DNA of 64,000 bases from Streptomyces albogriseolus (GTDB taxonomy: Bacteria; Actinomycetota; Actinomycetes; Streptomycetales; Streptomycetaceae): positions 1-64,000 of the forward strand of contig BMVA01000012.1 of NCBI GenBank assembly GCA_014650475.1, written 5' to 3'. The translations under genes were made by a program, and so were the position numbers. The notes beneath the pieces were generated by a model. It did no database searches, was not told the DNA's origin, and saw nothing but the letters and a program-made list of their open reading frames with translations. Every line of letters begins with the position of its first letter. The first letter of the stretch is position 1. Positions 1-64,000 of the stretch are shown here, one piece after another.

Positions 1-327
1 ACCCGGCGCATGATCGAGATCCGCAAGCAGAACCCGGCGTTCGGCCTCGGCTCCTACACCGAACTCCCCTCCTCCAACCCCGCCGTCCTCGCCTTCCTCC
101 GCGAATTCGAGGACGACCTCGTCCTCTGCGTCAACAACTTCTCCCGCTTCGCGCAGCCCACCGAGCTCGACCTGCGCGAGTTCGAGGGGCGGCACCCGGT
201 GGAGCTGTTCGGCGGGGTGCGCTTCCCGGCCATCGGCGAACTGCCCTACCTGCTGACCCTCGGGGGCCACGGCTTCTACTGGTTCCGGCTCACCCGGGTC
301 GCGTCCCGCATCGGCCGACGACTGTGA
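1..327 (+). CDS. treS: Trehalose synthase, C-terminal fragment (5' end outside window)
   Basis: The reading frame is open from the first base, so the gene begins before the window; the internal ATG at 10 is not its start. The visible 108 residues carry the end of a GH13 barrel (MIEIRKQNPAFGLGSY) followed by the small C-terminal beta domain, ending in a GFYWFRL strand typical of TreS. The family interconverts maltose and trehalose and feeds maltose to maltokinase. It is followed after 28 bases by the maltokinase gene and then glgB, the usual actinobacterial trehalose-to-glycogen order. It could be another GH13 enzyme from this fragment alone, but the neighbours make TreS by far the likeliest. 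Confidence 0.88.
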   Translation, partial: TRRMIEIRKQNPAFGLGSYTELPSSNPAVLAFLREFEDDLVLCVNNFSRFAQPTELDLREFEGRHPVELFGGVRFPAIGELPYLLTLGGHGFYWFRLTRVASRIGRRL

Positions 328-355
328 GCGTGTGCCGGCGAGAGGAGGCGTCACG

Positions 356-1714
356 ATGACGAAGACCGCATTCCTGCGCCCGCGGAGCGCGCCCGCCGAG
401 TCCATGGAGTCGCTCGCGGGGCTGCTGCGCGAGTGGCTGCCGTTGCAGCGCTGGTTCGCGGGCAAGGACCGTCCCGTCACCGATCTCGGCGTGCTGTCCA
501 CGACCGAGCTGTTCCCGGGCTGTCTGCACGTACTGGTGCACGCCGCGCACGGCGGGGTGCCCGCTCCCGGGGGCGCCACCCCCGCCGGCGACTGCTACCA
601 GCTGCTGCTCGGGGTGCGCGAGCGGCCCTCGCCCCGCCTGGGCAAGGCCCTGATCGGCACCGTGCGGGACGGCCTGCTGGCCGGGCTGACGGTCCACGAC
701 GCCCTCCAGGATCCGCGCGCCGCCCAGCTCCTGCTGGAGCGGCTACGCCGGCCGGGCACCGCGGGCCCGCTGCACTTCGAGGGCGACCCGGCCCAGGAGG
801 TCCCCTCGGGCCTGGTGCCGCGGCTGCTGAACGCCGAGCAGTCCAACTCCTCGCTGGTGTACGGCGACGAGTACATCCTGAAGGTCTTCCGGCGCATCCA
901 GCCCGGCGTCAACCCCGACCTTGAGGTGCCCGGGGCGCTGGCCCGGCAGGGCTGCCACCGGGTGCCCGCGCCGGTGGCCTGGCTGCGCACCACGCACCCG
1001 TTCAAGGCGACGCTCGGCGTGCTCCAGCCCTATCTGCGCAACGCCGCCGACGGCTGGACCCTGGCCCTCGACGCGCTGGCCTCGGGCGACGACTTCACCG
1101 CGCAGGCGCACGCCCTCGGCCGCGCCACGGCGGACGTGCACCTGGCGCTGTCCTCCGCGTTCCCCGTCGGGGCGCCCGGCGAGAACGGGCGGACGGCGGC
1201 GGCCATGACCGAGCGGCTGACCGCCGCCGCGCACGCCGTGCCCGCGCTCCAGCCGTACGTGCCGGGGCTGCGGAGCGCCTTCGCCGCGCTCGCCACCTGC
1301 GACGCCGGGCCGCCCGCCCAACGCATCCACGGCGACCTGCACCTCGGCCAGGTGCTGCGGGCGGGCCGCGAGTGGTTCGTGATCGACTTCGAGGGCGAGC
1401 CGTCCCGGCCGCTCTCCGAACGGCGCAGCGCCCACTCCCCCGTGCGGGACATCGCCGGGATGCTGCGCTCCTTCGACTATGCCGCCCGGCAGCGCCGCCC
1501 CTGGCGCCCGGAGTGGGCGCGGCGCTGCCGCGAGGCCTACTGCGCGGGCTACGCGGCCCGTGCCGGCTGGGACCCGCGCAAGAAGCACGGGCTGCTCCGC
1601 GCCTACGAGACGGACCGGGCCGTGTACGAGGTGCTGTACGAGGCCCGGCACCGACCCGACTGGCTGCCCGTACCCATGGCGGCGATCGAGCGCCTCGCCG
1701 TGAGAGGAGACTGA
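356..1714 (+). CDS. mak: Maltokinase
   Basis: A 452-residue maltokinase (Mak/Pep2) that phosphorylates maltose with ATP to give maltose 1-phosphate, the donor for GlgE. The start is placed at ATG 356 because AGAGGAGG lies 6-13 bases upstream; an in-frame GTG at 332 has no such site. The N-terminal cap ([15 protein letters not shown]) is followed by an aminoglycoside-phosphotransferase-like lobe with the catalytic loop [12 protein letters not shown] and the metal-binding DFEGEPSRP. It sits between treS and glgB, four bases before glgB, so the three are probably one operon. Length and motifs are normal for the family. Confidence 0.95.
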
Positions 1715-1718
1715 AGCC

Positions 1719-3944
<2,226 letters not shown>

Positions 3945-4072
3945 GGCCGCGCGCCGTCGCCCGGCGGGCCCCGGCCGCGACACCAGGTGTTCCGCGCCCC
4001 GCGCGGGGCATGCGGGTCGTACGGCCGAGGACCGCTCGGCGTCGACGCGGCAGGCAGAAGGGCGAGCATCAG

Positions 4073-5161
4073 GTGCGCACCGTGGGTGTGGAGGAGGAGC
4101 TCCTCCTGGTCGATCCGGAGACGGGTGAACCGCGGGCGATGTCCGCGGCGGTGCTCGCCCGGGCCGAGCGGGAGGACGCCGGGCAGGACGTCTTCGAGAA
4201 GGAACTGCACGAGCAGATGGTGGAGTTCGCCACCCATCCGCAGTCGTCCATGGAGCGCCTGCACGCGGAGATATCCCGCTGCCGCAAGGAGGCCGCGGGT
4301 CACGCCGAGGAGATCGGCTGCACGGTCGCCGCGCTGGCCACGTCGCCGCTGCCGGTCAGCCCGGCGGTCGGCGTCAACGAGCGGTACCGGTGGATGGAGC
4401 GGCAGTACGGCATCGCCACCCGTGAGCAGCTCGTCCTGGGCTGTCACGTGCATGTGTCGGTGGAGTCCGACGAGGAGGGCGTCGCCGTCCTCGACCGGCT
4501 GCGGCCGTGGCTGGCGGTGCTGACCGCGCTGAGCGCGAACTCGCCGTTCTGGCAGGGCAAGGACTCGGGGTACGCCAGCTACCGCAGCCGGGTGTGGCAG
4601 CGGTGGCCGTCGGCGGGGCCGACCGAGCTGTTCGAGTCGCCGGAGCGGTACCACCGGCGGGTCGCGGACATGGTGGCGACCGGCGTGATCCTCGACGAGG
4701 GGATGATCTACTTCGACGCCCGGCTGTCCGAGCGGTACCCGACGGTGGAGGTACGGGTTTCGGACGTCGCGCTGCACGCGGAGACCGCGGCGCTGGTGGC
4801 CACGCTGACGCGGGCGCTGGTGGAGACGGCGGCGAGGGAGCGGCGGGACGGCCGGGAGCCGGTCGACCCGGGGGTCTCCCTGCTGCGGCTGTCCGCCTGG
4901 CAGGCGGCCCGCTCCGGCCTCACCGGCGAGCTGCTGCACCCGGAGACGATGCGGAGGATGCCCGCCGAGGCGGTCGTCCGCGCCCTCCTCGACCACGTCG
5001 CGGACGCCCTCGTCGACCACGGCGACCTGGACCGCGCCCGCGAGGGCTGCGCACGCCTGCTCCGCGACGGCAACGGCGCGATGATCCAGCGCGCCCTCCT
5101 GGAACGCACGGAAAGCCTCCGGGACGTGGTCACGGAGTGCGTCCGCCATACGCAGGAATAG
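4073..5161 (+). CDS. Carboxylate-amine ligase, GCS2 (YbdK) family
   Basis: A 362-residue GCS2-family ligase, related to type 2 glutamate-cysteine ligase. The conserved opening TVGVEEELLLVDPETGEP forms the first strand with the nucleotide/metal-binding glutamates, and CHVHVSVESDEEGV is the second conserved block. GTG 4073 is chosen because the family normally starts within a few residues of VGVEEE; the frame continues upstream to 3623 without similarity. It lies 128 bases after glgB across a GC-rich hairpin (around 3994-4007), so it is probably a separate unit. Such proteins have weak gamma-glutamylcysteine ligase activity where tested; the true substrate cannot be read from sequence. Confidence 0.9.
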   Translation: MRTVGVEEELLLVDPETGEPRAMSAAVLARAEREDAGQDVFEKELHEQMVEFATHPQSSMERLHAEISRCRKEAAGHAEEIGCTVAALATSPLPVSPAVGVNERYRWMERQYGIATREQLVLGCHVHVSVESDEEGVAVLDRLRPWLAVLTALSANSPFWQGKDSGYASYRSRVWQRWPSAGPTELFESPERYHRRVADMVATGVILDEGMIYFDARLSERYPTVEVRVSDVALHAETAALVATLTRALVETAARERRDGREPVDPGVSLLRLSAWQAARSGLTGELLHPETMRRMPAEAVVRALLDHVADALVDHGDLDRAREGCARLLRDGNGAMIQRALLERTESLRDVVTECVRHTQE

Positions 5162-5224
5162 GCGACGACGGTAGGCTGCCGACACCTTCCACGCCCGCGC
5201 AGGGCCCGGATGCCGGAGGTCAGC

Positions 5225-5482
5225 ATGGCCGACCAGCCGCTTCAGGCGCACTTCGTCGCCGATCCGATAGTGCTGCCGGACGGCCGGCGGATACGCGTCA
5301 GCGCCTACCCCGACGGCAGCATCCGCCTCCGCGTCGGCGGCCTGCCCTATGTCCTCACCGAGGCGTACCTCAGCGGCGACCCGGACAAGGACGAGGCGAT
5401 CGTGAAGCTCTCCCCCGGCAAGCAGGGCAGCGCCGCGGCGTACAACTACACCGAGGAGCTGGCGAAGCGGAACCGCGGCTAG
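5225..5482 (+). CDS. Small conserved hypothetical protein
   Basis: An 85-residue soluble protein that I do not recognise as a named family. It is slightly acidic, lacks membrane segments and cysteines, and looks like a compact beta-rich domain (IVLPDGRRIRVSAYPDGSIRLRVGG). ATG 5225 is preferred over the in-frame ATG at 5210 because a perfect GGAGG lies five bases upstream at 5215-5219. The gene faces the DUF6480 gene tail to tail across a candidate hairpin terminator at 5489-5523. No function is inferred. Confidence 0.75.
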   Translation: MADQPLQAHFVADPIVLPDGRRIRVSAYPDGSIRLRVGGLPYVLTEAYLSGDPDKDEAIVKLSPGKQGSAAAYNYTEELAKRNRG

Positions 5483-5488
5483 GCACAG

Positions 5489-5523
5489 GGCCGCACGCGG
5501 CACCGCCGCCGGCCTGTGCGGCC
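5489..5523. terminator. Candidate bidirectional terminator hairpin
   Basis: Inverted repeat GGCCGCAC (5489-5496) and GTGCGGCC (5516-5523) forms an 8-bp stem with a 19-base loop between two convergent genes ending at 5482 and 5547. There is no U-tract, as is usual in Streptomyces. Confidence 0.4.
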
Positions 5524-5546
5524 GGTGGCCGGGGTGGCGGGGGTCG

Positions 5547-5783
5547 TCAGAGGAGCAGGATGATCGCGTAGACCAGGAAGAAGGCCGCGACGAGGGCCAC
5601 CACGACGAGGATCGCGGTCAGGGGGCCCTTGCCCCAGCCCTTGGCGGGGTTGTGGGACAGCTCGTACGGGCCTGCCTCGGGCATGCTGCTCTCCGCGGGC
5701 GGGGTTTCACCCGGGGGGACGCCGCCACCCGCCTCCAGGCCGGTGGTGCGGTCCGGATCGGGATCGGGATTGACGTAGGTCAT
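5547..5783 (-). CDS. DUF6480 family small membrane protein
   Basis: A 78-residue protein of the streptomycete DUF6480 type. The N-terminal part is proline/acidic-rich with the typical MTYVNPDPDPDRTTGLE start and VPPGETPPAESSM motif, and a single C-terminal hydrophobic helix (LTAILVVVALVAAFFLVYAIILLL) would anchor it in the membrane. The start at 5783 matches the family pattern and has GGGGGAC upstream; the frame extends 31 codons further without similarity. It is divergent from the acyl-CoA synthetase gene. Function is unknown; homologues often sit in stress-response neighbourhoods. Confidence 0.85.
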   Translation of the reverse strand: MTYVNPDPDPDRTTGLEAGGGVPPGETPPAESSMPEAGPYELSHNPAKGWGKGPLTAILVVVALVAAFFLVYAIILLL

Positions 5784-5911
5784 GGGGACCGGGTCCCCCG
5801 AAAGCGGCCGGATCATCAGTGCGGACACACTTGACGTGATCCCGGCCCAGGGCCCGGCCCGCTGGACTACATTCATGCACCGCCACCCCCCGTCACCGTG
5901 AGGAGCAGTGC

Positions 5912-7813
5912 ATGCGCGACCTCGCTCTCGCTCCGCCGTCCGCCTCTCCCCTGACCGGCGGCCTCGCCGACAGCCTGTTCGCGAGGGCGGCCGAGAGTCC
6001 GACCATGCCGGTGCTGGCCCGCCGCACCGGTCCGGCCTCCGCCACCTGGGAGGAGGTCAGCGCCGTGGAGTTCCGCGACGAGGTGGTCGATCTGGCCAAG
6101 GGCCTCATCGCGTCCGGCATCTCACCGGGCACCCGCGTCGCGATCATGGCGCGCACCCGCTACGAGTGGACCGTCCTGTGCCACGCCCTGTGGACGGTGG
6201 GCGCCGAGGTCGTGCCGATCTATCCCACCTCCTCGCGGGAACAGGTCGAGTGGATCCTGCGCGACTCCGGCTGTGTGGCCGTGCTGGTCGAGGACGAGCA
6301 GAGCGTGATGACCGTGGGCTCGGTGTGCGCGAAGCTGCCCCGGCTGCGGCATGTGTGGCAGCTCGACGCGGGCGCGCTCGACCAGCTGGTCGCGCGGGGC
6401 GAGGCCATCCCGGCGGCCACCGTCGACTCGATGCGGCGGATCGTGCTGCCCGACGCCACGGCCGTGGTGGCGTACACCTCCGGCACCTCGGGGCACGCCA
6501 TGGGCTGCGCCCTCAGCCACCGCGGGCTGGCGTTCATCTGCGACACGCTGCTGGCGGGCTGGGGCCATGTCGCGGCGCCGCCCGGGGAGCAGGGGTCCGT
6601 GCTGGCGTTCCTGCCGTTCTCCCACGTGTACGGGCTGATGATCCAGAGCCTGTGCATCCGCGGCGGCCTGCTGATGGGGCACGAGCCGGATCTGGGCGCG
6701 GACGCGCTGTCCACGTCCCTGCGCTCGTTCCGGCCCACCTATCTGTACGCGGTGCCGTCCCTGCTGGAGAAGATCTACAAGAACTTCCTGCGCGCCTCGC
6801 AGCTGTCGGGGCGCGGGGCGCTGTTCGAGCGGGCCGCCGACACCGCCCGGCACTTCGCGGCGGCGACGGAGCGGCAGCGGCTCGGACGCGGCTCCGGTCC
6901 GGGTTTCGACCTGCGGATGCAGCACGCCCTGTACGAGCGGACCGTGTACCGCAAGCTGCGGGCGACCCTCGGCGGCCGGGTGCTGCGGGCCACCTCCGGC
7001 GGCTCGCCGCTCTCCCGCGACCTGTCCCTCTTCTACGAGGGCATCGGCATCTTCGTGCACGACGGCTACGGCCTGACCGAGACCAGCGGCGGCGTGACCA
7101 TGCAGCCGTACGGCCGGGAGAAGTCGGGCACGGTCGGGCAGCCGCTGCCGGGCACCGCGGTCAAGGTGGCCGAGGACGGGGAGATCCTGGTGCGCGGGCC
7201 GTCGGTGTTCCAGGGGTATCTCGGCGACCCGGCGGCCACCCGGGCCGCCCTGCGGGACGGCTGGCTGGCCACCGGCGACCTGGGCCGGCTGGACGGCGAG
7301 GGCTACCTCACGATCACCGGCCGCAAGAAGGACATCATCATCACCAGCAGCGGCAAGAGCGTGGCCCCGGCCGCCCTGGAGCAGCGGCTGCGGATGCACC
7401 CCCTCGTCCACCAGGCCGTGGTGGTGGGCGACAACCGGCCGTGCGTGGGCGCCCTGATCACGCTGGACCCGGACTTCCTGGCGGACTGGCGGGCGGCGCT
7501 GTCGCTGCAGGGCGACGCCCCGGCGCGCGAGGCACGGGAGGAGAACGCGCTGCGGGAGGAGATCGGGCGGGCGGTCGCCGCGGCCAACAGCAGCGTGTCA
7601 CGCTCGGAGTCGATCCGTGTGTTCCGTGTGCTGCCGGAGCCGTTCGACGTGTCCAACGGCCTGCTGACGCCGTCGATGAAGCTGCGGCGGGACGAGATCG
7701 TGCGCCGTTACGCGCTGGAGATCGACGCCATGTACCAGTCCCGTACGCGCCCGGCGCGCACCCCGGTGCCGGCCGACGCGTCGGTGTGGGACGAGGACGA
7801 CGTGTTCCGCTGA
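5912..7813 (+). CDS. Long-chain acyl-CoA synthetase (AMP-forming)
   Basis: A 633-residue ANL-superfamily enzyme, probably a FadD15-like long-chain acyl-CoA synthetase that activates fatty acids through an acyl-adenylate. The P-loop-like motif reads VVAYTSGTSGHAMGC, where the usual Lys after the glycines is Met, a minor departure. The A5 motif DGYGLTETSGG and the C-terminal hinge with TGRKKDIIITSSGKSVAP are intact. ATG 5912 follows GAGGAGCAG. A strong hairpin lies 14 bases after the stop, so it is probably transcribed alone. Substrate chain length cannot be read from sequence. Confidence 0.93.
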   Translation: MRDLALAPPSASPLTGGLADSLFARAAESPTMPVLARRTGPASATWEEVSAVEFRDEVVDLAKGLIASGISPGTRVAIMARTRYEWTVLCHALWTVGAEVVPIYPTSSREQVEWILRDSGCVAVLVEDEQSVMTVGSVCAKLPRLRHVWQLDAGALDQLVARGEAIPAATVDSMRRIVLPDATAVVAYTSGTSGHAMGCALSHRGLAFICDTLLAGWGHVAAPPGEQGSVLAFLPFSHVYGLMIQSLCIRGGLLMGHEPDLGADALSTSLRSFRPTYLYAVPSLLEKIYKNFLRASQLSGRGALFERAADTARHFAAATERQRLGRGSGPGFDLRMQHALYERTVYRKLRATLGGRVLRATSGGSPLSRDLSLFYEGIGIFVHDGYGLTETSGGVTMQPYGREKSGTVGQPLPGTAVKVAEDGEILVRGPSVFQGYLGDPAATRAALRDGWLATGDLGRLDGEGYLTITGRKKDIIITSSGKSVAPAALEQRLRMHPLVHQAVVVGDNRPCVGALITLDPDFLADWRAALSLQGDAPAREAREENALREEIGRAVAAANSSVSRSESIRVFRVLPEPFDVSNGLLTPSMKLRRDEIVRRYALEIDAMYQSRTRPARTPVPADASVWDEDDVFR

Positions 7814-7826
7814 TCATCGCGCGACG

Positions 7827-7853
7827 CGGTGCGGGGTTTGTCACCCCGCACCG
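7827..7853 (+). terminator. Hairpin terminator after the acyl-CoA synthetase gene
   Basis: A 10-bp perfect stem (7827-7836 with 7844-7853; GGTGCGGGG paired with CCCCGCACC plus one C-G) closes a 7-base loop TTTGTCA, 14 bases after the stop codon. No U-tract. Confidence 0.65.
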
Positions 7854-7958
7854 TCGGGCAGGCGGGCGCGTAGGCTCCGCCCGCACGGGAACCCACAGAT
7901 CGGGGAACGCAACACCAGCGACGACCGCCCCGGCAGTGACCGGGGCCTGGAAGGCGAC

Positions 7959-8393
7959 ATGGCACCCGAGTCGCGTAGGGACAGGACACTGGCCGGCGAG
8001 GAGATCACGAACCGCATCGCCAGCTTCCCGGGGGAGCTGCACGATGTGACGGACGCACGTCTGGTCGCGGAGGAATTCCTCTTCGACCTGGCCCGTGCGT
8101 CGGCGCCGTCGGCGCCGGAGCACTGGGACGACATACTCCTGGTGGTCACGGAACTGGCCGCGAACGCGGTGCAGTACGCCCCCGGACCGTTCGAGCTGCG
8201 GCTGCGCCGCACGTTCGACGGGGTGCATGTCGTGATGCACGACACCAGCACCACCGAGCCGGCCCCGCGCCCGTTCCATCCGCACAGCGGCGGGGGCGGC
8301 ATCGGGTGGCATCTGATCCACACGCTCTGCGACCAGGTGAGCGTCGTGACCCACGAGCGCGGGAAGGACATCCACGTCTTCCTGCCGTGGTGA
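7959..8393 (+). CDS. Anti-sigma-factor-like ATP-binding protein (HATPase)
   Basis: A 144-residue single-domain GHKL ATPase of the RsbW/SpoIIAB-related kind that is abundant in Streptomyces. The N-box reads VVTELAANAVQYAPG and the C-terminal G-rich lid GGGIGWHLIHTLCDQV is clear. Such proteins bind or phosphorylate sigma factors or STAS antagonists. It is monocistronic by spacing, with no sigma or STAS gene attached, so its partner is unknown. It may act on the large stress operon starting 760 bases downstream. ATG 7959 has an AAGGCG-type ribosome site. Confidence 0.88.
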   Translation: MAPESRRDRTLAGEEITNRIASFPGELHDVTDARLVAEEFLFDLARASAPSAPEHWDDILLVVTELAANAVQYAPGPFELRLRRTFDGVHVVMHDTSTTEPAPRPFHPHSGGGGIGWHLIHTLCDQVSVVTHERGKDIHVFLPW

Positions 8394-8422
8394 GCGCCTC
8401 GGCGGCGGAGCCGCCGGGGCGC
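8394..8422. terminator. Bidirectional terminator with 13-bp stem
   Basis: Arms 8394-8406 and 8410-8422 pair over 13 positions (one G-T wobble) around a GGA loop, starting immediately after the HATPase stop codon and 5 bases before the convergent PRC-barrel gene ends. Confidence 0.75.
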
Positions 8423-8426
8423 GTGC

Positions 8427-8834
8427 TCAGCCGGCGGGCCGCTCCTCACGGGGCAGCTCGCCGTAGTAGAGGCCGACGGTGGTGAGATAGACGAGGTCCA
8501 TGGTCTCGCTGTCGGTGCGGAAGCGCGGCGCGGCCTTCAGCTCGGCCCGGGTGCAGGACACCGTCAGCTTCCGCTCCGCGGTGTCGACGGAGGTGATCAC
8601 CCCGACGGGGACCAGGAGGCTGCGGCCGAACACCCACACGCCGGTGTCCACGACGAGGTGCGGCATGCCGTGGTGGCCGGCCTGACGGTCGACGTGGCCG
8701 GCGGTTCCGTCGCGCGCGACGACGGTGTAACCCGTGAGGTCCGCCCCGCGGGCGTGGTCCAGGCCCGGCGCGTACGACCAGATGCTGTCGGTGGGCACTG
8801 CTTCCGGCCTCCCCGAAGAACGACTGCTCCTCAT
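8427..8834 (-). CDS. PRC-barrel domain protein
   Basis: A 135-residue protein with one PRC-barrel-like beta domain (LTGYTVVARDGTAGHVDRQ ... VWVFGRSLLVPVGVITSVD), followed by a short tail whose LVYLTTVGLYYGEL may pack against it. The start at 8834 is chosen for its strong GGGGGAG site; the frame is open to 8999 but unsupported. PRC-barrel proteins occur in RNA processing, photosynthetic and stress contexts, and in Streptomyces many are stress-induced. A sigma-B-type promoter lies about 50 bases upstream (8892-8916), which supports a role in the general stress regulon. Confidence 0.85.
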   Translation of the reverse strand: MRSSRSSGRPEAVPTDSIWSYAPGLDHARGADLTGYTVVARDGTAGHVDRQAGHHGMPHLVVDTGVWVFGRSLLVPVGVITSVDTAERKLTVSCTRAELKAAPRFRTDSETMDLVYLTTVGLYYGELPREERPAG

Positions 8835-8891
8835 GAACTGCTCCCCCTTCACAGGAGCGGGGCCGGACTCCGCCCCCCTCCACCCGAGCAG

Positions 8892-8916
8892 ATACCCCTC
8901 CGACGGGCACACATTC
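8892..8916 (-). promoter_or_regulatory. Sigma-B-type promoter of the PRC-barrel gene
   Basis: Reading on the minus strand, GAAT (8916-8913), a 15-base spacer and GGGTAT (8897-8892) match the streptomycete sigma-B-group consensus GNNT-N14-16-GGGTAY exactly. The predicted transcript starts near 8885, giving a 50-base leader before the start codon at 8834. Confidence 0.55.
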
Positions 8917-9046
8917 GAACGGCGCCCGCCGAAAGCGGCCGGCCTGGCGGGGCGGACGTGAAATCCGTTCAGGTACCCCGCCTCGGCGGGAACATGCACA
9001 CCGGGAACCGTGATTCTCGACGGGTCCCGACGGCCGGCGTCCTGCT

Positions 9047-9076
9047 TTGTCGCATGCCCGCCAGGTGGGTTAGTCT
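9047..9076 (+). promoter_or_regulatory. Vegetative-type promoter for the hybrid kinase operon
   Basis: TTGTCG (9047-9052), an 18-base spacer and TAGTCT (9071-9076) fit the streptomycete HrdB pattern TTGACN-N16-18-TANNNT with one -35 mismatch. The leader would be about 70 bases. GGGTTA at 9067-9072 overlaps the -10 but has no matching sigma-B -35 element. Confidence 0.45.
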
Positions 9077-9151
9077 GCGGCGTATTTCTCTCCGCGCGAC
9101 TCCGCTGATCTGCGGAAATGCGCTCTTAATGGGGCCGGAACGAGGGTGCGC

Positions 9152-12100
9152 ATGACCAGCAGAAGCACCGAGGGGACCGACACGGTGCCGGGGGACAAGG
9201 AGCTGAGGCAGCTCCTCGCGGGACTGACGGCCGTACGGGACGGGGACTTCGGTACCCGGCTCCCCGCTGACGCCGACGGACTCATGGGGGACATCGCCAA
9301 GGTCTTCAACGGCATGGTGGACCAGCTGTCGCTGTTCACCTCCGAAGTCACCCGTGTCGCCCGAGAGGTGGGTACGGAGGGGACGCTCGGCGGTCAGGCG
9401 CAGGTGCCGGGGGTCTCGGGCACCTGGGCGGACCTCACCGACTCGGTGAACGCCATGGCGGGCAACCTCACGGCGCAGGTCCGCAACGTCGCCCAGGTGA
9501 CGACGGCGGTGGCGAAGGGCGACCTGTCGCAGAAGATCACCGTGGACGCCCGCGGCGAGATCCTCGAACTCAAGAACACCATCAACACGATGGTCGACCA
9601 GCTCTCCGCCTTCGCCGACGAGGTCACCCGCGTCGCCCGCGAGGTCGGCACCGAAGGACGCCTCGGCGGACAGGCGGACGTGCAGGGGGTCAGGGGCACC
9701 TGGCGCGATCTGACCGACTCGGTGAACTTCATGGCCGGCAACCTCACCGGCCAGGTGCGCAACATCGCGCTGGTGGCGACGGCGGTGGCGCAGGGCGACC
9801 TGTCGCAGAAGATCACCGTGGACGCCCGCGGCGAGATCCTCGAACTCAAGAACACCATCAACACGATGGTCGACCAGCTCTCCGCCTTCGCCGACGAGGT
9901 CACCCGCGTCGCCCGCGAGGTCGGCACCGAGGGGCGCCTCGGCGGACAGGCCCAGGTGCGGGGGGTGTCAGGCACCTGGAAGGACCTCACCGACAACGTC
10001 AACGTGATGGCGTCCAACCTGACCGGCCAGGTGCGCTCCATCGCCCAGGTCGCCTCCGCGGTGGGCCGGGGCGACCTGTCGCAGCGGATCCGCGTCGAGG
10101 CGGCCGGCGAGGTCGCGGCGCTCGCCGACGTCATCAACACGATGGTGGACACGCTGTCCGCGTTCGCCGACGAGGTCACCCGTGTCGCCCGCGAGGTCGG
10201 CACCGAGGGACGCCTCGGCGGACAGGCGCACGTGCCGGGTGTCGCGGGCACCTGGAAGGACCTCACCGACAACGTCAACTCCATGGCGAACAACCTCACC
10301 GGCCAGGTGCGCAACATCGCGCTGGTGACGACCGCGGTGGCCCGGGGCGACCTGTCGAAGAAGATCGACGTCGACGCGCGCGGCGAGATCCTGGAGCTGA
10401 AGACGACCATCAACACGATGGTCGACCAGCTCTCCGCCTTCGCCCAGGAGGTCACCCGCGTCGCCCGCGAGGTCGGCACCGAGGGACGCCTCGGCGGGCA
10501 GGCGGAGGTCGAGGGCGTCTCCGGCACCTGGAAGCGGCTCACCGAGAACGTCAACGAGCTGGCCGGGAACCTCACCCGGCAGGTCCGCGCGATCGCCGAG
10601 GTGACCAGCGCGGTCGCCGAGGGCGACCTGACCCGCTCGGTGAACGTGGAGGCGTCCGGCGAGGTCGCCGAACTCAAGGACAACATCAACGCGATGGTGG
10701 AGTCCCTGCGCGAGACCACCCGGGCCAACCAGGAACAGGACTGGCTCAAGACCAACCTGGCCCGGGTGTCCGGGCTGATGCAGGGTCACCGCGACCTGCC
10801 CGTGGTCGCCGAACTGATCATGGACGAGCTGGTGCCGCTGGTGTCGGCCCAGTACGGCGCCTTCTACCTCGCGGAGGACGGCGAGGACGGCCCCGAGCTG
10901 CGCCTCGTCGGCTCCTACGGCTACCCGGACGACAGCGGGCGGCCGACGCGCATCCCCTTCGGCAAGACGCTCGTCGGGCAGGCCGCGCGCAGTCGGCGCA
11001 CCATCATGGTGGACGCACTGCCGCCGGACTACGTGACCATCTCCTCCGGGCTCGGCCAGGTGGTGCCGACCGCCCTGGTGCTGCTGCCGATCGTGGTCGA
11101 GGGCCAGGTGCTCGGCGTGATCGAGCTGGCCTCGGTGACCCCGTTCACCCAGATCCACCAGGACTTCCTCGCGCAGCTGATGGAGACCATCGGCGTCAAC
11201 GTCAACACCATCGTGGCGAACGCCCGCACCGACGAGCTGCTGGTGGAGTCGCAGCGGCTCACCGGCGAACTTCAGGAGCGGTCCGCGGAGTTGCAGACCC
11301 AGCAGGAGGAACTGCAGCGCTCCAACGCCGAACTGGAGGACAAGGCGGCGCTGCTGGCCGCGCAGAACCGGGACATCGAGGCGAAGAACCTGCAGATCGA
11401 GCAGGCCCGGCAGGAACTCGAGGCGCGGGCGCAGCAGCTGTCGCTCGCCTCGAAGTACAAGTCGGAGTTCCTGGCGAACATGAGCCACGAGCTGCGCACC
11501 CCGCTCAACAGCCTGCTGATCCTGGCCCAGTTGCTCGCACAGAACCCCTCGCGCAACCTCTCCCCCAAGCAGGTGGAGTACGCGCAGATCATCCACTCGG
11601 CGGGCTCGGACCTGCTGCAGCTGATCAACGACATCCTCGACCTGTCGAAGGTCGAGGCGGGGAAGATGGACGTCAGCCCCGAGCGGGTGGAGCTGCGCCG
11701 CCTCGTCGAGTACGTCGAGGCCACGTTCCGGCCGATGACCATGCAGAAGAGCCTGGACTTCACGGTGACGACCGCGCCGGGCGCGCCCGCGGACCTGCTC
11801 ACCGACGACTCGCGGCTGCGTCAGGTGCTGCGCAACCTGTTGTCCAACGCGGTGAAGTTCACCGAGCGCGGCCAGGTGGAGCTGCGGATCGAGCCGGCCC
11901 CGGACGACGAGGTGCCCCAGCAGGTGCTGCGGGGCGGCCCCGTGGTCGCCTTCCGGGTGCGGGACACCGGCGTGGGCATCCCGGAGCAGCACCTGGAGTC
12001 GATCTTCGGCGCCTTCCAGCAGGCCGACGGCACCACCAGCCGCAAGTACGGCGGCACGGGCCTGGGCCTGTCCATCACGCGGGAGATCGCGCACCTGCTG

Positions 12101-13156
12101 GGCGGCGCGGTCACCGTGGACAGCGTCGCGGGCCAGGGCTCCACGTTCACGCTGTTCCTGCCGGTGGCCCGGCCCGACTTCGAGCAGCAGCTGCGGCCCG
12201 CGCCGGCCGTGGAGGGCGAGCCGGCCGGGGAGGAGCTGCCCGAGGCCGCGTCCGGCCGGACGCCCGCGATCGAGGCGGCCCCCTCCCAGCAGGGCCGGCG
12301 TCCGCGCCGGCTGCTGGTGGTGGAGGAGCGGCCCCGGGGGCTGCTCACCCTGGTCGCGGAGAGCGTGGTCCAGGACGTCGCGCACACGGGCGGCGGCTCC
12401 CGTCCGGCGGTCGACATCATCACCGCCGTCGGCGCCCAGGAGGCGGCCGGTGCGCTGGCCGCCGACCCCTGCCACTGCGTGGTGCTGGAGCTGGGCATGG
12501 CGGAGGCGGAGGTGACCCGCTTCCTGGAGGCGCTGCGCGGCGACTCCGCCCTGGCGAGCGTGCCCGTCCTGGTGCACAGCGGGCACCGCGCCGACGCCGG
12601 GGTGGAGGCGAGCCTGCGCGAACGCGCCTCGGGCACGGCGCTGGAGTTCCTGTCCAGCCTGGACGAGCTGCGGGAGCGGATCGCGCTGCACCTGTCGGCG
12701 GAGGAGCCCGGTGACGTGCTGTCGCTGGTGCGCCCGGACGAGGCGCAGCGGACCGCGCCGGAGGCCGTGGTGGACGGCTCGTTCGCGGGCCGGACCGTGC
12801 TGGTCGTCGACGACGACGCGCGCAACCTCTTCGCGCTCAGCGGCATCCTGGAGCTGCACGGCTTCCGGGTGCTGCACGCCGAGGACGGCCGCAAGGGCAT
12901 CGAGAGACTGGTGGACAACCCGGACGTGGCGCTGGTCCTGATGGACGTGATGATGCCCGAGCTGGACGGGTACGCCGCCACGGCCGAGATCCGGTCGATG
13001 CCGCAGTACGCGGACCTGCCGATCATCGCGGTGACCGCGAAGGCGATGCCCGGGGACCGGGAGAAGAGCCTCGCGTCGGGCGCCAGCGACTACGTCACCA
13101 AGCCGGTCGACAGCCGTGAGCTGATCGCCTGCGTGCGCCGCTGGCTGCCGGCATGA
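9152..13156 (+). CDS. HAMP-repeat hybrid histidine kinase with pseudo-receiver and receiver
   Basis: A 1334-residue cytosolic group III-like hybrid kinase with no membrane segments. Residues 10-525 hold at least five 92-residue HAMP-pair repeats ([11 protein letters not shown] recurs every 276 bp). A GAF domain spans about 550-690, a long coiled coil 690-770, HisKA has [12 protein letters not shown] with His779, and the HATPase follows at 880-1010 (N-box [21 protein letters not shown]). A degenerate receiver at 1050-1185 has EE for the acidic pair and Glu in place of the phospho-Asp. A complete receiver ends the protein ([13 protein letters not shown], Asp1265; TAKAMP; TKPVD). Fungal Nik1 and many actinobacterial relatives sense osmotic stress this way. 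ATG 9152 follows GAGGG. The stop overlaps the next gene by four bases. Confidence 0.95.
9347..10465 (+). repeat. Tandem 276-bp coding repeats encoding HAMP pairs
   Basis: The element GTCACCCG...GTCGCCCG starts at 9347, 9623, 9899, 10175 and 10451, an exact 276-bp (92-codon) period. Between the second and third units, 139 bases (9516-9654 and 9792-9930) are identical, pointing to recent duplication or gene conversion. Confidence 0.9.
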
Positions 13157-15567
13157 GCGTCCAGGACCACGTGGGCGAGCCGGCGCCCGAGGAGATGGAG
13201 CTGCGGCGCACCCCGGCGGGTCCGGCCGGGGTGCCCGCCGACTCCCCCGTGGGCCGGCTGGCCGCGACGGTGGACCGGCTGAGCCGTGAGGTGCGGGCCG
13301 CACAGGCGGAGGCCGAGGGGCGGGCGCTGATCGAGCTCGCCAAGGGCATCCTCGTGGAGCGTCTCGGGTGCGGTCCGGCGCAGGCGGCGCGGCAGCTCGC
13401 CGAGCTGACCGAGCAGGCCGGGTCGACCCAGCTGGAGTTCGCCGTCGAGGTGATCAACCAGGCCGCCCGGGACCGGATGTCCGAGGTGACGGACGCCTTC
13501 CTGGCCGCGACCCGGGCGGCCGGTGAGGCGGAGGCGGACCCGGCTGCCGTGCGGCTGCGGGCGGCGGAGAGCGGGGCGCTCGCCGCCGACGACACCCAGG
13601 CGGTGGCCGAGTCGCTGCTGGAGCAGGCGCTGCGTCCGCTGGGCGCGGTGGCCGTGGCGATCTGGGCGGCGGGGGCCGACGGGTCGCTGACCCTGGCCGG
13701 CAGTGCGGGCTTCTCCCCCGCCGAGGCGGCGCGCTGGTGCTACGTGCCGCCGGACGTGGCGACGGTCGCGCGGTGCGGTCTGGCCGAGCGTGAGGGGCTG
13801 TGGATCGAGTCGCTGTCGGAGCGGGGGCTGCCGAGCGTGGGCCGGCACCACCACCCCGACGGCGGGCGGGCCGCCGTGCCCGCCGGCACCGGCGGGCGTG
13901 TGTACGGCGTGCTGGAGATCGTCTGGCCGGCGCCGCTGCCCCCGCAGCCGCCGCAGATCGTGCGTCAGGTGGAGGCGCTGGCCGAGCTGTGCGCGCACAC
14001 CTTGGAGACGTACACGGCGCCCGGCGGGCCCGCCCGTCCGCAGCGGGTGCTGCCGGACGCGGCCGAGCTGATGGACCTGGCCGACGGGCTGTACGACCCG
14101 GCCCTGGTGCTGGTGCCGCACCTGGACGAGTCGGGGAACCTGCTCGACTTCCGCATCCAGCACGTCAACAGCCGCTTCCTGGACCCGGCGGGCCGGCCGC
14201 GCGGCATGGTCGGCGGGGCCCTGCTGCTGGAGGCGTACCCGATGGCCGCCGGGGAGAGCGAGCTGTTCCAGCGGATCGAGCGGGTGTACGCCACGGGTGA
14301 GCCGTTCCGCGCCCGGCGCATGCATCTGACCGCGCTGGTCGACCAGGTGCCGCTGTCTGCCGTCGCGGACATCAGCGTCAGCCGGCACGGTGCGGGGATC
14401 CTGTTCATCTGGCGGATCGAGGACGAGACGGCACGGCTGGCCAGTCTCCTTCAGCACGCGCAGCGGCTCGGCCGGATCGGCGGGTTCGAGGAGAACCTGC
14501 TGACCGGGGAGATCACCTGGAACGACCAGCTGTTCGACCTGTACGGGCGTCCGGAGATCAGTCCGCCGGTGCCGCTGGAGGACCTGCCGGCGCACGCGCA
14601 CCCGGACGACGCGGTCGCCATCGGCCGTTTCCTGCGCACGCTGCTGCACCACCGGCGCCCGGCCTCGGCCGCGTTCCGGCTCCAGCGGCCGGACGGTGTG
14701 ACCCGGCACATCCGGGTGGTCGCCGAGCCGGTGCTGGACACCGACGGGCGGCTGCTCACCGTACGGGGCGCCTACCAGGACATCTCGGCGCAGCACTGGA
14801 CCGAGGTGGCGCTGGCGGCGACCAGGGACCAGCTCGCGCACACCGAGCAGCAGGCGAGCGAGCGGGACCGGCTGGCGCTGCAGCTGCAGCGCGCGATCAT
14901 GCCGCCGACGCAGGCGCCGCTGCAGATGCCCGACCTGGACGTGGCCGTGCGCTACCGGCCCGCCGAGGCGGAGCAGCTGGTGGGTGGCGACTGGTACGAC
15001 GCGGTGGTGCTGCCGTCCCGTCTGGTGCTGCTGTGCGTGGGCGACGTCGCCGGTCACGGCATCGAGGCGGCGACCAGCATGGTCGTGCTGCGCAACGCGC
15101 TGCGCGGGCTCGCCGTCACCGGCGCGGGTCCCGGGCAGCTGCTGTCGTGGCTGAACATGGTGACGCACCATCTGACCGGCGGGGTCACGGCCACGGCGGT
15201 CTGCGGCCTGTACGACCCGGCCACCCGCGTCCTGCGGTGGGCGCGGGCGGGTCATCTGCCGCCGGTGCTGGTGCGCGGCTCCGAGGCGGCCCCGCTGCCG
15301 GCGGTGAGCGGTCTGCTGCTGGGCGCCCTCCCCGAGGCGCGCTACGAGGAGGGCGAGGTGCAGCTCGCCGCGGAGGACAACCTGCTGATGTACACGGACG
15401 GGCTGATCGAGCGCCGGGACCGCTCGGTGGAGGAGTCGCTGACGCATCTCCTCACCACCGCGGCCACGGTGCCGGGCACGCTCGACCAGCGGCTCGACCG
15501 GCTGCTCACGTACAGCAGGTCGGACACCGACGACGACACCTGCATCGTGGGGATCAGGGTGGGGTAG
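13153..15567 (+). CDS. ANTAR-GAF-PAS-PP2C serine phosphatase
   Basis: An 804-residue multidomain protein. Residues 30-105 form an ANTAR RNA-binding-like domain (ALIELAKGILVERLGCGPAQAARQLAELT). Residues about 140-280 look like a GAF domain. Two PAS-like regions follow at 300-545, the second containing a FDLYGRPE ... HPDDA pattern. After a short coiled coil the C-terminal 215 residues are a SpoIIE/RsbU-type PP2C phosphatase (GGDWYDAVVLP, VGDVAGHGIEAA, ARAGHLPPVL, YTDGLIERRD, TDDDTCI) with the metal-binding aspartates present. It overlaps the hybrid kinase by four bases (ATGA), so the two are translationally coupled. Its likely substrate is the phosphorylated STAS protein encoded next. An ANTAR joined to a phosphatase is an unusual architecture. 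Confidence 0.93.
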   Translation: MSVQDHVGEPAPEEMELRRTPAGPAGVPADSPVGRLAATVDRLSREVRAAQAEAEGRALIELAKGILVERLGCGPAQAARQLAELTEQAGSTQLEFAVEVINQAARDRMSEVTDAFLAATRAAGEAEADPAAVRLRAAESGALAADDTQAVAESLLEQALRPLGAVAVAIWAAGADGSLTLAGSAGFSPAEAARWCYVPPDVATVARCGLAEREGLWIESLSERGLPSVGRHHHPDGGRAAVPAGTGGRVYGVLEIVWPAPLPPQPPQIVRQVEALAELCAHTLETYTAPGGPARPQRVLPDAAELMDLADGLYDPALVLVPHLDESGNLLDFRIQHVNSRFLDPAGRPRGMVGGALLLEAYPMAAGESELFQRIERVYATGEPFRARRMHLTALVDQVPLSAVADISVSRHGAGILFIWRIEDETARLASLLQHAQRLGRIGGFEENLLTGEITWNDQLFDLYGRPEISPPVPLEDLPAHAHPDDAVAIGRFLRTLLHHRRPASAAFRLQRPDGVTRHIRVVAEPVLDTDGRLLTVRGAYQDISAQHWTEVALAATRDQLAHTEQQASERDRLALQLQRAIMPPTQAPLQMPDLDVAVRYRPAEAEQLVGGDWYDAVVLPSRLVLLCVGDVAGHGIEAATSMVVLRNALRGLAVTGAGPGQLLSWLNMVTHHLTGGVTATAVCGLYDPATRVLRWARAGHLPPVLVRGSEAAPLPAVSGLLLGALPEARYEEGEVQLAAEDNLLMYTDGLIERRDRSVEESLTHLLTTAATVPGTLDQRLDRLLTYSRSDTDDDTCIVGIRVG

Positions 15568-15669
15568 GTCACCCGGGCGGCCGATCGGGCGGACGGAGGA
15601 ATGAGCGGGCGATTCGGGGGTACGCGCGGCTGCGCGACGAAGAGCTTGATCACCTTGTTGGAGGTACTC

Positions 15670-16062
15670 GTGCCCATTGCCCAGGACCCGTTGTCCGTCG
15701 AGGTGACACTTCCTCGTGAGGATGTGGCCCTCGTCACCGTCGAGGGCTACTTGGACGTCGACACGGCGACCGAGTTCCAGCACCACCTGGCGAACCAGCT
15801 GCACCACGGGCGCCGGCACTTCCTGCTGGATCTGTCGGAGGTTCCGTTCATGGACTCCTCCGGCATGAACATCATCCTGCGCGTCTACCAGGAGGCGCGG
15901 GAGCTGCCGGGGAGCGTGCACATCATCTCCCCCACCCCCGCGGTGCGCCGGATCCTCGATCTGACGGGCGTCAGCATCACCGTGCCGGTGTCGGACAGCG
16001 TCGACGAGGCGCTGGAGCGCGTCGACCGGTTCCAGGCGGCCCCGTCCGAGCCCGAGGCCTGA
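15670..16062 (+). CDS. RsbV-like anti-anti-sigma factor (STAS)
   Basis: A 130-residue single STAS domain (DVALVTVEGYLDVDTATEF ... EVPFMDSSGMNIILR). MDSSG holds the phosphorylatable serine (Ser63 or Ser64) of the RsbV/SpoIIAA family. GTG 15670 is selected because a perfect GGAGG sits five bases upstream (15660-15664); the frame extends to 15601 without family similarity. It lies 102 bases after the PP2C gene, its probable dephosphorylating partner. When unphosphorylated it should bind a HATPase anti-sigma factor and free a sigma factor. The specific partner is unknown. Confidence 0.93.
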   Translation: MPIAQDPLSVEVTLPREDVALVTVEGYLDVDTATEFQHHLANQLHHGRRHFLLDLSEVPFMDSSGMNIILRVYQEARELPGSVHIISPTPAVRRILDLTGVSITVPVSDSVDEALERVDRFQAAPSEPEA

Positions 16063-16130
16063 GCGGGACCGCCCCGCCCGGTCCCGGCACGGGTCCGGGC
16101 GCTTGTGACGACGAGGAAGAGAGCAGACAG

Positions 16131-17030
16131 GTGCAGGAGCACGAAGCGGACGCGACCCAGGCGAGCCCCGCCCGGGAGGTCGGGGACTTCCTGCGGCGGC
16201 GACGGGAGCAGGTCGCCCAGCGATGGGCCGACGAGCCCCTGTTCCGCACGGTGTTCACCGTCTCGCGCGACGAGGCGGTGGACGCGGGCCGGGTGATCGT
16301 GGACGCGCTGGCCCAGGTGGCCGACGCGCAGCGGATCGAGGACCCGGACGCCGCGGGATTCACCGGGGTCCGCGAGCAGCTCGCCCGGATGGGGGCGGCC
16401 CGCTCCCGCGCGGGGCTGTCCACCACCCAGGTCTCCAGCGAGCTGGCCGCGCTGCTGCCGCCGGTGGAGAACCTGCTGGTGGCCGATCTGGCACAGGAGG
16501 ACCCCGAGCGGCGGCGGGAGTGCGCGACCGCGCTGAGCGTGCTGATGGGCACGCTGCGGCTGGTCACCATGCAGACCGCGCTCAGCGAGAACCAGGCCCT
16601 GATAGACCGGCAGCGGCTGCAGCTGCTGGAGGTGGCGACACCGGTGATCAAGCTCTGGGACGGGATCGTGGCGGTCCCGCTGATCGGGACGCTGGACAGC
16701 GCCCGCAGCCAGGTGGTGATGGAGACGCTGCTGAACGCGGTCGTCGACCAGCACGCCCGGTTCGCGATCCTCGACATCACCGGCGTGCCGACGGTCGACT
16801 CGCTGGTCGCGCAGCACCTGATGAAGACGGTCGCCGCCGCCCGGCTGATGGGCGCGGAGTGCGTCGTCTCCGGCATCCGCCCGGCGATCGCGCAGACCAT
16901 CGTCCACCTCGGCCTCGACCTCGGCACGGTCAAGACCCGCGCGAGCCTCGCCGACGCGCTCGGGTACTGCCTCCACGAGCTGGGGGCGAACATCGTGAAC
17001 GCCCCGGCCGAGGGTGCGGTCCGGCGGTGA
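16131..17030 (+). CDS. rsbR: RsbR-like stressosome scaffold protein
   Basis: A 299-residue protein with an N-terminal all-helical sensor-like region (about 1-165, similar in kind to the RsbRD/RsbRA N-domains) and a C-terminal STAS domain. The STAS core reads ARFAILDITGVPTVDSLVAQHL, where Ser224 occupies the position phosphorylated in RsbR proteins. IRPAIAQTIVHLG is also characteristic. In Bacillus, RsbR and RsbS build the stressosome and hold the RsbT kinase. The GTG 16131 start has GAGGAAGAGAG upstream. Its stop overlaps the start of the RsbS-like gene (GTGA), implying coupled synthesis. Confidence 0.92.
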   Translation: MQEHEADATQASPAREVGDFLRRRREQVAQRWADEPLFRTVFTVSRDEAVDAGRVIVDALAQVADAQRIEDPDAAGFTGVREQLARMGAARSRAGLSTTQVSSELAALLPPVENLLVADLAQEDPERRRECATALSVLMGTLRLVTMQTALSENQALIDRQRLQLLEVATPVIKLWDGIVAVPLIGTLDSARSQVVMETLLNAVVDQHARFAILDITGVPTVDSLVAQHLMKTVAAARLMGAECVVSGIRPAIAQTIVHLGLDLGTVKTRASLADALGYCLHELGANIVNAPAEGAVRR

Positions 17031-17440
17031 GCGAACACTACGCCCGCCCGGTCGCGGGCCATGTGCCGGTGCTGCGGCTCGGGGACGTGCTGCTGGTCAC
17101 CCTCCAGGGCGACCTGCACGACGGCATGGCGTCCCAGCTCCAGCAGGACCTGGCCGAGACGATCGCCGCCAGCCGGGTCACGGGGGTGGTCATCGACATC
17201 TCCGGAGTGGAGATCGTCGACTCCTTCCTGGGCCGGGTGCTGGCCGAGACCGCGGCGCAGACCGAGCTGCTGGCCGCGCGGACCGTGGTGGCGGGGATGC
17301 GGCCGGCGGTCGCCATCACGCTGGTGGAGCTGGGCCTGACGTTCCCGGAGCTGCGTACGGCGCTGAACACCGAGGCGGCGCTGGCGCTGCTGGCGCAGCC
17401 CGTCGTGGCGAACCGGCCCGACGGCGAGGGGAGACCGTGA
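17027..17440 (+). CDS. rsbS: RsbS-like stressosome STAS protein
   Basis: A 137-residue single-domain STAS protein closely resembling Bacillus RsbS: GVVIDISGVEIVDSFLGRVL followed by AGMRPAVAITLVELGLTF. Ser66 matches the serine phosphorylated by RsbT to release the kinase. It begins at GTG 17027, overlapping the rsbR-like stop, and its own stop overlaps the rsbT-like ATG at 17440. The strict R-S-T order with overlaps is the conserved stressosome arrangement. A short C-terminal extension after about residue 118 is not conserved. Confidence 0.94.
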   Translation: MSEHYARPVAGHVPVLRLGDVLLVTLQGDLHDGMASQLQQDLAETIAASRVTGVVIDISGVEIVDSFLGRVLAETAAQTELLAARTVVAGMRPAVAITLVELGLTFPELRTALNTEAALALLAQPVVANRPDGEGRP

Positions 17441-17883
17441 TGGACACCGCCGCGGACGTCGAGGCGCGGCTGCCCATCCGGTCGGACATGGACCTCGCGT
17501 GGGTGCGTCAGCACGTGCGGCAGGCCGCGACCCGGGTCGGCTTCGGTCTGGTGGACCAGACGAAGCTGGTGACGGCCGCCAGCGAGCTGGCCCGCAACAC
17601 GCTGGTGCACGGCGGGGGCGGCGTGCTGGAGACGTCGCGGGTCACCGCCGCCGACGGCACGGCCGGGCTGCGGCTGACCTTCTCCGACGAGGGCCCCGGG
17701 ATCCCGGATCTCGAGCGGGCCCTCAGTGACGGCTACACCTCGGGCGACGGACTGGGCATGGGGCTGGGCGGGTCGAGGCGCCTGGTGCACGACTTCGAGG
17801 TGGACAGCACCCCGGGGGCGGGCACCACCGTGCGGGTGACCTCCTGGGTGTCCCGGCCGGTCCGGCCGCGCGGGGGCGCGTGA
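17440..17883 (+). CDS. rsbT: RsbT-like serine kinase / switch protein
   Basis: A 147-residue GHKL ATPase of the RsbT class. The N-box is TAASELARNTLVHGGGG, the G1 box is FSDEGPGIPDLERAL, and the lid GDGLGMGLGGSRRLVHDFEVDS matches RsbT rather than RsbW. In the paradigm it phosphorylates RsbS and RsbR, leaves the stressosome and activates an RsbU-type phosphatase. Candidate targets here are the PP2C proteins encoded on either side. ATG 17440 overlaps the previous stop by one base and has GAGGGGAG upstream. Confidence 0.94.
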   Translation: MDTAADVEARLPIRSDMDLAWVRQHVRQAATRVGFGLVDQTKLVTAASELARNTLVHGGGGVLETSRVTAADGTAGLRLTFSDEGPGIPDLERALSDGYTSGDGLGMGLGGSRRLVHDFEVDSTPGAGTTVRVTSWVSRPVRPRGGA

Positions 17884-18953
17884 TGCCGCGCGTCCGGCAC
17901 GTGCCGGTGCACGACGCGACCCGGGTGCGCGACGTCAGGGTGGCGGCGGAGGAGGCCGCGGCCCGCGCCGGGCTGGACGAGCAGCGCCGGGCGGCGTGCG
18001 CGCTGGTGGCGACGGAACTGGCGACCAACCTGCTCAAACACGCGACGGCGGGCGAGGTGGTGGTCGACGTCGTCGATCCCGCCGTGCTGCCCGAGGGGCG
18101 GCTGGGACGGGCCGTGCAGATCACCGCCCTCGACCACGGGCCGGGCATCGCCGACGTGGCCGGCGCGTTCGAGGACGGCTTCACCACCGGCGGCTCGCTC
18201 GGCGCGGGTCTGGGGACGTGCCGGCGGATCGCCGACGCGTTCGGCCTGCACAGCGTGGTGGGCCGGGGCACGGTCGCGGTGGCCCGGATAGGGCCCGCCA
18301 CGGCCGGACCGGTCCCCGCGGAGGGGGAGCCGGTGCGGTCGCTCGGCGTACACGCGGGCGGTGTCAACGTGCCGTTCGCGGGCGCGGAGCTGTCCGGGGA
18401 CGCCTGGTCGTGGGTGCGGTCGGGCGACCGGGTGACGCTGATGCTGGCGGACGGTCTCGGCCATGGCGCCGAGGCCGCCCGCGCCTCCGACGCCGCCGTC
18501 GAGGAGCTGCGCCACTGCGCCCGGCTGCCGCCCGCCGAGCTGCTCCAGCGGCTGCACACCGCGCTGTCCGGGACCCGCGGCGCGGCGGTCGCCGCGGTGC
18601 AGCTCGACACCTGGACCGGGCGGCTGCGCTTCGCGGGCATCGGCAACGTGACCGCGCGGCTGCGGGACGGCGGGCGCTGGCGGACGCTGCTGTCCCGGCC
18701 CGGGATCGTCGGCGCGCACCGGCCCCGCACGGTCCGCGAGGACGAGGCGGACTGGACCCGTGAGAGCCTGCTGATCCTGCACACGGACGGGCTGCCGTCC
18801 CGCTGGACGCCGCCCGCGGACACCGGCGTGCCCCCGGCCGACCCGGCCGTGACGGCCGCCGTGGCGGTCCGCGACGCGGGCAGCGCGGCGCGTCCGGTAC
18901 GGGACGACACCGCCGTGGCCGTGCTCGCCAACGTCCCGGAGGCTTCTTCATGA
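17883..18953 (+). CDS. HATPase-PP2C fusion, RsbX-like
   Basis: A 356-residue fusion. Residues 1-140 are a GHKL ATPase (ATELATNLLKHATAG; DHGPGIADV; GGSLGAGLGTCRRIADAF). Residues 160-356 form a compact PP2C domain with LMLADGLGHGAEAARAS and RFAGIGNVTARL, most like RsbX. It directly follows the RsbT-like gene, overlapping its stop, which is where a stressosome-resetting RsbX phosphatase would be expected. The fusion of a kinase-like and a phosphatase domain suggests one protein could both modify and reset STAS partners; that is inference. ATG 17883 is preferred to GTG 17880. Confidence 0.9.
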   Translation: MPRVRHVPVHDATRVRDVRVAAEEAAARAGLDEQRRAACALVATELATNLLKHATAGEVVVDVVDPAVLPEGRLGRAVQITALDHGPGIADVAGAFEDGFTTGGSLGAGLGTCRRIADAFGLHSVVGRGTVAVARIGPATAGPVPAEGEPVRSLGVHAGGVNVPFAGAELSGDAWSWVRSGDRVTLMLADGLGHGAEAARASDAAVEELRHCARLPPAELLQRLHTALSGTRGAAVAAVQLDTWTGRLRFAGIGNVTARLRDGGRWRTLLSRPGIVGAHRPRTVREDEADWTRESLLILHTDGLPSRWTPPADTGVPPADPAVTAAVAVRDAGSAARPVRDDTAVAVLANVPEASS

Positions 18954-20671
18954 CGCGTGCCTGGCGCATCGCGACCGTCACCGACGCGGCCCGCGCCCGG
19001 ATCGCCGTGGCGCGGCTGGCCGCCGCGTGCGGGGTGCCCACCGTGGCCCGGACCCGGCTGGCCACCGCCCTGAGCGGGCAGCTGCGGCAGTGCCTCACCA
19101 AGGGCGGCACATGGCTGCTCACCGTGGAGGGCACCGGCGGCGCGGACGGCGGCCCGGGCGAGCTGCACGTGGTGGTCGTCCCTGCCCCGGACGGCGCCGC
19201 CGGGGAGCGCGCCCCGTGGACGACGGGCGTGCCCTGCCCCGAGCCGGGACGGCTGTCCGAGCCGTGCCCGGTGCCGGAGGAGGCGGCCGCGCTGTCCGAG
19301 GGGCTGCTCGGAGCCGACGAGGACACCTCGGTGGTGCTGGAGGAGCTGACCGAGCAGGAGCGGCTGGTCGCCTTCCACCGGGAGGAGCTGCACCAGACCA
19401 ACCAGGGCGTCCTGGCGCTGCACGCCGAGCTGGACGCGGCGGGCAGGGCGCAGCGGGAGGCGTTCGCGGCGGAGCGCCGGGCCCGCACGGAGGCGGAGAA
19501 CGCGCGGCGGCGGCTGACGTTCCTCGCGGACGCCAGCGCCGTGCTGACCGCGTCGCTGAACCACGACGAAATTCTGCGCCGGCTGCCGGAGCTGCTGGTG
19601 CCGCGGTACGCCGACGGCGTCGACGTCTGGCTGTTCGACCACGAGGACGGCCGGTCGCTGCCCTCCGCCCACCCGGGCGCGGCGGTGCAGGCGGCCCGCA
19701 CCGGGCGCCCGCAGTACGCCGCCGACCACCCCGGGAACCTGCCGGGCGTGGAGGACCGGCCGCCGTCGGCGCTGGCTCCGGACCGGCCGCTGCTGTGCGT
19801 GCCGCTGCTGACGCCGCGCCGGGCGCCGGTGGGCGTGCTGACGCTGTCGCCGCAGGGCGAGCGGTGGGACCCGGACGACGCGGTGATGCTGATCGAGCTC
19901 GCCCGGCGGGCCGGGATCGCCCTGGACAACGCCCGCCGCTTCGAGCACAACCGGGACATCGCGGAGACGCTGCAGCGCGCCCTGCTGACGGAGCTGCCGT
20001 CGGCCCCGGGCGTGGGCCTGGCGGCGCGCTATCTGCCGGCCACACACGGGCTGAACATCGGCGGCGACTGGTACGACGCGTTCCGGCAGCGGGACGGCAG
20101 CCTGGTCACCGTCATCGGCGACGTGACCGGGCACGGGCTGCACGCGGCGGTGATGATGAGCCAGCTGCGCACCGCGCTGCGCGCCTACGCCGTGGACGGC
20201 GACAGCCCCGGACGGCTTCTGACCCGGCTGCACGGCTATCTGCGCCAGCTCCAGCCGGACCTGTTCGCGACGGCCGTCATCGCCCGCTTCCACCCGGACG
20301 ACCGCACCCTCACCTGGGCCGCGGCGGGCCACCCGCCGCCGGTGCTGCGGCTGCCGGACGGCGAGGTGCGCACGCTGGACGCCAAGCCGGGCGCGATGCT
20401 GGGCATCCCGCTGAGCCAGGACATCCCCGACCACACCGAGCGGCTGGCGCCCGGCTCGACGCTGGCCCTGTACACCGACGGGCTGGTGGAGCGGCGCTCC
20501 CGGGGCATCGACCCGGGCATCGAGCGCCTCGGCGCGGCCCTCGCCTCGTTCGAACGCGCGGAGCTGGACACGGATCTGGAGGACGCGGCGGACCGTGTCC
20601 TGCAGCCCCTGCTCAGCGACTCCGAGCGCGACGACGACGTGTGCCTGCTGCTCTGTCACCTGCGCGGCTGA
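18950..20671 (+). CDS. RsbU-type GAF-PP2C phosphatase with degenerate N-terminal domain
   Basis: A 573-residue protein. The N-terminal about 100 residues resemble a truncated or degenerate HATPase-like domain (VARTRLATALSGQLRQCL). A coiled coil spans 125-180 (EELTEQERLVAFHREELHQT). A weak GAF domain occupies about 185-330, then a clear SpoIIE/RsbU PP2C domain (GGDWYDAFRQRDG, VIGDVTGHGLHAA, AAAGHPPPVLRLP, YTDGLVERRS, DDDVCLLL). It overlaps the preceding gene by four bases and closes the stress operon. The coiled coil could be the docking surface for the RsbT-like protein, as in RsbU. Confidence 0.92.
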   Translation: MTRAWRIATVTDAARARIAVARLAAACGVPTVARTRLATALSGQLRQCLTKGGTWLLTVEGTGGADGGPGELHVVVVPAPDGAAGERAPWTTGVPCPEPGRLSEPCPVPEEAAALSEGLLGADEDTSVVLEELTEQERLVAFHREELHQTNQGVLALHAELDAAGRAQREAFAAERRARTEAENARRRLTFLADASAVLTASLNHDEILRRLPELLVPRYADGVDVWLFDHEDGRSLPSAHPGAAVQAARTGRPQYAADHPGNLPGVEDRPPSALAPDRPLLCVPLLTPRRAPVGVLTLSPQGERWDPDDAVMLIELARRAGIALDNARRFEHNRDIAETLQRALLTELPSAPGVGLAARYLPATHGLNIGGDWYDAFRQRDGSLVTVIGDVTGHGLHAAVMMSQLRTALRAYAVDGDSPGRLLTRLHGYLRQLQPDLFATAVIARFHPDDRTLTWAAAGHPPPVLRLPDGEVRTLDAKPGAMLGIPLSQDIPDHTERLAPGSTLALYTDGLVERRSRGIDPGIERLGAALASFERAELDTDLEDAADRVLQPLLSDSERDDDVCLLLCHLRG

Positions 20672-20711
20672 GACCCCGGGCACGGCCCGGTGCGGGCGCC
20701 GGTGCGGGCCC

Positions 20712-20752
20712 CCCGCCCCGGCGCTCCCGGTGCGGTCCGGGGCCGGGGCGGG
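20712..20752 (+). terminator. Candidate terminator of the stress operon
   Basis: An 11-bp perfect inverted repeat (20712-20722, CCCGCCCCGGC; 20742-20752, GCCGGGGCGGG) with a 19-base loop lies 40 bases after the last gene of the operon. Confidence 0.5.
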
Positions 20753-20825
20753 CATCGTGGACCTGAAGAGGGGCACGCGTCAGGCATCGACGTTCGAGGC
20801 GGACCGCCTGAAGCCGCACGAAGGG

Positions 20826-22199
20826 ATGGACACCGTGACACGACCCAGGATCCTCGTGGTGGGCGCCGGTTTCGCCGGCGTGGAGTGCGTGCGACGGCTG
20901 GAGCGCAGGCTCACTCCGGGCGAGGCGGAGCTGACGCTGGTGACGCCGATGTCCTACCAGCTGTATCTGCCGCTGCTCCCCCAGGTCGCCTCCGGGGTGC
21001 TGACCCCCCAGTCGATCGCGATCTCCCTGCGGACCAGCACGAAGTACCGGACCCGGATCATCCCGGGCGGCGCGATCGGCGTGGACCTCCGGGCCAAGGT
21101 GTGCGTCATCCGGACCATCGCCGGGGAGATCGTCGACGAGCCGTACGACTACATCGTGCTGGCGCCCGGCAGCGTCACCCGCACCTTCGACATCCCGGGC
21201 CTCACCGACCACGCCTTCGGGCTGAAGTCGCTGGCCGAGGCCGCCTACCTGCGCGACCACGTGATCTCCCAGCTGGACCTGGCGGACGCCTGCACCGACC
21301 CGGCGGCGCGCGCCTCGCGGCTGCAGTTCGTGGTGGTCGGCGGCGGTTACGCGGGCACCGAGACCGCGGCCTGCCTGCAGCGGCTGACGCACGCCGCCGT
21401 CAAGCGCTACCCGCGGCTGGACCCGGGCCTGATCAAGTGGCATCTGATCGACATCGCGCCCAAGCTGATGCCCGAACTGGGCGAGAAGCTGGGCCGCAGC
21501 GCGCAGGAGATCCTCACCCGGCGCGGCATCGAGATCTCGCTGGGCGTGTCCATCGCCAAGGCGGGCGCCGAGGAGGTCACCTTCACCGACGGCCGGGTGG
21601 TGCCCACCCGCACGCTGATCTGGACCGCCGGGGTGGTGGCCAGCCCGCTGATCGGCACGCTCGACGCGGAGACCGTACGGGGCCGGCTCGCGGTGAACGC
21701 GGACATGCGGCTTCCGGGGCACGACGGGGTGTTCGCGCTCGGCGACTCGGCCGCGGTGCCGGACCTGGCCAAGGGCGACGGGGCGGTGTGCCCGCCGACC
21801 GCGCAGCACGCGCTGCGGCAGGGCCGGCATGTGGCGGAGAACGTCATCGCCGCCCTGCGGGGCCGGCCGACCCGGCCGTACATGCACCATGACCTGGGGC
21901 TCGTGGTGGACCTCGGCGGCACCGACGCGGTGTCCAAGCCGCTCGGCTACGAGCTGCACGGCCTGCCCGCCCAGGCGGTGGCCCGCGGCTACCACTGGTC
22001 CGCGCTGCGCACGGGTGTCGCCAAGACCCGCGTGATGACCAACTGGCTGCTGAACGCGGTGGCCGGCGACGACTTCGTGCGCACCGGTTTCCAGGCGCAC
22101 CGGCCGGGCAACCTGCGCGACTTCGAGTACCTGGACGCCTACCTGACACCGGAGCAGGTGCGGGCGCACGTCGAGGAAGCGGGCCGGGCGGCTCGGTGA
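20826..22199 (+). CDS. NDH-2-like FAD/NAD(P)-dependent oxidoreductase
   Basis: A 457-residue pyridine-nucleotide-disulphide oxidoreductase-fold protein of the type II NADH dehydrogenase group. The N-terminal FAD-binding GAGFAGVECVRRLERR is followed by YLPLLPQVASGVL, typical of NDH-2, and a second dinucleotide fold VVVGGGYAGTETAA. The FAD-binding FALGDSAAVPDL and a C-terminal amphipathic part suggest membrane association. ATG 20826 sits very close to GAAGGG; GTG 20835 in the same frame has better spacing and is a real alternative. It probably oxidises NADH to the quinone pool, but dedicated redox partners are possible. Confidence 0.88.
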   Translation: MDTVTRPRILVVGAGFAGVECVRRLERRLTPGEAELTLVTPMSYQLYLPLLPQVASGVLTPQSIAISLRTSTKYRTRIIPGGAIGVDLRAKVCVIRTIAGEIVDEPYDYIVLAPGSVTRTFDIPGLTDHAFGLKSLAEAAYLRDHVISQLDLADACTDPAARASRLQFVVVGGGYAGTETAACLQRLTHAAVKRYPRLDPGLIKWHLIDIAPKLMPELGEKLGRSAQEILTRRGIEISLGVSIAKAGAEEVTFTDGRVVPTRTLIWTAGVVASPLIGTLDAETVRGRLAVNADMRLPGHDGVFALGDSAAVPDLAKGDGAVCPPTAQHALRQGRHVAENVIAALRGRPTRPYMHHDLGLVVDLGGTDAVSKPLGYELHGLPAQAVARGYHWSALRTGVAKTRVMTNWLLNAVAGDDFVRTGFQAHRPGNLRDFEYLDAYLTPEQVRAHVEEAGRAAR

Positions 22200-22260
22200 C
22201 CCGGCGCACGGAGGCCGGGGCGACGGACGGAGCGGTGACGACGGGGGAGCGTGCGCGGGC

Positions 22261-24492
22261 GTGAAGGCGGCGGGACGCCGGTCGGGCACACGGCTGCGCG
22301 ACCACCTGGCGGCGTCCGATCCCGGGCTGCTGCGGCTGACCGCCGGGCTGCGCACGGTGGGGGCCATCGCACTGACGCTGGCCGTGCTCGCCCCGACCGG
22401 CGCGGAGATCACCCATCTGGTGGCGGGCGCGATGACGTCGATGGCCGCCACCTTCGCCATCCGGGAGCGGCGGCGCGGGGCGCAGGCGGTCACGCTGGCG
22501 CTCGGGCTGCCGGTGGCGCTGGTGTCGGTGTCGCTGGGCGCGCTGCTGAGCGAACGGGTCGTGGTGGGCGACGTCTTCGCCGTCGCCCTGGTCTTCTGCG
22601 CGGTGTACGGCCGCCGGTTCGGCGACCGCGGGATGACGCTGGGCCTGATCGGCTTCCAGATGTACTTCGTGTCCCTGTTCGTGGGTGCGACGCCCGGTCA
22701 GCTCCCGGCGCTGTGGGCGGTCATGACGGTCGGCTTCGCGTGCAGCGCCCTGGTGCGGTTCGCCGTCGTGCCGGTGACGCCGGCCGGGCTGCTGGCGCGG
22801 CTGCGGCAGGCGTTCCGGGTGCGGCTGGCGCGGCTGGTGTCCGCGCAGATCGCGCTGCTGGACGCGGGGCCCGACGAGGCCGACAAGGCGCTGGAGGAGG
22901 TGCGCGAGGGCACCGCCCGGCTGCACGAGACGGCGCTGATGATCCAGAGCCGGCTGGAGGAGGGCACGCCCGACGAGCCGACCGCGCGCCTGGTGCAGCG
23001 GCGCGTCGCCGACGCGGAGATCGCCGCCGAGCGGCTCGGACTGCTGCTGCTGTCCGCCCGTAGCGCGGAGCGGGCGGACACCCTGACCCTGCATCTGCCG
23101 GGCGCCCCCGCCCCTGAGGTGGGCCGGCTGCCCGGCCCGGAGGAGGCGACCGCGCTGCTCCGCCGCGATCTGCGGGCGCTGCGCGCGCTGGTGCTGCGGA
23201 CCGGGAGGGCCGGCGCGGGCGTGGCCCAGGTGCGGAACCGGCTGCTCGGCTACCGGGACGAGGAGAACCTCCCGGCCGGCTCCGCGCCGGTACGGGACGT
23301 GTTCCGGGGCATCGGCGAGGCGGCCCGCGCGGTGATGGGGCTGCGGATCGCCCTGGACGGCCCGCAGGACGAGTCGGACGACAGTCCGGCGACGGCCAGG
23401 TCGCGGGAGGAGCTGGACGCCGAGGACGCCGCCATCGACGCCGAGGAGGCGGAGGAGGCCGAGGAGGCGAAGGGGCTGCAGCGGCCCACCACGCGGGCCG
23501 CCGTGCAGGTGTCCGTCGGCTCGGCGCTGGCCATCGCCGGCGGTGAGCTGCTGTCCACGGACCGCTGGTACTGGGCGGTGCTGACCTGCTGGATCGTCTT
23601 CATCAACACCGCGTCCACCGGGGAGATCCTGGTCAAGGGCTACCGGCGGCTGCTGGGCACGGTGTTCGGCGTGGTGGCCGGGATCCTGCTGGCCGGGCTG
23701 GTCGGCGGGAACACCGTGCTGGCGTTCGCGCTGGTGCTGGCGCTGATCTTCGCCATGTTCTACACGGCGCCCCTCTCGTACACGCTGATGTCGTTCTTCG
23801 TCACCGCGATGCTGGGGCTGCTGTACACGCTGCTGCACACCTACAGCTGGGAGGTGCTGGTGCTGCGGGTGGAGGAGACGGCGCTGGGCGCGGTGTGCGG
23901 GGTGGTGGCGGCGGCGCTGGTGCTGCCGGTGCGGACGGACCGGCGCACCAACGAGCTGCTGGTGACGGTGCTGGAGCGGCTGTCGGACGTCACGGACGCG
24001 GCCGTGGCGCAGCTCAGCGGCGGGCCCGCGGACGAGCTGCTGGACAAGGCGCGGGAGCTGGACCAGGCGCTGGGCGACCTGCGCTCGGCCACCAAGCCGC
24101 TGACGCACCCGGTCACCCCGCTGCGGGCCCGTCGCACCACCGCCCGGTACGTGGTGGCGCTGCTGGAGACCTGCGCGTACCACGCGCGCTCGCTGGCCGC
24201 GACGGCGCAACTGCTGCCGACCCACCCGTCCATCGCCGCGGACCCCCGGCTACGGGGCGCGGCGGGCCGCACGGTCCGCAACATCCGCACGATCGCCGCC
24301 CGCGTCTCCGACGACGAGGTCACGGCCCCCGTGGAGTCGGGCCCGAGCATCGCGTCCCTCCTGGCCGACGACGACGCGTCCCGCTACGGCCGCATCACCG
24401 GCCGGGTCCTGCGCCACCTGGAACGCCTGGACGAGGCGGTGGTGGGCCTGGCCCGCCCGCTGGACGTGCCGGTCAGGGCACCGGAGCACTGA
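22261..24492 (+). CDS. FUSC-family membrane protein (aromatic-acid-exporter-like)
   Basis: A 743-residue integral membrane protein with two sets of hydrophobic helices separated by a large cytosolic region, as in FUSC/YccS/aromatic-acid-exporter proteins. The first set is in residues 20-170, the central domain (170-420) contains an acidic run of Glu/Ala around 385-405, and the second set is in 425-560 (STDRWYWAVLTCWIVFINT ... VFGVVAGILLAGLVGG). The cytosolic C-terminus is helical. GTG 22261 lies 12 bases after GGGGGAG, so the start is slightly uncertain. Transport of hydrophobic acids is possible; the substrate is unknown. Confidence 0.85.
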   Translation: MKAAGRRSGTRLRDHLAASDPGLLRLTAGLRTVGAIALTLAVLAPTGAEITHLVAGAMTSMAATFAIRERRRGAQAVTLALGLPVALVSVSLGALLSERVVVGDVFAVALVFCAVYGRRFGDRGMTLGLIGFQMYFVSLFVGATPGQLPALWAVMTVGFACSALVRFAVVPVTPAGLLARLRQAFRVRLARLVSAQIALLDAGPDEADKALEEVREGTARLHETALMIQSRLEEGTPDEPTARLVQRRVADAEIAAERLGLLLLSARSAERADTLTLHLPGAPAPEVGRLPGPEEATALLRRDLRALRALVLRTGRAGAGVAQVRNRLLGYRDEENLPAGSAPVRDVFRGIGEAARAVMGLRIALDGPQDESDDSPATARSREELDAEDAAIDAEEAEEAEEAKGLQRPTTRAAVQVSVGSALAIAGGELLSTDRWYWAVLTCWIVFINTASTGEILVKGYRRLLGTVFGVVAGILLAGLVGGNTVLAFALVLALIFAMFYTAPLSYTLMSFFVTAMLGLLYTLLHTYSWEVLVLRVEETALGAVCGVVAAALVLPVRTDRRTNELLVTVLERLSDVTDAAVAQLSGGPADELLDKARELDQALGDLRSATKPLTHPVTPLRARRTTARYVVALLETCAYHARSLAATAQLLPTHPSIAADPRLRGAAGRTVRNIRTIAARVSDDEVTAPVESGPSIASLLADDDASRYGRITGRVLRHLERLDEAVVGLARPLDVPVRAPEH

Positions 24493-24500
24493 GGTCATGA

Positions 24501-24538
24501 CGCCGGGGCCGCGGATCAGCGGATCCGCGGCCCCGGCG
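24501..24538. terminator. Strong bidirectional terminator, 17-bp perfect stem
   Basis: Arms 24501-24517 and 24522-24538 are perfectly complementary over 17 bases around the loop AGCG, between genes ending at 24492 (plus) and 24557 (minus). This is the strongest GC hairpin in the window. Confidence 0.9.
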
Positions 24539-24556
24539 GTGAGGGGGAGGGGTGGC

Positions 24557-24988
24557 TCAGAAGTCGGTGGGGAGTCCGCTGGCCTCGGCGATGCCTCGCA
24601 GCTCCTCGTTCTGGCGGTGGCGGTCGCGGATGATGCCGGCGATCTCGCCCAGCCGGGACGGGTCCGCGGCGGTCTCCGCGTCGGTGACCACCCGCACCGG
24701 CCCGGTGTCGTCGTCGACGTCGAGCTCGACCACCTCGTTGTCTAGGCGGCCGGTGACCGCCGTGGCGATGACCAGGGCGGCCTCGTCGCGGACCTCCTGG
24801 GGCAGTTCCTCGTCCCCGCCGTCCAGCGCCAGGTCCAGGCCCGACAGACGGTGCTCGTCGATGGCCTCGAGGACCGGCTCCACCAGACGGAGCAGAAGCC
24901 GGTAGTCCTCCGTGTCCATCCGCACCCGCAGCAGGTCGAGATACACGTCCACGGGGCGGTTCTCCGGGGTGAACTCGGATTCGCTCAT
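24557..24988 (-). CDS. Conserved hypothetical acidic protein in the sigma-factor operon
   Basis: A 143-residue strongly acidic, soluble, mostly helical protein without cysteine or membrane segments (DVYLDLLRVRMDTEDYRLLLRLVEPVLEAID). I do not recognise its family. It is the last gene of a minus-strand run containing the anti-sigma HATPase, sigma factor and DUF5133 gene, 28 bases after the DUF5133 stop, and it has a clear GGAAGGG ribosome site. It may be part of the stress response, but that rests only on location. Confidence 0.78.
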   Translation of the reverse strand: MSESEFTPENRPVDVYLDLLRVRMDTEDYRLLLRLVEPVLEAIDEHRLSGLDLALDGGDEELPQEVRDEAALVIATAVTGRLDNEVVELDVDDDTGPVRVVTDAETAADPSRLGEIAGIIRDRHRQNEELRGIAEASGLPTDF

Positions 24989-25016
24989 GGGCCTCGGGTT
25001 CCCTTCCTGCGTCGGG

Positions 25017-25244
25017 TCACACGGCGGCCGGTGCGGCCGCCGCGGCGGTGTCGCTCCCGTCCTCCGGCCCCAGCCAGGCGCGTGCCGTGGCGAGCGCCCT
25101 GCCCACGTCCCGGGTTCCGGTCGACACGCACAGCGTGTAGGCCAGGTCGGCGATCCGCGACCCGGAAGCGGTGGCCGGGGCCGCCGTCAGGGTCTCGTAC
25201 TCCTCGACGAGGCGGCGCAGCACGGTGGGGTGGGGCTTCAGCAT
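25017..25244 (-). CDS. DUF5133 family protein
   Basis: A 75-residue protein of the DUF5133 family, common and multicopy in streptomycetes. The start MLKPHPTVLRRLVEEYETL at 25244 is the family signature and has AGGAAAGCGAG upstream; the frame is open to 25358 but that part overlaps the sigma gene. The middle holds SGSRIADLAYTLCVSTGTRDV, typical of the family, and the tail is Ala-rich. It is encoded 52 bases after the sigma factor gene in the same direction, so it is probably co-transcribed. Function is unknown. Confidence 0.88.
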   Translation of the reverse strand: MLKPHPTVLRRLVEEYETLTAAPATASGSRIADLAYTLCVSTGTRDVGRALATARAWLGPEDGSDTAAAAAPAAV

Positions 25245-25296
25245 GGGACTCGCTTTCCTGGGCGGACGGTGCGGACGGTGCGGGGGTCGAGAGGGG

Positions 25297-26154
25297 TCAG
25301 GCGGTGGGCCGGCCGCCGCCGCGGGCGGAGCGCTGTCCCAGCACGTCGGCGCGCACACGGGCGCAGCTGCGGCTGATCAGGCGGGAGACGTGCATCTGGG
25401 AGATGCCCAGCCGGTCGGCGATCCGGCTCTGGGTCATGTCCTCGAAGAAGCGCATGTAGAGGATGGCGCGCTCCCGCTCCGGCAGGCGCCGCAGCCCCTC
25501 CTTGGCCGACTCGCGGTCGACCACCACGTCGTAGGAGGAGTCGGAGGCGCCGAGGGTGTCGGCGAGGCTGTAGCCGTCGTCGTCGGTGGAGAGTTCGGCG
25601 TCCAGGGACAGGGTGCTGAAGCTCTCCAGCGCCTCCATGCCGGCGGACACCTCCTCCTCGGTCAGCCCGGTGTGGGCGGCGATGTCCGCCACGGACGGCT
25701 CGGGGCTGCCGGGGTTCTGGGTGAGCTCGCGGCGGGCGACGCGCACCTTGTTGCGCAGCTCCTGGATCCGGCGGGGCACGCGCAGCGCCCACATGCGGTC
25801 CCGGAAGTGGCGCTTGACCTCGCCGGTGATGGTGGGGACGGCGTAGCTCTCGAAGGCCCCGCGGCTCGGGTCGAACCGGTCGATGGCCTTGACCAGGCCG
25901 AGGGCCGCGACCTGGCGCAGGTCCTCGATGGACTCGCCGCGGTCGCGGAAGCGGCCGGCGATCCGGTGCGCCATGGGCAGCCAGGCGGTGACGAGCTCGT
26001 CCCGGACCGCGTCCCGCTCGGGTCCGTCCTCGAGGGACGCCAGCCGGGTGAAGAGCGTCGTGGTGTCGGGGGCGTCGTCGTGCCGCCGGCGGGCCGCGGC
26101 GGCGGTCGTCCCGGAGGAGGAGCCGGGACGGGGTGCGGACGTGTCAATGAGCAT
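25297..26154 (-). CDS. Stress-response sigma factor, SigB/SigF/SigG family
   Basis: A 285-residue RNA polymerase sigma factor lacking region 1.1. Region 2 has ESIEDLRQVAALGLVKAIDRFDP and FESYAVPTITGEVKRHFRD. Region 3 follows with PRRIQELRNKV, and region 4 ends with the helix-turn-helix TQSRIADRLGISQMHVSRLISRS. This is the group controlled by HATPase anti-sigma factors. One such gene lies immediately upstream (26363-26806) in the same direction, making it the likely partner. ATG 26154 follows GGGAGCTG. By position it may be the orthologue of S. coelicolor sigM, but I have not assigned the symbol. Confidence 0.94.
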   Translation of the reverse strand: MLIDTSAPRPGSSSGTTAAAARRRHDDAPDTTTLFTRLASLEDGPERDAVRDELVTAWLPMAHRIAGRFRDRGESIEDLRQVAALGLVKAIDRFDPSRGAFESYAVPTITGEVKRHFRDRMWALRVPRRIQELRNKVRVARRELTQNPGSPEPSVADIAAHTGLTEEEVSAGMEALESFSTLSLDAELSTDDDGYSLADTLGASDSSYDVVVDRESAKEGLRRLPERERAILYMRFFEDMTQSRIADRLGISQMHVSRLISRSCARVRADVLGQRSARGGGRPTA

Positions 26155-26285
26155 GCGGTTCAGCTCCCGAACGGTGGTTTCAGGGATCTACCGCGGGGTG
26201 GTCGTCGTGGGGACGCACGGAGGGGTCCCGGTGCGGTCGTACCACTCCCGCCGGCGCGCCTCCGGTCCGAAGCACGAACCTCCGA

Positions 26286-26310
26286 TTGCCCCCGGACCGG
26301 TAGAACAAAC
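26286..26310 (-). promoter_or_regulatory. Possible sigma-B-like promoter upstream of the sigma factor gene
   Basis: On the minus strand GTTT (26310-26307), a 15-base spacer and GGGCAA (26291-26286) resemble GTTT-N15-GGGTAY with mismatches in the -10 element. The leader would be about 125 bases. Weak evidence. Confidence 0.25.
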
Positions 26311-26362
26311 TCCACTTCTTCGCGGAAATTGCCGGGGGCCCGGGAGGGCGCCCGAAGCGGCC

Positions 26363-26806
26363 TCACACCAGGGAGACCAGGGCGGTGATCCGCTTGCCGC
26401 CGGAGGGCAGATCGGACACCCGGACGTCGCGGGCCAGCCGGCACACGATGGGCCAGCCGTGGCCACCGGGGCGGCGCCGGCCCTCCTGGTCGACGGGCGG
26501 CACGGCGACGGGCAGGGCGTCGCTGCGGTCGCTGACGGACAGCCGGACCCCGGGGCCGTCGACGTCGACCTCGAAGCCGGTGACTCCCCCGCCGTGCAGG
26601 ATCGCGTTGGTGGTGAGTTCCGATGCGACGAGCAGGGCGTCGGCCAGCGCCTCGGTGTCGCAGGGGGTGCGGGTGGCCAGGCAGCGTTCGGCCACCGCCC
26701 GCAGCACGGCCTCGCGCACCTCGGCGGGCCGGGACGGGCACGGCTGCCCGGCGGGCCGGTCGCCGGGCGGCCGGACAACGGGTTCGGTGAGGTGCTCCTC
26801 GCTCAT
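26363..26806 (-). CDS. Anti-sigma factor-like HATPase adjacent to the sigma gene
   Basis: A 147-residue GHKL ATPase of the RsbW-like kind: VASELTTNAILHGGG is the N-box, and a loosely conserved lid region (GGHGWPIVCRLARDV) follows. The start at 26806 has AGGGAGCC eight bases upstream; the frame runs to 26872 without support. It is 208 bases upstream of the SigB-type sigma gene and transcribed the same way, the standard anti-sigma/sigma layout. It should bind the sigma factor and be released by an unphosphorylated STAS protein. No STAS gene is adjacent, so the antagonist may be encoded in the 15.6-17.4 kb operon. Confidence 0.88.
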   Translation of the reverse strand: MSEEHLTEPVVRPPGDRPAGQPCPSRPAEVREAVLRAVAERCLATRTPCDTEALADALLVASELTTNAILHGGGVTGFEVDVDGPGVRLSVSDRSDALPVAVPPVDQEGRRRPGGHGWPIVCRLARDVRVSDLPSGGKRITALVSLV

Positions 26807-26951
26807 GGGACGGCTCCCTGGATCGTGACAGCGGTAGGCGTTCTTTGCCTCGGATCTCCCTTTTCGGCTCACCTGTCACGGTTCAGGCAAACCTCCCGGA
26901 CGTTTCCCGCCTGCCCGTCATCCCGCGGCCCACCGCGGGTACCCGGGACGC

Positions 26952-27182
26952 ATGACCGATGTGGTGGACTCGGACGAACTGCTGCGACGCATCCAGCGGG
27001 CGCGGGCCTGCGCGGCACAGGAGGAGCGGGCCTGGCGGGCCCGGGGCGAGCGGCTGGACCGGGAGGATCCGGGGGACGCCGGCGCGGCGCGGGACGCGGA
27101 GATCCGCACGGTGGCCTACGGGGTGGTGCTGCGGGTGCTGGACGAGATCCTGACGCCGGGCAAGCACGCCACGCCCGGCTGA
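26952..27182 (+). CDS. Small hypothetical protein
   Basis: A 76-residue highly charged, helical protein (RRIQRARACAAQEERAWRARGERLDREDP) of unknown family. It has no convincing ribosome binding site. GGGTAC at 26937-26942 lies only 9 bases before the ATG and could be a sigma-B-type -10 for a nearly leaderless transcript, but the -35 does not match. A CCCGCGG-N4-CCGCGGG hairpin (26922-26939) covers the same spot. It is divergent from the anti-sigma gene and precedes the decarboxylase gene by 57 bases. Confidence 0.65.
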   Translation: MTDVVDSDELLRRIQRARACAAQEERAWRARGERLDREDPGDAGAARDAEIRTVAYGVVLRVLDEILTPGKHATPG

Positions 27183-27239
27183 CGCGCCCGCCCGCGGCGC
27201 GGCGGATTGGCGCCGCGGGGGCGGGGAACCCGGCGCCGC

Positions 27240-28706
27240 ATGACTGCCGATCACCACCGGGCACCGGTTCTGGAAGCGCTGGAGGAGTACCACCGCAGCG
27301 GACGGCTGGGGTTCACGCCCCCGGGCCACAAGCAGGCGCGGGGAGCCGATCCTGCGGTGCGCGAGATCCTCTGGGACGCCGTCTTCCTGGGCGACGTGCT
27401 GGCGACGGGCGGCCTGGACGACCGGCTCACCCGGGGCCGGGTGCTGCAGTCGGCGCAGGAACTGATGGCCGACGCGGTGCACGCGGAGCACACCTTCTTC
27501 AGCACGTGCGGCAGCTCCCTGTCGGTCAAGGCGGCCATGCTGTCGGTCGCCGGGCCCCACGAGAAGCTGCTGATCGGCCGGGACGCCCACAAGTCGGTGG
27601 TGTCGGGGCTGATCCTGTCCGGCATCGTGCCGGTCTGGGTGGAGCCGCGGTGGGACGCCGAACGGCATGTCGCGCATCCCCCGTCGGCCGCGGAGTTCGA
27701 GGCGGCCTTCGAGGCCCATCCGGACGCGCGCGGCGCCCTGGTGACCAGTCCGACGCCGTACGGCGCGACGGCGGCGCTGCGGGACATCGCCGAGGTGTGC
27801 CACCGGCGCGGGCGCCCGCTGATCGTGGACGAGGCGTGGGGCGCGCATCTGCCCTTCCATCCGGGGCTGCCGTCGTGGGCGATGGACGCGGGCGCGGACA
27901 TCTGCGTGACCAGCATCCACAAGATGGGCAGCGGTCTGGAGCAGGGCTCGGTGTTCCATCTGCGCGGAGACCTGGTGCCGCCGGCCCTGCTGGGCACGCG
28001 CGCCGACCTGCTGGGCACCACCAGCCCCTCGGTGCTGATCTACGCCGGTCTGGACGGCTGGCGGCGGCAGATGGCGCTGCGCGGCGAGGAGCTGATGGGG
28101 TCGGCCCTGGCGCTGGCGGCCGAGGTGCGGGCGGCCGTCGAGGAGATCGACGGGATGCACGTGGACGGCCGGGACGACTACTGCGGGCCGGGTCTCGCCG
28201 ACGACTTCGACCCGCTGCCGTGTGTGATCGACATCCAGGACCTGGGCATCACGGGCTACCGGGCGGCGGACTGGCTGCGCGAGCACCGGGCGGTCGACGC
28301 CCATCTGGTCGACCATCGCCGCATCGGCGCACAGATCACGCACGGCGACGACCGGGAGACCACCGGGGAACTGCTGTCGGCGCTGCGCGAACTGAGCCGG
28401 GCGGCGCCCGGGCTGCGCGGGGGCCCGCGGGTCGCGGTGCCGGAGCCGGGCGAGCTGCGGATGGAGCAGGCGGTGCTGCCGCGGGACGCGTTCTTCGGCC
28501 CGGCCGAGGACGTGCCGGTGGAGAAGGCCGCCGGGCGGGTCGCGGCGGAGATGGTCACGCCGTATCCGCCGGGGATCCCGGCGGTGCTGCCGGGCGAGCG
28601 GCTGACCGAGCCGGTGCTGCGCTACCTGCGGACCGGTCTCGAGGCGGGGATGTATCTGCCGGACCCGACGGACCCGGGCCTGGAGACCGTCCGGGTCGTC
28701 GCGTAG
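27240..28706 (+). CDS. PLP-dependent Orn/Lys/Arg decarboxylase family protein
   Basis: A 488-residue fold-type I PLP enzyme of the SpeA/CadA-like group without the wing domain, so nearer to the short lysine/arginine decarboxylases of Gram-positives. TPPGHKQ near the N-terminus, LIVDEAWGAHLPFHP (PLP Asp) and TSIHKMGSGLEQGS (Schiff-base Lys) are all present. The C-terminal domain contains VTPYPPGIPAVLPGE, a family hallmark. ATG 27240 is in register with the conserved N-terminus. The product is probably cadaverine, putrescine or agmatine; the choice cannot be made from sequence. A LysE exporter, its regulator and a saccharopine-dehydrogenase-like gene lie 2.1-5.8 kb downstream. Confidence 0.9.
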   Translation: MTADHHRAPVLEALEEYHRSGRLGFTPPGHKQARGADPAVREILWDAVFLGDVLATGGLDDRLTRGRVLQSAQELMADAVHAEHTFFSTCGSSLSVKAAMLSVAGPHEKLLIGRDAHKSVVSGLILSGIVPVWVEPRWDAERHVAHPPSAAEFEAAFEAHPDARGALVTSPTPYGATAALRDIAEVCHRRGRPLIVDEAWGAHLPFHPGLPSWAMDAGADICVTSIHKMGSGLEQGSVFHLRGDLVPPALLGTRADLLGTTSPSVLIYAGLDGWRRQMALRGEELMGSALALAAEVRAAVEEIDGMHVDGRDDYCGPGLADDFDPLPCVIDIQDLGITGYRAADWLREHRAVDAHLVDHRRIGAQITHGDDRETTGELLSALRELSRAAPGLRGGPRVAVPEPGELRMEQAVLPRDAFFGPAEDVPVEKAAGRVAAEMVTPYPPGIPAVLPGERLTEPVLRYLRTGLEAGMYLPDPTDPGLETVRVVA

Positions 28707-28787
28707 GACGGGCGGAGCCTCCCGGTCACAGAACGCACAGCCCCCCCCGATTACGCGAACCCCTGGGGAATGGTTTATCGTTCACTC

Positions 28788-28873
28788 ATACGTGGTGACG
28801 GAGTCGACCAGGCTCCTCCGGACACCACCGCTCACGGCCCTGGCTGGCTTCCCCCGTCCAGCCAGGGCTTTTT
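28788..28873 (+). ncRNA. Candidate intergenic small RNA with intrinsic terminator
   Basis: Two adjacent stem-loops fill this stretch. The first (28792-28828) pairs GTGGTG with CACCAC and CGGAG with CTCCG around a 12-base loop. The second is an 11-bp intrinsic terminator with a T-run. A possible -10 TATCGT at 28776-28781 would start transcription near 28788, giving an RNA of about 86 nt. It lies between genes on the same strand, 82 bases after one stop and 132 before the next start. It might instead be the 3' tail of the decarboxylase transcript. Confidence 0.45.
28837..28873 (+). terminator. Intrinsic terminator with 11-bp stem and T-run
   Basis: GCCCTGGCTGG (28837-28847), loop CTTCCCCCGT, CCAGCCAGGGC (28858-28868) and TTTTT (28869-28873) form a textbook rho-independent terminator. 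The T-tract is rare in this genome and is the only clear case in the window. Confidence 0.92.
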
Positions 28874-29005
28874 CATGCCCGCACACGGGCCGGCGCCGCA
28901 GTTTCCGGACCCGTTCCTTCCGTCGAGGTGCCCCGAACGGCGGCAGCGGCTGAAATGAGTAGGGAGGGAAAGCACCCGGACCACCCCGGCGAGGAGCCCC
29001 GTCCC

Positions 29006-29461
29006 ATGACCAAAGCGATCAAACTCCTGCACGCCCTCCCCCACCACCAGCGCGAGCGCCTGATGACGCTGGCCCATGAGGTGTACTTCCCGGAGGACAC
29101 CCGCATCTTCGAGTCCGGAGGGCACGCCGACCGCTTCTGGGTCATACGCTCCGGCGCCGTCTCGCTGGACCAGCGGCTGAACGAGGTACAGCGGATCACC
29201 GTCGCCGGGCTCGGCACGGGCGACCTGCTGGGCTGGTCCTGGCTGTTCCCTCCGTACGAGTGGGACTTCGGCGCGGTGGCGTTCAGCCCGGTCCGCGCCT
29301 ACGAGTTCGACGCGGCGACCGTACTGCGGGTGTGCGAGGCGGACACCGCCCTCGGGCTGTCGCTGGTCCGCTGTGTCGCCGAGGTGCTCGCGCACCGGCT
29401 GGAGATGACCCGCGGCCAGCTGATGGAGCAGTACGCGATGCGACGCGGCGGGGTGCTGTAG
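29006..29461 (+). CDS. Cyclic-nucleotide-binding-domain protein without a DNA-binding domain
   Basis: A 151-residue protein made of a single CNB fold (RLMTLAHEVYFPEDTRIFESGGHADRFWVIRSGAVSLDQ ... GTGDLLGWSWLFPPYEWDFGAVAF) and a C-helix. The GWSWL patch replaces the usual GEX5RA cAMP-phosphate cassette, so it may not bind cAMP. It ends where a Crp HTH would begin, so it is not a classical transcription factor. ATG 29006 has GAGGAG nine bases upstream; ATG 28955 has none. It converges on the MFS gene with 7 bases between them. Confidence 0.85.
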   Translation: MTKAIKLLHALPHHQRERLMTLAHEVYFPEDTRIFESGGHADRFWVIRSGAVSLDQRLNEVQRITVAGLGTGDLLGWSWLFPPYEWDFGAVAFSPVRAYEFDAATVLRVCEADTALGLSLVRCVAEVLAHRLEMTRGQLMEQYAMRRGGVL

Positions 29462-29468
29462 CGGGCGG

Positions 29469-30767
29469 TCAGATCCGGTAGTGGCGCAGCGCCGGCACGG
29501 CGGCGGCCAGGGCCAGCATCACCACGACGACCAGGATCCCGCCGCCCGCGACGGCCGTGCGGGGGCCGAGGACGGACCCGGCGGCGCCGTGCAGGACGTC
29601 CGCGAGGCGGGGCCCTCCGGCCACGACGACGGTGAAGACGCCCTGCATGCGGCCGCGCATCTCGTCGGTGGCGGCGGACAGCAGGATCGCCCCGCGGAAC
29701 ACCATGGACACCATGTCGGCGACCCCGGCGAGGGCGAGGAACGCGACCGCGGGCCACAGGCTGTCGCTGAGCCCGAACCCGGCGACGGCCAGCCCCCACA
29801 CCACCACCGAGCCGATCACCATCCAGCCGTGCCGCCGCGCCCGGGAGAACGTGCCGGAGAACAGGCCGCCCAGCACCGCGCCGAGCGGGATCGCGGCGAA
29901 CAGCAGGCCCAGCGCGAAGCCCTCCCCGTAGGGGGCGTAGGTCTCGGAGGCGAGCTGCGGGAACAGGGCGCGGGGCATGCCGAGGACCATGGCGACGATG
30001 TCGGCGAGGAACGACAGCAGCAGCACCGCGTGCCCCGAGATGTAGCGGAAGCCCTCCAGGACGCCGCGCAGCCCGGCGCTCCCGGCCTTGGCGGGGGTGA
30101 GCGGCGGGAGGGCGGGCAGCCGGTACACCGCCCAGACGGTGACGCACAGCGCGAGGGCGTCGATCAGGTACAGCTCGGCCAGCCCGATCGCGGGGATGAG
30201 GGCGCCGGCGAGCAGCGGCCCGGCGATCTGGCCGGTCTGCATGACGGTGGAGCCCAGCGCGTTGGCGGCGGGCAGTTCGTCCGCGGGGACCAGGCGGGCG
30301 ACGGAGGCGCTGCGGGCGGGCGCGTTCAGTCCCCAGAAGGCCTGCTGCAGGGCGAGCAGCAGCATCAGCGTCCACACGGACCCCGGTCCGGCGACGGCCT
30401 GGACCCAGAACAGCAGCGAGGTGACCGCGATGCCGGTGTTGGTGAGCAGCAGCAGCTTGCGGCGGTCCATGCTGTCGGCGATCGCCCCGCCCCACAGGGC
30501 GAACACGATCAGCGGCAGCAGTCCGGCGAGGCTCGCGGCGCCGACCCAGGCGGAGGAGCCGGTGATGTCGTAGATCTGCTTGGGCACCGCGACGGCGGTG
30601 AGCTGGCTGCCGACCGCCGTGACCACGGTGGAGGCCCACAGCCTGCGGTAGGCGGGGCGGCGCAGCGGGCGGGTGTCCATGGCCCAGCGGCGCCGGCCGC
30701 GCGGTCCGCCCTTCTTCTGCTCCCCGTCGGCTGTCCGGGGCCCGGTACTGCTCTCGCTGGTGTCCAC
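29469..30767 (-). CDS. MFS transporter, EntS/multidrug-efflux-like
   Basis: A 432-residue major facilitator with about 12 predicted helices after a charged N-terminal stretch of 35 residues. LWASTVVTAVGSQLTAVAVPKQIYDITGSSAWVG opens the first helices and resembles the enterobactin exporter EntS/MefA-like subgroup. The loop between helices 2 and 3 reads WGGAIADSMDRRKLLL, the family G-X3-D-R-X-G/R-R motif. It starts at GTG 30767 behind AGGACGG. It is probably a drug or siderophore exporter; no substrate clue is present nearby. Confidence 0.9.
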   Translation of the reverse strand: MDTSESSTGPRTADGEQKKGGPRGRRRWAMDTRPLRRPAYRRLWASTVVTAVGSQLTAVAVPKQIYDITGSSAWVGAASLAGLLPLIVFALWGGAIADSMDRRKLLLLTNTGIAVTSLLFWVQAVAGPGSVWTLMLLLALQQAFWGLNAPARSASVARLVPADELPAANALGSTVMQTGQIAGPLLAGALIPAIGLAELYLIDALALCVTVWAVYRLPALPPLTPAKAGSAGLRGVLEGFRYISGHAVLLLSFLADIVAMVLGMPRALFPQLASETYAPYGEGFALGLLFAAIPLGAVLGGLFSGTFSRARRHGWMVIGSVVVWGLAVAGFGLSDSLWPAVAFLALAGVADMVSMVFRGAILLSAATDEMRGRMQGVFTVVVAGGPRLADVLHGAAGSVLGPRTAVAGGGILVVVVMLALAAAVPALRHYRI

Positions 30768-30838
30768 GACCGTCCTGGTTGGTGCTTACATCCACGTGGC
30801 CGGGACTCACTATGGCAGGCGCCGGGGGCGGCGCGTCC

Positions 30839-31459
30839 TCAGGCTCCCGCGATGAGCGTCACACCGAGGACGATCATCGTGGCGGCCACCAGGGCGTCCA
30901 GCACCCGCCAGGCGGCGGGGCGGGCCAGGAACCGGCCGAGGAGCCGCGCGCCGAAGCCGAGCGCGGCGAACCAGCAGAGGCTGGCCAGCACGGCCCCCGC
31001 GCCGAAGATCCAGCGCGCCGGGCCGTGGTCGGCGGCGACCGAGCCGACGAGGAACACCGTGTCCAGGTAGACGTGCGGGTTGAGCCAGGTCAGGGCGAGA
31101 CAGGTGAGCACGGCCCGGCGCCGCGACCCGGCCGCCGCGCCGCCCTCCGCCTCGAGGCCCGTGCCGGCCGGGCGGACCACCCTGCGCGCGGCCAGGGCGC
31201 CGTAGCCGAGCAGGAAGACGCCACCGATCCAGCCCACCACCGTCAGCGCCGCGGGCCACGCCACCACGAGCGCGCCGACGCCTCCGACGCCCAGGGCGAT
31301 GAGGACGGCGTCGGACAGGGCGCAGATGCCGACCACGGCGAGCACGGCGTCCCTGCGGATGCCCTGGCGCAGCACGAAGGCGTTCTGCGCGCCGATGGCG
31401 ACGATGAGGGACAGTCCGGTGCCGAAACCGGCGAAGGCGGGGGCGAAAGCGCTGGTCAT
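30839..31459 (-). CDS. lysE: LysE/ArgO-type basic amino acid exporter
   Basis: A 206-residue LysE-family exporter with six hydrophobic segments. GLSLIVAIGAQNAFVLRQGIR near the N-terminus and TWLNPHVYLDTVFLVGS are diagnostic for the LysE/ArgO subfamily of L-lysine and L-arginine exporters. No ribosome site precedes ATG 31459; instead a -10-like TAGCGT (31472-31467 on the minus strand) ends seven bases before the ATG, so the mRNA is probably leaderless. It is divergent from its likely LysR regulator. Confidence 0.93.
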   Translation of the reverse strand: MTSAFAPAFAGFGTGLSLIVAIGAQNAFVLRQGIRRDAVLAVVGICALSDAVLIALGVGGVGALVVAWPAALTVVGWIGGVFLLGYGALAARRVVRPAGTGLEAEGGAAAGSRRRAVLTCLALTWLNPHVYLDTVFLVGSVAADHGPARWIFGAGAVLASLCWFAALGFGARLLGRFLARPAAWRVLDALVAATMIVLGVTLIAGA

Positions 31460-31466
31460 GAGGAGG

Positions 31467-31472
31467 ACGCTA
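31467..31472 (-). promoter_or_regulatory. -10 element for a leaderless lysE transcript
   Basis: TAGCGT on the minus strand (31472-31467), seven bases before ATG 31459. The -35 region is poor (TACTGA at 16-base spacing), as expected for an activator-dependent LysR-type promoter. Confidence 0.4.
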
Positions 31473-31496
31473 GGCCGGACAGCCTCGTTCAGTACA

Positions 31497-31522
31497 GCTA
31501 AAGGTTGTTACGTACCCTTAGC
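31497..31522. promoter_or_regulatory. LysR-type operator between lysE and its regulator
   Basis: The interrupted inverted repeat GCTAAAGG (31497-31504) and CCCTTAGC (31515-31522), with one mismatch, spans the regulator's -10 (TACCCT, 31513-31518) and lies 25 bases upstream of the lysE -10. This is the expected site for an autoregulating LysG/ArgP protein. Confidence 0.55.
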
Positions 31523-31529
31523 CGGTGTG

Positions 31530-32426
31530 ATGGAGGACCTTCCGCTGGACCAGGTACGGACGCTGCTCGCGGTGGTCGACGAGGGGACGTTCGACGCGGC
31601 CGCCGCCGCGCTGCACGTGACGCCCTCGGCGGTGAGCCAGCGGGTCAAGTCGCTGGAGCAGCGCACCGGGAGGGTGCTGCTGCTGCGCACCCGCCCGGTG
31701 CGGCCCACCGAGTCCGGCGAGGTGCTGGTGCGGCTGGCCCGGCAGGTGGCCCGGCTGGAGCGGGACGCGTACGCGGAGCTGGGGCTGAGCGGCGCCGGGG
31801 AGCCGACGCGGGTGTCGATCGCGGTCAACGCGGACTCGCTCGCCACCTGGTTCCTGGACGCCCTGGTCCGGCTCCCGGCCCGGTCCCGGCTCTGCTTCGA
31901 GCTGCGCCGGGAGGACGAGTCGCACACGGCGGCGCTGCTGCGCGAGGGGACCGTGATGGCCGCGGTGACCTCCTCCCCCGACCCGGTGCCGGGCTGCTCG
32001 GTACGGCGCCTGGGGACGATGCGCTACCTGCCGGTGGCGCACCCGGAGTTCGCCGCGGAGCTGCTGGCGGAGCCGCTGGAGGAGTCGGTGGCGGCGGCGC
32101 CGGTGGTGGTCTTCGACCGGCGGGACGACTTCCAGGACGGGTTCGTGCGCCGGCTCACCGGGGGCCGCACGGGGGCGAGCACCCTGCGTCACTTCGTGCC
32201 GACGTCGGAAGGGTTCGCCGAGGCGGTGGCGGCGGGACTGGGCTGGGGCATGGTGCCGGAGGCGCAGGCGGTGCCGCTGCTGCGGGCGGGCCGGGTCACG
32301 GTGTTCGCCCCGGACCGGGCGGTCGACGCGCCCCTGTACTGGCAGCAGTGGAAGCTGGACTCCCCCGCCCTCGCGGCGGTCGCCGACGCGGTCACGGTGA
32401 CGGCGGCCCGGGCTCTGCACCCCTGA
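31530..32426 (+). CDS. lysG: LysR-family regulator, ArgP/LysG type
   Basis: A 298-residue LysR regulator of the ArgP/LysG/IciA subfamily. The N-terminal helix-turn-helix reads GTFDAAAAALHVTPSAVSQRVKSLEQRTGRVLLLR, followed by a linker helix and a substrate-binding domain. The family activates the divergent lysE gene when lysine or arginine accumulates. ATG 31530 or the adjacent GTG 31527 is the start; TACCCT at 31513-31518 is 7-8 bases away, so this mRNA is also probably leaderless. Its last 35 bases overlap the convergent TetR gene. Confidence 0.93.
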   Translation: MEDLPLDQVRTLLAVVDEGTFDAAAAALHVTPSAVSQRVKSLEQRTGRVLLLRTRPVRPTESGEVLVRLARQVARLERDAYAELGLSGAGEPTRVSIAVNADSLATWFLDALVRLPARSRLCFELRREDESHTAALLREGTVMAAVTSSPDPVPGCSVRRLGTMRYLPVAHPEFAAELLAEPLEESVAAAPVVVFDRRDDFQDGFVRRLTGGRTGASTLRHFVPTSEGFAEAVAAGLGWGMVPEAQAVPLLRAGRVTVFAPDRAVDAPLYWQQWKLDSPALAAVADAVTVTAARALHP

Positions 32427-33129
32427 CCCCGAGGCGGGCCAGCTCCCGCTCCGCGCTCGACAGCAGCATGTCGAGCACCGTGGGACAGGCGCTCTCGACC
32501 ATGCGGGCGGCGAGCAGCGGCGCGGTCTCGGCGATGCGCGGATGGGTGGCGGCGGGCAGCCGGGCGTAGGTCGAGCGCCACATGTCCTCGTCGGCCCGCC
32601 GCGCCGCGTCGGGCAGCGCCAGGGAGGCGGCGTCGAGGGCGGCGAACGCCAGCGTGGTGTCGATGAAGGCCTGGTAGACGCGGACGGCGCCGGCGGGCGG
32701 GAAGCCGGCGGTGCGCAGCACGTCCAGCACCGCCTCGTCGGCGGCCAGTTCGTTGGCCCGGCCGGAGACCCGGCTCGCGGTGAGGACCGCCGCCTGCGGG
32801 TGGGAGACGTAGGCGGCGTGGATGCGCAGACCCAGGGTCCGCAGGTCGTGACGCCACCGCCCGGTGCGGTGCCAGCCCTCCAGCGCCTGACCGATCAGCG
32901 CGTCGCCGATGGCGAGGGTCAGGTCGTCCATGCCGCGGAAGTACCGGTAGAGCGTGCTCGGGTCGCAGTCGAGGGCGAGTCCGAGGCGGCGGGCGGTGAG
33001 GCCCGCGCTGCCGTGCTCCCGCAGCAGCCGCAGCGCGGCCTCCACGATCAGCCGCTCCGACAGCACGACCCCGCTCCTGGTCGGCCTGCGGCGCCGCCGC
33101 CGCTCCTCGGGCACCACACGCTTGGCCAT
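32392..33129 (-). CDS. TetR/AcrR-family regulator
   Basis: A 245-residue TetR regulator. After a basic tail (EERRRRRRPTRSG) the helix-turn-helix reads GSAGLTARRLGLALDCDPSTLYRYFRGMDDL; the ligand domain is helical and the C-terminal 20 residues are Pro/Gly-rich. ATG 33129 follows GGGAGGAGCGGGG. It is divergent from the saccharopine-dehydrogenase-like gene with 141 bases between, the usual place for a TetR operator. Its 3' end overlaps the LysR gene by 35 bases on the opposite strand. Confidence 0.9.
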   Translation of the reverse strand: MAKRVVPEERRRRRRPTRSGVVLSERLIVEAALRLLREHGSAGLTARRLGLALDCDPSTLYRYFRGMDDLTLAIGDALIGQALEGWHRTGRWRHDLRTLGLRIHAAYVSHPQAAVLTASRVSGRANELAADEAVLDVLRTAGFPPAGAVRVYQAFIDTTLAFAALDAASLALPDAARRADEDMWRSTYARLPAATHPRIAETAPLLAARMVESACPTVLDMLLSSAERELARLGVRGAEPGPPSP

Positions 33130-33270
33130 GTCCCCGCTCCTCCCGCCCCTGCCGCCCTTATGCCAACGCCATTGACCTTACGTCCTGGCGCGGCGTTTCA
33201 TCACGTCAGGGGCCCCGCAGAACATTCCGGATCCAGGCGGATCCATGAGGAGGAAAGGGAGTGCTCCGTC

Positions 33271-34491
33271 ATGCGCGTACTGCTGGTGGGAGCGGGCGGT
33301 GTGGGGACCGCGGTCACGCGGATCGCGGCCCGGCGGCCGTTCTTCGAGCTGATGGTGGTGGCCGACTACGACCCGGCCCGGGCGGAGGCGGCCGTGGCGG
33401 CGCTCGGCGCGGACGGTGACCGGTTCCGCGCCGAGCGGGTCGACGCCGGCGACGAGGCGCAGGTGGCGGCGCTGCTGGAGCAGCACGGCTGCGACGTGCT
33501 GCTGAACGCCACCGACCCCCGTTTCGTGATGCCGCTGTTCCGCGCGGCGCGGGCGGGCGGCGCCGCCTATCTCGACATGGCGATGTCGCTGTCCCGCCCG
33601 CACGGCGAGCGGCCGTACGAGGAGTGCGGGGTGAAGCTGGGCGACGAGCAGTTCGCGCAGGCCGCCGCGTGGGAGGAGGCCGGGCTGCTGGCGCTGGTGG
33701 GCATGGGCGTGGAGCCGGGTCTGTCGGACGTGTTCGCCCGCTACGCGGCCGACGAACTGTTCGACGAGATCGAGGAGATCGGCGTCCGCGACGGCGCGGA
33801 CCTCACGGTGGACGGCTACGACTTCGCGCCGTCGTTCAACATCTGGACGACCATCGAGGAGTGCCTCAACCCGCCCGTGGTCTACGAGAAGGACCGCGGC
33901 TGGTTCACCACCGAACCCTTCAGCGAGCCCGAGGTGTTCGACTTCCCCGAGGGCATCGGCCCGGTGGAGTGCGTGAACGTGGAGCACGAGGAGGTGCTGC
34001 TGGTGCCCCGCTGGGTGGACGCCCGCCGGGTCACCTTCAAGTACGGCCTGGGCCGCGAGTTCACCGACACCCTCCGCACGCTGCACCTGCTGGGCCTGGA
34101 CCGCACCGAGCCGGTGACCGTGCCCGGCCCCGACGGGCCCGTGAAGGTGTCCCCGCGGGACGTCGTCGCGGCCTGCCTGCCCGACCCGGCGACCCTGGGC
34201 GACCGGATGCGGGGCAAGACCTGCGCGGGCACCTGGGTGCGCGGCACCAAGGACGGGGCGCCGCGCGAGGTGTACCTGTACCACGTGGTCGACAACCAGT
34301 GGTCGATGAGCGAGTACGGCTGCCAGGCGGTGGTGTGGCAGACGGCCGTCAACCCGGTGGTCGCCCTGGAGTTGCTGGCGGCCGGCGCCTGGTCCGGGGC
34401 GGGCGTGCTCGGCCCCGAGGCGTTCCCGGCCGGCCCCTTCCTGGACCTCCTCACCGCGTACGGATCGCCGTGGGGGCTGCGCGAGCAGTGA
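33271..34491 (+). CDS. Saccharopine dehydrogenase family protein
   Basis: A 406-residue NAD(P)-binding enzyme. MRVLLVGAGGVGTAVTRIAARR is the Rossmann motif and LLALVGMGVEPGLSDVFARY the conserved second block of the saccharopine-dehydrogenase/LYS9 fold. The length and motifs resemble the carboxynorspermidine/carboxyspermidine dehydrogenase branch used in alternative polyamine synthesis, as well as lysine-catabolic enzymes. A TetR gene is divergent, and lysE/lysG and a basic amino acid decarboxylase lie 2-6 kb upstream, so a role in lysine or polyamine metabolism is a fair hypothesis. ATG 33271 follows a GGAAAGGGAG site. Confidence 0.88.
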   Translation: MRVLLVGAGGVGTAVTRIAARRPFFELMVVADYDPARAEAAVAALGADGDRFRAERVDAGDEAQVAALLEQHGCDVLLNATDPRFVMPLFRAARAGGAAYLDMAMSLSRPHGERPYEECGVKLGDEQFAQAAAWEEAGLLALVGMGVEPGLSDVFARYAADELFDEIEEIGVRDGADLTVDGYDFAPSFNIWTTIEECLNPPVVYEKDRGWFTTEPFSEPEVFDFPEGIGPVECVNVEHEEVLLVPRWVDARRVTFKYGLGREFTDTLRTLHLLGLDRTEPVTVPGPDGPVKVSPRDVVAACLPDPATLGDRMRGKTCAGTWVRGTKDGAPREVYLYHVVDNQWSMSEYGCQAVVWQTAVNPVVALELLAAGAWSGAGVLGPEAFPAGPFLDLLTAYGSPWGLREQ

Positions 34492-34526
34492 CCGTTTCCC
34501 CGCGGATCGCGCTGTTTCACCCTGAC

Positions 34527-34565
34527 TTGACAGGTCACCCGAAAGGAAGCAAGGCATCCGAAAGG
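34527..34565 (+). promoter_or_regulatory. Consensus -35 and direct repeats upstream of the WhiB-like gene
   Basis: TTGACA (34527-34532) is a perfect vegetative -35; the -10 is unclear. CACCCGAAAGG (34536-34546) and CATCCGAAAGG (34555-34565) are direct repeats with a 19-bp period that would flank the start of transcription, possibly a regulator site. Confidence 0.35.
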
Positions 34566-34598
34566 GTGCGCACCGACTTCGGACGCAGGTGACTTTCG

Positions 34599-34856
34599 AT
34601 GGACAACTGGCGGCACAGCGCGGCCTGCCGGACCGAGGACCCCGAGCTGTTCTTCCCGATCGGCACCTCCGGGCCCGCCCTGTTGCAGACCGAGCAGGCC
34701 AAGGCGGTCTGCCGGCGCTGCCCCGTGCAGGAGCAGTGCCTGGAGTGGGCCCTGGAGACCGGGCAGTCCATCGGTGTGTGGGGCGGCACGAGCGAGACGG
34801 AACGCCGGGCGCTCAAGCGGCGCATCGCGGCCCGCCGTTCGTCGGGCAGGGCCTGA
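34599..34856 (+). CDS. WhiB-like iron-sulphur protein, WblE/WhiB1 type
   Basis: An 85-residue Wbl protein with the four cluster-binding cysteines Cys10, Cys38, Cys41 and Cys47 (CRRCPVQEQC) and the GVWGG turn before a basic C-terminal helix (ERRALKRRIAARR) that contacts DNA or sigma. Its body, AACRTEDPELFFPIGTSGPALLQ, is closest to the WblE/WhiB1 subgroup, which carries a nitric-oxide-sensitive 4Fe-4S cluster and binds region 4 of the principal sigma factor. It is monocistronic and convergent with the DUF6098 gene. Confidence 0.95.
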   Translation: MDNWRHSAACRTEDPELFFPIGTSGPALLQTEQAKAVCRRCPVQEQCLEWALETGQSIGVWGGTSETERRALKRRIAARRSSGRA

Positions 34857-34872
34857 CGGACGCGGCGGGCGG

Positions 34873-35322
34873 TCAGCGGGTGGCACGGCGCAGTGGCCCC
34901 CAGGGATTCTCCTGGCGGGCCACTTCCGTGTGCGCCTCCTCGATCACCGCGTCGGCGAGCCGGCAGATCGGGCGTACATCGGTGACCAGCGGCTCGTTGT
35001 CCGGGCCGCGCCCCGCCTCGCGCCCCTTGAGCACCCAGGGCCGGATGCCGGCGCCCTTCTCGCGCGGCAGGTGTTCGTAGTCGTACAGCCGGCGTGCCAC
35101 CCACAGGGCAGGCGACCGGTCCTGCCACCACTCCTCCACGTCGAGCGGGTTGGCGGACAGGCCGGGCATGGCCACGCCGGTGAGGTCGTCGATGCTGGAC
35201 ACGGCGTGCAGGTCGATCGCCGGTCCCCTGGACCAGCGGACGTACAGTCCCCGCTCGCGCTCCACCAGCGCGGTGAGTTCGGCGAGCGTGCCGACGACCG
35301 GCAGGTCGTCCGTGGCCTCCAT
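34873..35322 (-). CDS. DUF6098 family protein
   Basis: A 149-residue soluble protein of the DUF6098 type found in streptomycetes. Conserved stretches are GLYVRWSRGPAIDLHAVSSID and LPGLSANPLDVEEWW-like residues near the middle (PGLSANPLDVEEWWQDRS), followed by VARRLYDYEHLPREKGAGIRPWVL. The resemblance to toxin-immunity or ADP-ribosyl-type folds is only impressionistic. GGAGGTGA precedes ATG 35322. Function unknown. Confidence 0.85.
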   Translation of the reverse strand: MEATDDLPVVGTLAELTALVERERGLYVRWSRGPAIDLHAVSSIDDLTGVAMPGLSANPLDVEEWWQDRSPALWVARRLYDYEHLPREKGAGIRPWVLKGREAGRGPDNEPLVTDVRPICRLADAVIEEAHTEVARQENPWGPLRRATR

Positions 35323-35459
35323 CCGTCACCTCCGGCATCACGGTCGTCCCAGGCGGAGGGAGTACCCGCTCCCCCGGGGACGATTCAGCGGTCCCGCTCG
35401 TCGTGCCCGGTCCCGTGCGCCGCAGTAGGCTCGCAGCGACCGAGGCGGAAGGGGTCCCC

Positions 35460-35810
35460 ATGAGCGTGCGCGTGCGCCGTGTGTACGAACCGCCCGAGCC
35501 GGACGACGGGGTGCGGGTCCTCGTCGACCGGCTGTGGCCGCGCGGCCTGGCGAAGGACGCGGCCCGGGTCGACGAGTGGCCGAAGGGGCTGACCCCCTCC
35601 ACGGAGCTGCGCCGCTGGTACCACGCCGACGAGGGCTCCTTCGAGGAGTTCCGCGAGCGCTACGAGGCGGAGCTGGCCGCCCCGGAGGCGGCGGAACCGC
35701 TGGAGCGGGTGCGGGAGCTGGCCGGGAAGGGCCCGGTGACCCTGCTGACCGCCTCCAGGCAGCCGGACCGCAGTCACGCGGAGGTGCTGGCCCGGCTGCT
35801 CTCGGAGTGA
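35460..35810 (+). CDS. DUF488 family protein
   Basis: A 116-residue DUF488 protein (YeaO-like): VRVLVDRLWPRGLAKDAARVDEWPKGLTPSTELRRWY is the family signature, and VTLLTASRQPDRSHAEVLARLL closes the domain. ATG 35460 has GGAAGGGG upstream; the frame extends upstream to 35403 without similarity. The family is widespread but uncharacterised. It converges on the flavoprotein gene with 19 bases between them. Confidence 0.92.
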   Translation: MSVRVRRVYEPPEPDDGVRVLVDRLWPRGLAKDAARVDEWPKGLTPSTELRRWYHADEGSFEEFRERYEAELAAPEAAEPLERVRELAGKGPVTLLTASRQPDRSHAEVLARLLSE

Positions 35811-35829
35811 GGGGACGTACCGGCCGGCG

Positions 35830-37503
35830 CTACGCCGTCTGCGCGGCCGCCGCCCGGCCCGCCGCGCGGCCCGAGAAGAGGCAGCCGCCGAGGAAGGTGC
35901 CCTCCAGCGCGTTGTAGCCGTGGACGCCTCCGCCGCCGAAGCCCGCGACCTCGCCGGCCGCGTACAGCCCGTCGACCGGGCTGCCGTCGGCGCCCAGCGC
36001 GCGGGAGTCCAGGTCGGTCTGGATGCCGCCGAGCGTCTTGCGGGTGAGGATGTGCAGCTTGACGCCGATCAGCGGGCCCGCCGCCGGGTCGAGGATGCGG
36101 TGCGGGGTGGCGACCCGTCCGAGCCGGTCGCCGATGTAGCGGCGGGCGTTGCGGATGCCCTGCACCTGGGCGTCCTTGCTGTAGCTGTTGGCGAGCTGCC
36201 GGTCGCGCGCCTCGATCTGGCGCCGGAGGAGGGCCGCGTCGAGCAGCGGCTCGTCGGTGAGGGCGTTCATCCTCTCGACGAGTTCCTCGACGGTGGCGGC
36301 GGTGACGAAGTCCGCGCCCTTGCGCAGGAAGGCGTCGACCGGGCCGGGCGCGCCCTTGCCGAGGACGCGTTCCCGCAGGAACCCGGCGCGGTCCTTGGCG
36401 GTGATGTCCGGGTTCTGCTCGGAGCCGGAGAGCGCGAACTCCTTCTCGACGATCTTCTGGGTGAGGACGAACCAGGAGTGATCGTACGGGGCGATGTCCT
36501 CGGTGGTGCGCAGGTGCCTGAGCGTGCCGAGGGTGTCGTAGCCGGGCAGGCAGGGCTCGGGCAGCCGGCGGCCCAGCGCGTCGAACCACAGGGAGGAGGG
36601 GCCGGGCAGGATGCGGATGCCGTGGCCGGGCCAGATCGGGTCCCAGTTCCGGATGCCTTCGGTGTAGTGCCACATGCGGTCGCGGTTGACCAGCCGCACC
36701 CCCGCGCGGGCGCTGATGTCGAGCATCCGCCCGTCGACGTAGGCGGGGACGCCGGTGACCATCTCGCGCGGCGGGGTGCCCAGCCGCTCGGGCCAGTACT
36801 TCCGGACGATGTCGTGGTCGGCGCCGATGCCGCCGCTGGTGACGATCACGGCCTGGGCGGTCAGCTCGAACTCGCCGATCGCCTCGCGGCTGGAGGCGAC
36901 GCCGCGCGGCGCGTCGTCCTCGGCCAGCACGGTGCCGCGCACCCCGCGTGCGGCCCCGTTCTCCAGGACCAGTTCGTCGACGCGGTGGCGGTGGTGGAAG
37001 GTGAGCAGTCCGTCACGCTCGGCCTCCCGGGCGTACCGCGTGAAGGGGGCGACGACGCCGGTGCCGGTGCCCCAGGCGATGTGGAAGCGGGGCACGGAGT
37101 TGCCGTGGCCGCCGGCGCGCAGGTCGCCGCGCTCGGCCCAGCCGACGGTGGGCAGGAAGGTGATGCCGTGGCCGTCCAGCCAGGACCGCTTCTCCCCCGC
37201 CGCCCACTCGACGTAGGCGCGCGCCCAGCGCACCGCCCAGGAGTCCTCGTCGTCGGTCCGGTCGAAGGCGGCGCTGCCCTGCCAGTCGCTCCAGGCCAGC
37301 TCGAAGGAGTCCTTGACGCCGAGGCGGCGCTGCTCGGGCGACCCCACGAGGAACAGCCCGCCGAAGGACCAGTAGGCCTGGCCGCCGAGGTTGGCGGCGT
37401 TCTCCTGGTCGACCAGGGCGACCCTGCGCCCCTTGCTGGTCAGTTCATGGGCCGCGACGAGGCCCGCGAGGCCCGCTCCGACGACGATGACGTCGGCATC
37501 CAT
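35830..37503 (-). CDS. FAD-binding dehydrogenase, fumarate reductase/KstD-like
   Basis: A 557-residue flavoprotein. DVIVVGAGLAGLVAAHELTSKGRRVALVDQENAANLGG is the N-terminal FAD fold, and the C-terminal end GLYAAGEVAGFGGGGVHGYNALEGTFLGGCLFSGR completes FAD binding, as in fumarate-reductase/3-ketosteroid-dehydrogenase-like enzymes. The annotated start at 37503 has GGAAGGGAC upstream. A TetR gene ends 48 bases upstream in the same direction, so the pair is probably an autoregulated operon. The substrate, likely a small enone or steroid-like compound, is not identifiable. Confidence 0.88.
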   Translation of the reverse strand: MDADVIVVGAGLAGLVAAHELTSKGRRVALVDQENAANLGGQAYWSFGGLFLVGSPEQRRLGVKDSFELAWSDWQGSAAFDRTDDEDSWAVRWARAYVEWAAGEKRSWLDGHGITFLPTVGWAERGDLRAGGHGNSVPRFHIAWGTGTGVVAPFTRYAREAERDGLLTFHHRHRVDELVLENGAARGVRGTVLAEDDAPRGVASSREAIGEFELTAQAVIVTSGGIGADHDIVRKYWPERLGTPPREMVTGVPAYVDGRMLDISARAGVRLVNRDRMWHYTEGIRNWDPIWPGHGIRILPGPSSLWFDALGRRLPEPCLPGYDTLGTLRHLRTTEDIAPYDHSWFVLTQKIVEKEFALSGSEQNPDITAKDRAGFLRERVLGKGAPGPVDAFLRKGADFVTAATVEELVERMNALTDEPLLDAALLRRQIEARDRQLANSYSKDAQVQGIRNARRYIGDRLGRVATPHRILDPAAGPLIGVKLHILTRKTLGGIQTDLDSRALGADGSPVDGLYAAGEVAGFGGGGVHGYNALEGTFLGGCLFSGRAAGRAAAAQTA

Positions 37504-37551
37504 GGCGACCGTCCCTTCCTTCTGGCGTCCGGTGGCTGTCATCCGGGGACT

Positions 37552-38157
37552 TCATCCGGTGAGCAGCGCGGTGAGCAGTTGTCCCAGCCAGGCCCGGGCG
37601 CGCTCGGCGTCCCGGTCCAGCAGCAGTTGGGTGGTGACGCCGTCGTAGGCGGCGACCACGGCGTGCGCCGCGCCCTCGGCGTCGCCGAGCACGGCGGGCA
37701 GGGCGGTGTGGCCGCGGGCCCGCTCCAGCCGGTCGGCGACGGCCCGCCGCAGCCGGGCCCGGTGGTCCAGCAGCGTGTGCGCCACACGGGGGTCGCGGGC
37801 GGCGTGCACCAGGAAGTCGGTCTTCACCAGCAGCCAGTCGCGGTCCAGCAGCAGCACTTCGGCGACCCGGTTCACGGCGGCGGCCACGTCGAGGTCGGGC
37901 CCGTCGGAGGCGAGGGCGCCGGCGACCTGCTCCGCGATCAGGTCGGCGCGCTGGGCGTAGAGCGCGAAGAACAGCTCGTCCAGGCCGGCGAAGTTGGAGT
38001 AGAAGGCGCCGCGGGTGTAGCCGGCGGCCTCGCAGATCTCCTCGATGGAGACGTGCCCGAACCCCTTGGCGGCGAAGACGGTGAAGGCGGCGTCCAGCAG
38101 GTTGGCGCGGGTGCGCAGCCGGCGCGCGGTGACGCGCCCGGTGCCGGTGTCCGCCAT
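37552..38157 (-). CDS. TetR-family regulator of the flavoprotein operon
   Basis: A 201-residue TetR regulator with helix-turn-helix GHVSIEEICEAAGYTRGAFYSNFAGLDELFFALY. The ligand domain is helical and ends in LLTALLTG. The start at 38157 follows GGAAGGGGCGGGC; the long frame upstream (to 39816) is antisense noise over other genes. It precedes the FAD dehydrogenase gene and probably represses both until the substrate or a toxic compound appears. Confidence 0.9.
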   Translation of the reverse strand: MADTGTGRVTARRLRTRANLLDAAFTVFAAKGFGHVSIEEICEAAGYTRGAFYSNFAGLDELFFALYAQRADLIAEQVAGALASDGPDLDVAAAVNRVAEVLLLDRDWLLVKTDFLVHAARDPRVAHTLLDHRARLRRAVADRLERARGHTALPAVLGDAEGAAHAVVAAYDGVTTQLLLDRDAERARAWLGQLLTALLTG

Positions 38158-38274
38158 GCCCGCCCCTTCCGTCGCTCCGCCGCCTGCGTCACGCGGTCGA
38201 TACAGGAACGTATCCGATGCACCGGTGTATCGGACAGCCCTGGGAGCGGGGTGATCGCCGAACGGAGACCGATC

Positions 38275-38303
38275 TAGAACGTATTTTCGATTAGGGGTAC
38301 GCT
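38275..38303 (+). promoter_or_regulatory. Promoter with LexA-like SOS box for the AlkB-like gene
   Basis: TAGAAC-GTAT-TTTCGA (38275-38290) matches the actinobacterial LexA consensus TCGAAC-N4-GTTCGA at 10 of 12 positions. TAGAAC (38275-38280) also serves as -35, with a 17-base spacer to the -10 TACGCT (38298-38303). Transcription should start at or one base before ATG 38311, so the mRNA is probably leaderless. Confidence 0.55.
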
Positions 38304-38310
38304 GGTCCCC

Positions 38311-38949
38311 ATGAGCACGCACCACCTCCCGGCGCTCCAGGGCTCGCTCTTCGACCAGGACGACGAGCTGCGGCTCGGCCCGCTCGACGGCGTGCGCCGC
38401 ACCGAACTCGGCCGGGGCGCTTGGATCGACCTGCTCCCCGGCTGGCTGCACGGGTCCGACGCGCTCTTCGACCACCTGGCCGCCGAGGTCCCCTGGCGGG
38501 CCGAGCGGCGCCAGATGTACGACCAGGTCGTCTCCGTGCCCCGGCTGCTGGCGTACTACGGCGTCGGCGCCCCTCTCCCCCACCCGGTCCTCACCGAGGC
38601 CCGCGACGCGCTGAGCGACCACTACGCGCAGGAGCTGGGCGAGCCGTTCGCCACGGCCGGGCTCTGCTACTACCGCGACGGCCGGGACAGCGTCGCCTGG
38701 CACGGCGACCGGATCGGCCGGGGCGCCCGCGAGGACACCATGGTCGCCATCCTGTCCGTGGGCGCGCCCCGAGACCTGCTGCTGCGGCCCATGGGCGGCG
38801 GCGGGACCGTGCGCCGGCCGCTGGGCCACGGCGACCTGGTCGTGATGGGCGGCTCCTGCCAGCGGACCTGGGAGCACTGCGTACCGAAGAGCACCAAGGC
38901 CGCCGGGCCGCGCGTCTCGGTCCAGTTCCGCCCGCGCGGGGTGAACTGA
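38311..38949 (+). CDS. AlkB-like 2-oxoglutarate/Fe(II) dioxygenase
   Basis: A 212-residue AlkB-family enzyme. VAWHGDRIG gives the HxD iron ligands (His131, Asp133), WEHCVPK the distal His, and RVSVQFRP the arginine that binds 2-oxoglutarate. LCYYRDGRDS is the usual nucleotide-recognition lid. The family demethylates alkylated DNA or RNA bases by oxidation. A LexA-like box overlaps its -35, consistent with a DNA repair role under the SOS response. No ribosome site is present before ATG 38311. It is divergent from the TetR gene. Confidence 0.93.
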   Translation: MSTHHLPALQGSLFDQDDELRLGPLDGVRRTELGRGAWIDLLPGWLHGSDALFDHLAAEVPWRAERRQMYDQVVSVPRLLAYYGVGAPLPHPVLTEARDALSDHYAQELGEPFATAGLCYYRDGRDSVAWHGDRIGRGAREDTMVAILSVGAPRDLLLRPMGGGGTVRRPLGHGDLVVMGGSCQRTWEHCVPKSTKAAGPRVSVQFRPRGVN

Positions 38950-39063
38950 CCCCGCCGGAACCGTGGCGGAAGCGGGGTCCGGCCGCCGGGAGCGGACGGC
39001 GCCGTTCGTGATCTGCTTTCCTGTGCTCGTTCGACCGGTACGGGCACGACACGCGAGGCGGTC

Positions 39064-39819
39064 ATGAAGGCAACGGTGCGGCAGGTGGCGGACGGCACCT
39101 ATCTGGTGCACGGCACGAGCACGAACTGGGTGATCCTCACCGAGGGGGACGCCGTCACGCTGATCGACACCGGCTACCCCGGCGACCGCGAGGGGCTGCT
39201 CGGCTCGCTCGCGGAGGTGGGCGCCGCACCGGAGGCGGTGACGGCCGTGCTGATCACCCACGCGCACAGCGACCACCTGGGCTCCGCCGAGTTCCTGAGC
39301 GCGGCCCACGGCACCCCCGTGCACACCCACAAGGAGGAAGTGCCGCACGCCCGGCGGGACTTCCTGCACCAGGTGACCGTGGCACGGGTGCTGCGCAACG
39401 GCTGGCGTCCCGGCGTGCTGCCGTGGGCCGCGCACGCCCTGCGCGCCGGCGGCACGGCGAACGTGGCGGTCACCTCGCCCGAGCCGTTCCCGGGCTCCGG
39501 CGACGGCGAGCCGCTCGATCTGCCGGGCCGGCCCGTGCCCGTGCACACGCCCGGCCACACCGCCGGGCACTGCGCCTTCCACCTGCCGCACGTCGGGGCG
39601 GTGGTGTCCGGCGACGCCCTGGTCACCGGACACCCCGTCTCCCGTGTGGGGGGCCCGCAGATGCTGACCGACATGTTCCACCGCGAGCGCGCCGCCGCCG
39701 TACGGTCGCTGGACGTGCTGGCGGGGCTGGACGGCGACCTGCTGCTGCCCGGCCACGGCCCGGTGCACCGGGGGCCGGTGCGGGACGCCGCCCTGCTCGC
39801 CCGGGAACGCGCGCAATAG
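39064..39819 (+). CDS. MBL-fold metallohydrolase
   Basis: A 251-residue metallo-beta-lactamase-fold hydrolase. THAHSDHLGS is the HxHxDH zinc motif, HTPGHTAGHCAFH supplies the next His ligand, and SGDALVTG and LPGHGPV the bridging Asp and final His. It is closest to the general MBL/glyoxalase II-like hydrolase group rather than true beta-lactamases. GAGGCGG lies a few bases before ATG 39064. Substrate unknown. Confidence 0.92.
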   Translation: MKATVRQVADGTYLVHGTSTNWVILTEGDAVTLIDTGYPGDREGLLGSLAEVGAAPEAVTAVLITHAHSDHLGSAEFLSAAHGTPVHTHKEEVPHARRDFLHQVTVARVLRNGWRPGVLPWAAHALRAGGTANVAVTSPEPFPGSGDGEPLDLPGRPVPVHTPGHTAGHCAFHLPHVGAVVSGDALVTGHPVSRVGGPQMLTDMFHRERAAAVRSLDVLAGLDGDLLLPGHGPVHRGPVRDAALLARERAQ

Positions 39820-39827
39820 GCTGAGGT

Positions 39828-39851
39828 GACGATCACTTCACGGACGATCAC
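39828..39851 (+). repeat. Two 9-bp direct repeats upstream of the DUF4032 gene
   Basis: GACGATCAC occurs at 39828-39836 and 39843-39851, a 15-bp period, in the 57-base gap before the DUF4032 gene. TAGGCT at 39817-39822 could be a -10. Possible regulator site. Confidence 0.35.
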
Positions 39852-39875
39852 CTTCGAGACGAGGACACCGCCGCC

Positions 39876-41108
39876 ATGGCACTGCAGATCAACGCCACCA
39901 ACCCGGAGCACCCCGCGCTCCTGTTGGAACTGCCGTGGCACCTGCCGCTGGAGGAGTGGCCCGAGAAGTACCTGGTGCCGCTGCCGCGCGGCATCTCCCG
40001 GCACGTGGTGCGCTACGCCCACACCGGCGACGAGGTGATCGCGGTGAAGGAGCTCGCCCAGCGTCCCGCGCTGCGCGAGTACGAGCTGCTGCGCGACCTG
40101 GACCGGCTCGGCATCCCCGCGGTGGACCCGCTCGCCGTGGTGACCGGCCGCACCGACCCGCACGGGGAGCCGCTGGAGAGCGTGCTGATCACCCGGCACC
40201 TCGGCGGGTCGATGCCGTACCGGTCGATGTTCGAGACGACGATGCGGCCGGCCACCATGCACCGGCTGATGGACGCGCTCGCCGTGCTGCTGGTGCGGCT
40301 GCACCTGGCCGGCTTCGCCTGGGGCGACTGCTCGCTCTCCAACACGCTGTTCCGGCGCGACGCGGGCGCCTTCGCCGCCTATCTGGTGGACGCCGAGACC
40401 GGCGACCTGCACCCCGAACTGACGCGCGGCCAGCGGGAGTACGACCTGGACCTGGCGCGGGTCAACATCAGCGGCGAGCTGCTCGACCTGGAGGCGTCCG
40501 GCGCGCTGCACCCCTCCGTGGACCCGATCGACTTCGGCACCGAGATCTGCGCCCGCTACCAGGAGCTGTGGAAGGAGCTGACCCGCACCTCGGTGTACCC
40601 GGCCGGCAAGCACCACTACATCGAGCGCCGCATCCGGCGGCTGAACGAACTCGGCTTCGACGTGGCCGAGATGCAGATCGAGCACGCCCCCAACGGCGAC
40701 ACGGTGACCTTCGTGCCGAAGGTCGTGGACGCCGGCCACCACCAGCGCCAGCTGCTGCGGCTCACCGGTCTGGACACCGAGGAGAACCAGGCCAGGCGGT
40801 TGCTGAACGACCTGGAGAGCTGGATGGCCACCCAGGACGACTACGCCCCGGGCGACCCCCTCGGCGCCCGTCCCGAGGTGCTCGCCCACCGCTGGGTGCG
40901 CGAGGTGTTCCGGCCCACCGTGCGGTCCGTGCCGCCCGAGCTGCGCGGGCAGATGGATCCCGCGCAGATCTACCACGAGCTGCTGGAGCACCGCTGGTAC
41001 CTGTCCGAGCGGGCCCAGCACGACATCGGTCTGGACACCGCCGTCGAGGACTACATCCGCAAGGTGCTGCCGAAGCGGCGGGAGCCGCTGCGGCCCCTGG
41101 AGGAGTAG
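39876..41108 (+). CDS. DUF4032 kinase-like protein
   Basis: A 410-residue protein. The N-terminal half is a small protein-kinase-like fold of the lipopolysaccharide kinase type: VIAVKELAQRPALREYELL (ATP Lys), LHLAGFAWGDCSLSNTLFRR (catalytic Asp/Asn) and YLVDAETGD (metal Asp). The C-terminal half is the DUF4032 domain. The kinase residues look intact, so it may be an active kinase of unknown target. ATG 39876 follows ACGAGGAC. It is convergent with the universal stress protein gene, separated by 16 bases. Confidence 0.9.
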   Translation: MALQINATNPEHPALLLELPWHLPLEEWPEKYLVPLPRGISRHVVRYAHTGDEVIAVKELAQRPALREYELLRDLDRLGIPAVDPLAVVTGRTDPHGEPLESVLITRHLGGSMPYRSMFETTMRPATMHRLMDALAVLLVRLHLAGFAWGDCSLSNTLFRRDAGAFAAYLVDAETGDLHPELTRGQREYDLDLARVNISGELLDLEASGALHPSVDPIDFGTEICARYQELWKELTRTSVYPAGKHHYIERRIRRLNELGFDVAEMQIEHAPNGDTVTFVPKVVDAGHHQRQLLRLTGLDTEENQARRLLNDLESWMATQDDYAPGDPLGARPEVLAHRWVREVFRPTVRSVPPELRGQMDPAQIYHELLEHRWYLSERAQHDIGLDTAVEDYIRKVLPKRREPLRPLEE

Positions 41109-41124
41109 CCGGGCCCGCCCCGGG

Positions 41125-41997
41125 TCAGGCGGGCGGGACGACAGCCACCGGGCAGTCCGCGTGGTGCAGCACGCCGTGCGCCACCGAGCCGATGCGGGCG
41201 CCCACGGCCGAGCGGCGGGCGCGGCGGCCGACGACCATCAGCTGGGCCGTGCCCGACACCGACAGCAGCACCTGCCCGGCGCTGCCCATCTCCACGTGCT
41301 CCACGACGTGCACGTCCGGGTAGCGCTCCCGCCACGGAGCGAGCGCGGCGGCCAGGTTCTTCCGCTCGAACGGCTCGAGACCGCCGGCCTCGTCGAGGAG
41401 CTGGAGCGAGGAGGGGCTGTAGGCGAACACCGGCGGCAGCGTCCAGGCGCGCACCGCCCGCACGGTCGCGCCGCGCCGGGCCGCGGTCTCGAAGGCGAAG
41501 CCGAGCGCGGCGGCGCTGTCCTCCGGGTCGCCCTCCTGACCGACCACGACCTCGTGCCCGGCCACCTCGTCGGAGGCCTTGTCGCCGGCCCGGACGAACA
41601 CCACCGGGCGTTCGGCGTCCACGATGACCTGCTGGCCGACCGAGCCCACCAGGAAGCCCATGAGCCGCCCGTGCCCGCGCGAGCCCAGCACCAGCATCTC
41701 GGCGCCGGCCGCGGCGGCGGTCAGGGTCTCCACGGCGTCGCCCTCCCGCACGTCCGTGGTGACGTCCAGGCCGCCGTGGCGTTCCCGGACGGCGCGGACC
41801 GCCTCCTCGGCGGCCTCCCGCACCCACTGCTCCTGGGCGGCCCTGTCCCCGACGTCCAGCGCGTCGTGCGCCTGGAACCGCCAGGCGTGCACCACCCTGA
41901 GCGGCAGGTCCCGGCGGACCGCCTCCCTGGCCGCCCAGGCCAGCGCGGCGAGACTCTCCTCGCTGCCGTCGGTCCCTGCCGTGATGGGGCGCGTCAT
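41125..41997 (-). CDS. Universal stress protein, two UspA domains
   Basis: A 290-residue protein with tandem Usp domains. The first ends LVLGSRGHGRLMGFLVGSVGQQVIVDAERPVVFVR, containing the G2xG9G(S/T) ATP-binding pattern; the second ends VVGRRARRSAVGARIGSVAHGVLHHADCPVAVV with the same pattern. Such proteins bind ATP and are induced by starvation, hypoxia or oxidative stress. The start at 41997 has GGGAGGAAC. It is divergent from the receiver/thioredoxin-reductase cassette, suggesting a shared redox-stress theme. Confidence 0.94.
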   Translation of the reverse strand: MTRPITAGTDGSEESLAALAWAAREAVRRDLPLRVVHAWRFQAHDALDVGDRAAQEQWVREAAEEAVRAVRERHGGLDVTTDVREGDAVETLTAAAAGAEMLVLGSRGHGRLMGFLVGSVGQQVIVDAERPVVFVRAGDKASDEVAGHEVVVGQEGDPEDSAAALGFAFETAARRGATVRAVRAWTLPPVFAYSPSSLQLLDEAGGLEPFERKNLAAALAPWRERYPDVHVVEHVEMGSAGQVLLSVSGTAQLMVVGRRARRSAVGARIGSVAHGVLHHADCPVAVVPPA

Positions 41998-42230
41998 GCC
42001 GTTCCTCCCGGTGTCGTGTTCCTGCGCGGACCAGTCTTCCCTACCGGGCCGGCGCCCCCGCACCGCGGTCACCTGGTACGAAGCGCCGCGCGCCCGCCTT
42101 CCCGCGCGGTCCCCGCGCACGCCCGCGCGCCCGGCGGCGACCGCGCATACGATGGGCGCGGGCCGGTGCGGAGGCCGCGACGGGATCTGGGCCCGCCGCG
42201 CCGGGGATCCGACCACGCTGTGGGGGACGC

Positions 42231-43907
42231 ATGGCACAGCCCGCCGACGCCGCCCGGACCGTCATCATGACCGTGGACGACGACCCGGGTGTCTCCCGCG
42301 CCGTGGCGCGGGACCTCCGGCGGCGCTACGGGGCGTCGTACCGGATCGTGCGCGCCGAGTCCGGCGAGTCCGCACTGGAGGCGCTGCGCGAACTGAAGCT
42401 GCGCGGCGACCTGGTGGCGGTGATCCTCGCCGACTACCGGATGCCCCGGATGAACGGCATCGAGTTCCTGGAGCGCGCCATGGACGTGCATCCGGGGGCC
42501 CGCCGGGTGCTGCTCACCGCGTACGCGGACACCGGCGCGGCCATCGACGCGATCAATGTCGTCGACCTCGACCACTACCTCCTCAAGCCGTGGGACCCGC
42601 CGGAGGAGAAGCTGTACCCGGTGGTGGACGACCTGCTGGAGGCGTGGAAGCGCAGCGACCACCGGCCGGTGCCCAGCACCAAGGTGGTCGGGCACCGCTG
42701 GTCGGCGCGCTCCTCCGACGTGCGGGAGTTCCTGGCCCGCAACCAGGTGCCCTACCGCTGGTACTCCTCCGACGAGCCCGAGGGGCGGCGGCTGCTGGCG
42801 GCGGCGGAGGAGGACGGGATGCGGCTGCCGCTGGTGATCACCCCGGACGGGACGCCGCTGGTGGAGCCGGAGCCCGCCGACCTCGCCGCGCACGTGGGTC
42901 TCGCCACCACGCCGGCGGCCGACTTCTACGACCTGGTGGTGATCGGCGGCGGTCCGGCGGGGCTGGGCGCGGCCGTGTACGGGGCGTCGGAGGGGCTGCG
43001 CACGGTGCTGGTGGAGCGGTCGGCGACCGGCGGGCAGGCGGGTCAGAGCTCGCGGATCGAGAACTACCTGGGCTTCCCCGACGGGGTGTCGGGGGCGCAG
43101 CTCACCGACCGGGCGCGGCGGCAGGCCACCCGGTTCGGCGCGGAGATCCTCACCGCCCGGGAGGTGACCGGCCTGGAGGTGGGCGGCGCGGCCCGGGTGG
43201 TGCGGTTCTCCGACGGGTCGCGGATCGCCGCGCACAGCGTGATCCTGGCGACCGGGGTGTCCTACCGGCGGCTCGCGGCGCCGGGCTGCGAGGAACTGGG
43301 CGGCTGCGGCGTCTACTACGGCTCCGCGCTGACCGAGGCGCCCGCCTGCCAGGACCAGGACGTGTACATCGTGGGCGGCGCCAACTCGGCCGGGCAGGCG
43401 GCCATGTACCTGTCCCGGTTCGCCAAGTCGGTGACGCTGCTGGTGCGCGGCCCGGACCTGTCGGCGTCGATGTCGTACTACCTGATCGAGCAGATCGGCC
43501 GGGTGCCGAACATCGCGGTGCGGTGCGGCACGGTCGTCGAGGAGGCGCACGGCGACGGCCATCTGGAGCGGCTGACGCTGCGCGGGACGGGCGGCGGGCA
43601 GACCGACGTGGTGGACGCGCAGTGGCTGTTCGTGTTCATCGGGGCCGCCCCGCTGACCGACTGGCTGGACGGCACCGTGCTGCGCGACGAGCGAGGCTTC
43701 ATCCTGGCCGGGCCCGACCTGACCGCCGACGGGCGCCCGCCGGCCGGCTGGGAGCTGGACCGGCCGCCGTATCACCTGGAGACCAACGTCCCCGGCGTGT
43801 TCGTCGCGGGCGACGCGCGCGCGGAGTCCGCCAAGCGGGTCGCCTCCGCCGTCGGAGAGGGAGCCATGGCCGTGATGCTCGTCCACCGTTACCTGGAGCA
43901 GTCGTGA
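42231..43907 (+). CDS. Response regulator receiver fused to thioredoxin-reductase-like oxidoreductase
   Basis: A 558-residue fusion. Residues 1-130 are a receiver domain (IMTVDDDPG, phospho-Asp68 in LADYRMP, LLTAYA, LLKPWD). A thioredoxin-like region follows at about 140-220 (RSSDVREFLARNQVPYRWY). Residues 230-558 resemble thioredoxin reductase: VVIGGGPAGLGAAVYGASEG, TGGQAGQSSRIENYLGFP, VGGANSAGQAAMYLS, and FVAGDARAESAKRVASAVGEG. The usual CxxC active site is replaced by CEELGGCGVYYGS, with no close Cys pair, so classical disulphide reduction is unlikely. It overlaps the next kinase gene by four bases. Confidence 0.93.
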   Translation: MAQPADAARTVIMTVDDDPGVSRAVARDLRRRYGASYRIVRAESGESALEALRELKLRGDLVAVILADYRMPRMNGIEFLERAMDVHPGARRVLLTAYADTGAAIDAINVVDLDHYLLKPWDPPEEKLYPVVDDLLEAWKRSDHRPVPSTKVVGHRWSARSSDVREFLARNQVPYRWYSSDEPEGRRLLAAAEEDGMRLPLVITPDGTPLVEPEPADLAAHVGLATTPAADFYDLVVIGGGPAGLGAAVYGASEGLRTVLVERSATGGQAGQSSRIENYLGFPDGVSGAQLTDRARRQATRFGAEILTAREVTGLEVGGAARVVRFSDGSRIAAHSVILATGVSYRRLAAPGCEELGGCGVYYGSALTEAPACQDQDVYIVGGANSAGQAAMYLSRFAKSVTLLVRGPDLSASMSYYLIEQIGRVPNIAVRCGTVVEEAHGDGHLERLTLRGTGGGQTDVVDAQWLFVFIGAAPLTDWLDGTVLRDERGFILAGPDLTADGRPPAGWELDRPPYHLETNVPGVFVAGDARAESAKRVASAVGEGAMAVMLVHRYLEQS

Positions 43908-45361
43908 GCGCGCGGCGGACGGAGTGCGTGCCGGACGAGATCGGCTCCCTGTTCCTGTTCGAGAAGCTCACCCCCGAGCAGCTCCGGCGGCTGTGCGAGG
44001 CCGGCCGGGTGGAGCGGTACGAGCCCGGCACGGTCTACACCGAGGGCGACCCGGCCACCTGCTTCTACGTGATGGTGGAGGGCACGGTCGTGCTGTCCCG
44101 GCGGGTCGGCGGGGACGACGTGGAGGTCGCCCGCACCTCGCAGCGGGGGGTGTACGCGGGGGCGATGCAGGCGTACCTCGGGGACCGGGTGCCGCAGGTC
44201 TACAACAACTCGCTGCGGGTGACGGAGCCGACGCGGTTCTTCGTGCTGCCCGCGGACACGTTCGCGGACATCATGCAGGACTGGTTCCCGATGGCGGTGC
44301 ATCTGCTGGAGGGGCTGTTCTTCGGGGCGAAGAGCGCGCAGCAGGCGATCGGCCAGCGGGAGCGGCTGCTTGCTCTGGGCTCGCTGTCCGCGGGGCTCAC
44401 CCATGAGCTCAACAACCCGGCCGCGGCGGCCGTGCGGGCGACGGCGTCGCTGCGCGAGCGGGTGGGGAAGATGCGCCGCAAGCTGCGCGTGATCTCCGAG
44501 GGCGCCTACGACCGGGAGACGCTGGCGGGGCTGATCGAGATCCAGGAGCGCACGGCCGAGCGGGTCGCGAAGGCGCCGGTGCTCAGCCCGCTGGAGGCGT
44601 CCGACCGGGAGGACCTCCTCTCCGACTGGCTGGACGACCACGGCGTGACCGAGGGCTGGCGGATCGCCCCGACGTTCGTGCAGGCCGGACTGGATGTGGA
44701 CTGGCTGGAGCAGGTGGCCGCGGCCGTGGACGAGGAGACGCTGCCCGGCGCGGTCGGCTGGCTCAACTACACCGTGGAGACCGAGCTGCTCATGGACGAG
44801 ATCCAGGACAGCGCGGCCCGCATCTCGCACCTGGTCGACGCCGCCAAGCAGTACTCGCAGCTCGACCGCGCCCCCTTCCAGGTCGCCGACGTGCATGAAC
44901 TCCTCGACAGCACCCTGCTGATGCTGTCCGGGAAGCTCAAGGGCATCCGGGTGGCCAAGGAGTACGACCGCGCCCTGCCCCGCGTCCCGGCGTACCCGGC
45001 GGAGCTGAACCAGGTGTGGACCAACCTCGTGGACAACGCGGTCGCGGCGATGCGCGAGGCGGACGGGGAGGGCACGCTGACCGTGCGCACGGCGCGGGAG
45101 AACGACCGGCTGCTGGTGGAGTTCGGCGACACCGGCCCCGGCATCCCGGCGGAGATCCGCGACCGGGTGTTCGACCCGTTCTTCACCACCAAGCCCGTGG
45201 GCGAGGGCACCGGGCTGGGCCTGGACATCTCCTGGCGGATCGTGGTCAACAAGCACCACGGCAGCCTCCGGTTCGAGTCCGAGCCGGGCGACACCCGCTT
45301 CCAGGTGCTCCTGCCGCTCACCGCTCCCGCCTCCGGCCACCCACAGGAGGAGCCCGTATGA
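43904..45361 (+). CDS. cNMP-binding-domain sensor histidine kinase
   Basis: A 485-residue cytosolic kinase. Residues 1-135 form a Crp-like sensor domain (LFEKLTPEQLRRLCEAGRVERYEPG). The H-box is LSAGLTHELNNPAAAA (His167) of the HisKA_4-like NtrB type, followed by a long helical insert, the N-box NQVWTNLVDNAVAAM and G-boxes FGDTGPGIP and GEGTGLGLDISWRIV. It begins at GTG 43904 overlapping the receiver/reductase stop and probably phosphorylates that receiver. It overlaps the UBP zinc-finger gene by four bases. Confidence 0.94.
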   Translation: MSARRTECVPDEIGSLFLFEKLTPEQLRRLCEAGRVERYEPGTVYTEGDPATCFYVMVEGTVVLSRRVGGDDVEVARTSQRGVYAGAMQAYLGDRVPQVYNNSLRVTEPTRFFVLPADTFADIMQDWFPMAVHLLEGLFFGAKSAQQAIGQRERLLALGSLSAGLTHELNNPAAAAVRATASLRERVGKMRRKLRVISEGAYDRETLAGLIEIQERTAERVAKAPVLSPLEASDREDLLSDWLDDHGVTEGWRIAPTFVQAGLDVDWLEQVAAAVDEETLPGAVGWLNYTVETELLMDEIQDSAARISHLVDAAKQYSQLDRAPFQVADVHELLDSTLLMLSGKLKGIRVAKEYDRALPRVPAYPAELNQVWTNLVDNAVAAMREADGEGTLTVRTARENDRLLVEFGDTGPGIPAEIRDRVFDPFFTTKPVGEGTGLGLDISWRIVVNKHHGSLRFESEPGDTRFQVLLPLTAPASGHPQEEPV

Positions 45362-45711
45362 CCACCGAACACGCCATCGACCCCAGCGTGCCGCCCTCGG
45401 GCGCGGGCTGCGCCGAGTGCGACGCCGCCGGCGGCTGGTGGTTCCATCTGCGGCGGTGCGCGCAGTGCGGCCACGTCGGCTGCTGCGACAGCTCGCCGGG
45501 ACAGCACGCCACCGCCCACTTCCAGGCCACCGGGCACCCGGTGGTGAGCAGTTACGAACCGGGCGAGGACTGGTTCTGGAACTACGCCACCAACGAGCTG
45601 TACGAGTCGGGGCCGTCCCTGGCGCCGCCGGTCAGCCACCCGGCCGGCCAGCCCGCCCCCGGACCCGCGGACCGGGTGCCGGCCGACTGGGCGCGGGCCC
45701 TGCACCGCTGA
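45358..45711 (+). CDS. UBP-type zinc finger protein
   Basis: A 117-residue protein consisting of one ZnF-UBP domain: CAECDAAGGWWFHLRRCAQCGHVGCCDSSPGQHATAHFQATGHPV carries the Cys/His zinc ligands. Bacteria lack ubiquitin, so the fold must bind another C-terminus or act in redox signalling. AGGAGG precedes ATG 45358, which overlaps the kinase stop. The order receiver-reductase, CNB kinase, UBP finger is one I recognise as recurrent in actinobacteria, so the three probably act together. Confidence 0.93.
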   Translation: MTTEHAIDPSVPPSGAGCAECDAAGGWWFHLRRCAQCGHVGCCDSSPGQHATAHFQATGHPVVSSYEPGEDWFWNYATNELYESGPSLAPPVSHPAGQPAPGPADRVPADWARALHR

Positions 45712-45795
45712 GCCGCCCCGGGAACCCGCGGGCCCCGCCCGTCGTTGTCCGGACACCCCCCACACCGGTCGGACGACGACGAACAGGGCGGTGCC

Positions 45796-47175
45796 ATGAG
45801 CGAGTTGGTCCCCGGCGGCAACATCCGGCTCCCGGGCGGTGCGGTGACCGTCCGGGTGCCGGGGCCGTTCGACGTGTCCGCGCTGATCACGGACGACGGC
45901 CGGAAGGTGTCCGGGGACGCCGACTTCGTCTTCTACAACCAGCCCGCCGCGCCCGGCGCGCGGCTCGGCGGCGACACGCTCGTCGTCGACCCGGCGGCGC
46001 TGCGCGCGGGCGCCACCCGGGTCACGGTCGCCGTGAGCCCCGAGGAGCCCGGCACCCCGCTCAGCGCCCTCCCCGCCCCCGTCCTGGAGGTCACCGGCCC
46101 CGGCGGGCGCGCCCTGGCCCGCTTCCGCCCGCCGCGCCCCGACCGGGAGACGGTGCTGCTGCTCGCGGAGATCTACCGGCGCGGCGACGGCTGGAAGCTG
46201 CGCGCCCTCGGACAGGGATACGCGGACGGACTGGCCGGTCTCGCCCGGGACTTCGGCGTCGACGTGGAGGACGACGAGGGCGCGGTGTCCACCCGTACCG
46301 CCCCGGTCGTCACCGGCAGGGCGCCGGTGAGCCCCGGCACGACGCCCCAGGCCGCCCCGCGGACGCACCCGGTGGTGCCGCCCCGTCCGGCGGCCCCGCC
46401 GTCCGCCGGGGACGACTTCCTGACCCTGGTCAACTCCGCCCGCCGGGCCGCCGGTTCGCCGCCGGTGTCGCACGACGGGCGGCTGGCCGAGGCGGCCCGG
46501 GAGCACGCGCGGGCGATGGCGCGCGGGGGGCGTCTCGGCGTCGAGGGCCCGGACGGCGTCTCCGTGCACCAGCGCGTGGTCCTCGCCGGCTACCCGTACC
46601 TCACCGTCGGCGAGCACCTGGTGTCCGGGCCGCTGTCCGTCGACCGGTTCGTGGGCCACTGCCTGCGCCACGAGGCGGCCCGCCGCACGGTGTGCGACCC
46701 GGCGTTCACGCATGCCGCCGTCGCCTCCCGCGAGGGCGCCGGGGACACGTACTGGACGGCGCTGTGGGCGCGTCCGCTCACCCCGGAGGGCCTGGACCGC
46801 ACGGTGGCGGAGGTCGTCGAGCTGACCAACCGGGAGCGCACGCGGGCAGGCCTGCGGCCGCTGTCCCGCGACCCGCTGCTGGCCACGGCCGCGCAGGCGC
46901 ACAGCGCCGACATGGTGGCGCGCGACTTCTACGCGCACACCGCGCCCGACGGCAGCAAGCCCTGGGACCGGGCGGCCGCCGCGGGCTCCCGGTGCCGCAC
47001 GGTCGGCGAGAACATCGCGTGCGGACAGCGGTCGGCCGCCGAGGTGGTGCGCGGCTGGATGAACAGCCCGGGGCACCGGGCGAACATCCTCAAGCCGGAG
47101 TTCACGCACATCGGCGTGGGCTTCGCGGGCGGCGGCCGGGCGGGCACGTACTGGACCCAGCTGTTCGGCGGCTGA
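45796..47175 (+). CDS. TerD domain fused to two CAP/SCP domains
   Basis: A 459-residue protein. Residues 1-165 are a TerD-type calcium-binding stress domain (LVPGGNIRLPGGAVTVRV ... DADFVFYNQPAAPGARLGGD). After a Pro-rich linker there are two CAP/SCP-PR1 domains, at about 210-330 and 335-459 (VELTNRERTRAGLRPLS; HTAPDGSKPWDRA; VGENIACGQRSAAEVVRGWMNSPGHRANIL). The first copy is degenerate: it lacks the GENI and HRxNIL blocks. There is no signal peptide although CAP domains are normally secreted. ATG 45796 follows GGGCGG. Confidence 0.92.
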   Translation: MSELVPGGNIRLPGGAVTVRVPGPFDVSALITDDGRKVSGDADFVFYNQPAAPGARLGGDTLVVDPAALRAGATRVTVAVSPEEPGTPLSALPAPVLEVTGPGGRALARFRPPRPDRETVLLLAEIYRRGDGWKLRALGQGYADGLAGLARDFGVDVEDDEGAVSTRTAPVVTGRAPVSPGTTPQAAPRTHPVVPPRPAAPPSAGDDFLTLVNSARRAAGSPPVSHDGRLAEAAREHARAMARGGRLGVEGPDGVSVHQRVVLAGYPYLTVGEHLVSGPLSVDRFVGHCLRHEAARRTVCDPAFTHAAVASREGAGDTYWTALWARPLTPEGLDRTVAEVVELTNRERTRAGLRPLSRDPLLATAAQAHSADMVARDFYAHTAPDGSKPWDRAAAAGSRCRTVGENIACGQRSAAEVVRGWMNSPGHRANILKPEFTHIGVGFAGGGRAGTYWTQLFGG

Positions 47176-47254
47176 GCGCGCGGCCGGATCCGGTGCCGTG
47201 TCGTACACGCCGGCTTCTGGCGGGGGCGGAGCCGGCCGGGTGAGGATGGCCCTC

Positions 47255-47932
47255 ATGAAGGGTGACCTGTTTTCCAGTGAGCACATGGTGCAGCCGGCCA
47301 CGGCCCCGGGCATGGCGGTGGAGAACGCCAAATGCCTGCGTTACACCGTCGACGGCGAGATGCTCGCCCGCCAGGGCGCGATGGTCGCCTACCGCGGCAA
47401 CCTCCAGTTCGAGCGCAAGGGCCAGGGCGTGGGCGGCATGCTCAAGCGCGCGGTGACCGGCGAGGGGCTGCCGCTGATGGCCGTGCGCGGGCAGGGCGAG
47501 GCGTGGTTCGCGCAGGAGGCGCAGAACTGCTTCGTCGTCGAGATCGGCCCCGGCGACGAGTTCACCGTCAACGGCCGCAACGTGCTGTGCTTCGACGCCA
47601 CGCTGTCCTACCGCATCTCCACCGTGAAGGGCGCCGGCATCACCGGCGGCGGCCTGTTCAACAGCGTCTTCACCGGGCACGGCAAGCTGGGCCTGGTCTG
47701 CGAGGGCAGCCCGCTGGTGATCCCGGTGACGCCGCAGAGCCCGGTGTACGTGGACACCGACGCGATCGTCGGCTGGACGGCGGGCCTGTCCACCTCGCTG
47801 CACCGCTCGCAGTCGCTGGGCTCGATGCTGCGCGGCGGCTCCGGCGAGGCCGTTCAGCTGGTGCTCCAGGGGCAGGGGCACGTCGTGGTCCGGCCGAGCG
47901 AGGCGCCGCCGCACAAGGCGCAGCAGCGCTGA
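47255..47932 (+). CDS. AIM24 family protein
   Basis: A 225-residue beta-sheet protein of the AIM24/TRAP-like group (MKGDLFSSEHMVQ, LRYTVDGEMLARQGAMVAYRGNLQFERKGQGVGG). It often occurs next to TerD genes in actinobacterial tellurite/stress loci, as here. ATG 47255 is preferred over ATG 47246 because GAGG lies 9 bases upstream of it and the family starts at MKGDLF. Function is unknown; mitochondrial homologues affect membrane organisation. Confidence 0.92.
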   Translation: MKGDLFSSEHMVQPATAPGMAVENAKCLRYTVDGEMLARQGAMVAYRGNLQFERKGQGVGGMLKRAVTGEGLPLMAVRGQGEAWFAQEAQNCFVVEIGPGDEFTVNGRNVLCFDATLSYRISTVKGAGITGGGLFNSVFTGHGKLGLVCEGSPLVIPVTPQSPVYVDTDAIVGWTAGLSTSLHRSQSLGSMLRGGSGEAVQLVLQGQGHVVVRPSEAPPHKAQQR

Positions 47933-48013
47933 ACCGCGTTGACCCCGGCCGCCCGCCGGGTGAGGCTGGGGCACGGCGCGGATCACGCCCCCCGCGCCGG
48001 AAAGGTGACAGTC

Positions 48014-48973
48014 GTGATCGAGATCGCCGACATCGAAACCGCTGCCGAGCGGATCGCCGGGCACGTGGTGCGCACCCCGACCGTGCCGAGCCCCGGTCTG
48101 TCGGCACTGCTCGGTGTGCCGGTGACGGCCAAGCTGGAACTGCTGCAGCACACCGGGTCGTTCAAGGTGCGGGGCGCGGCGGCGAAGCTGCTGGCGCTGA
48201 GCGAGGCGGAGCGGGCCGCCGGGGTGGTCGCGGTGAGCGGCGGCAACCACGGCATCGCGCTGGCGGTGACGGCCGCCGCGCTCGATGTGAAGGCGACCGT
48301 GGTGATGCCGCGTTCGGCGCCCGTGCGGGCCGTGGAGATCGCGCAGGCGTCGGGCGCCACGGTACGGGTCACGGACGACATGGCCGGGGCGTTCGCCCTC
48401 ACTGCCGAGCTGCGGCAGGAGGGCCTCACCCTGGTGCACCCCTTCGACGACCCGGTGGTGATCGCCGGTCAGGGCACCGTGGGGCTGGAGTTCGCCGAGG
48501 ACGCCGGTGAGCTGACCGACGTGCTGGTCAGCATCGGCGGCGGGGGCCTGATCTCCGGGGTCGCGGCGGCGCTGCGCGCTCGCCGGCCCGGGGTGCGGGT
48601 GTGGGGCGTGGAGACCGAAGGGGCGCAGGCGATGTCCGAGGCGCTGGCGGCGGGCGGCCCGGTGCCGGTCGCGCTCTCCTCGATCGTCTCCACCCTCAGC
48701 GCGCCCGCCGTGTCGCAGCTGACGTACGACCATGTCGCGGAGCTGGTCACCGAGGTGCTGGTGGTGCCGGACCGGGACGCGGTGCGGGGCTCGCTGGACC
48801 TGGCGGACCACGCCAAGGTGTGGGCGGAGCCGGCCGCGGGCTGTCTGCTCCCGGCCGCCCGCAGGGTGCTGGAGCGGGCCGGCGAGGACGTCCGCCTGGG
48901 TCTCGTGGTGTGCGGCGGGAACGCCACCACCGCCGACATGGCGGCCTGGACTGACCACTTCTCCCTGCGCTGA
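48014..48973 (+). CDS. PLP-dependent threonine/serine dehydratase-like enzyme
   Basis: A 319-residue fold-type II PLP enzyme. HTGSFKVRGA contains the Schiff-base Lys, SGGNHGIALAV the Asn loop, and SIGGGGLISGVAAAL the phosphate-binding glycine loop. It lacks the C-terminal ACT regulatory domain of biosynthetic IlvA, so it is a catabolic-type threonine/serine dehydratase or serine racemase-like enzyme. GTG 48014 is chosen because AAAGG is eight bases upstream; GTG 48005 is possible. It is not clearly in an operon with its neighbours. Confidence 0.9.
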   Translation: MIEIADIETAAERIAGHVVRTPTVPSPGLSALLGVPVTAKLELLQHTGSFKVRGAAAKLLALSEAERAAGVVAVSGGNHGIALAVTAAALDVKATVVMPRSAPVRAVEIAQASGATVRVTDDMAGAFALTAELRQEGLTLVHPFDDPVVIAGQGTVGLEFAEDAGELTDVLVSIGGGGLISGVAAALRARRPGVRVWGVETEGAQAMSEALAAGGPVPVALSSIVSTLSAPAVSQLTYDHVAELVTEVLVVPDRDAVRGSLDLADHAKVWAEPAAGCLLPAARRVLERAGEDVRLGLVVCGGNATTADMAAWTDHFSLR

Positions 48974-48979
48974 ACCCGG

Positions 48980-49019
48980 CGGTGCGTGAAGGGCGTCGCG
49001 CCCGGCGTTGAACGCACCG
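48980..49019 (+). terminator. Compound stem-loop after the dehydratase gene
   Basis: CGGTGCGT (48980-48987) pairs with ACGCACCG (49012-49019), enclosing an inner hairpin GGGCG-TCG-CGCCC (48991-49003). It begins seven bases after the stop codon at 48973. Confidence 0.5.
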
Positions 49020-49075
49020 GGCCCTTCCTCGCGTATGAGGGGGGACGGAAGTCAGCGGTTCGACGAGGGATCACC

Positions 49076-50701
49076 ATGGGCTGGGCGCACGCCTCCACCG
49101 ATCGGCCGGTCGCCGGCCGCTACCGGCTGGTCGAGATCACGCACCGCGAGACCAACCGGGTCAGCTGGTACGCCGACGATCTGCGGACGGGCCGGCCGTG
49201 CCTGGCCACCCGCATCGAGCTGCCGGCGGACGCCGCGGAGGGCGTGCGCCACGCCTCCTCCCGGATCCTGCGGGCCACCGAGAACGTGGCCCGGCTCTGC
49301 CCGGACCGGATCGCGGGCGTCATCGACGCGATCGGTGAGGGCGGCTGCCTGTGGACGGTCACCGCCTGGATCGACGGCACCCCGCTGGACGAGGTCCTGC
49401 TCCAGCACGGCACGTTCACGCCCGCGCGGGCGGCGCGCGTCGGCCTGGACCTGCTCGACGTGCTGGACGCGGCGCACGCGGAGGCCGTCACCCACGGCGA
49501 GCTGAGCCCCGGGCAGCTCCATCTGCGCGAGACCGGCCCGGTGGTCGTCACCGGTTACGGGGTGGCCGGCACGACGTCGGCGCCCCGGCTCACCGCGCCG
49601 TCGTACGCGGCGCCGGAACAGGCGCGGAACGAGCAGGTCGGCCCGGCGGCCGACCTGTGGGCGCTGGGCGCGATCCTCTACACGATGCTGGAGGGGCGCC
49701 CGCCGTTCCGGGACCGGGGCAGGATCGCGGCCACCCTGCGCGGGGTGGACCGGCTGCCGCTGCGCCCGCCGGTGCGCTGCGGGCCGCTCACCGAGGTCGT
49801 CACGGGGCTGCTGCGCAAGGAGCCTCGGGAGCGCCCGGGCCGCCAGGCGGTGCGGGACGTGCTCACCCGGGTGCTGCGCGAGGCCCCCGGCGACGGTGCC
49901 GAGCCGGGGGAGGCGTACGCGCCGGCCGGGCGGGGGCGGATGCGGAAGGGCGTGCTCGTCGGCACGTCCCTCGCGGTGGTCACGGTGACGGCGGCCGTGG
50001 TCGCGGCGGCGACGGGGCTGCCCGGCGGCGACGGCCGGGCCGACGCCGGACCCGCCGCGTCGGTGTCCGCGTCGGCCGGAGGGACCGGTGCGGCGGACAC
50101 CGCCCCGCGCGTCCCGCCGTCGTCGGGCGCCGCCCCTCCGTCGTCCGCGGCTCCCTCGCCGTCCCCGTCGTCCTCCCCGTCGTCCTCCGCGTCCCGGACC
50201 GCCTCACCGTCCCCGTCGGATCCCGGCGCCCTGCCCGCGGGCTTCCGCACCTACCGGGCGCCGGAGGGGTTCTCCGTCGCGCTGCCCGAGGGCTGGGAGC
50301 GGCAGCGGACCTCCCGCGCCACCCGGCTGTCCTACCGCGTCACCTTCGGCGCCGACGACGACCCGCGCACCCTCGCCGTCACCTACAGCGAGCGCGTGGG
50401 ACCGGACCCGGTCGCCGTGTGGCGGGACACCGTGGAGCCGGGCCTCGCGCGCGCCGGCGCCTACCAGCGGATCGGCGCCATCGAGCCCACGACGTACCAG
50501 GGCCGTGAGGCCGCCGACATGCAGTGGATCACCACGGGCGACGGCGCCCCGGTGCGCACCTTCGGCCGCGGCTTCCTGCTGGGCGACGGCCGGGGCTTCT
50601 CCCTGCGCTGGACCACCCCGGCCGCCGACTGGGCGAGCGCCGGCAGCCAGGAGGTCCTGCGCACGGTGCTGCGGACCTTCCGGCCCGGTACGGGGGGCTA
50701 G
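49076..50701 (+). CDS. Membrane-anchored Ser/Thr pseudokinase
   Basis: A 541-residue protein with an N-terminal protein-kinase-like fold (1-265), one membrane helix at about 285-310 (VLVGTSLAVVTVTAAVVAAATG), a Ser/Pro-rich linker and an extracellular C-terminal domain (ALPAGFRTYRAPEGFSVALPEGWERQ). Catalytic residues are missing: the ATP Lys is Arg (CLATRIELP), HRDLKPxN becomes HGELSPGQ and DFG becomes GYG. The late-lobe signature SYAAPEQARNEQVGPAADLWALGAILY is kept. It should be a pseudokinase scaffold or receptor. Its stop shares a CTAG tetranucleotide with the convergent gene. Confidence 0.9.
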   Translation: MGWAHASTDRPVAGRYRLVEITHRETNRVSWYADDLRTGRPCLATRIELPADAAEGVRHASSRILRATENVARLCPDRIAGVIDAIGEGGCLWTVTAWIDGTPLDEVLLQHGTFTPARAARVGLDLLDVLDAAHAEAVTHGELSPGQLHLRETGPVVVTGYGVAGTTSAPRLTAPSYAAPEQARNEQVGPAADLWALGAILYTMLEGRPPFRDRGRIAATLRGVDRLPLRPPVRCGPLTEVVTGLLRKEPRERPGRQAVRDVLTRVLREAPGDGAEPGEAYAPAGRGRMRKGVLVGTSLAVVTVTAAVVAAATGLPGGDGRADAGPAASVSASAGGTGAADTAPRVPPSSGAAPPSSAAPSPSPSSSPSSSASRTASPSPSDPGALPAGFRTYRAPEGFSVALPEGWERQRTSRATRLSYRVTFGADDDPRTLAVTYSERVGPDPVAVWRDTVEPGLARAGAYQRIGAIEPTTYQGREAADMQWITTGDGAPVRTFGRGFLLGDGRGFSLRWTTPAADWASAGSQEVLRTVLRTFRPGTGG

Positions 50702-52140
50702 CCCCGCGGGGCGCGCAGCGCGCGCAGCGGCCAGGGGACCAGCGGTGTGGTGAGCCAGTGCGCGCGGAAGGTGCGGTCGGTGAGGGAGCAGGTGACGCGC
50801 AGCCGGTGCGGGGTCTCCAGGAAGGCGATGTCGGCGGTGAGGGCGTCCGGGCCGTCCCAGCCGCCGGTCACCGCGACCGGCACCCTGCCCTCGGTGACGG
50901 TCCAGTCCGTGCCGGTCCAGCGGGCCGCCAGCCGGTGGCCGTCCTCGTCGAGGGTCAGCGTCCAGCCGCCGTCGTCGTCCGCCGTCAGCTCGGCGGCGGT
51001 CAGCTTGGGCTGCCCGGCGCAGAGCCCGCCCTCCGGGGTGAAGGCCGCCCCGGACCATTCGCCGGTCCCCCCGGCCGGTGCGGGGGCGCCGTCCGTCGCC
51101 GGCAGGGCGAGGTGCTCCAGGCGCTCGCGCAGGGCCGCGTCCTCGGCGTCGCGCCCGGTCAGCGGGGCGTCGCCGAAGGCGGGCAGCAGGTGCCGCCACA
51201 CCAGTTCGAGGTAGCGCTGCATCTCCGCGGTGGCCGACGTCGCGGCGATCACCGCGTCGTGCTCGGGCAGCACCAGGCAGTACTGGCCGTAGGCGCCGTC
51301 GCCGCGGAAGCCGTGCCGGCCCCGCCAGAACTGGTAGCCGTAGCCCTGGTCCCAGTCGGAGCGGTCGTCGCCGCCCATGGCCCCGGCGGTGTCGATGTGC
51401 GCGCGGGTGGCGCGCTCCACCCATCCCTCGGGCAGCAGCCGCTCTCCCTGCCAGACGCCGTCGTTCAGGTACAGCAGTCCGAAGCGCGCTATCGCGTCGG
51501 TGGTGGTGTGCAGCCCGGCGAAGCCGATGTCGCGTCCCGCGCGGTCGCGGGACCACAGCGCCTCGCCGATGCCCAGCGGGTCGAACAGCCGCGACCGCAG
51601 ATACTCCACGAGGGTCTGCCCGGTGACCCGCTGCACGATCGCGCCGAGGGTGTACGTACAGGGCTGGTTGTAGGTGAACAGGGTGCCCGGGTCGTGCTGC
51701 GGCGGCTGGAGCAGGAAGCCGCGCACGGGTTCGGCCGGGTCGGCGCCGAACGCCTCGTCGACGGTCTCGTGGTCGTGTCCGCTGGCCATGGACGCCACGT
51801 GGCGCACCAGCATCGACCGGCTGCGCGGCTCGGTGATGTCCGCGTCGATCTCCGGGAAGTACGACAGCACGGGGGCGTCGAAGTCGATCAGCCCTTCCGC
51901 CTCGGCGAGCCCTGCGGCGGTCGAGGTGAAGCTCTTGCTGAGCGAGTACAGCAGATGGGGGCGCGCGGCGGTGTAGGGCGCCCACGACCCCGAGGCCACG
52001 ACGCGGCCGTGGCGCACGATCGTCAGTCCGTGCGGCTCGATGTCCGGGTCGGCCTCGAGTGCGTCGAGGAAGGCGTGGACGCCGGACGCGTCGACGCCCT
52101 GGGTCGCGGGGTCTGCGGTCGGAAGGGCTCGCTGGGTCAT
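50698..52140 (-). CDS. Serine hydrolase, beta-lactamase/esterase class C-like
   Basis: A 480-residue penicillin-binding-protein-like hydrolase. YSLSKSFTSTAAGLA is the SxxK motif with the nucleophile Ser, and YNQPCTYTLGAIV supplies the Tyr-x-Asn-like motif. HGFRGDGAYGQYCLVLP is near the KTG-equivalent strand. A beta-rich C-terminal domain (380-480) resembles those of class C esterases. There is no signal peptide, so it is probably cytosolic and a carboxylesterase or peptidase. The start is ATG 52140. Confidence 0.9.
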   Translation of the reverse strand: MTQRALPTADPATQGVDASGVHAFLDALEADPDIEPHGLTIVRHGRVVASGSWAPYTAARPHLLYSLSKSFTSTAAGLAEAEGLIDFDAPVLSYFPEIDADITEPRSRSMLVRHVASMASGHDHETVDEAFGADPAEPVRGFLLQPPQHDPGTLFTYNQPCTYTLGAIVQRVTGQTLVEYLRSRLFDPLGIGEALWSRDRAGRDIGFAGLHTTTDAIARFGLLYLNDGVWQGERLLPEGWVERATRAHIDTAGAMGGDDRSDWDQGYGYQFWRGRHGFRGDGAYGQYCLVLPEHDAVIAATSATAEMQRYLELVWRHLLPAFGDAPLTGRDAEDAALRERLEHLALPATDGAPAPAGGTGEWSGAAFTPEGGLCAGQPKLTAAELTADDDGGWTLTLDEDGHRLAARWTGTDWTVTEGRVPVAVTGGWDGPDALTADIAFLETPHRLRVTCSLTDRTFRAHWLTTPLVPWPLRALRAPRG

Positions 52141-52212
52141 GGGGGCATCCTGCCCGGGGCACGGGCGGGTGATCCACCGTTTTCGCCGGTCGCCGCGGGG
52201 GACCCGGACGCC

Positions 52213-53184
52213 ATGGTGCGAATCGGGTACACGATGATGACCGAGCAGGCCGGGCCGCGTGAGCTGGTGGAGCACGTGGTGCGCGCCGAGGAGGCGGGCT
52301 TCGACTTCTCGGTGACCTCGGACCACTACTTCCCGTGGCTGTCCGAGCAGGGTCACTCGCCGTACGCGTGGAGCGTGCTGGGCGCGGCCGCGCAGGCCAC
52401 CTCGCGGATCCCGCTGATGACGTACGTGACATGCCCGACGATGCGCTACCACCCGGCGGTGGTGGCGCAGAAGGCGGCGACGATGCAGCTGCTGTCGGGC
52501 GGCCGGTTCCGGCTGGGCCTGGGGTCCGGCGAGAACCTCAACGAGCACGTGGTGGGCGGCGGCTGGCCGCCGGTGGACGTGCGCCACCGGATGCTCGAGG
52601 AGGCGGTGGAGATCATCCGCGCGCTGTTCGAGGGCGGTCATGTCAACCACCGGGGCGAGCACTTCGACGTGGAGTCGGCGCGGCTGTGGGACCTGCCGGA
52701 CCAGCCGCCGCCCCTCGGGATCGCGGTGTCGGGGAAGCGGTCGTGCGCCCTCGCGGGGCGGCTGGCCGACCTGGTGATCGCCACCGAGCCGAAGCCGGAG
52801 CTGCTGGAGGCGTTCGACCGGCACGGCGGCGAGGGCAAGCCGCGGGTGGGCCAGCTTCCGGTGTGCCACGACCCGGACCGGGACGCGGCGGTGGAGCGCG
52901 CGCACGCCCAGTTCCGCTGGTTCGGCAACGGCTGGAAGGTGAACTCCGAGCTGCCGCACCCCGATGCCTTCGCGTCGGCGACGCAGTTCGTGCGCCCCGA
53001 CGACGTCGCCGCGTCCATTCCCTGCGGCAGCGACCCGGACGACTTCGTCGAGGCGGTGCGCCCGTACGCCGAGGCCGGGTTCACGGAGGTCGCCCTGGTG
53101 CAGATCGGCGGGGAGTCGCAGCCGGCCTTTCTGGACTGGTCGGCGAGGACCCTGCTGCCGGCGCTCCGGAAGGCCTTCGGCTGA
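52213..53184 (+). CDS. LLM-class F420-dependent oxidoreductase (G6PDH-like)
   Basis: A 323-residue TIM-barrel protein of the F420-dependent luciferase-like family: IGYTMMTEQAGPRELVEHVVRAEEAGFDFSVTSDHYFPW opens the barrel, with the SDHYFPW motif typical of the F420-dependent glucose-6-phosphate dehydrogenase-like branch. GRFRLGLGSGENLNEHVVGGGWPP is the cofactor phosphate-binding block. GGGGGAC precedes ATG 52213. It is divergent from the serine hydrolase. The sugar-phosphate substrate is not certain; many paralogues act on other compounds. Confidence 0.9.
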   Translation: MVRIGYTMMTEQAGPRELVEHVVRAEEAGFDFSVTSDHYFPWLSEQGHSPYAWSVLGAAAQATSRIPLMTYVTCPTMRYHPAVVAQKAATMQLLSGGRFRLGLGSGENLNEHVVGGGWPPVDVRHRMLEEAVEIIRALFEGGHVNHRGEHFDVESARLWDLPDQPPPLGIAVSGKRSCALAGRLADLVIATEPKPELLEAFDRHGGEGKPRVGQLPVCHDPDRDAAVERAHAQFRWFGNGWKVNSELPHPDAFASATQFVRPDDVAASIPCGSDPDDFVEAVRPYAEAGFTEVALVQIGGESQPAFLDWSARTLLPALRKAFG

Positions 53185-53287
53185 GGGTCTGTGCGTGAGG
53201 TGTGACGGATTCACCCGGAGAGCTGAGCATCTCGCGGGGATCCGGGGTACTAGAGGGCTCTACGTCGGTACGTCCCGGAGGCACCTC

Positions 53288-53713
53288 GTGAACTCGTTCG
53301 TGCACAAGACCCTGGTGGTGGAGCTCCAGGCGGGCGACACGGAGCGCTTCCCCGTGCTCGCCCACCTGAGCTACGACCCGTCGGACCCGTTCGCCGTCAC
53401 GGTCGTGTTCACCCTCGACGGCCGGGTGCTGGCGCGCTGGCAGCTGGACCGGGAGATGGTCACCGACGGTCTGACCCGCCCGGTCGGCATCGGCGACGTG
53501 CGGCTGCGCCCGCAGGCCCGCGGTGTGGGGCGGGAGCTGCGCATGGAGTTCCTGGGCGAGGCGCGCGCCGACGGCGGCCGGCACCACGCGGTGGTGTTCG
53601 CCTGGGCGGAGGCCGTCGGGGGGTTCCTGACCGAGACCCACCGGGTCGTGCCGCCCGGGTGCGAGGAGGTCCGGGTGGACGACTTCCTCGCGGACGTCTT
53701 CGCGGGGAGCTGA
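53288..53713 (+). CDS. SsgA-like protein (SALP)
   Basis: A 141-residue member of the SsgA/SsgB family, which localises and controls cell division and spore wall synthesis in sporulating actinomycetes. LSYDPSDPFAVTVVFTLDGRVLARWQLDREMVTDGL is the conserved core. GTG 53288 has a perfect GGAGG (CCCGGAGGCACCTC). The specific paralogue cannot be assigned; SsgB is usually the most conserved and this looks more divergent. It is monocistronic and ends in an 11-bp hairpin. Confidence 0.95.
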   Translation: MNSFVHKTLVVELQAGDTERFPVLAHLSYDPSDPFAVTVVFTLDGRVLARWQLDREMVTDGLTRPVGIGDVRLRPQARGVGRELRMEFLGEARADGGRHHAVVFAWAEAVGGFLTETHRVVPPGCEEVRVDDFLADVFAGS

Positions 53714-53738
53714 GCCGAGCCGGGGCGAGCTCCCCGCG
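53701..53738. terminator. Bidirectional terminator overlapping the ssgA-like stop codon
   Basis: CGCGGGGAGCT (53701-53711) and AGCTCCCCGCG (53728-53738) are a perfect 11-bp inverted repeat around a 16-base loop; the left arm runs into the stop codon at 53711-53713. The convergent DUF6328 gene ends at 53752. Confidence 0.65.
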
Positions 53739-53751
53739 CTCCTTCAGGAGT

Positions 53752-54249
53752 TCAGCGCGTGGTGTGGCGGTAGCGGGCCCACATCGGCAGCCCGAGCCAG
53801 CACAGCAGGTACCAGCACACCACCCCGGCCACCAGGTACGGCACGTAGTCGTCGTGGGTGGCCACCCGCAGGATGAGCAGCAGCGAGGAGCTGGTGGTGA
53901 CCAGCAGCAGCGCGAGTCCCAGCAGGGTGAGCCGTGAAGCCCACCGCACCGCCTGCGGTTTGATGCGCCGTCCGCTGACGAGCCGGTGCAGCGACACCGG
54001 TCCGATGAGCGCCCCGGTCGCGCAGGCGCCGAGCACCACCGTGACGATGTAGATGGTCTTGTCGGCGTCGGACAGGTCCGCGTAGGTCGGGGTGAACACG
54101 ACCGTCAGCAGGAAGCCGAACAGGATCTGCACGCCCATCTGGGCCACGCGGACCTCCTGGATGAGCTCGGTCCACATCCGGTCCGCTCTCTCCTCCTCGG
54201 TCTCGTTCCGCCCTCGGCGCCTGCTCCCGCCCTGCTCCGTGTCCGGCAC
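53752..54249 (-). CDS. DUF6328 family membrane protein
   Basis: A 165-residue protein with a charged cytosolic N-terminus (about 30 residues) and four membrane helices (VGVQILFGFLLTVVF-like start; IYIVTVVLGACATGALIGPVSLHRL; LTLLGLALLLVTTSSSLLLIL; VPYLVAGVVCWYLLCWLGLP). It matches DUF6328. It begins at GTG 54249 with GGAGG upstream. Function unknown; it is divergent from a small gene with a sigma-B-like promoter. Confidence 0.88.
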   Translation of the reverse strand: MPDTEQGGSRRRGRNETEEERADRMWTELIQEVRVAQMGVQILFGFLLTVVFTPTYADLSDADKTIYIVTVVLGACATGALIGPVSLHRLVSGRRIKPQAVRWASRLTLLGLALLLVTTSSSLLLILRVATHDDYVPYLVAGVVCWYLLCWLGLPMWARYRHTTR

Positions 54250-54315
54250 GGTGCCTCCTTCGATCGGGTCTCCCCCCTTCGGTTTCCCCGAAAAGGGAGC
54301 CTCCTCCCACCACCG

Positions 54316-54340
54316 GTTTGGCGGCGCGGGGCACGGTTAC
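54316..54340 (+). promoter_or_regulatory. Sigma-B-like promoter of the small gene at 54381
   Basis: GTTT (54316-54319), a 15-base spacer and GGTTAC (54335-54340) differ from GTTT-N15-GGGTAC at one position. The leader would be about 35 bases. Confidence 0.4.
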
Positions 54341-54380
54341 ACGGTCGGCGACACGACCAGGCCGGACGAAAGTGGGACAT

Positions 54381-54722
54381 ATGTCGGACACCCAGCTCAC
54401 CGTGACACTCAGCGGCGGGGACGCCGACGACGCCCGGGCGGTCGTCGGGGCGCTGGAGGGCACGTTCGGACCGCCGCAGGAGCGGCCCTCGGACACGGAC
54501 GCGACCGTCCGCATGGCGACGTTCGGCGGCGAGGGCCGGGGCACGGGCGCGGGGCGGGCGGACACGCGGCCCCTGTCGGAGCCGGTGACCGTCACCGTGC
54601 AGGGCACCCCGGAGGCGGTGCGCCGGGCGAGCGACGCGCTGGCGCGGTTCTTCACGGCCCGCAACGAGGGCGCCGCCGCCGGCGACCAGGAGCAGGAGCG
54701 GCAGCTTCTGCTGGAGTCCTGA
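54381..54722 (+). CDS. Small hypothetical protein
   Basis: A 113-residue acidic protein of no family I recognise. It looks like a small alpha/beta domain (TQLTVTLSGGDADDARAVVGALEGTF ... VTVTVQGTPEAVRRASDALARFF) whose two halves each give strand-helix units, in the style of an ACT- or BON-like fold. ATG 54381 has only a weak AGTGGGA site. A sigma-B-like promoter lies 41 bases upstream. Confidence 0.75.
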   Translation: MSDTQLTVTLSGGDADDARAVVGALEGTFGPPQERPSDTDATVRMATFGGEGRGTGAGRADTRPLSEPVTVTVQGTPEAVRRASDALARFFTARNEGAAAGDQEQERQLLLES

Positions 54723-54732
54723 CGCACCCTCG

Positions 54733-55716
54733 CTACCAGCGGCTCTCCACCTGCTCGCGGATCCGCCGGTCGTACAGGCCGGCGATCGCGGTGAGGGTGG
54801 CGTCGGACAGCTCCGGCAGCCGGGCGGCGGCCGCGTTGGCGCGGGCCTGCTCGGGCGAGCGGGCGCCCGGGATGACGGTGGTGACGCCGGGCTGCCGGAC
54901 GATCCAGCGCAGCGCGAGCTGGGCCGGGGTGTATCCCTCGGGGGCCAGCGCGGCGAACTCGGCGGCGGCCTCCACGCCGGTCGCCCAGTCCACGCCGGAG
55001 AAGGTCTCGCCCTGGTCGAAGGCCTCGCCGTGCCGGTTGAAGGTGCGGTGGTCGTTCTCCGGGAAGACGGTGTCCTTGGTGTACTTGCCGGACAGCAGGC
55101 CGGAGGCGAGCGGGACGCGGGCGATGACGCCGACGCCGGCCTCGCGCGCGGCGGGGAGCACCTCGCGCAGCGGCTTCATGCGGAACGGGTTGAGGATGAT
55201 CTGCACGCTGGCCACGTTCGGCCGGGCGATGGCGGTCAGCGCCTCGGCGCAGGTCTCCACGCTCACGCCGTAGGCGGCGACGCGCTCCTCCTCGACCAGG
55301 GTGTCGAGGGCGTCGAAGACCTCGTCGGTGGAGTAGACGGGGGTGGGCGGGCAGTGCAGCTGCACCAGGTCGATGCGGTCGACGCCCAGGTTGCGCCGGG
55401 AACGGTCGTTCCAGGCGCGGAAGTTGTCCAGGACGTAGTTCTCGGGGATCTGGTCGACGCGGCGGCCCATCTTGGTGGCCACCAGCACGTGCAGGTCGGG
55501 CCGTCCGCTGAGGAACGAGGCGATGGTCTGCTCGCTGCGCCCGTCGCCGTACACGTCGGCGGTGTCGAAGAAGGTGACGCCCGACTCGGCGGCGGCCTCC
55601 AGCACCGCGAGGGCTTCCTTGTCGTCGACGTCGCCCCAGTCGGCGCCGAGCTGCCATGTGCCGAGGCCGATCACGGAGGCGTGCTGACCCGACCTGTCGA
55701 AAGTGCGCTCTTCCAT
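54733..55716 (-). CDS. Aldo/keto reductase
   Basis: A 327-residue AKR TIM-barrel enzyme. Catalytic Asp and Tyr lie in FFDTADVYGDGRSE, Lys in VATKMG, and His in LVQLHCPP. The C-terminal NADPH-binding motif reads TVIPGARSPEQARANAAAA. The start at 55716 gives the normal family length. It converges on the 54381-54722 gene with ten bases between and is in line with the RNase H gene 62 bases upstream. Its carbonyl substrate is unknown; it is a typical oxidative-stress output gene. Confidence 0.94.
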   Translation of the reverse strand: MEERTFDRSGQHASVIGLGTWQLGADWGDVDDKEALAVLEAAAESGVTFFDTADVYGDGRSEQTIASFLSGRPDLHVLVATKMGRRVDQIPENYVLDNFRAWNDRSRRNLGVDRIDLVQLHCPPTPVYSTDEVFDALDTLVEEERVAAYGVSVETCAEALTAIARPNVASVQIILNPFRMKPLREVLPAAREAGVGVIARVPLASGLLSGKYTKDTVFPENDHRTFNRHGEAFDQGETFSGVDWATGVEAAAEFAALAPEGYTPAQLALRWIVRQPGVTTVIPGARSPEQARANAAAARLPELSDATLTAIAGLYDRRIREQVESRW

Positions 55717-55778
55717 GCCGGTCAGTCTGTCATCCGTCCCGGCCCGGCGACCGGCGGCTCCCCCGCCGGGGCGGCGGC

Positions 55779-56474
55779 TCAGGCGCCGACGGCCGTCCGG
55801 CACTCGGGGTGGCCCCAGCCCTTGTCGTTCTTGGCGATGGGCTCGCCGGCCGCGTACGTCCGTCCGCACGGGCAGCGGCCGGGGAACTTCGCCTTGATGG
55901 TGCGGGAGGAACCCCCGGACCTGCGGGCCGGCTTGGCGCCGCCCGAGGCGCGGCGGGCGGAACCGCCGGAGGACGGGCGCGGGACGGACGGCGGCGGCTC
56001 GGGCGAGCCCTGTGCGCTGCCCGCGTCCTGCTGGGCGGAGGCCGCCTGGCCGGCGGCGCGGTCGGCGAAGTCGTTGAGCCGGTCGCCGTCGACCTGGTGG
56101 GCGGGCACGTAGCGGAACTCGACGGAGCGGTCCTGGAGCAGGCCGTCGATGCGGACGACGAGTTCCTGGTTGGCGACGGGCTTCCCGGCGGCGGTGCGCC
56201 AGCCGTTGCGCTTCCAGCCGGGCAGCCAGGTGGTGACGGCCTTCATGGCGTACTGCGAGTCCATCCGCACCTCGAGCGGCACGCCGGGGTCGGTGGCCGC
56301 GAGCAGCCGCTCCAGGGCGGTGAGTTCGGCGACGTTGTTGGTGGCGGTGCCGAGGGCGCCGGCTTCCCAGCGGTCCGGGGTCCCGGAGCCGTCCGCGATG
56401 ACCCAGGCCCAGCCGGCCGGCCCGGGGTTTCCCTTCGAGGCCCCGTCGCACGCGGCCACCACACGTTCACCCAT
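55779..56474 (-). CDS. rnhA: Ribonuclease HI with C-terminal cysteine-rich tail
   Basis: A 231-residue protein. Residues 1-135 are an RNase HI domain with the acidic active site (AACDGASKGNPGP, NNVAELTALE, RMDSQYAM, and D in RLNDFADRA). A basic Ser/Gly-rich linker leads to a short Cys-rich end, KFPGRCPCGRTYAAGEPIAKND followed by WGHPEC, probably a zinc ribbon. ATG 56474 begins the domain directly; ATG 56486 adds four residues and cannot be excluded. It removes RNA from RNA-DNA hybrids. Confidence 0.9.
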   Translation of the reverse strand: MGERVVAACDGASKGNPGPAGWAWVIADGSGTPDRWEAGALGTATNNVAELTALERLLAATDPGVPLEVRMDSQYAMKAVTTWLPGWKRNGWRTAAGKPVANQELVVRIDGLLQDRSVEFRYVPAHQVDGDRLNDFADRAAGQAASAQQDAGSAQGSPEPPPSVPRPSSGGSARRASGGAKPARRSGGSSRTIKAKFPGRCPCGRTYAAGEPIAKNDKGWGHPECRTAVGA

Positions 56475-56516
56475 GCGCCCGATCATGCCATGACCGGGCG
56501 GGTGTCCCGGTTCCGC

Positions 56517-57311
56517 TCAGTCGACGGTGCTCGTGCCCGGCATCTCCCCCGTGGTCCTGGTGAGGTCGATGACCGAGAAGTGGGCGCCCTGCGGGTCGCT
56601 GATCGCCGCGAACCGGCCGAACGGCGAGTCCGTCGGCCCGAACCGCAGCACCCCGCCGCGGTCGGTCGCCCGGGCCACCGCCGCGTCGCAGTCGTCCACC
56701 CCGAAGTACACGTTGATGTACGGCGGCACCTCGGGCGGGAAGTCGTCGGTCATCCGCATCCGGCCGAGGACGCTGCGCTCCCCCAGGTCGTAGAGGCGGA
56801 AGTCCGTCTCGCCCTCGAGCTGCTTCGAGCGGTAGGAGAAGACGGCGGGGAAGAACGCGTCGGACTTCTCCGCCTCGCGGGTGAAGACCTCCGCCCAGCA
56901 GTACGCGCCCGGCGTCCCCGTCGTCCGGAACCCCTCGTGGGTGCCGGCCTGCCACACCCCGAAGACGGCTCCGCCGGGGTCGCGGGCGAGACACATGGTG
57001 CCGTAGTCGGCCACCTGCACGGGCTCCATCAGCAGTTCGCCGCCGTGCTCGCGGATGCGGGCGGCGGTGGCGGAGGCGTCCCGGGCGGCGAGGTAGAGGC
57101 ACCACTGGGAGGCGCCCTTCTGGCCGGGCATCGGCGGGACGACGGCGGCCACCGCCTTGCCGTCGGCGTACGCCTGCGTGTAGCCGCCCTGCTCGGACGA
57201 CGTCTCGCCGAAGGTCCAGCCGAGGACGTGACCGTAGAAGTCCTTGGCCGCGTCGAGATCGTCGAACATGGCGTCGGCCCAGCAGGGGGTTCCTTCCGGT
57301 GGTGCGGCCAT
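56517..57311 (-). CDS. VOC-family protein, two glyoxalase-like domains
   Basis: A 264-residue protein with tandem VOC domains, the first at 10-120 (PCWADAMFDDLDAAKDFYGHVLGWTF ... GGAVFGVWQAG) and the second at 130-264 (GAYCWAEVFTREAEKSDAFF ... GAHFSVIDL). The pattern matches the 27 kDa antigen/CFP30B-like group of actinobacterial VOC proteins. The start at 57311 follows GGAGGG. The enzymatic activity is unknown. Confidence 0.9.
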   Translation of the reverse strand: MAAPPEGTPCWADAMFDDLDAAKDFYGHVLGWTFGETSSEQGGYTQAYADGKAVAAVVPPMPGQKGASQWCLYLAARDASATAARIREHGGELLMEPVQVADYGTMCLARDPGGAVFGVWQAGTHEGFRTTGTPGAYCWAEVFTREAEKSDAFFPAVFSYRSKQLEGETDFRLYDLGERSVLGRMRMTDDFPPEVPPYINVYFGVDDCDAAVARATDRGGVLRFGPTDSPFGRFAAISDPQGAHFSVIDLTRTTGEMPGTSTVD

Positions 57312-57456
57312 GGCTGCGGCCCTCCGCGTCACGGGTGGTCTGTCGTCTCCTCACGCTAGCCACGGCCGGGCGGACCCGCGCGCCGGACGTCTTCCGCCGG
57401 GGCGCGGTCTGTGCTTGCCTGGTGAGCCGTTTCGCCGGCCGGGCGGGGGACGCCGA

Positions 57457-58377
57457 ATGCGCAGAGCGTGGACCGTGACCGTGGCGGCGCTCGCCGCCGG
57501 GCTGCTGGGGGCGTGCACCGATCCGTCGTCGGCGCCGGGCGCGCCGCCGACGTCCGCCGCGGCGCCGCGGCCGTCGGCCACCACCCATCAGCGTCCGGCC
57601 GCCTCCCCGGCCCCGTCCCCCTCCGTCGAACCGCCCACGGTGCTGTACCTCGGGGACTCCCTGGCCGTGGAGGCCCAGGAGGTGCTCGGCCGGGAGCTGC
57701 GCCGGCAGGTCCGCGCCCGGTACACCGCCGCTCCCCACTCGGGCACCACGCTGTGCGACTACCTGGAGGGCACGGGCGGGCGGTCCCTGGTCCCGCCGCG
57801 GGACAAGGCGGCCACGCTGGTGCGGGCGCTGCGCCCGGACTACGTGGTGCTCCAGTTCTGGGGCAACGCGTGGGGCTACACGCCGTGCATGGACGGGATC
57901 ACCCATGACGCCGCGCCGGAGCGCTACCTGGAGCGGTACGCGGCGGACGCGCGGCGGCTGACGGAGCAGATCGCCGAGGCGGGCGGCGACCGGCGGCCCC
58001 GGATCGTCTGGGTGCTCCAGGGTCCCGACCCGCTCGTCCCGGACCGGGTGCGCCGGGTGAACGGGATCTACGAGCGCCGGGCGGCCGCCTCGGGCGACCT
58101 GGTCGCCGACGCGGGCCGGGCGGTGACCGCGCCGGGCGCCCGTCACGCCTGGACGCGGTACGTGCCGTGCGACGCCGTCGAGCGGGCGCACCCGGACCTC
58201 TGCACCGATCCGGCCCGCGGCCGCACGGCCCTGCACCGCGCGGACGACCCGCTGCACTTCTGTCTCGCGCCCACGACGTCCGCACCGCGGCCGTGTCCGG
58301 TCCCGTCCCCGGGCGTCCTGCGCACGGCCGGCGAGATCGCCCGCGTGGTCACGGAGGACGCGGGCGGGCCGGGGTGA
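57457..58377 (+). CDS. SGNH-hydrolase-like lipoprotein
   Basis: A 306-residue predicted lipoprotein. MRRAWTVTVAALAAGLLGACTD is a signal sequence with lipobox LGAC (Cys20). A Ser/Pro/Thr-rich spacer leads to an SGNH-like domain: YLGDSLAVEAQ (block I, nucleophile Ser), FWGNAWG (block III-like Asn) and DPLHFC (DxxH). It is probably an extracellular esterase or acetyl-hydrolase acting at the cell surface. GGGGGAC precedes ATG 57457. Confidence 0.88.
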   Translation: MRRAWTVTVAALAAGLLGACTDPSSAPGAPPTSAAAPRPSATTHQRPAASPAPSPSVEPPTVLYLGDSLAVEAQEVLGRELRRQVRARYTAAPHSGTTLCDYLEGTGGRSLVPPRDKAATLVRALRPDYVVLQFWGNAWGYTPCMDGITHDAAPERYLERYAADARRLTEQIAEAGGDRRPRIVWVLQGPDPLVPDRVRRVNGIYERRAAASGDLVADAGRAVTAPGARHAWTRYVPCDAVERAHPDLCTDPARGRTALHRADDPLHFCLAPTTSAPRPCPVPSPGVLRTAGEIARVVTEDAGGPG

Positions 58378-58391
58378 GCGCGGGGCGGCGC

Positions 58392-58416
58392 GGGGCCGGG
58401 AGCGTGCCCCGGCCCC
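58392..58416. terminator. Bidirectional terminator, 9-bp GC stem
   Basis: GGGGCCGGG (58392-58400), loop AGCGTGC and CCCGGCCCC (58408-58416) lie between convergent genes ending at 58377 and 58426. Confidence 0.65.
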
Positions 58417-58425
58417 CTGCCGTCG

Positions 58426-58911
58426 TCACGCCTCGCCCGCGTACGCCTTCTCCAGCTCCGCGACGTCCAGCTTGCCCATCGTCATCATGGCCTTCAGCGC
58501 GCGGTCGGCCTTCTCGCGGTCCGGGTCGCCGATCATCTGCGTGAGCCGCTTGGAGTTGACCTGCCAGGAGACGCCGTAGCGGTCCTTGAGCCAGCCGCAC
58601 GGGCCGTGCTCGCCGCCGCCCTCGGCCAGCTTCTCCCAGTAGTGGTCGATCTCCGCCTGGTCGTCGCAGTCGAGCTGGAAGGAGATCGCCTCGTTGAACG
58701 TGAACTCCGGCCCGCCGTTCAGGGCGACGAACCTCTGGCCGTTGGCCGTGAACTCCACGGTGAGCACGGAGCCCGCCTCGCCGGGGGTGGCGTCGGTGTT
58801 GCGGACCACCTCGCCGAGCTTGGAGTTGCCGAACACGGAGACGTAGAACTGCGCCGCCTCCTCGGCCTGGCCGTCGAACCAGAGGCAGGTGGTGAATCCG
58901 TCGGTGTCCAT
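58426..58911 (-). CDS. VOC/PhnB-like family protein
   Basis: A 161-residue PhnB-like VOC protein, often mis-annotated as 3-demethylubiquinone methyltransferase. [29 protein letters not shown] starts the domain and [49 protein letters not shown] is the standard C-terminal block. GGGAGGTAC precedes the start at 58911. It is divergent from clpP3; the paired PopR-type boxes lie in the 235-bp gap, nearer to clpP3. Function unknown. Confidence 0.92.
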
Positions 58912-59028
58912 GAGTACCTCCCGGGTGGGGCGTTCCCCTCGGGAACGCGGTCACCGGTGCAGACCGTCGGGGGCGGCGGAACTCATCGGTGGCCCGCACA
59001 CCGGCCGTCACGGCCTGTCCGGGGCGGC

Positions 59029-59058
59029 TCTGCCCTGGGCGAATCTGCCGCGGGCAGA
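59029..59058 (+). promoter_or_regulatory. Paired PopR-type boxes upstream of clpP3
   Basis: TCTGCC-GCG-GGCAGA (59044-59058) is a perfect match to the palindrome I recall for PopR (TCTGCC-N3-GGCAGA). TCTGCC-CTG-GGCGAA (59029-59043) is an imperfect copy directly before it, so two sites are in tandem with a 15-bp period, 90-120 bases before the clpP3 start. Confidence 0.8.
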
Positions 59059-59146
59059 GATTCCCCCGGCGGCGGGTCCCGCGCGCCGACAGTGGACGCA
59101 CACGGCCGTCCGGCCGTGCTCCGACCAGTGATCCACGGGAGCGTCC

Positions 59147-59800
59147 ATGTCACCACTCACCGCCGGCCCCCGGCCGGCCGCACCCCGCGCGGAGGACGGC
59201 GACACCCCGCCGACCCGCTTCGACGACCACCTCGCCGCCCAGTTGCTCGCCCAGCGGATCGTGCTGCTCGGCACCCAGGTCGACGAGGTGTCCGCCAACC
59301 GGGTGTGCGCGCAGCTGCTGCTCCTGTCCGCCGAGGACCCGCGCACCGACATCAGCCTGTACATCAACAGCCCCGGCGGCTCGGTGCACGCGGGGCTCGC
59401 CATCTACGACACGATGCGGCTGATCCCCAACGACGTCGCCACCCTGGCCATGGGCTTCGCGGCCAGCATGGGGCAGTTCCTGCTCTGCGTCGGCGCGCCC
59501 GGCAAGCGCTACGCCCTGCCGAACGCGCGGATCATGATGCACCAGCCGTCGGGCGGCATCGGCGGGACCGCCGCCGACATCGAGATCCAGGCGGAGAACC
59601 TGGAGTTCACCAAGCGGACCATCGAGCGGATCACCGCCGAGCACACCGGTCAGACCCCGGAGACCGTCTCGCGGGACGGCGACCGGGACCGCTGGTTCAC
59701 GGCCGAACAGGCCCGCGCGTACGGAATGGTCGACCGGGTGCTGGACTCGCTGGACGACGTCCGTCCGGCGGCCACGCGACCCAGGATGGGGCTGCGCTGA
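59147..59800 (+). CDS. clpP3: ATP-dependent Clp protease proteolytic subunit ClpP3
   Basis: A 217-residue ClpP with an intact catalytic triad: Ser107 in [10 protein letters not shown], His132 in MMHQPSGG and Asp in [10 protein letters not shown]. The handle region [17 protein letters not shown] is normal. ATG 59147 follows GGGAGCG. The stop overlaps the clpP4 start (TGATG), giving translational coupling. In Streptomyces lividans clpP3-clpP4 is the second clpP operon, silent while ClpP1/P2 work and activated by PopR. The paired PopR-type boxes upstream and popR downstream support that identity. Confidence 0.95.
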
Positions 59801-60402
59801 TGGGGACGTACACGATTCCGAACGTCGTCGAGCGCACCGCGCGCGGCGAGCGGTCCTACGACGTGTTCAGCAGGCTGCTGGCCGAGCGGATCGTCTTCCT
59901 GGGCACGGAGATCGACGACGGCGTCGCCAACGTGGTCGTGGCGCAGCTGCTGCATCTGGAGTCGGAGGCGCCGGAGAGCGAGATCGCGGTGTACCTCAAC
60001 TCCCCCGGCGGCTCGTACACCTCGCTCATGGCGATCTACGACACCATGACGTTCGTCCGGGCCCCGATCTCCACGTTCTGCGTGGGGCAGGCGGCGTCCA
60101 CGGCGGCCGTGCTGCTGGCCGGCGGGGACCCGGGGCGGCGGTTCGTGCTGGAACACGCGCGCGTGCTGCTCGGCCAGCCGGCCTCCGGCGGGATGCAGGG
60201 CACGGCGTCCGACCTGGCGCTGCGCGCGAAGGAGATGACGCGGATCCGCGCGCAGGTCGAGGAGGTGCTGGCCCGGCACACGCACCACGACGTGGCGACC
60301 CTGCGGGCGGACATGGACCGCGACAAGGTGTTCACCGCGCAGGAGGCCGTGGCGTACGGCCTGGCGGACGAGGTGCTGACCCGGCGTCCGGCACCGGTCT
60401 GA
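59800..60402 (+). CDS. clpP4: Clp protease subunit ClpP4, catalytic His missing
   Basis: A 200-residue ClpP-family subunit. Ser100 is present in [13 protein letters not shown], but the conserved His is Gly125 ([11 protein letters not shown] in place of the usual MHQPSGG). It is therefore unlikely to be active alone and probably forms a mixed tetradecamer with ClpP3. The N-terminus [27 protein letters not shown] and the handle are normal. ATG 59800 overlaps the clpP3 stop by one base. Confidence 0.94.
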
Positions 60403-60404
60403 GC

Positions 60405-60442
60405 GGCCGCCGGGCCGTGGGGCGCTTCCCGGTCAGGCGGCC
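60405..60442. terminator. Possible terminator between clpP4 and popR
   Basis: GGCCGCC (60405-60411) and GGCGGCC (60436-60442) form a 7-bp stem with a further inner CCGGG/CCCGG pair; the right arm enters the end of popR. Confidence 0.35.
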
Positions 60443-60837
60443 AGGCAGAGCCCGTCGTGCGCGGAGCCGTTCCGCACGGCGCGGGCGGGGACGGCGGACC
60501 GGCGCGACGTGACCCGGACCAGCTCCGCGTGCGTACGGGCGAGCAGATCGCCGAGGCCGAGGCCGAGCGCCCCGGCGGCGGCCGCGAGGACCTCCGAGGA
60601 CGCCTCCTTGCGGCCGCGCTCCACCTCCGACAGGTAGGGCATGGAGATGCGCGCCGCGTCGGCGACGTCCTTGAGGGTCCGCTCCTGGGCCTGCCGCTCC
60701 TTGCGCAGCACGTCGCCGACGAGGTGGCGCCACAGCGGCTCCCTGGGCGCGGCGGCGGGCGGGGCCGGCGGGCCGGAGGCGGCCGGGCCGGGTCGCAGGG
60801 GAATGACGCGGGCTTCGTTCGGCGTGTGATCGGTCAC
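60433..60837 (-). CDS. popR: PopR/ClgR-type helix-turn-helix activator of clpP3-clpP4
   Basis: A 134-residue regulator. The Pro/Ala-rich N-terminus (1-35) leads to an XRE-type helix-turn-helix, LKDVADAARISMPYLSEVERGRKEASSEVL, typical of ClgR/PopR. The protein ends GLCLAA; in S. lividans PopR is degraded by ClpP1/P2 through its C-terminal alanines, and the Ala-Ala end is kept here. It starts at GTG 60837. A TAGGCT -10 lies six bases upstream, so the mRNA is probably leaderless even though GAGGAC precedes the start. It is convergent with clpP4 and activates that operon. Confidence 0.93.
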   Translation of the reverse strand: MTDHTPNEARVIPLRPGPAASGPPAPPAAAPREPLWRHLVGDVLRKERQAQERTLKDVADAARISMPYLSEVERGRKEASSEVLAAAAGALGLGLGDLLARTHAELVRVTSRRSAVPARAVRNGSAHDGLCLAA

Positions 60838-60843
60838 GTCCTC

Positions 60844-60885
60844 AGCCTAGGAATCCCGCTCCCGCGGGCAAGGGAGCGGGATTCC
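60844..60885 (-). promoter_or_regulatory. popR promoter inside a perfect 14-bp palindrome
   Basis: GGAATCCCGCTCCC (60850-60863) and GGGAGCGGGATTCC (60872-60885) are a perfect inverted repeat around an 8-base centre. On the minus strand TTGCCC (60871-60866, in the centre), a 16-base spacer and TAGGCT (60849-60844) make a vegetative-type promoter. The right position for an operator that controls popR. Confidence 0.6.
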
Positions 60886-61043
60886 GCCCTGAGTGAAGCC
60901 GGAAAAGCGGACGGATTCCCTCCGCCCTGATGGTGCTGTGCCGCACCGGCGGCCGTACCATCGGACGAGCAGGTGTGACGGCCGGTGCGCACCGCGTCCC
61001 CCCGAGCGGTCCGGCGCCTTCCGGCCACGGAGAAAATCGACGG

Positions 61044-61068
61044 GCATACGTCCGCGGAACCGGGGTAG
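61044..61068 (+). promoter_or_regulatory. Sigma-B-type promoter of the sigL-like gene
   Basis: GCAT (61044-61047), a 15-base spacer and GGGTAG (61063-61068) match GNNT-N14-16-GGGTAY except for the last base. The leader would be about 43 bases. In S. coelicolor sigL is reported to be under sigma-B control, which would fit. Confidence 0.45.
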
Positions 61069-61117
61069 TCGAGTGACCCAGTCGCGTGGCAGCCATGACG
61101 TTCGTGGGGAGAGGGCA

Positions 61118-62005
61118 ATGAGGACCGCCGTGATCCGGTCGCAGGAGCGGACCGTCGACGGGCATACCAGGGCCGGCGCCGTCGGCGAGGACCTTCGCGG
61201 TCCCGGCGACCCGCGCGCCGTCGCGCCCCACGACGCCCGCGAGCTCTCCCGGCAGTTCTTCCGTCGCCTCGCGGAGCTGGAGGAAGGCACCCGCGAGTAC
61301 CAGTACGCGCGCAACACGCTGATCGAGATGAACATGTCCCTCGTGCGCTTCGCGGCCGGGCGGTTCCGCGGCCGGGGCGACGACATGGAGGACGTGGTCC
61401 AGACCGGCATGATCGGCCTGATCAAGGCCATCGACCGGTTCGAGCTGTCCCGCGAGGTCGAGTTCACCTCCTTCGCGCTGCCCTACATCGTCGGCGAGAT
61501 CAAGCGCTTCTTCCGCGACACCACCTGGGCCGTGCACGTGCCGCGGCGGCTCCAGGAGCTGCGTGTGGAGCTGGCCAAGGCCCGCGAGGAGCTGTCGAGC
61601 CGGCTGGACCGCGAGCCCACCGTCCCCGAGCTGGCGACCCTGATGAACATCAGCGAGCAGCAGGTCGTCGAGGGACAGATCGCCGCGAACGGCTACAACT
61701 CCTCCTCCCTGGACGCCGCGCTCACCGGGGACGGCCCGGAGCACGGCGAGGCCGTCCTGGCCGACTTCATCGGCGTCGAGGAGGAGCGGCTGGCCCTGGT
61801 GGAGGACTTCCACGCGCTCGCCCCGCTGATGGCGGAGCTGAGCGACCGGGACCGCGAGATCCTCCACATGCGATTCGTCGAGGAGGCCACGCAGGCGGAG
61901 ATCGGCGAGCGGCTGGGCTGCTCGCAGATGCACGTGTCCCGGCTGATCAAGCGGATCATCACCCGGCTGCGGACCGGCATGCTCGGCGAGCTGGGCTGCG
62001 CCTGA
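61118..62005 (+). CDS. sigL: Stress sigma factor, SigB/SigF/SigG family (SigL-like)
   Basis: A 295-residue sigma factor. Region 2 reads DDMEDVVQTGMIGLIKAIDRFELSREVEFTSFALPYIVGEIKRFFRD, region 3 begins VHVPRRLQELR, and region 4 has TQAEIGERLGCSQMHVSRLIKRI. ATG 61118 is selected because GGGAGAGGG lies upstream; the open frame to 60893 has no similarity. It lies next to popR-clpP4-clpP3, as sigL does in S. coelicolor, hence the symbol (inferred from position, not computed). Its likely anti-sigma partner is the convergent HATPase at 62093-62548 or another in the window. Confidence 0.93.
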   Translation: MRTAVIRSQERTVDGHTRAGAVGEDLRGPGDPRAVAPHDARELSRQFFRRLAELEEGTREYQYARNTLIEMNMSLVRFAAGRFRGRGDDMEDVVQTGMIGLIKAIDRFELSREVEFTSFALPYIVGEIKRFFRDTTWAVHVPRRLQELRVELAKAREELSSRLDREPTVPELATLMNISEQQVVEGQIAANGYNSSSLDAALTGDGPEHGEAVLADFIGVEEERLALVEDFHALAPLMAELSDRDREILHMRFVEEATQAEIGERLGCSQMHVSRLIKRIITRLRTGMLGELGCA

Positions 62006-62030
62006 CGACCGCCCCGACGGCACACCGAAG

Positions 62031-62065
62031 GCGCCCCTGACGGTCCCGGTCCGGTCCAGGGGCGC
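62031..62065. terminator. Bidirectional terminator after the sigL-like gene
   Basis: GCGCCCCTG (62031-62039) and CAGGGGCGC (62057-62065) form a 9-bp stem with a 17-base, partly self-complementary loop between convergent genes ending at 62005 and 62093. Confidence 0.7.
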
Positions 62066-62092
62066 TGCTGTGGGAAACGGGCGCGCCGCCGG

Positions 62093-62548
62093 TCAGCCGC
62101 CGGTGAGGTCGATCACCGCGCGGACGCGTTTGCCGACCGGTACGCGCTCCACGCCGACGTCCCGCGCCAGCGCGCGCACGATCTCCAGTCCATGGCGTCC
62201 GATCCGCTGCGGGTCGCGCGGGAACACGCGGGGCAGGGTGCCGTTGCTGTCGTAGACGGCCACCGTGAGGGTGGTGTCCGTGCCCTCCAGCTCCAGGATG
62301 TACGGCCCGTCGCTGTGCCGGTCGGCGTTGGTGACCAGCTCGCTCACCACCAGGAGCACGGCTCCTTCCGCCTTGGCGCCGATCGTGGCGCACCACTCGG
62401 TCCTCAGCTGCTCGAGGAACTGTGCCGCGACATGCCGCGCCTCGGCGATGCACCCCGGCTCGCCGGTGAAGTGTGCCGCCCGCCGCAGCGGTTCCACGGG
62501 CACGTCGAAACCAGTCGGTATCACTACCCCGTCCAAGCGATAGGTCAT
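62093..62548 (-). CDS. Anti-sigma factor-like HATPase
   Basis: A 151-residue GHKL ATPase, RsbW-like: LLVVSELVTNADRHSDGPY is the N-box, YDSNGTLPRVFPRDPQRIGRHGLEIVRALARDVGVE the rest of the ATP site. The second half of the G-box is modified (GRHGLEIV). The start at 62548 has AGAGGGAAA; the frame to 62797 is unsupported. It is convergent with the sigL-like gene and is the nearest candidate for its anti-sigma factor. No STAS gene is adjacent. Confidence 0.87.
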   Translation of the reverse strand: MTYRLDGVVIPTGFDVPVEPLRRAAHFTGEPGCIAEARHVAAQFLEQLRTEWCATIGAKAEGAVLLVVSELVTNADRHSDGPYILELEGTDTTLTVAVYDSNGTLPRVFPRDPQRIGRHGLEIVRALARDVGVERVPVGKRVRAVIDLTGG

Positions 62549-62718
62549 GCGTTTCCCTCTGCGACGCCGGGCCGGCCGGACGATCCGCACCGGTCCTGGT
62601 ACCCCGAGTCGGCCGGGGCAGTCCTCCTGATCCGCGTCCGGATTTCCCGGGGCCGCGGACCCGCGCGGACGGACCCTGCCGACGGGCGGGCGGGGAGGAC
62701 GCTGCTTAGCGTGCACAC

Positions 62719-63978
62719 GTGAGCGCACACTCCCCTTCTCCTCCGCGGTCCCCCCTTCACGGCTGGATTCCGGCGCTGGTCGCGGTGGCCGGGTCACTGG
62801 CCGCGATGGCAGCGGTGGCGGCGCTGGGGGTCTGGGCGGCCGGGGCCGCGGACCTCCCGGAGGGCGCCTTCGGGCCGGTGCTCGCCGCCGTGCTGGTGCT
62901 CGCCGTCGGCGGCACGGTACGGCTCTCCGGGGACGCCGGCGGCCTGGCCGGGACCGAGGGCGGCCTGACGGCGATCCCGCTGACCGTCACCCTCACCGGG
63001 GCGCTGCTGCTCGGCTGGTTCTTCCTGCGTCCGCTGCGCCGCCGCACGGTGGTGGGCGCGCCCGGGCTGGCGGGGTGGGCGGCGCGGATCGCCGTGCTGT
63101 GGCTGCTCGCCGTCCTGGGTCTGGCTCTGGCGGCGCGGCGCACGTTCGAGGTGTCGCTCGGGGACGACCTGCTCGGCGACCTGGGCGAGCTGTTCGGGGT
63201 GACGCCCGTGGTCGGCTTCGCCGCGGACGTGCTGCCGACCGTGCTGATCGGCCTGGTGTGGCTGGCGGGCGTGCTGGTGGTGGCGGTCCTGGTGTCGCGC
63301 GGCGCGCCGCTGCCGCACGAGCTGATGCGGTTCCAGGCGGGGGCGCGGCCCGCGGCGCGCGCGACGCTGGGGCTGCTGCTCGCCGCCGTGGCCGTGGCGC
63401 TCGTCGTCGCCCTGGTGGTGGCCGCCACCGAGGGACACACGGCCGAGACGTTCGCCGTGATCCTTCTGGGGCTGCCCAACGTGGCCTGGCTCGGGCTGAC
63501 CGTCGGGCTGGGGGCGACCTGGGAGGGCAGGGTGGAGGGGCCGTTCGGACTGCCCATGCCGCAGGTGCTGGACGAGGTGCTGCGCACCCCGGACGTCTCC
63601 GAGCTGAACCTGGGCTCGCTCGTCGACCACGACGGCGGCCGCTGGTGGTGGCTGCTGGTGGGCGCCGCGGTGCTGGTGGCGGCCGCGGCCTGTTTCATGG
63701 CGGCCGCCTCCCCCGCGCGGGTGCCGCCCTGGCAGCAGGCCCTGCGGCTGGCGGTGGCGCTGGCGCTGGCGGTGCTGACGATCGGGCCGACGGCCCGCGT
63801 CTCCGCGCGGATCGGCCTGTCGGTGCTCGGCATCGGCGACCTGGGCGAGGGGCTGACCGGGCAGGTGCTGCTGGAGCCGCAGCTGTGGGGCGCGCTGGGG
63901 CTGGCCCTGCTGTGGGGCCTGGTGGCGGGCTTCGCGGGCGCCTGGGCCGTACGGGGTGTGCGGCGGCGCAGGCGCTGA
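62719..63978 (+). CDS. Streptophobe-family multi-TM protein
   Basis: A 419-residue very hydrophobic protein with about eight to ten membrane helices and short charged loops (LRPLRRRTVVGAPG; VSRGAPLPHELMRFQAGARP), matching the streptophobe family of unknown function. The start is GTG 62719 without a ribosome site; TAGCGT (62707-62712) ends six bases upstream, so it is probably leaderless. The reading frame ends before the window edge. It is divergent from the HATPase gene. Confidence 0.85.
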   Translation: MSAHSPSPPRSPLHGWIPALVAVAGSLAAMAAVAALGVWAAGAADLPEGAFGPVLAAVLVLAVGGTVRLSGDAGGLAGTEGGLTAIPLTVTLTGALLLGWFFLRPLRRRTVVGAPGLAGWAARIAVLWLLAVLGLALAARRTFEVSLGDDLLGDLGELFGVTPVVGFAADVLPTVLIGLVWLAGVLVVAVLVSRGAPLPHELMRFQAGARPAARATLGLLLAAVAVALVVALVVAATEGHTAETFAVILLGLPNVAWLGLTVGLGATWEGRVEGPFGLPMPQVLDEVLRTPDVSELNLGSLVDHDGGRWWWLLVGAAVLVAAAACFMAAASPARVPPWQQALRLAVALALAVLTIGPTARVSARIGLSVLGIGDLGEGLTGQVLLEPQLWGALGLALLWGLVAGFAGAWAVRGVRRRRR

Positions 63979-64000
63979 GGAGCGGTTCTGTCTCAGGCGA

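Follow-up and report, generated by a model that had tools for sequence, protein, structure and literature searches.

The stressosome pathway of Bacillus and Listeria combines RsbR, RsbS and RsbT with RsbU, RsbV, RsbW and SigB. In Bacillus cereus, the hybrid kinase RsbK is paired with RsbY, a PP2C partner with a REC domain. Streptomyces is rich in SigB-like sigma factors, kinases of the RsbW type and PP2C phosphatases, and the wiring between them is poorly understood; the available text on S. coelicolor counts 45 RsbW and 44 RsbU/RsbP homologues (PMC8346170). It describes SCO7325 as an RsbV homologue that takes part with RsbA in SigB activation and SCO7328 as an RsbW homologue (PMC8346170), and the S. 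coelicolor hybrid kinase SCO7327 also goes by the name OsaD in the text available. Disruption of RsbR genes is reported to change antibiotic production in the genus; in S. ansochromogenes, disruption of the RsbR gene san7324, whose neighbours encode RsbS, RsbT or a sigma factor, reportedly abolishes nikkomycin production (PMC8465540, available text).

The window, the whole 64,000-nt stretch of DNA analysed here, contains at 9146–20671 eight plus-strand genes, mostly overlapping, with all the domains named in the preliminary description recovered by Pfam (Table 1). As that description proposed, the row combines a complete RsbR/S/T set with PP2C phosphatases, an RsbV-like protein and a poly-HAMP hybrid kinase, and it contains no sigma gene: within 9146–20671 there is no match to sigma region 2 and no rsbW–sigB pair of the Bacillales type. 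The set is not a chance assembly, since RsbR and RsbS match solved stressosome proteins (1.5e-30 for chain 7o0i_B and 4.9e-26 for RsbS 6qcm_A, the best match in each case) and 49 of 80 related loci (best 80 of 179) show the same eight genes in the same order. It is ordinary for the genus Streptomyces, and the earlier idea of a new arrangement is not supported, because its genes appear to match genes that have been named, and in part studied, in S. coelicolor and S. ansochromogenes. By numbering, names and neighbours, SCO7325–SCO7328 and san7324 probably belong to the same locus, for which the available text of the reports does not describe the full eight-gene order.

Table 1. Genes of the eight-gene row and candidate output genes in the window
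Gene	Positions	Strand	Assignment	Basis and remarks
W_up	7959..8393	+	RsbW-like HATPase, candidate anti-sigma kinase	HATPase_c_2 E 3.2e-13; outside operon
HK	9146..13156	+	Poly-HAMP hybrid histidine kinase, soluble	ORF and Pfam
P1	13153..15567	+	ANTAR-GAF-PAS-PP2C phosphatase	Pfam ANTAR, GAF, PAS, SpoIIE (PP2C-type)
V	15601..16062	+	RsbV-like single STAS	Pfam STAS; start uncertain, alternative GTG 15673
R	16131..17030	+	RsbR	Pfam RsbRD_N (sensor) and STAS
S	17027..17440	+	RsbS	Pfam STAS; solved-structure match
T	17440..17883	+	RsbT-like switch kinase	Pfam HATPase
X	17880..18953	+	HATPase-PP2C fusion, candidate RsbX-like feedback phosphatase	Pfam HATPase, SpoIIE
P2	18950..20671	+	GAF-PP2C, proposed RsbT target (RsbU role)	Pfam GAF, SpoIIE
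Sigma gene	25297..26154	-	SigB-family sigma factor, candidate output	TIGR02980 SigBFG 278.4 bits, cut-off 234.35
HATPase gene	26363..26872	-	RsbW-like HATPase just upstream of sigma gene 25297..26154	HATPase_c_2 1.1e-11
Second sigma gene	60893..62005	+	Second SigB-family sigma factor	TIGR02980 282.6 bits
HATPase gene	62093..62797	-	RsbW-like HATPase adjoining second sigma gene	HATPase_c_2 1.1e-8

The row shares with the Bacillus/Listeria pathway the order RsbR-RsbS-RsbT, the conserved phosphosites and a downstream logic of PP2C and RsbV, but differs in that it lacks a sigma gene, its P2 carries GAF and gives no match to RsbU_N, its X carries a HATPase, and Ser occupies the second RsbR site in 77 of 78 aligned rows. 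As in RsbK-RsbY of B. cereus, going by the available account, a hybrid kinase and its PP2C partner stand upstream of RsbV, whereas P1 has ANTAR-GAF-PAS and no REC. The rsbRSTX row of Vibrio vulnificus has the same R-S-T-X order and an attached signalling module; there, according to the available text, two-component proteins encoded downstream are presumed to be the output and to replace the sigma factor (PMC9237108).

Catalytic residues and putative phosphosites are conserved in almost every orthologue aligned. Ortholog alignments drawn from the 80 loci comprise 43 rows for HK, 52 for P1, 60 for V, 77 for R, 76 for S, 75 for T, 33 for X and 71 for P2, with the window added to each; rows have at least 80% coverage, at least 55% identity and no internal stop, which leaves broken or diverged copies out of the counts. 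RsbR, the sole RsbRD_N match in the genome (PF14361, 5e-13), combines a sensor and a STAS domain with two putative phospho-acceptor sites, the first of them Thr in 78/78 rows. The putative Ser phosphosite of RsbS is invariant (77/77 rows). RsbT, a HATPase encoded directly after RsbS, retains the N-box Glu and Asn in 76/76 rows; its solved-structure matches are to SpoIIAB only, so this assignment is less direct than those of RsbR and RsbS. X retains its PP2C and N-box motifs in nearly all of 34 rows, and each of the 56 V rows, of 61 aligned, that have letters at the phosphosite shows the motif MDSSGMN, some rows being shortened by a wrongly chosen start.

HK comprises five HAMP stretches arranged in 92-aa repeats, followed by GAF, HisKA, HATPase_c and REC by Pfam. 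Its annotated start at 9146 lies two codons from that given earlier. The H-box His and the REC Asp are present in 44/44 rows; the region before the canonical REC, which has no Pfam match, we read as a putative degenerate REC with Glu for Asp (Glu in 40/44 rows). HK resembles the OsaA-type poly-HAMP kinases in its HAMP repeats and hybrid kinase architecture, but those are longer. A second group of HK matches, with about 70% identity over residues near 67–1045 and frames mostly above 1830 aa among the matches listed, would correspond to OsaA, whose length is given as 1829 aa in the available text. In P1, the Asp and His residues of the PP2C motif are invariant (53/53 rows).

Comparison of related loci suggests that the two halves of the row are parallel inputs, as they come and go separately. 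The 80 loci are the best of 179 and were picked for having V, so the constancy of V is partly built in. P1 matches of about 38% at the P2 position represent P2 itself, and stricter rules were used for the presence and absence counts; a candidate fiftieth eight-gene locus (L035) ends before P2, and its apparent P2 is the phosphatase domain of P1. Among these best 80, HK-P1 is present in 57, absent from 21 and undecided in two (L053, L085), while 76 loci have S and T and four lack them; 20 of the 21 loci lacking HK-P1 keep S and T. A quick tree built from a flanking gene (69 rows) implies seven changes for HK-P1, at least six of them forced by well-supported branches, and three for S/T. The loci lacking S and T retain R, X and P2 (L049), a short R-like frame and P2 (L074), or P2 and a short T-like stretch (L091); in S. 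spiralis (L073) neither cassette is found, W_up and V are retained, and nothing remains of R, X and P2.

The gene junctions follow the same division. In the window, five of the seven junctions overlap, by 1–4 nt, and both non-overlapping ones flank V, with gaps of 33 and 68 nt by the annotated starts. Among the best 80 loci, overlaps are frequent within the second cassette (R-S 75/76, S-T 75/75 and X-P2 67/72 of those measured) and scarce around V (P1-V 1/41, V-R 0/78); T-X gaps in this comparison are a product of uncertain starts.

On balance, we favour the model of a partner-switching hub: two independent cassettes, HK with P1 and RsbRST with P2, would converge on one anti-anti-sigma factor, V. 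For this hub we infer the stimulus, every signalling step, the pairing of the PP2C branches, and the output RsbW and sigma factor. In the first cassette, the soluble poly-HAMP/GAF kinase would sense a stress, which the analogy to OsaD of S. coelicolor suggests to be osmotic, and control the neighbouring P1. In the second, RsbR and RsbS would form a stressosome holding RsbT; upon stress, RsbT would phosphorylate RsbR and RsbS, be freed and activate P2 in the role of RsbU, and X would reset RsbR and RsbS in the role of RsbX. V, dephosphorylated by either P1 or P2, would bind an RsbW-type kinase, either RsbA-like by S. coelicolor precedent or W_up, and thereby free a SigB-family sigma factor. Species that naturally lack one or the other cassette around a single RsbV offer a ready comparative test of the role of each input.

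Several observations weigh against this hub. P1 yields no Pfam match to REC at E 0.001, the domain expected of an RsbY-type partner, which leaves the step from HK to P1 without an explanation. Furthermore, among 101 unselected genomes of the genus, RsbS is found in 51, P1 in 40 and a close V, at E up to 1e-25, in only 17, the weak RsbS matches in two genomes (G012 and G042) being left out, so many genomes hold a cassette without a close V. The branches in those genomes must use something else, and the window genome itself has 20 STAS matches. These counts lend some weight to a less likely reading, in which the operon is shared for co-expression only, with V serving one branch and the other finding its STAS substrate elsewhere. 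Against this, V is kept with either cassette: in the 17 close-V genomes it lies near RsbS alone in seven and near P1 alone in three (near both in five and near neither in two). One genome has W_up-V-R-S-T-X-P2 with HK-P1 on another contig (G026), and another has HK-P1-V-W-sigma with no R, S or T at the locus (G041); in the latter HK and P1 are separate frames, which rules out a fusion of the two. A long frame in a further genome (G010), considered as a kinase fusion, matches the window genes through its kinase and receiver only.

The preliminary description took HK to be an input fused to the stressosome. In such a linear pathway HK would phosphorylate or bind RsbR, RsbS or RsbT, as might be expected from their common gene row in 49 of the best 80 of 179 loci and from the presence of both P1 and RsbS in 27 of the 101 genomes, more than expected (Fisher p 0.008, relatedness uncorrected), a co-occurrence that makes a functional link possible. 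However, HK is associated with P1 rather than with the stressosome. It adjoins P1 in at least 39 of the 40 P1-bearing genomes (HK among the matches listed, the neighbourhood in G042 being possible), P1 is found within 12 kb of RsbS in only six of the 27 genomes with both, and each half is absent from the locus in certain species. Of the 21 remaining genomes, 12 are drafts that have P1 and RsbS on separate contigs only. Together with the loci that keep S and T in the absence of HK-P1 and the lack of a Pfam REC match in R, S and T, this makes a direct input from HK to the stressosome improbable. Consistent with independent cassettes, 22 HK-P1 regions away from RsbS contain no match to R, S or T; 13 have a match to V, an RsbW-like gene or a sigma factor, a raw count without a background rate in which some matches are weak or far, and nine have none (12 further such regions lie outside this sample). 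It is similarly doubtful that HK is a stressosome output on which RsbT acts or whose signalling depends on RsbT, despite the Vibrio precedent in the available text (PMC9237108) and a genome (G006) in which R-S-T-X stands immediately upstream of HK-P1 and P2 seems to be broken, because HK comes first in the operon rather than downstream of X, P1 is near RsbS in only six of 40 P1-bearing genomes, and HK has no RsbU_N match.

A further point against the hub is that P2, the proposed target of RsbT, gives no match to RsbU_N. P2 consists of a weakly RsbT-like N-terminus without the catalytic Glu and Asn, a probable helical linker predicted from sequence, GAF and PP2C. RsbU_N is matched in neither P1 nor P2 at E 0.001 (Pfam), and even at E 5 no Pfam domain, RsbU_N included, is found in the P2 N-terminus. 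RsbU_N is not a strict criterion, since the available text of one survey reports its absence from the majority of downstream proteins considered (PMC9237108). An RsbT-only profile scores P2 N-termini at a median of 9.1 bits, the rows being related, against 6.6 for the best of 1440 shuffles. A mixed RsbT/X/W profile separates them poorly (median 3.4; 41 of 1440 shuffles reach the median), a profile-profile comparison of P2 with RsbT from shallow alignments gives a probability of 1.8%, and no HATPase match appears at E 2 in the P2 N-terminus of two more distant relatives (Pfam). The profile scores are thus suggestive only of an RsbT-like N-terminus; such a domain without catalytic residues is possibly a new point. 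We tentatively consider, as a version of the dual-input RsbV hub that is rather unlikely as a whole, that RsbT activates P2 by pairing with this pseudokinase, the conserved helical linker dimerising the PP2C domains and the poly-HAMP kinase acting as a second input that can be exchanged on its own. Stressosome output in these actinobacteria would in that case use pseudokinase-kinase pairing. A search across the phylum finds P2 in 14 of 246 genomes.

The output of the hub has more local candidates than first described. The statement that it must pass through distant anti-sigma HATPases or the two sigma genes of the window is not supported, as it leaves out the RsbW-like W_up, which is separated from the operon by an opposite-strand frame. 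W_up precedes V in the same orientation in 65 of the best 80 of 179 loci and, from names and numbering, is probably the counterpart of SCO7328. The available text links SCO7328 to BldG and other sigma factors (PMC8346170), so W_up may not be the partner of V. A SigB-type promoter pattern gives 0 matches in the window, where 0.01 are expected by chance, and this result is accordingly of little weight. Each of the two SigB-family genes of the window adjoins a HATPase gene of its own.

The operon encodes the poly-HAMP hybrid kinase HK, the ANTAR-GAF-PAS-PP2C protein P1, the RsbV-like STAS protein V, RsbR, RsbS, RsbT, the HATPase-PP2C protein X and the GAF-PP2C protein P2. The eight genes lie where the preliminary description placed them, and the domains it named are borne out by Pfam. 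Five of the seven gene junctions are overlaps of 1–4 nt, and gaps of 33 and 68 nt, measured from annotated starts, flank V, one on each side. Compared with solved structures, RsbR matches best 7o0i_B (1.5e-30) and then RsbR chains such as 7b0u_A (1.3e-25), RsbS matches best the RsbS chain 6qcm_A (4.9e-26), and the sole match of RsbT is SpoIIAB (3.7e-6). The whole genome contains one RsbRD_N match, 20 STAS matches, 50 sigma region 2 matches and 91 HATPase_c_2 matches, part of the last below the cut-off.

The simplest account of this arrangement, which we favour by a narrow measure, is that two PP2C branches, HK-P1 and RsbRST-X-P2, converge on V. According to known partner-switching logic, the PP2C of either branch would dephosphorylate V; dephosphorylation of RsbV by PP2C is described as removing RsbW from the sigma factor (PMC8346170). 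RsbT is reported to activate RsbU via a linker through which the phosphatases dimerise, and the authors apply this mechanism also to PP2C proteins whose sensors are GAF, PAS or other domains (PMC12143880). The step from HK to P1 is left unexplained, because P1 has no REC. Two facts slightly weaken the two-branch reading: just 17 of the 101 genomes of the genus sample have a close V, and the 80 related loci were themselves selected with V.

Orthologue alignments, from which low-coverage rows and rows with an internal stop were excluded, reveal strong conservation of the inspected residues. Specifically, RsbR site 1 is Thr in 78/78 and site 2 is Ser in 77/78 orthologues, the RsbS site is Ser in 77/77, RsbT retains the N-box Glu and Asn in 76/76, and HK retains the His and the REC Asp in 44/44. 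The PP2C-motif Asp and His residues inspected never vary in P1 (53 rows) or P2 (72 rows) and hardly vary in X (34 rows). The repeats of HK have a period of 92 residues, and its 19-residue mean hydropathy reaches a maximum of 1.99 at residue 644, within the GAF domain. By its sequence, the segment ahead of the final REC (residues ~1060–1180) reads as a second, degenerate REC, in which 40 of 44 rows have Glu, possibly a constitutive mimic, where the phospho-acceptor Asp would stand.

P2 residues 12–67 align without gaps to RsbT residues 18–73, with 1 of 500 shuffles equally good (8 of 500 for the P2 N-terminus against X), and an RsbT-only profile favours the kinship. A mixed profile, HHalign and Pfam give it no support. 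P2 mostly has Ala/Gly where RsbT has Glu49, and Gln/Leu where RsbT has Asn53. A P2 N-terminus akin to RsbT is put forward as a lead.

Searching the genome collection with V yielded 179 relatives, the best 80 of which were retained; by title, 79 are from Streptomyces and one from Kitasatospora. All eight genes, in order and each at >50% identity, are present in 49 of the 80 loci. HK-P1 occurs in 57 loci and is lacking from 21, with 2 undecided, and RsbS and RsbT are both present in 76, being missing in L049, L073, L074 and L091. A quick maximum-likelihood tree built from the FUSC-like flanking gene (69 rows) requires 7 changes of HK-P1, of which well-supported branches force at least 6, and 3 changes of S/T, gain and loss being indistinguishable. 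Since the loci were fetched with V, V-less loci lie outside the view of this set. In nine loci (L070, L075, L076, L081–L083, L086, L090 and L092), all without HK-P1, a long insertion splits the alignment of X between its HATPase and PP2C parts; X of L070 is a 666-aa frame. In L063, L065 and L087, ~2 kb of additional DNA separates V from RsbR, in L063 with a 675-aa frame of weak PP2C similarity.

In 65 of the 80 loci the RsbW-like HATPase gene W_up precedes V in the same orientation; a contig end truncates 12 of the other 15, and L049, L065 and L087 have no W_up in the DNA covered (a split read off the locus list). Both sigma genes of the window are of the SigB family, each adjoined by a HATPase gene.

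Features of the window outside the eight genes
Feature	Position	Strand	Remark
Maltokinase cap protein, then glycogen branching enzyme	332–3944	+	few genes away from the stress locus
W_up, RsbW-like HATPase	7959–8393	+	upstream of operon
Frame	8427–8999	−	between W_up and operon; no Pfam match
Receiver + pyridine-nucleotide-disulphide oxidoreductase	42231–43907	+	single protein
TerD + CAP (cysteine-rich secretory)	45745–47175	+	single protein
838-aa frame	50698–53214	−	beta-lactamase-family PF00144 in middle only (397–665); may be overlong

Among published Streptomyces genes, the RsbV homologue SCO7325 is described as acting in SigB activation, and the RsbW homologue SCO7328 is reported with BldG and as interacting with SigB-like factors (PMC8346170). 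The hybrid kinase SCO7327, named OsaD, is thought to be an osmotic-stress sensor. San7324 is described as RsbR, and the genes at its flanks as encoding RsbS, RsbT or a sigma factor (PMC8465540). The eight-gene order is undescribed in the titles and abstract openings surveyed. S. coelicolor SCO7298 is given as a TrxB-type regulator, listed with the kinase SCO7297; this pair would fit synteny with the region of the receiver-oxidoreductase protein.

The genus sample comprised 101 genomes drawn evenly across the genus, with detection limits of E up to 1e-170 for P1 and up to 1e-25 for close V. P1 occurs in 40 genomes, in at least 39 of which HK adjoins it, and RsbS in 51 (two weak matches excluded). 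The two co-occur in 27, lying ≤12 kb apart in 6 (the window genome, G006, G013, G027, G087 and G092), >12 kb apart on a shared contig in 9, and solely on separate contigs, which in drafts is no proof of distance, in 12. Where a close V exists, its neighbours are P1 and RsbS in 5 genomes, RsbS alone in 7, P1 alone in 3 and neither in 2. Of 34 regions in which HK-P1 (or P1) has no RsbS nearby, 22 were examined (20 plus G041 and G026). None of the 22 contains an RsbR, RsbS or RsbT match in the DNA covered; matches to V, an RsbW-like protein or a sigma factor occur in 13, some of them weak or distant (G034), and the other 9 contain none of these. G041 has HK-P1-V-W-sigma in a single row, and G026 has the row W_up-V-R-S-T-X-P2, with HK-P1 on a separate contig. 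In G006 (locus L107, ~4889–6076 of the reverse complement), P2-like pieces in several frames lie between X and HK, reflecting either decay or assembly error.
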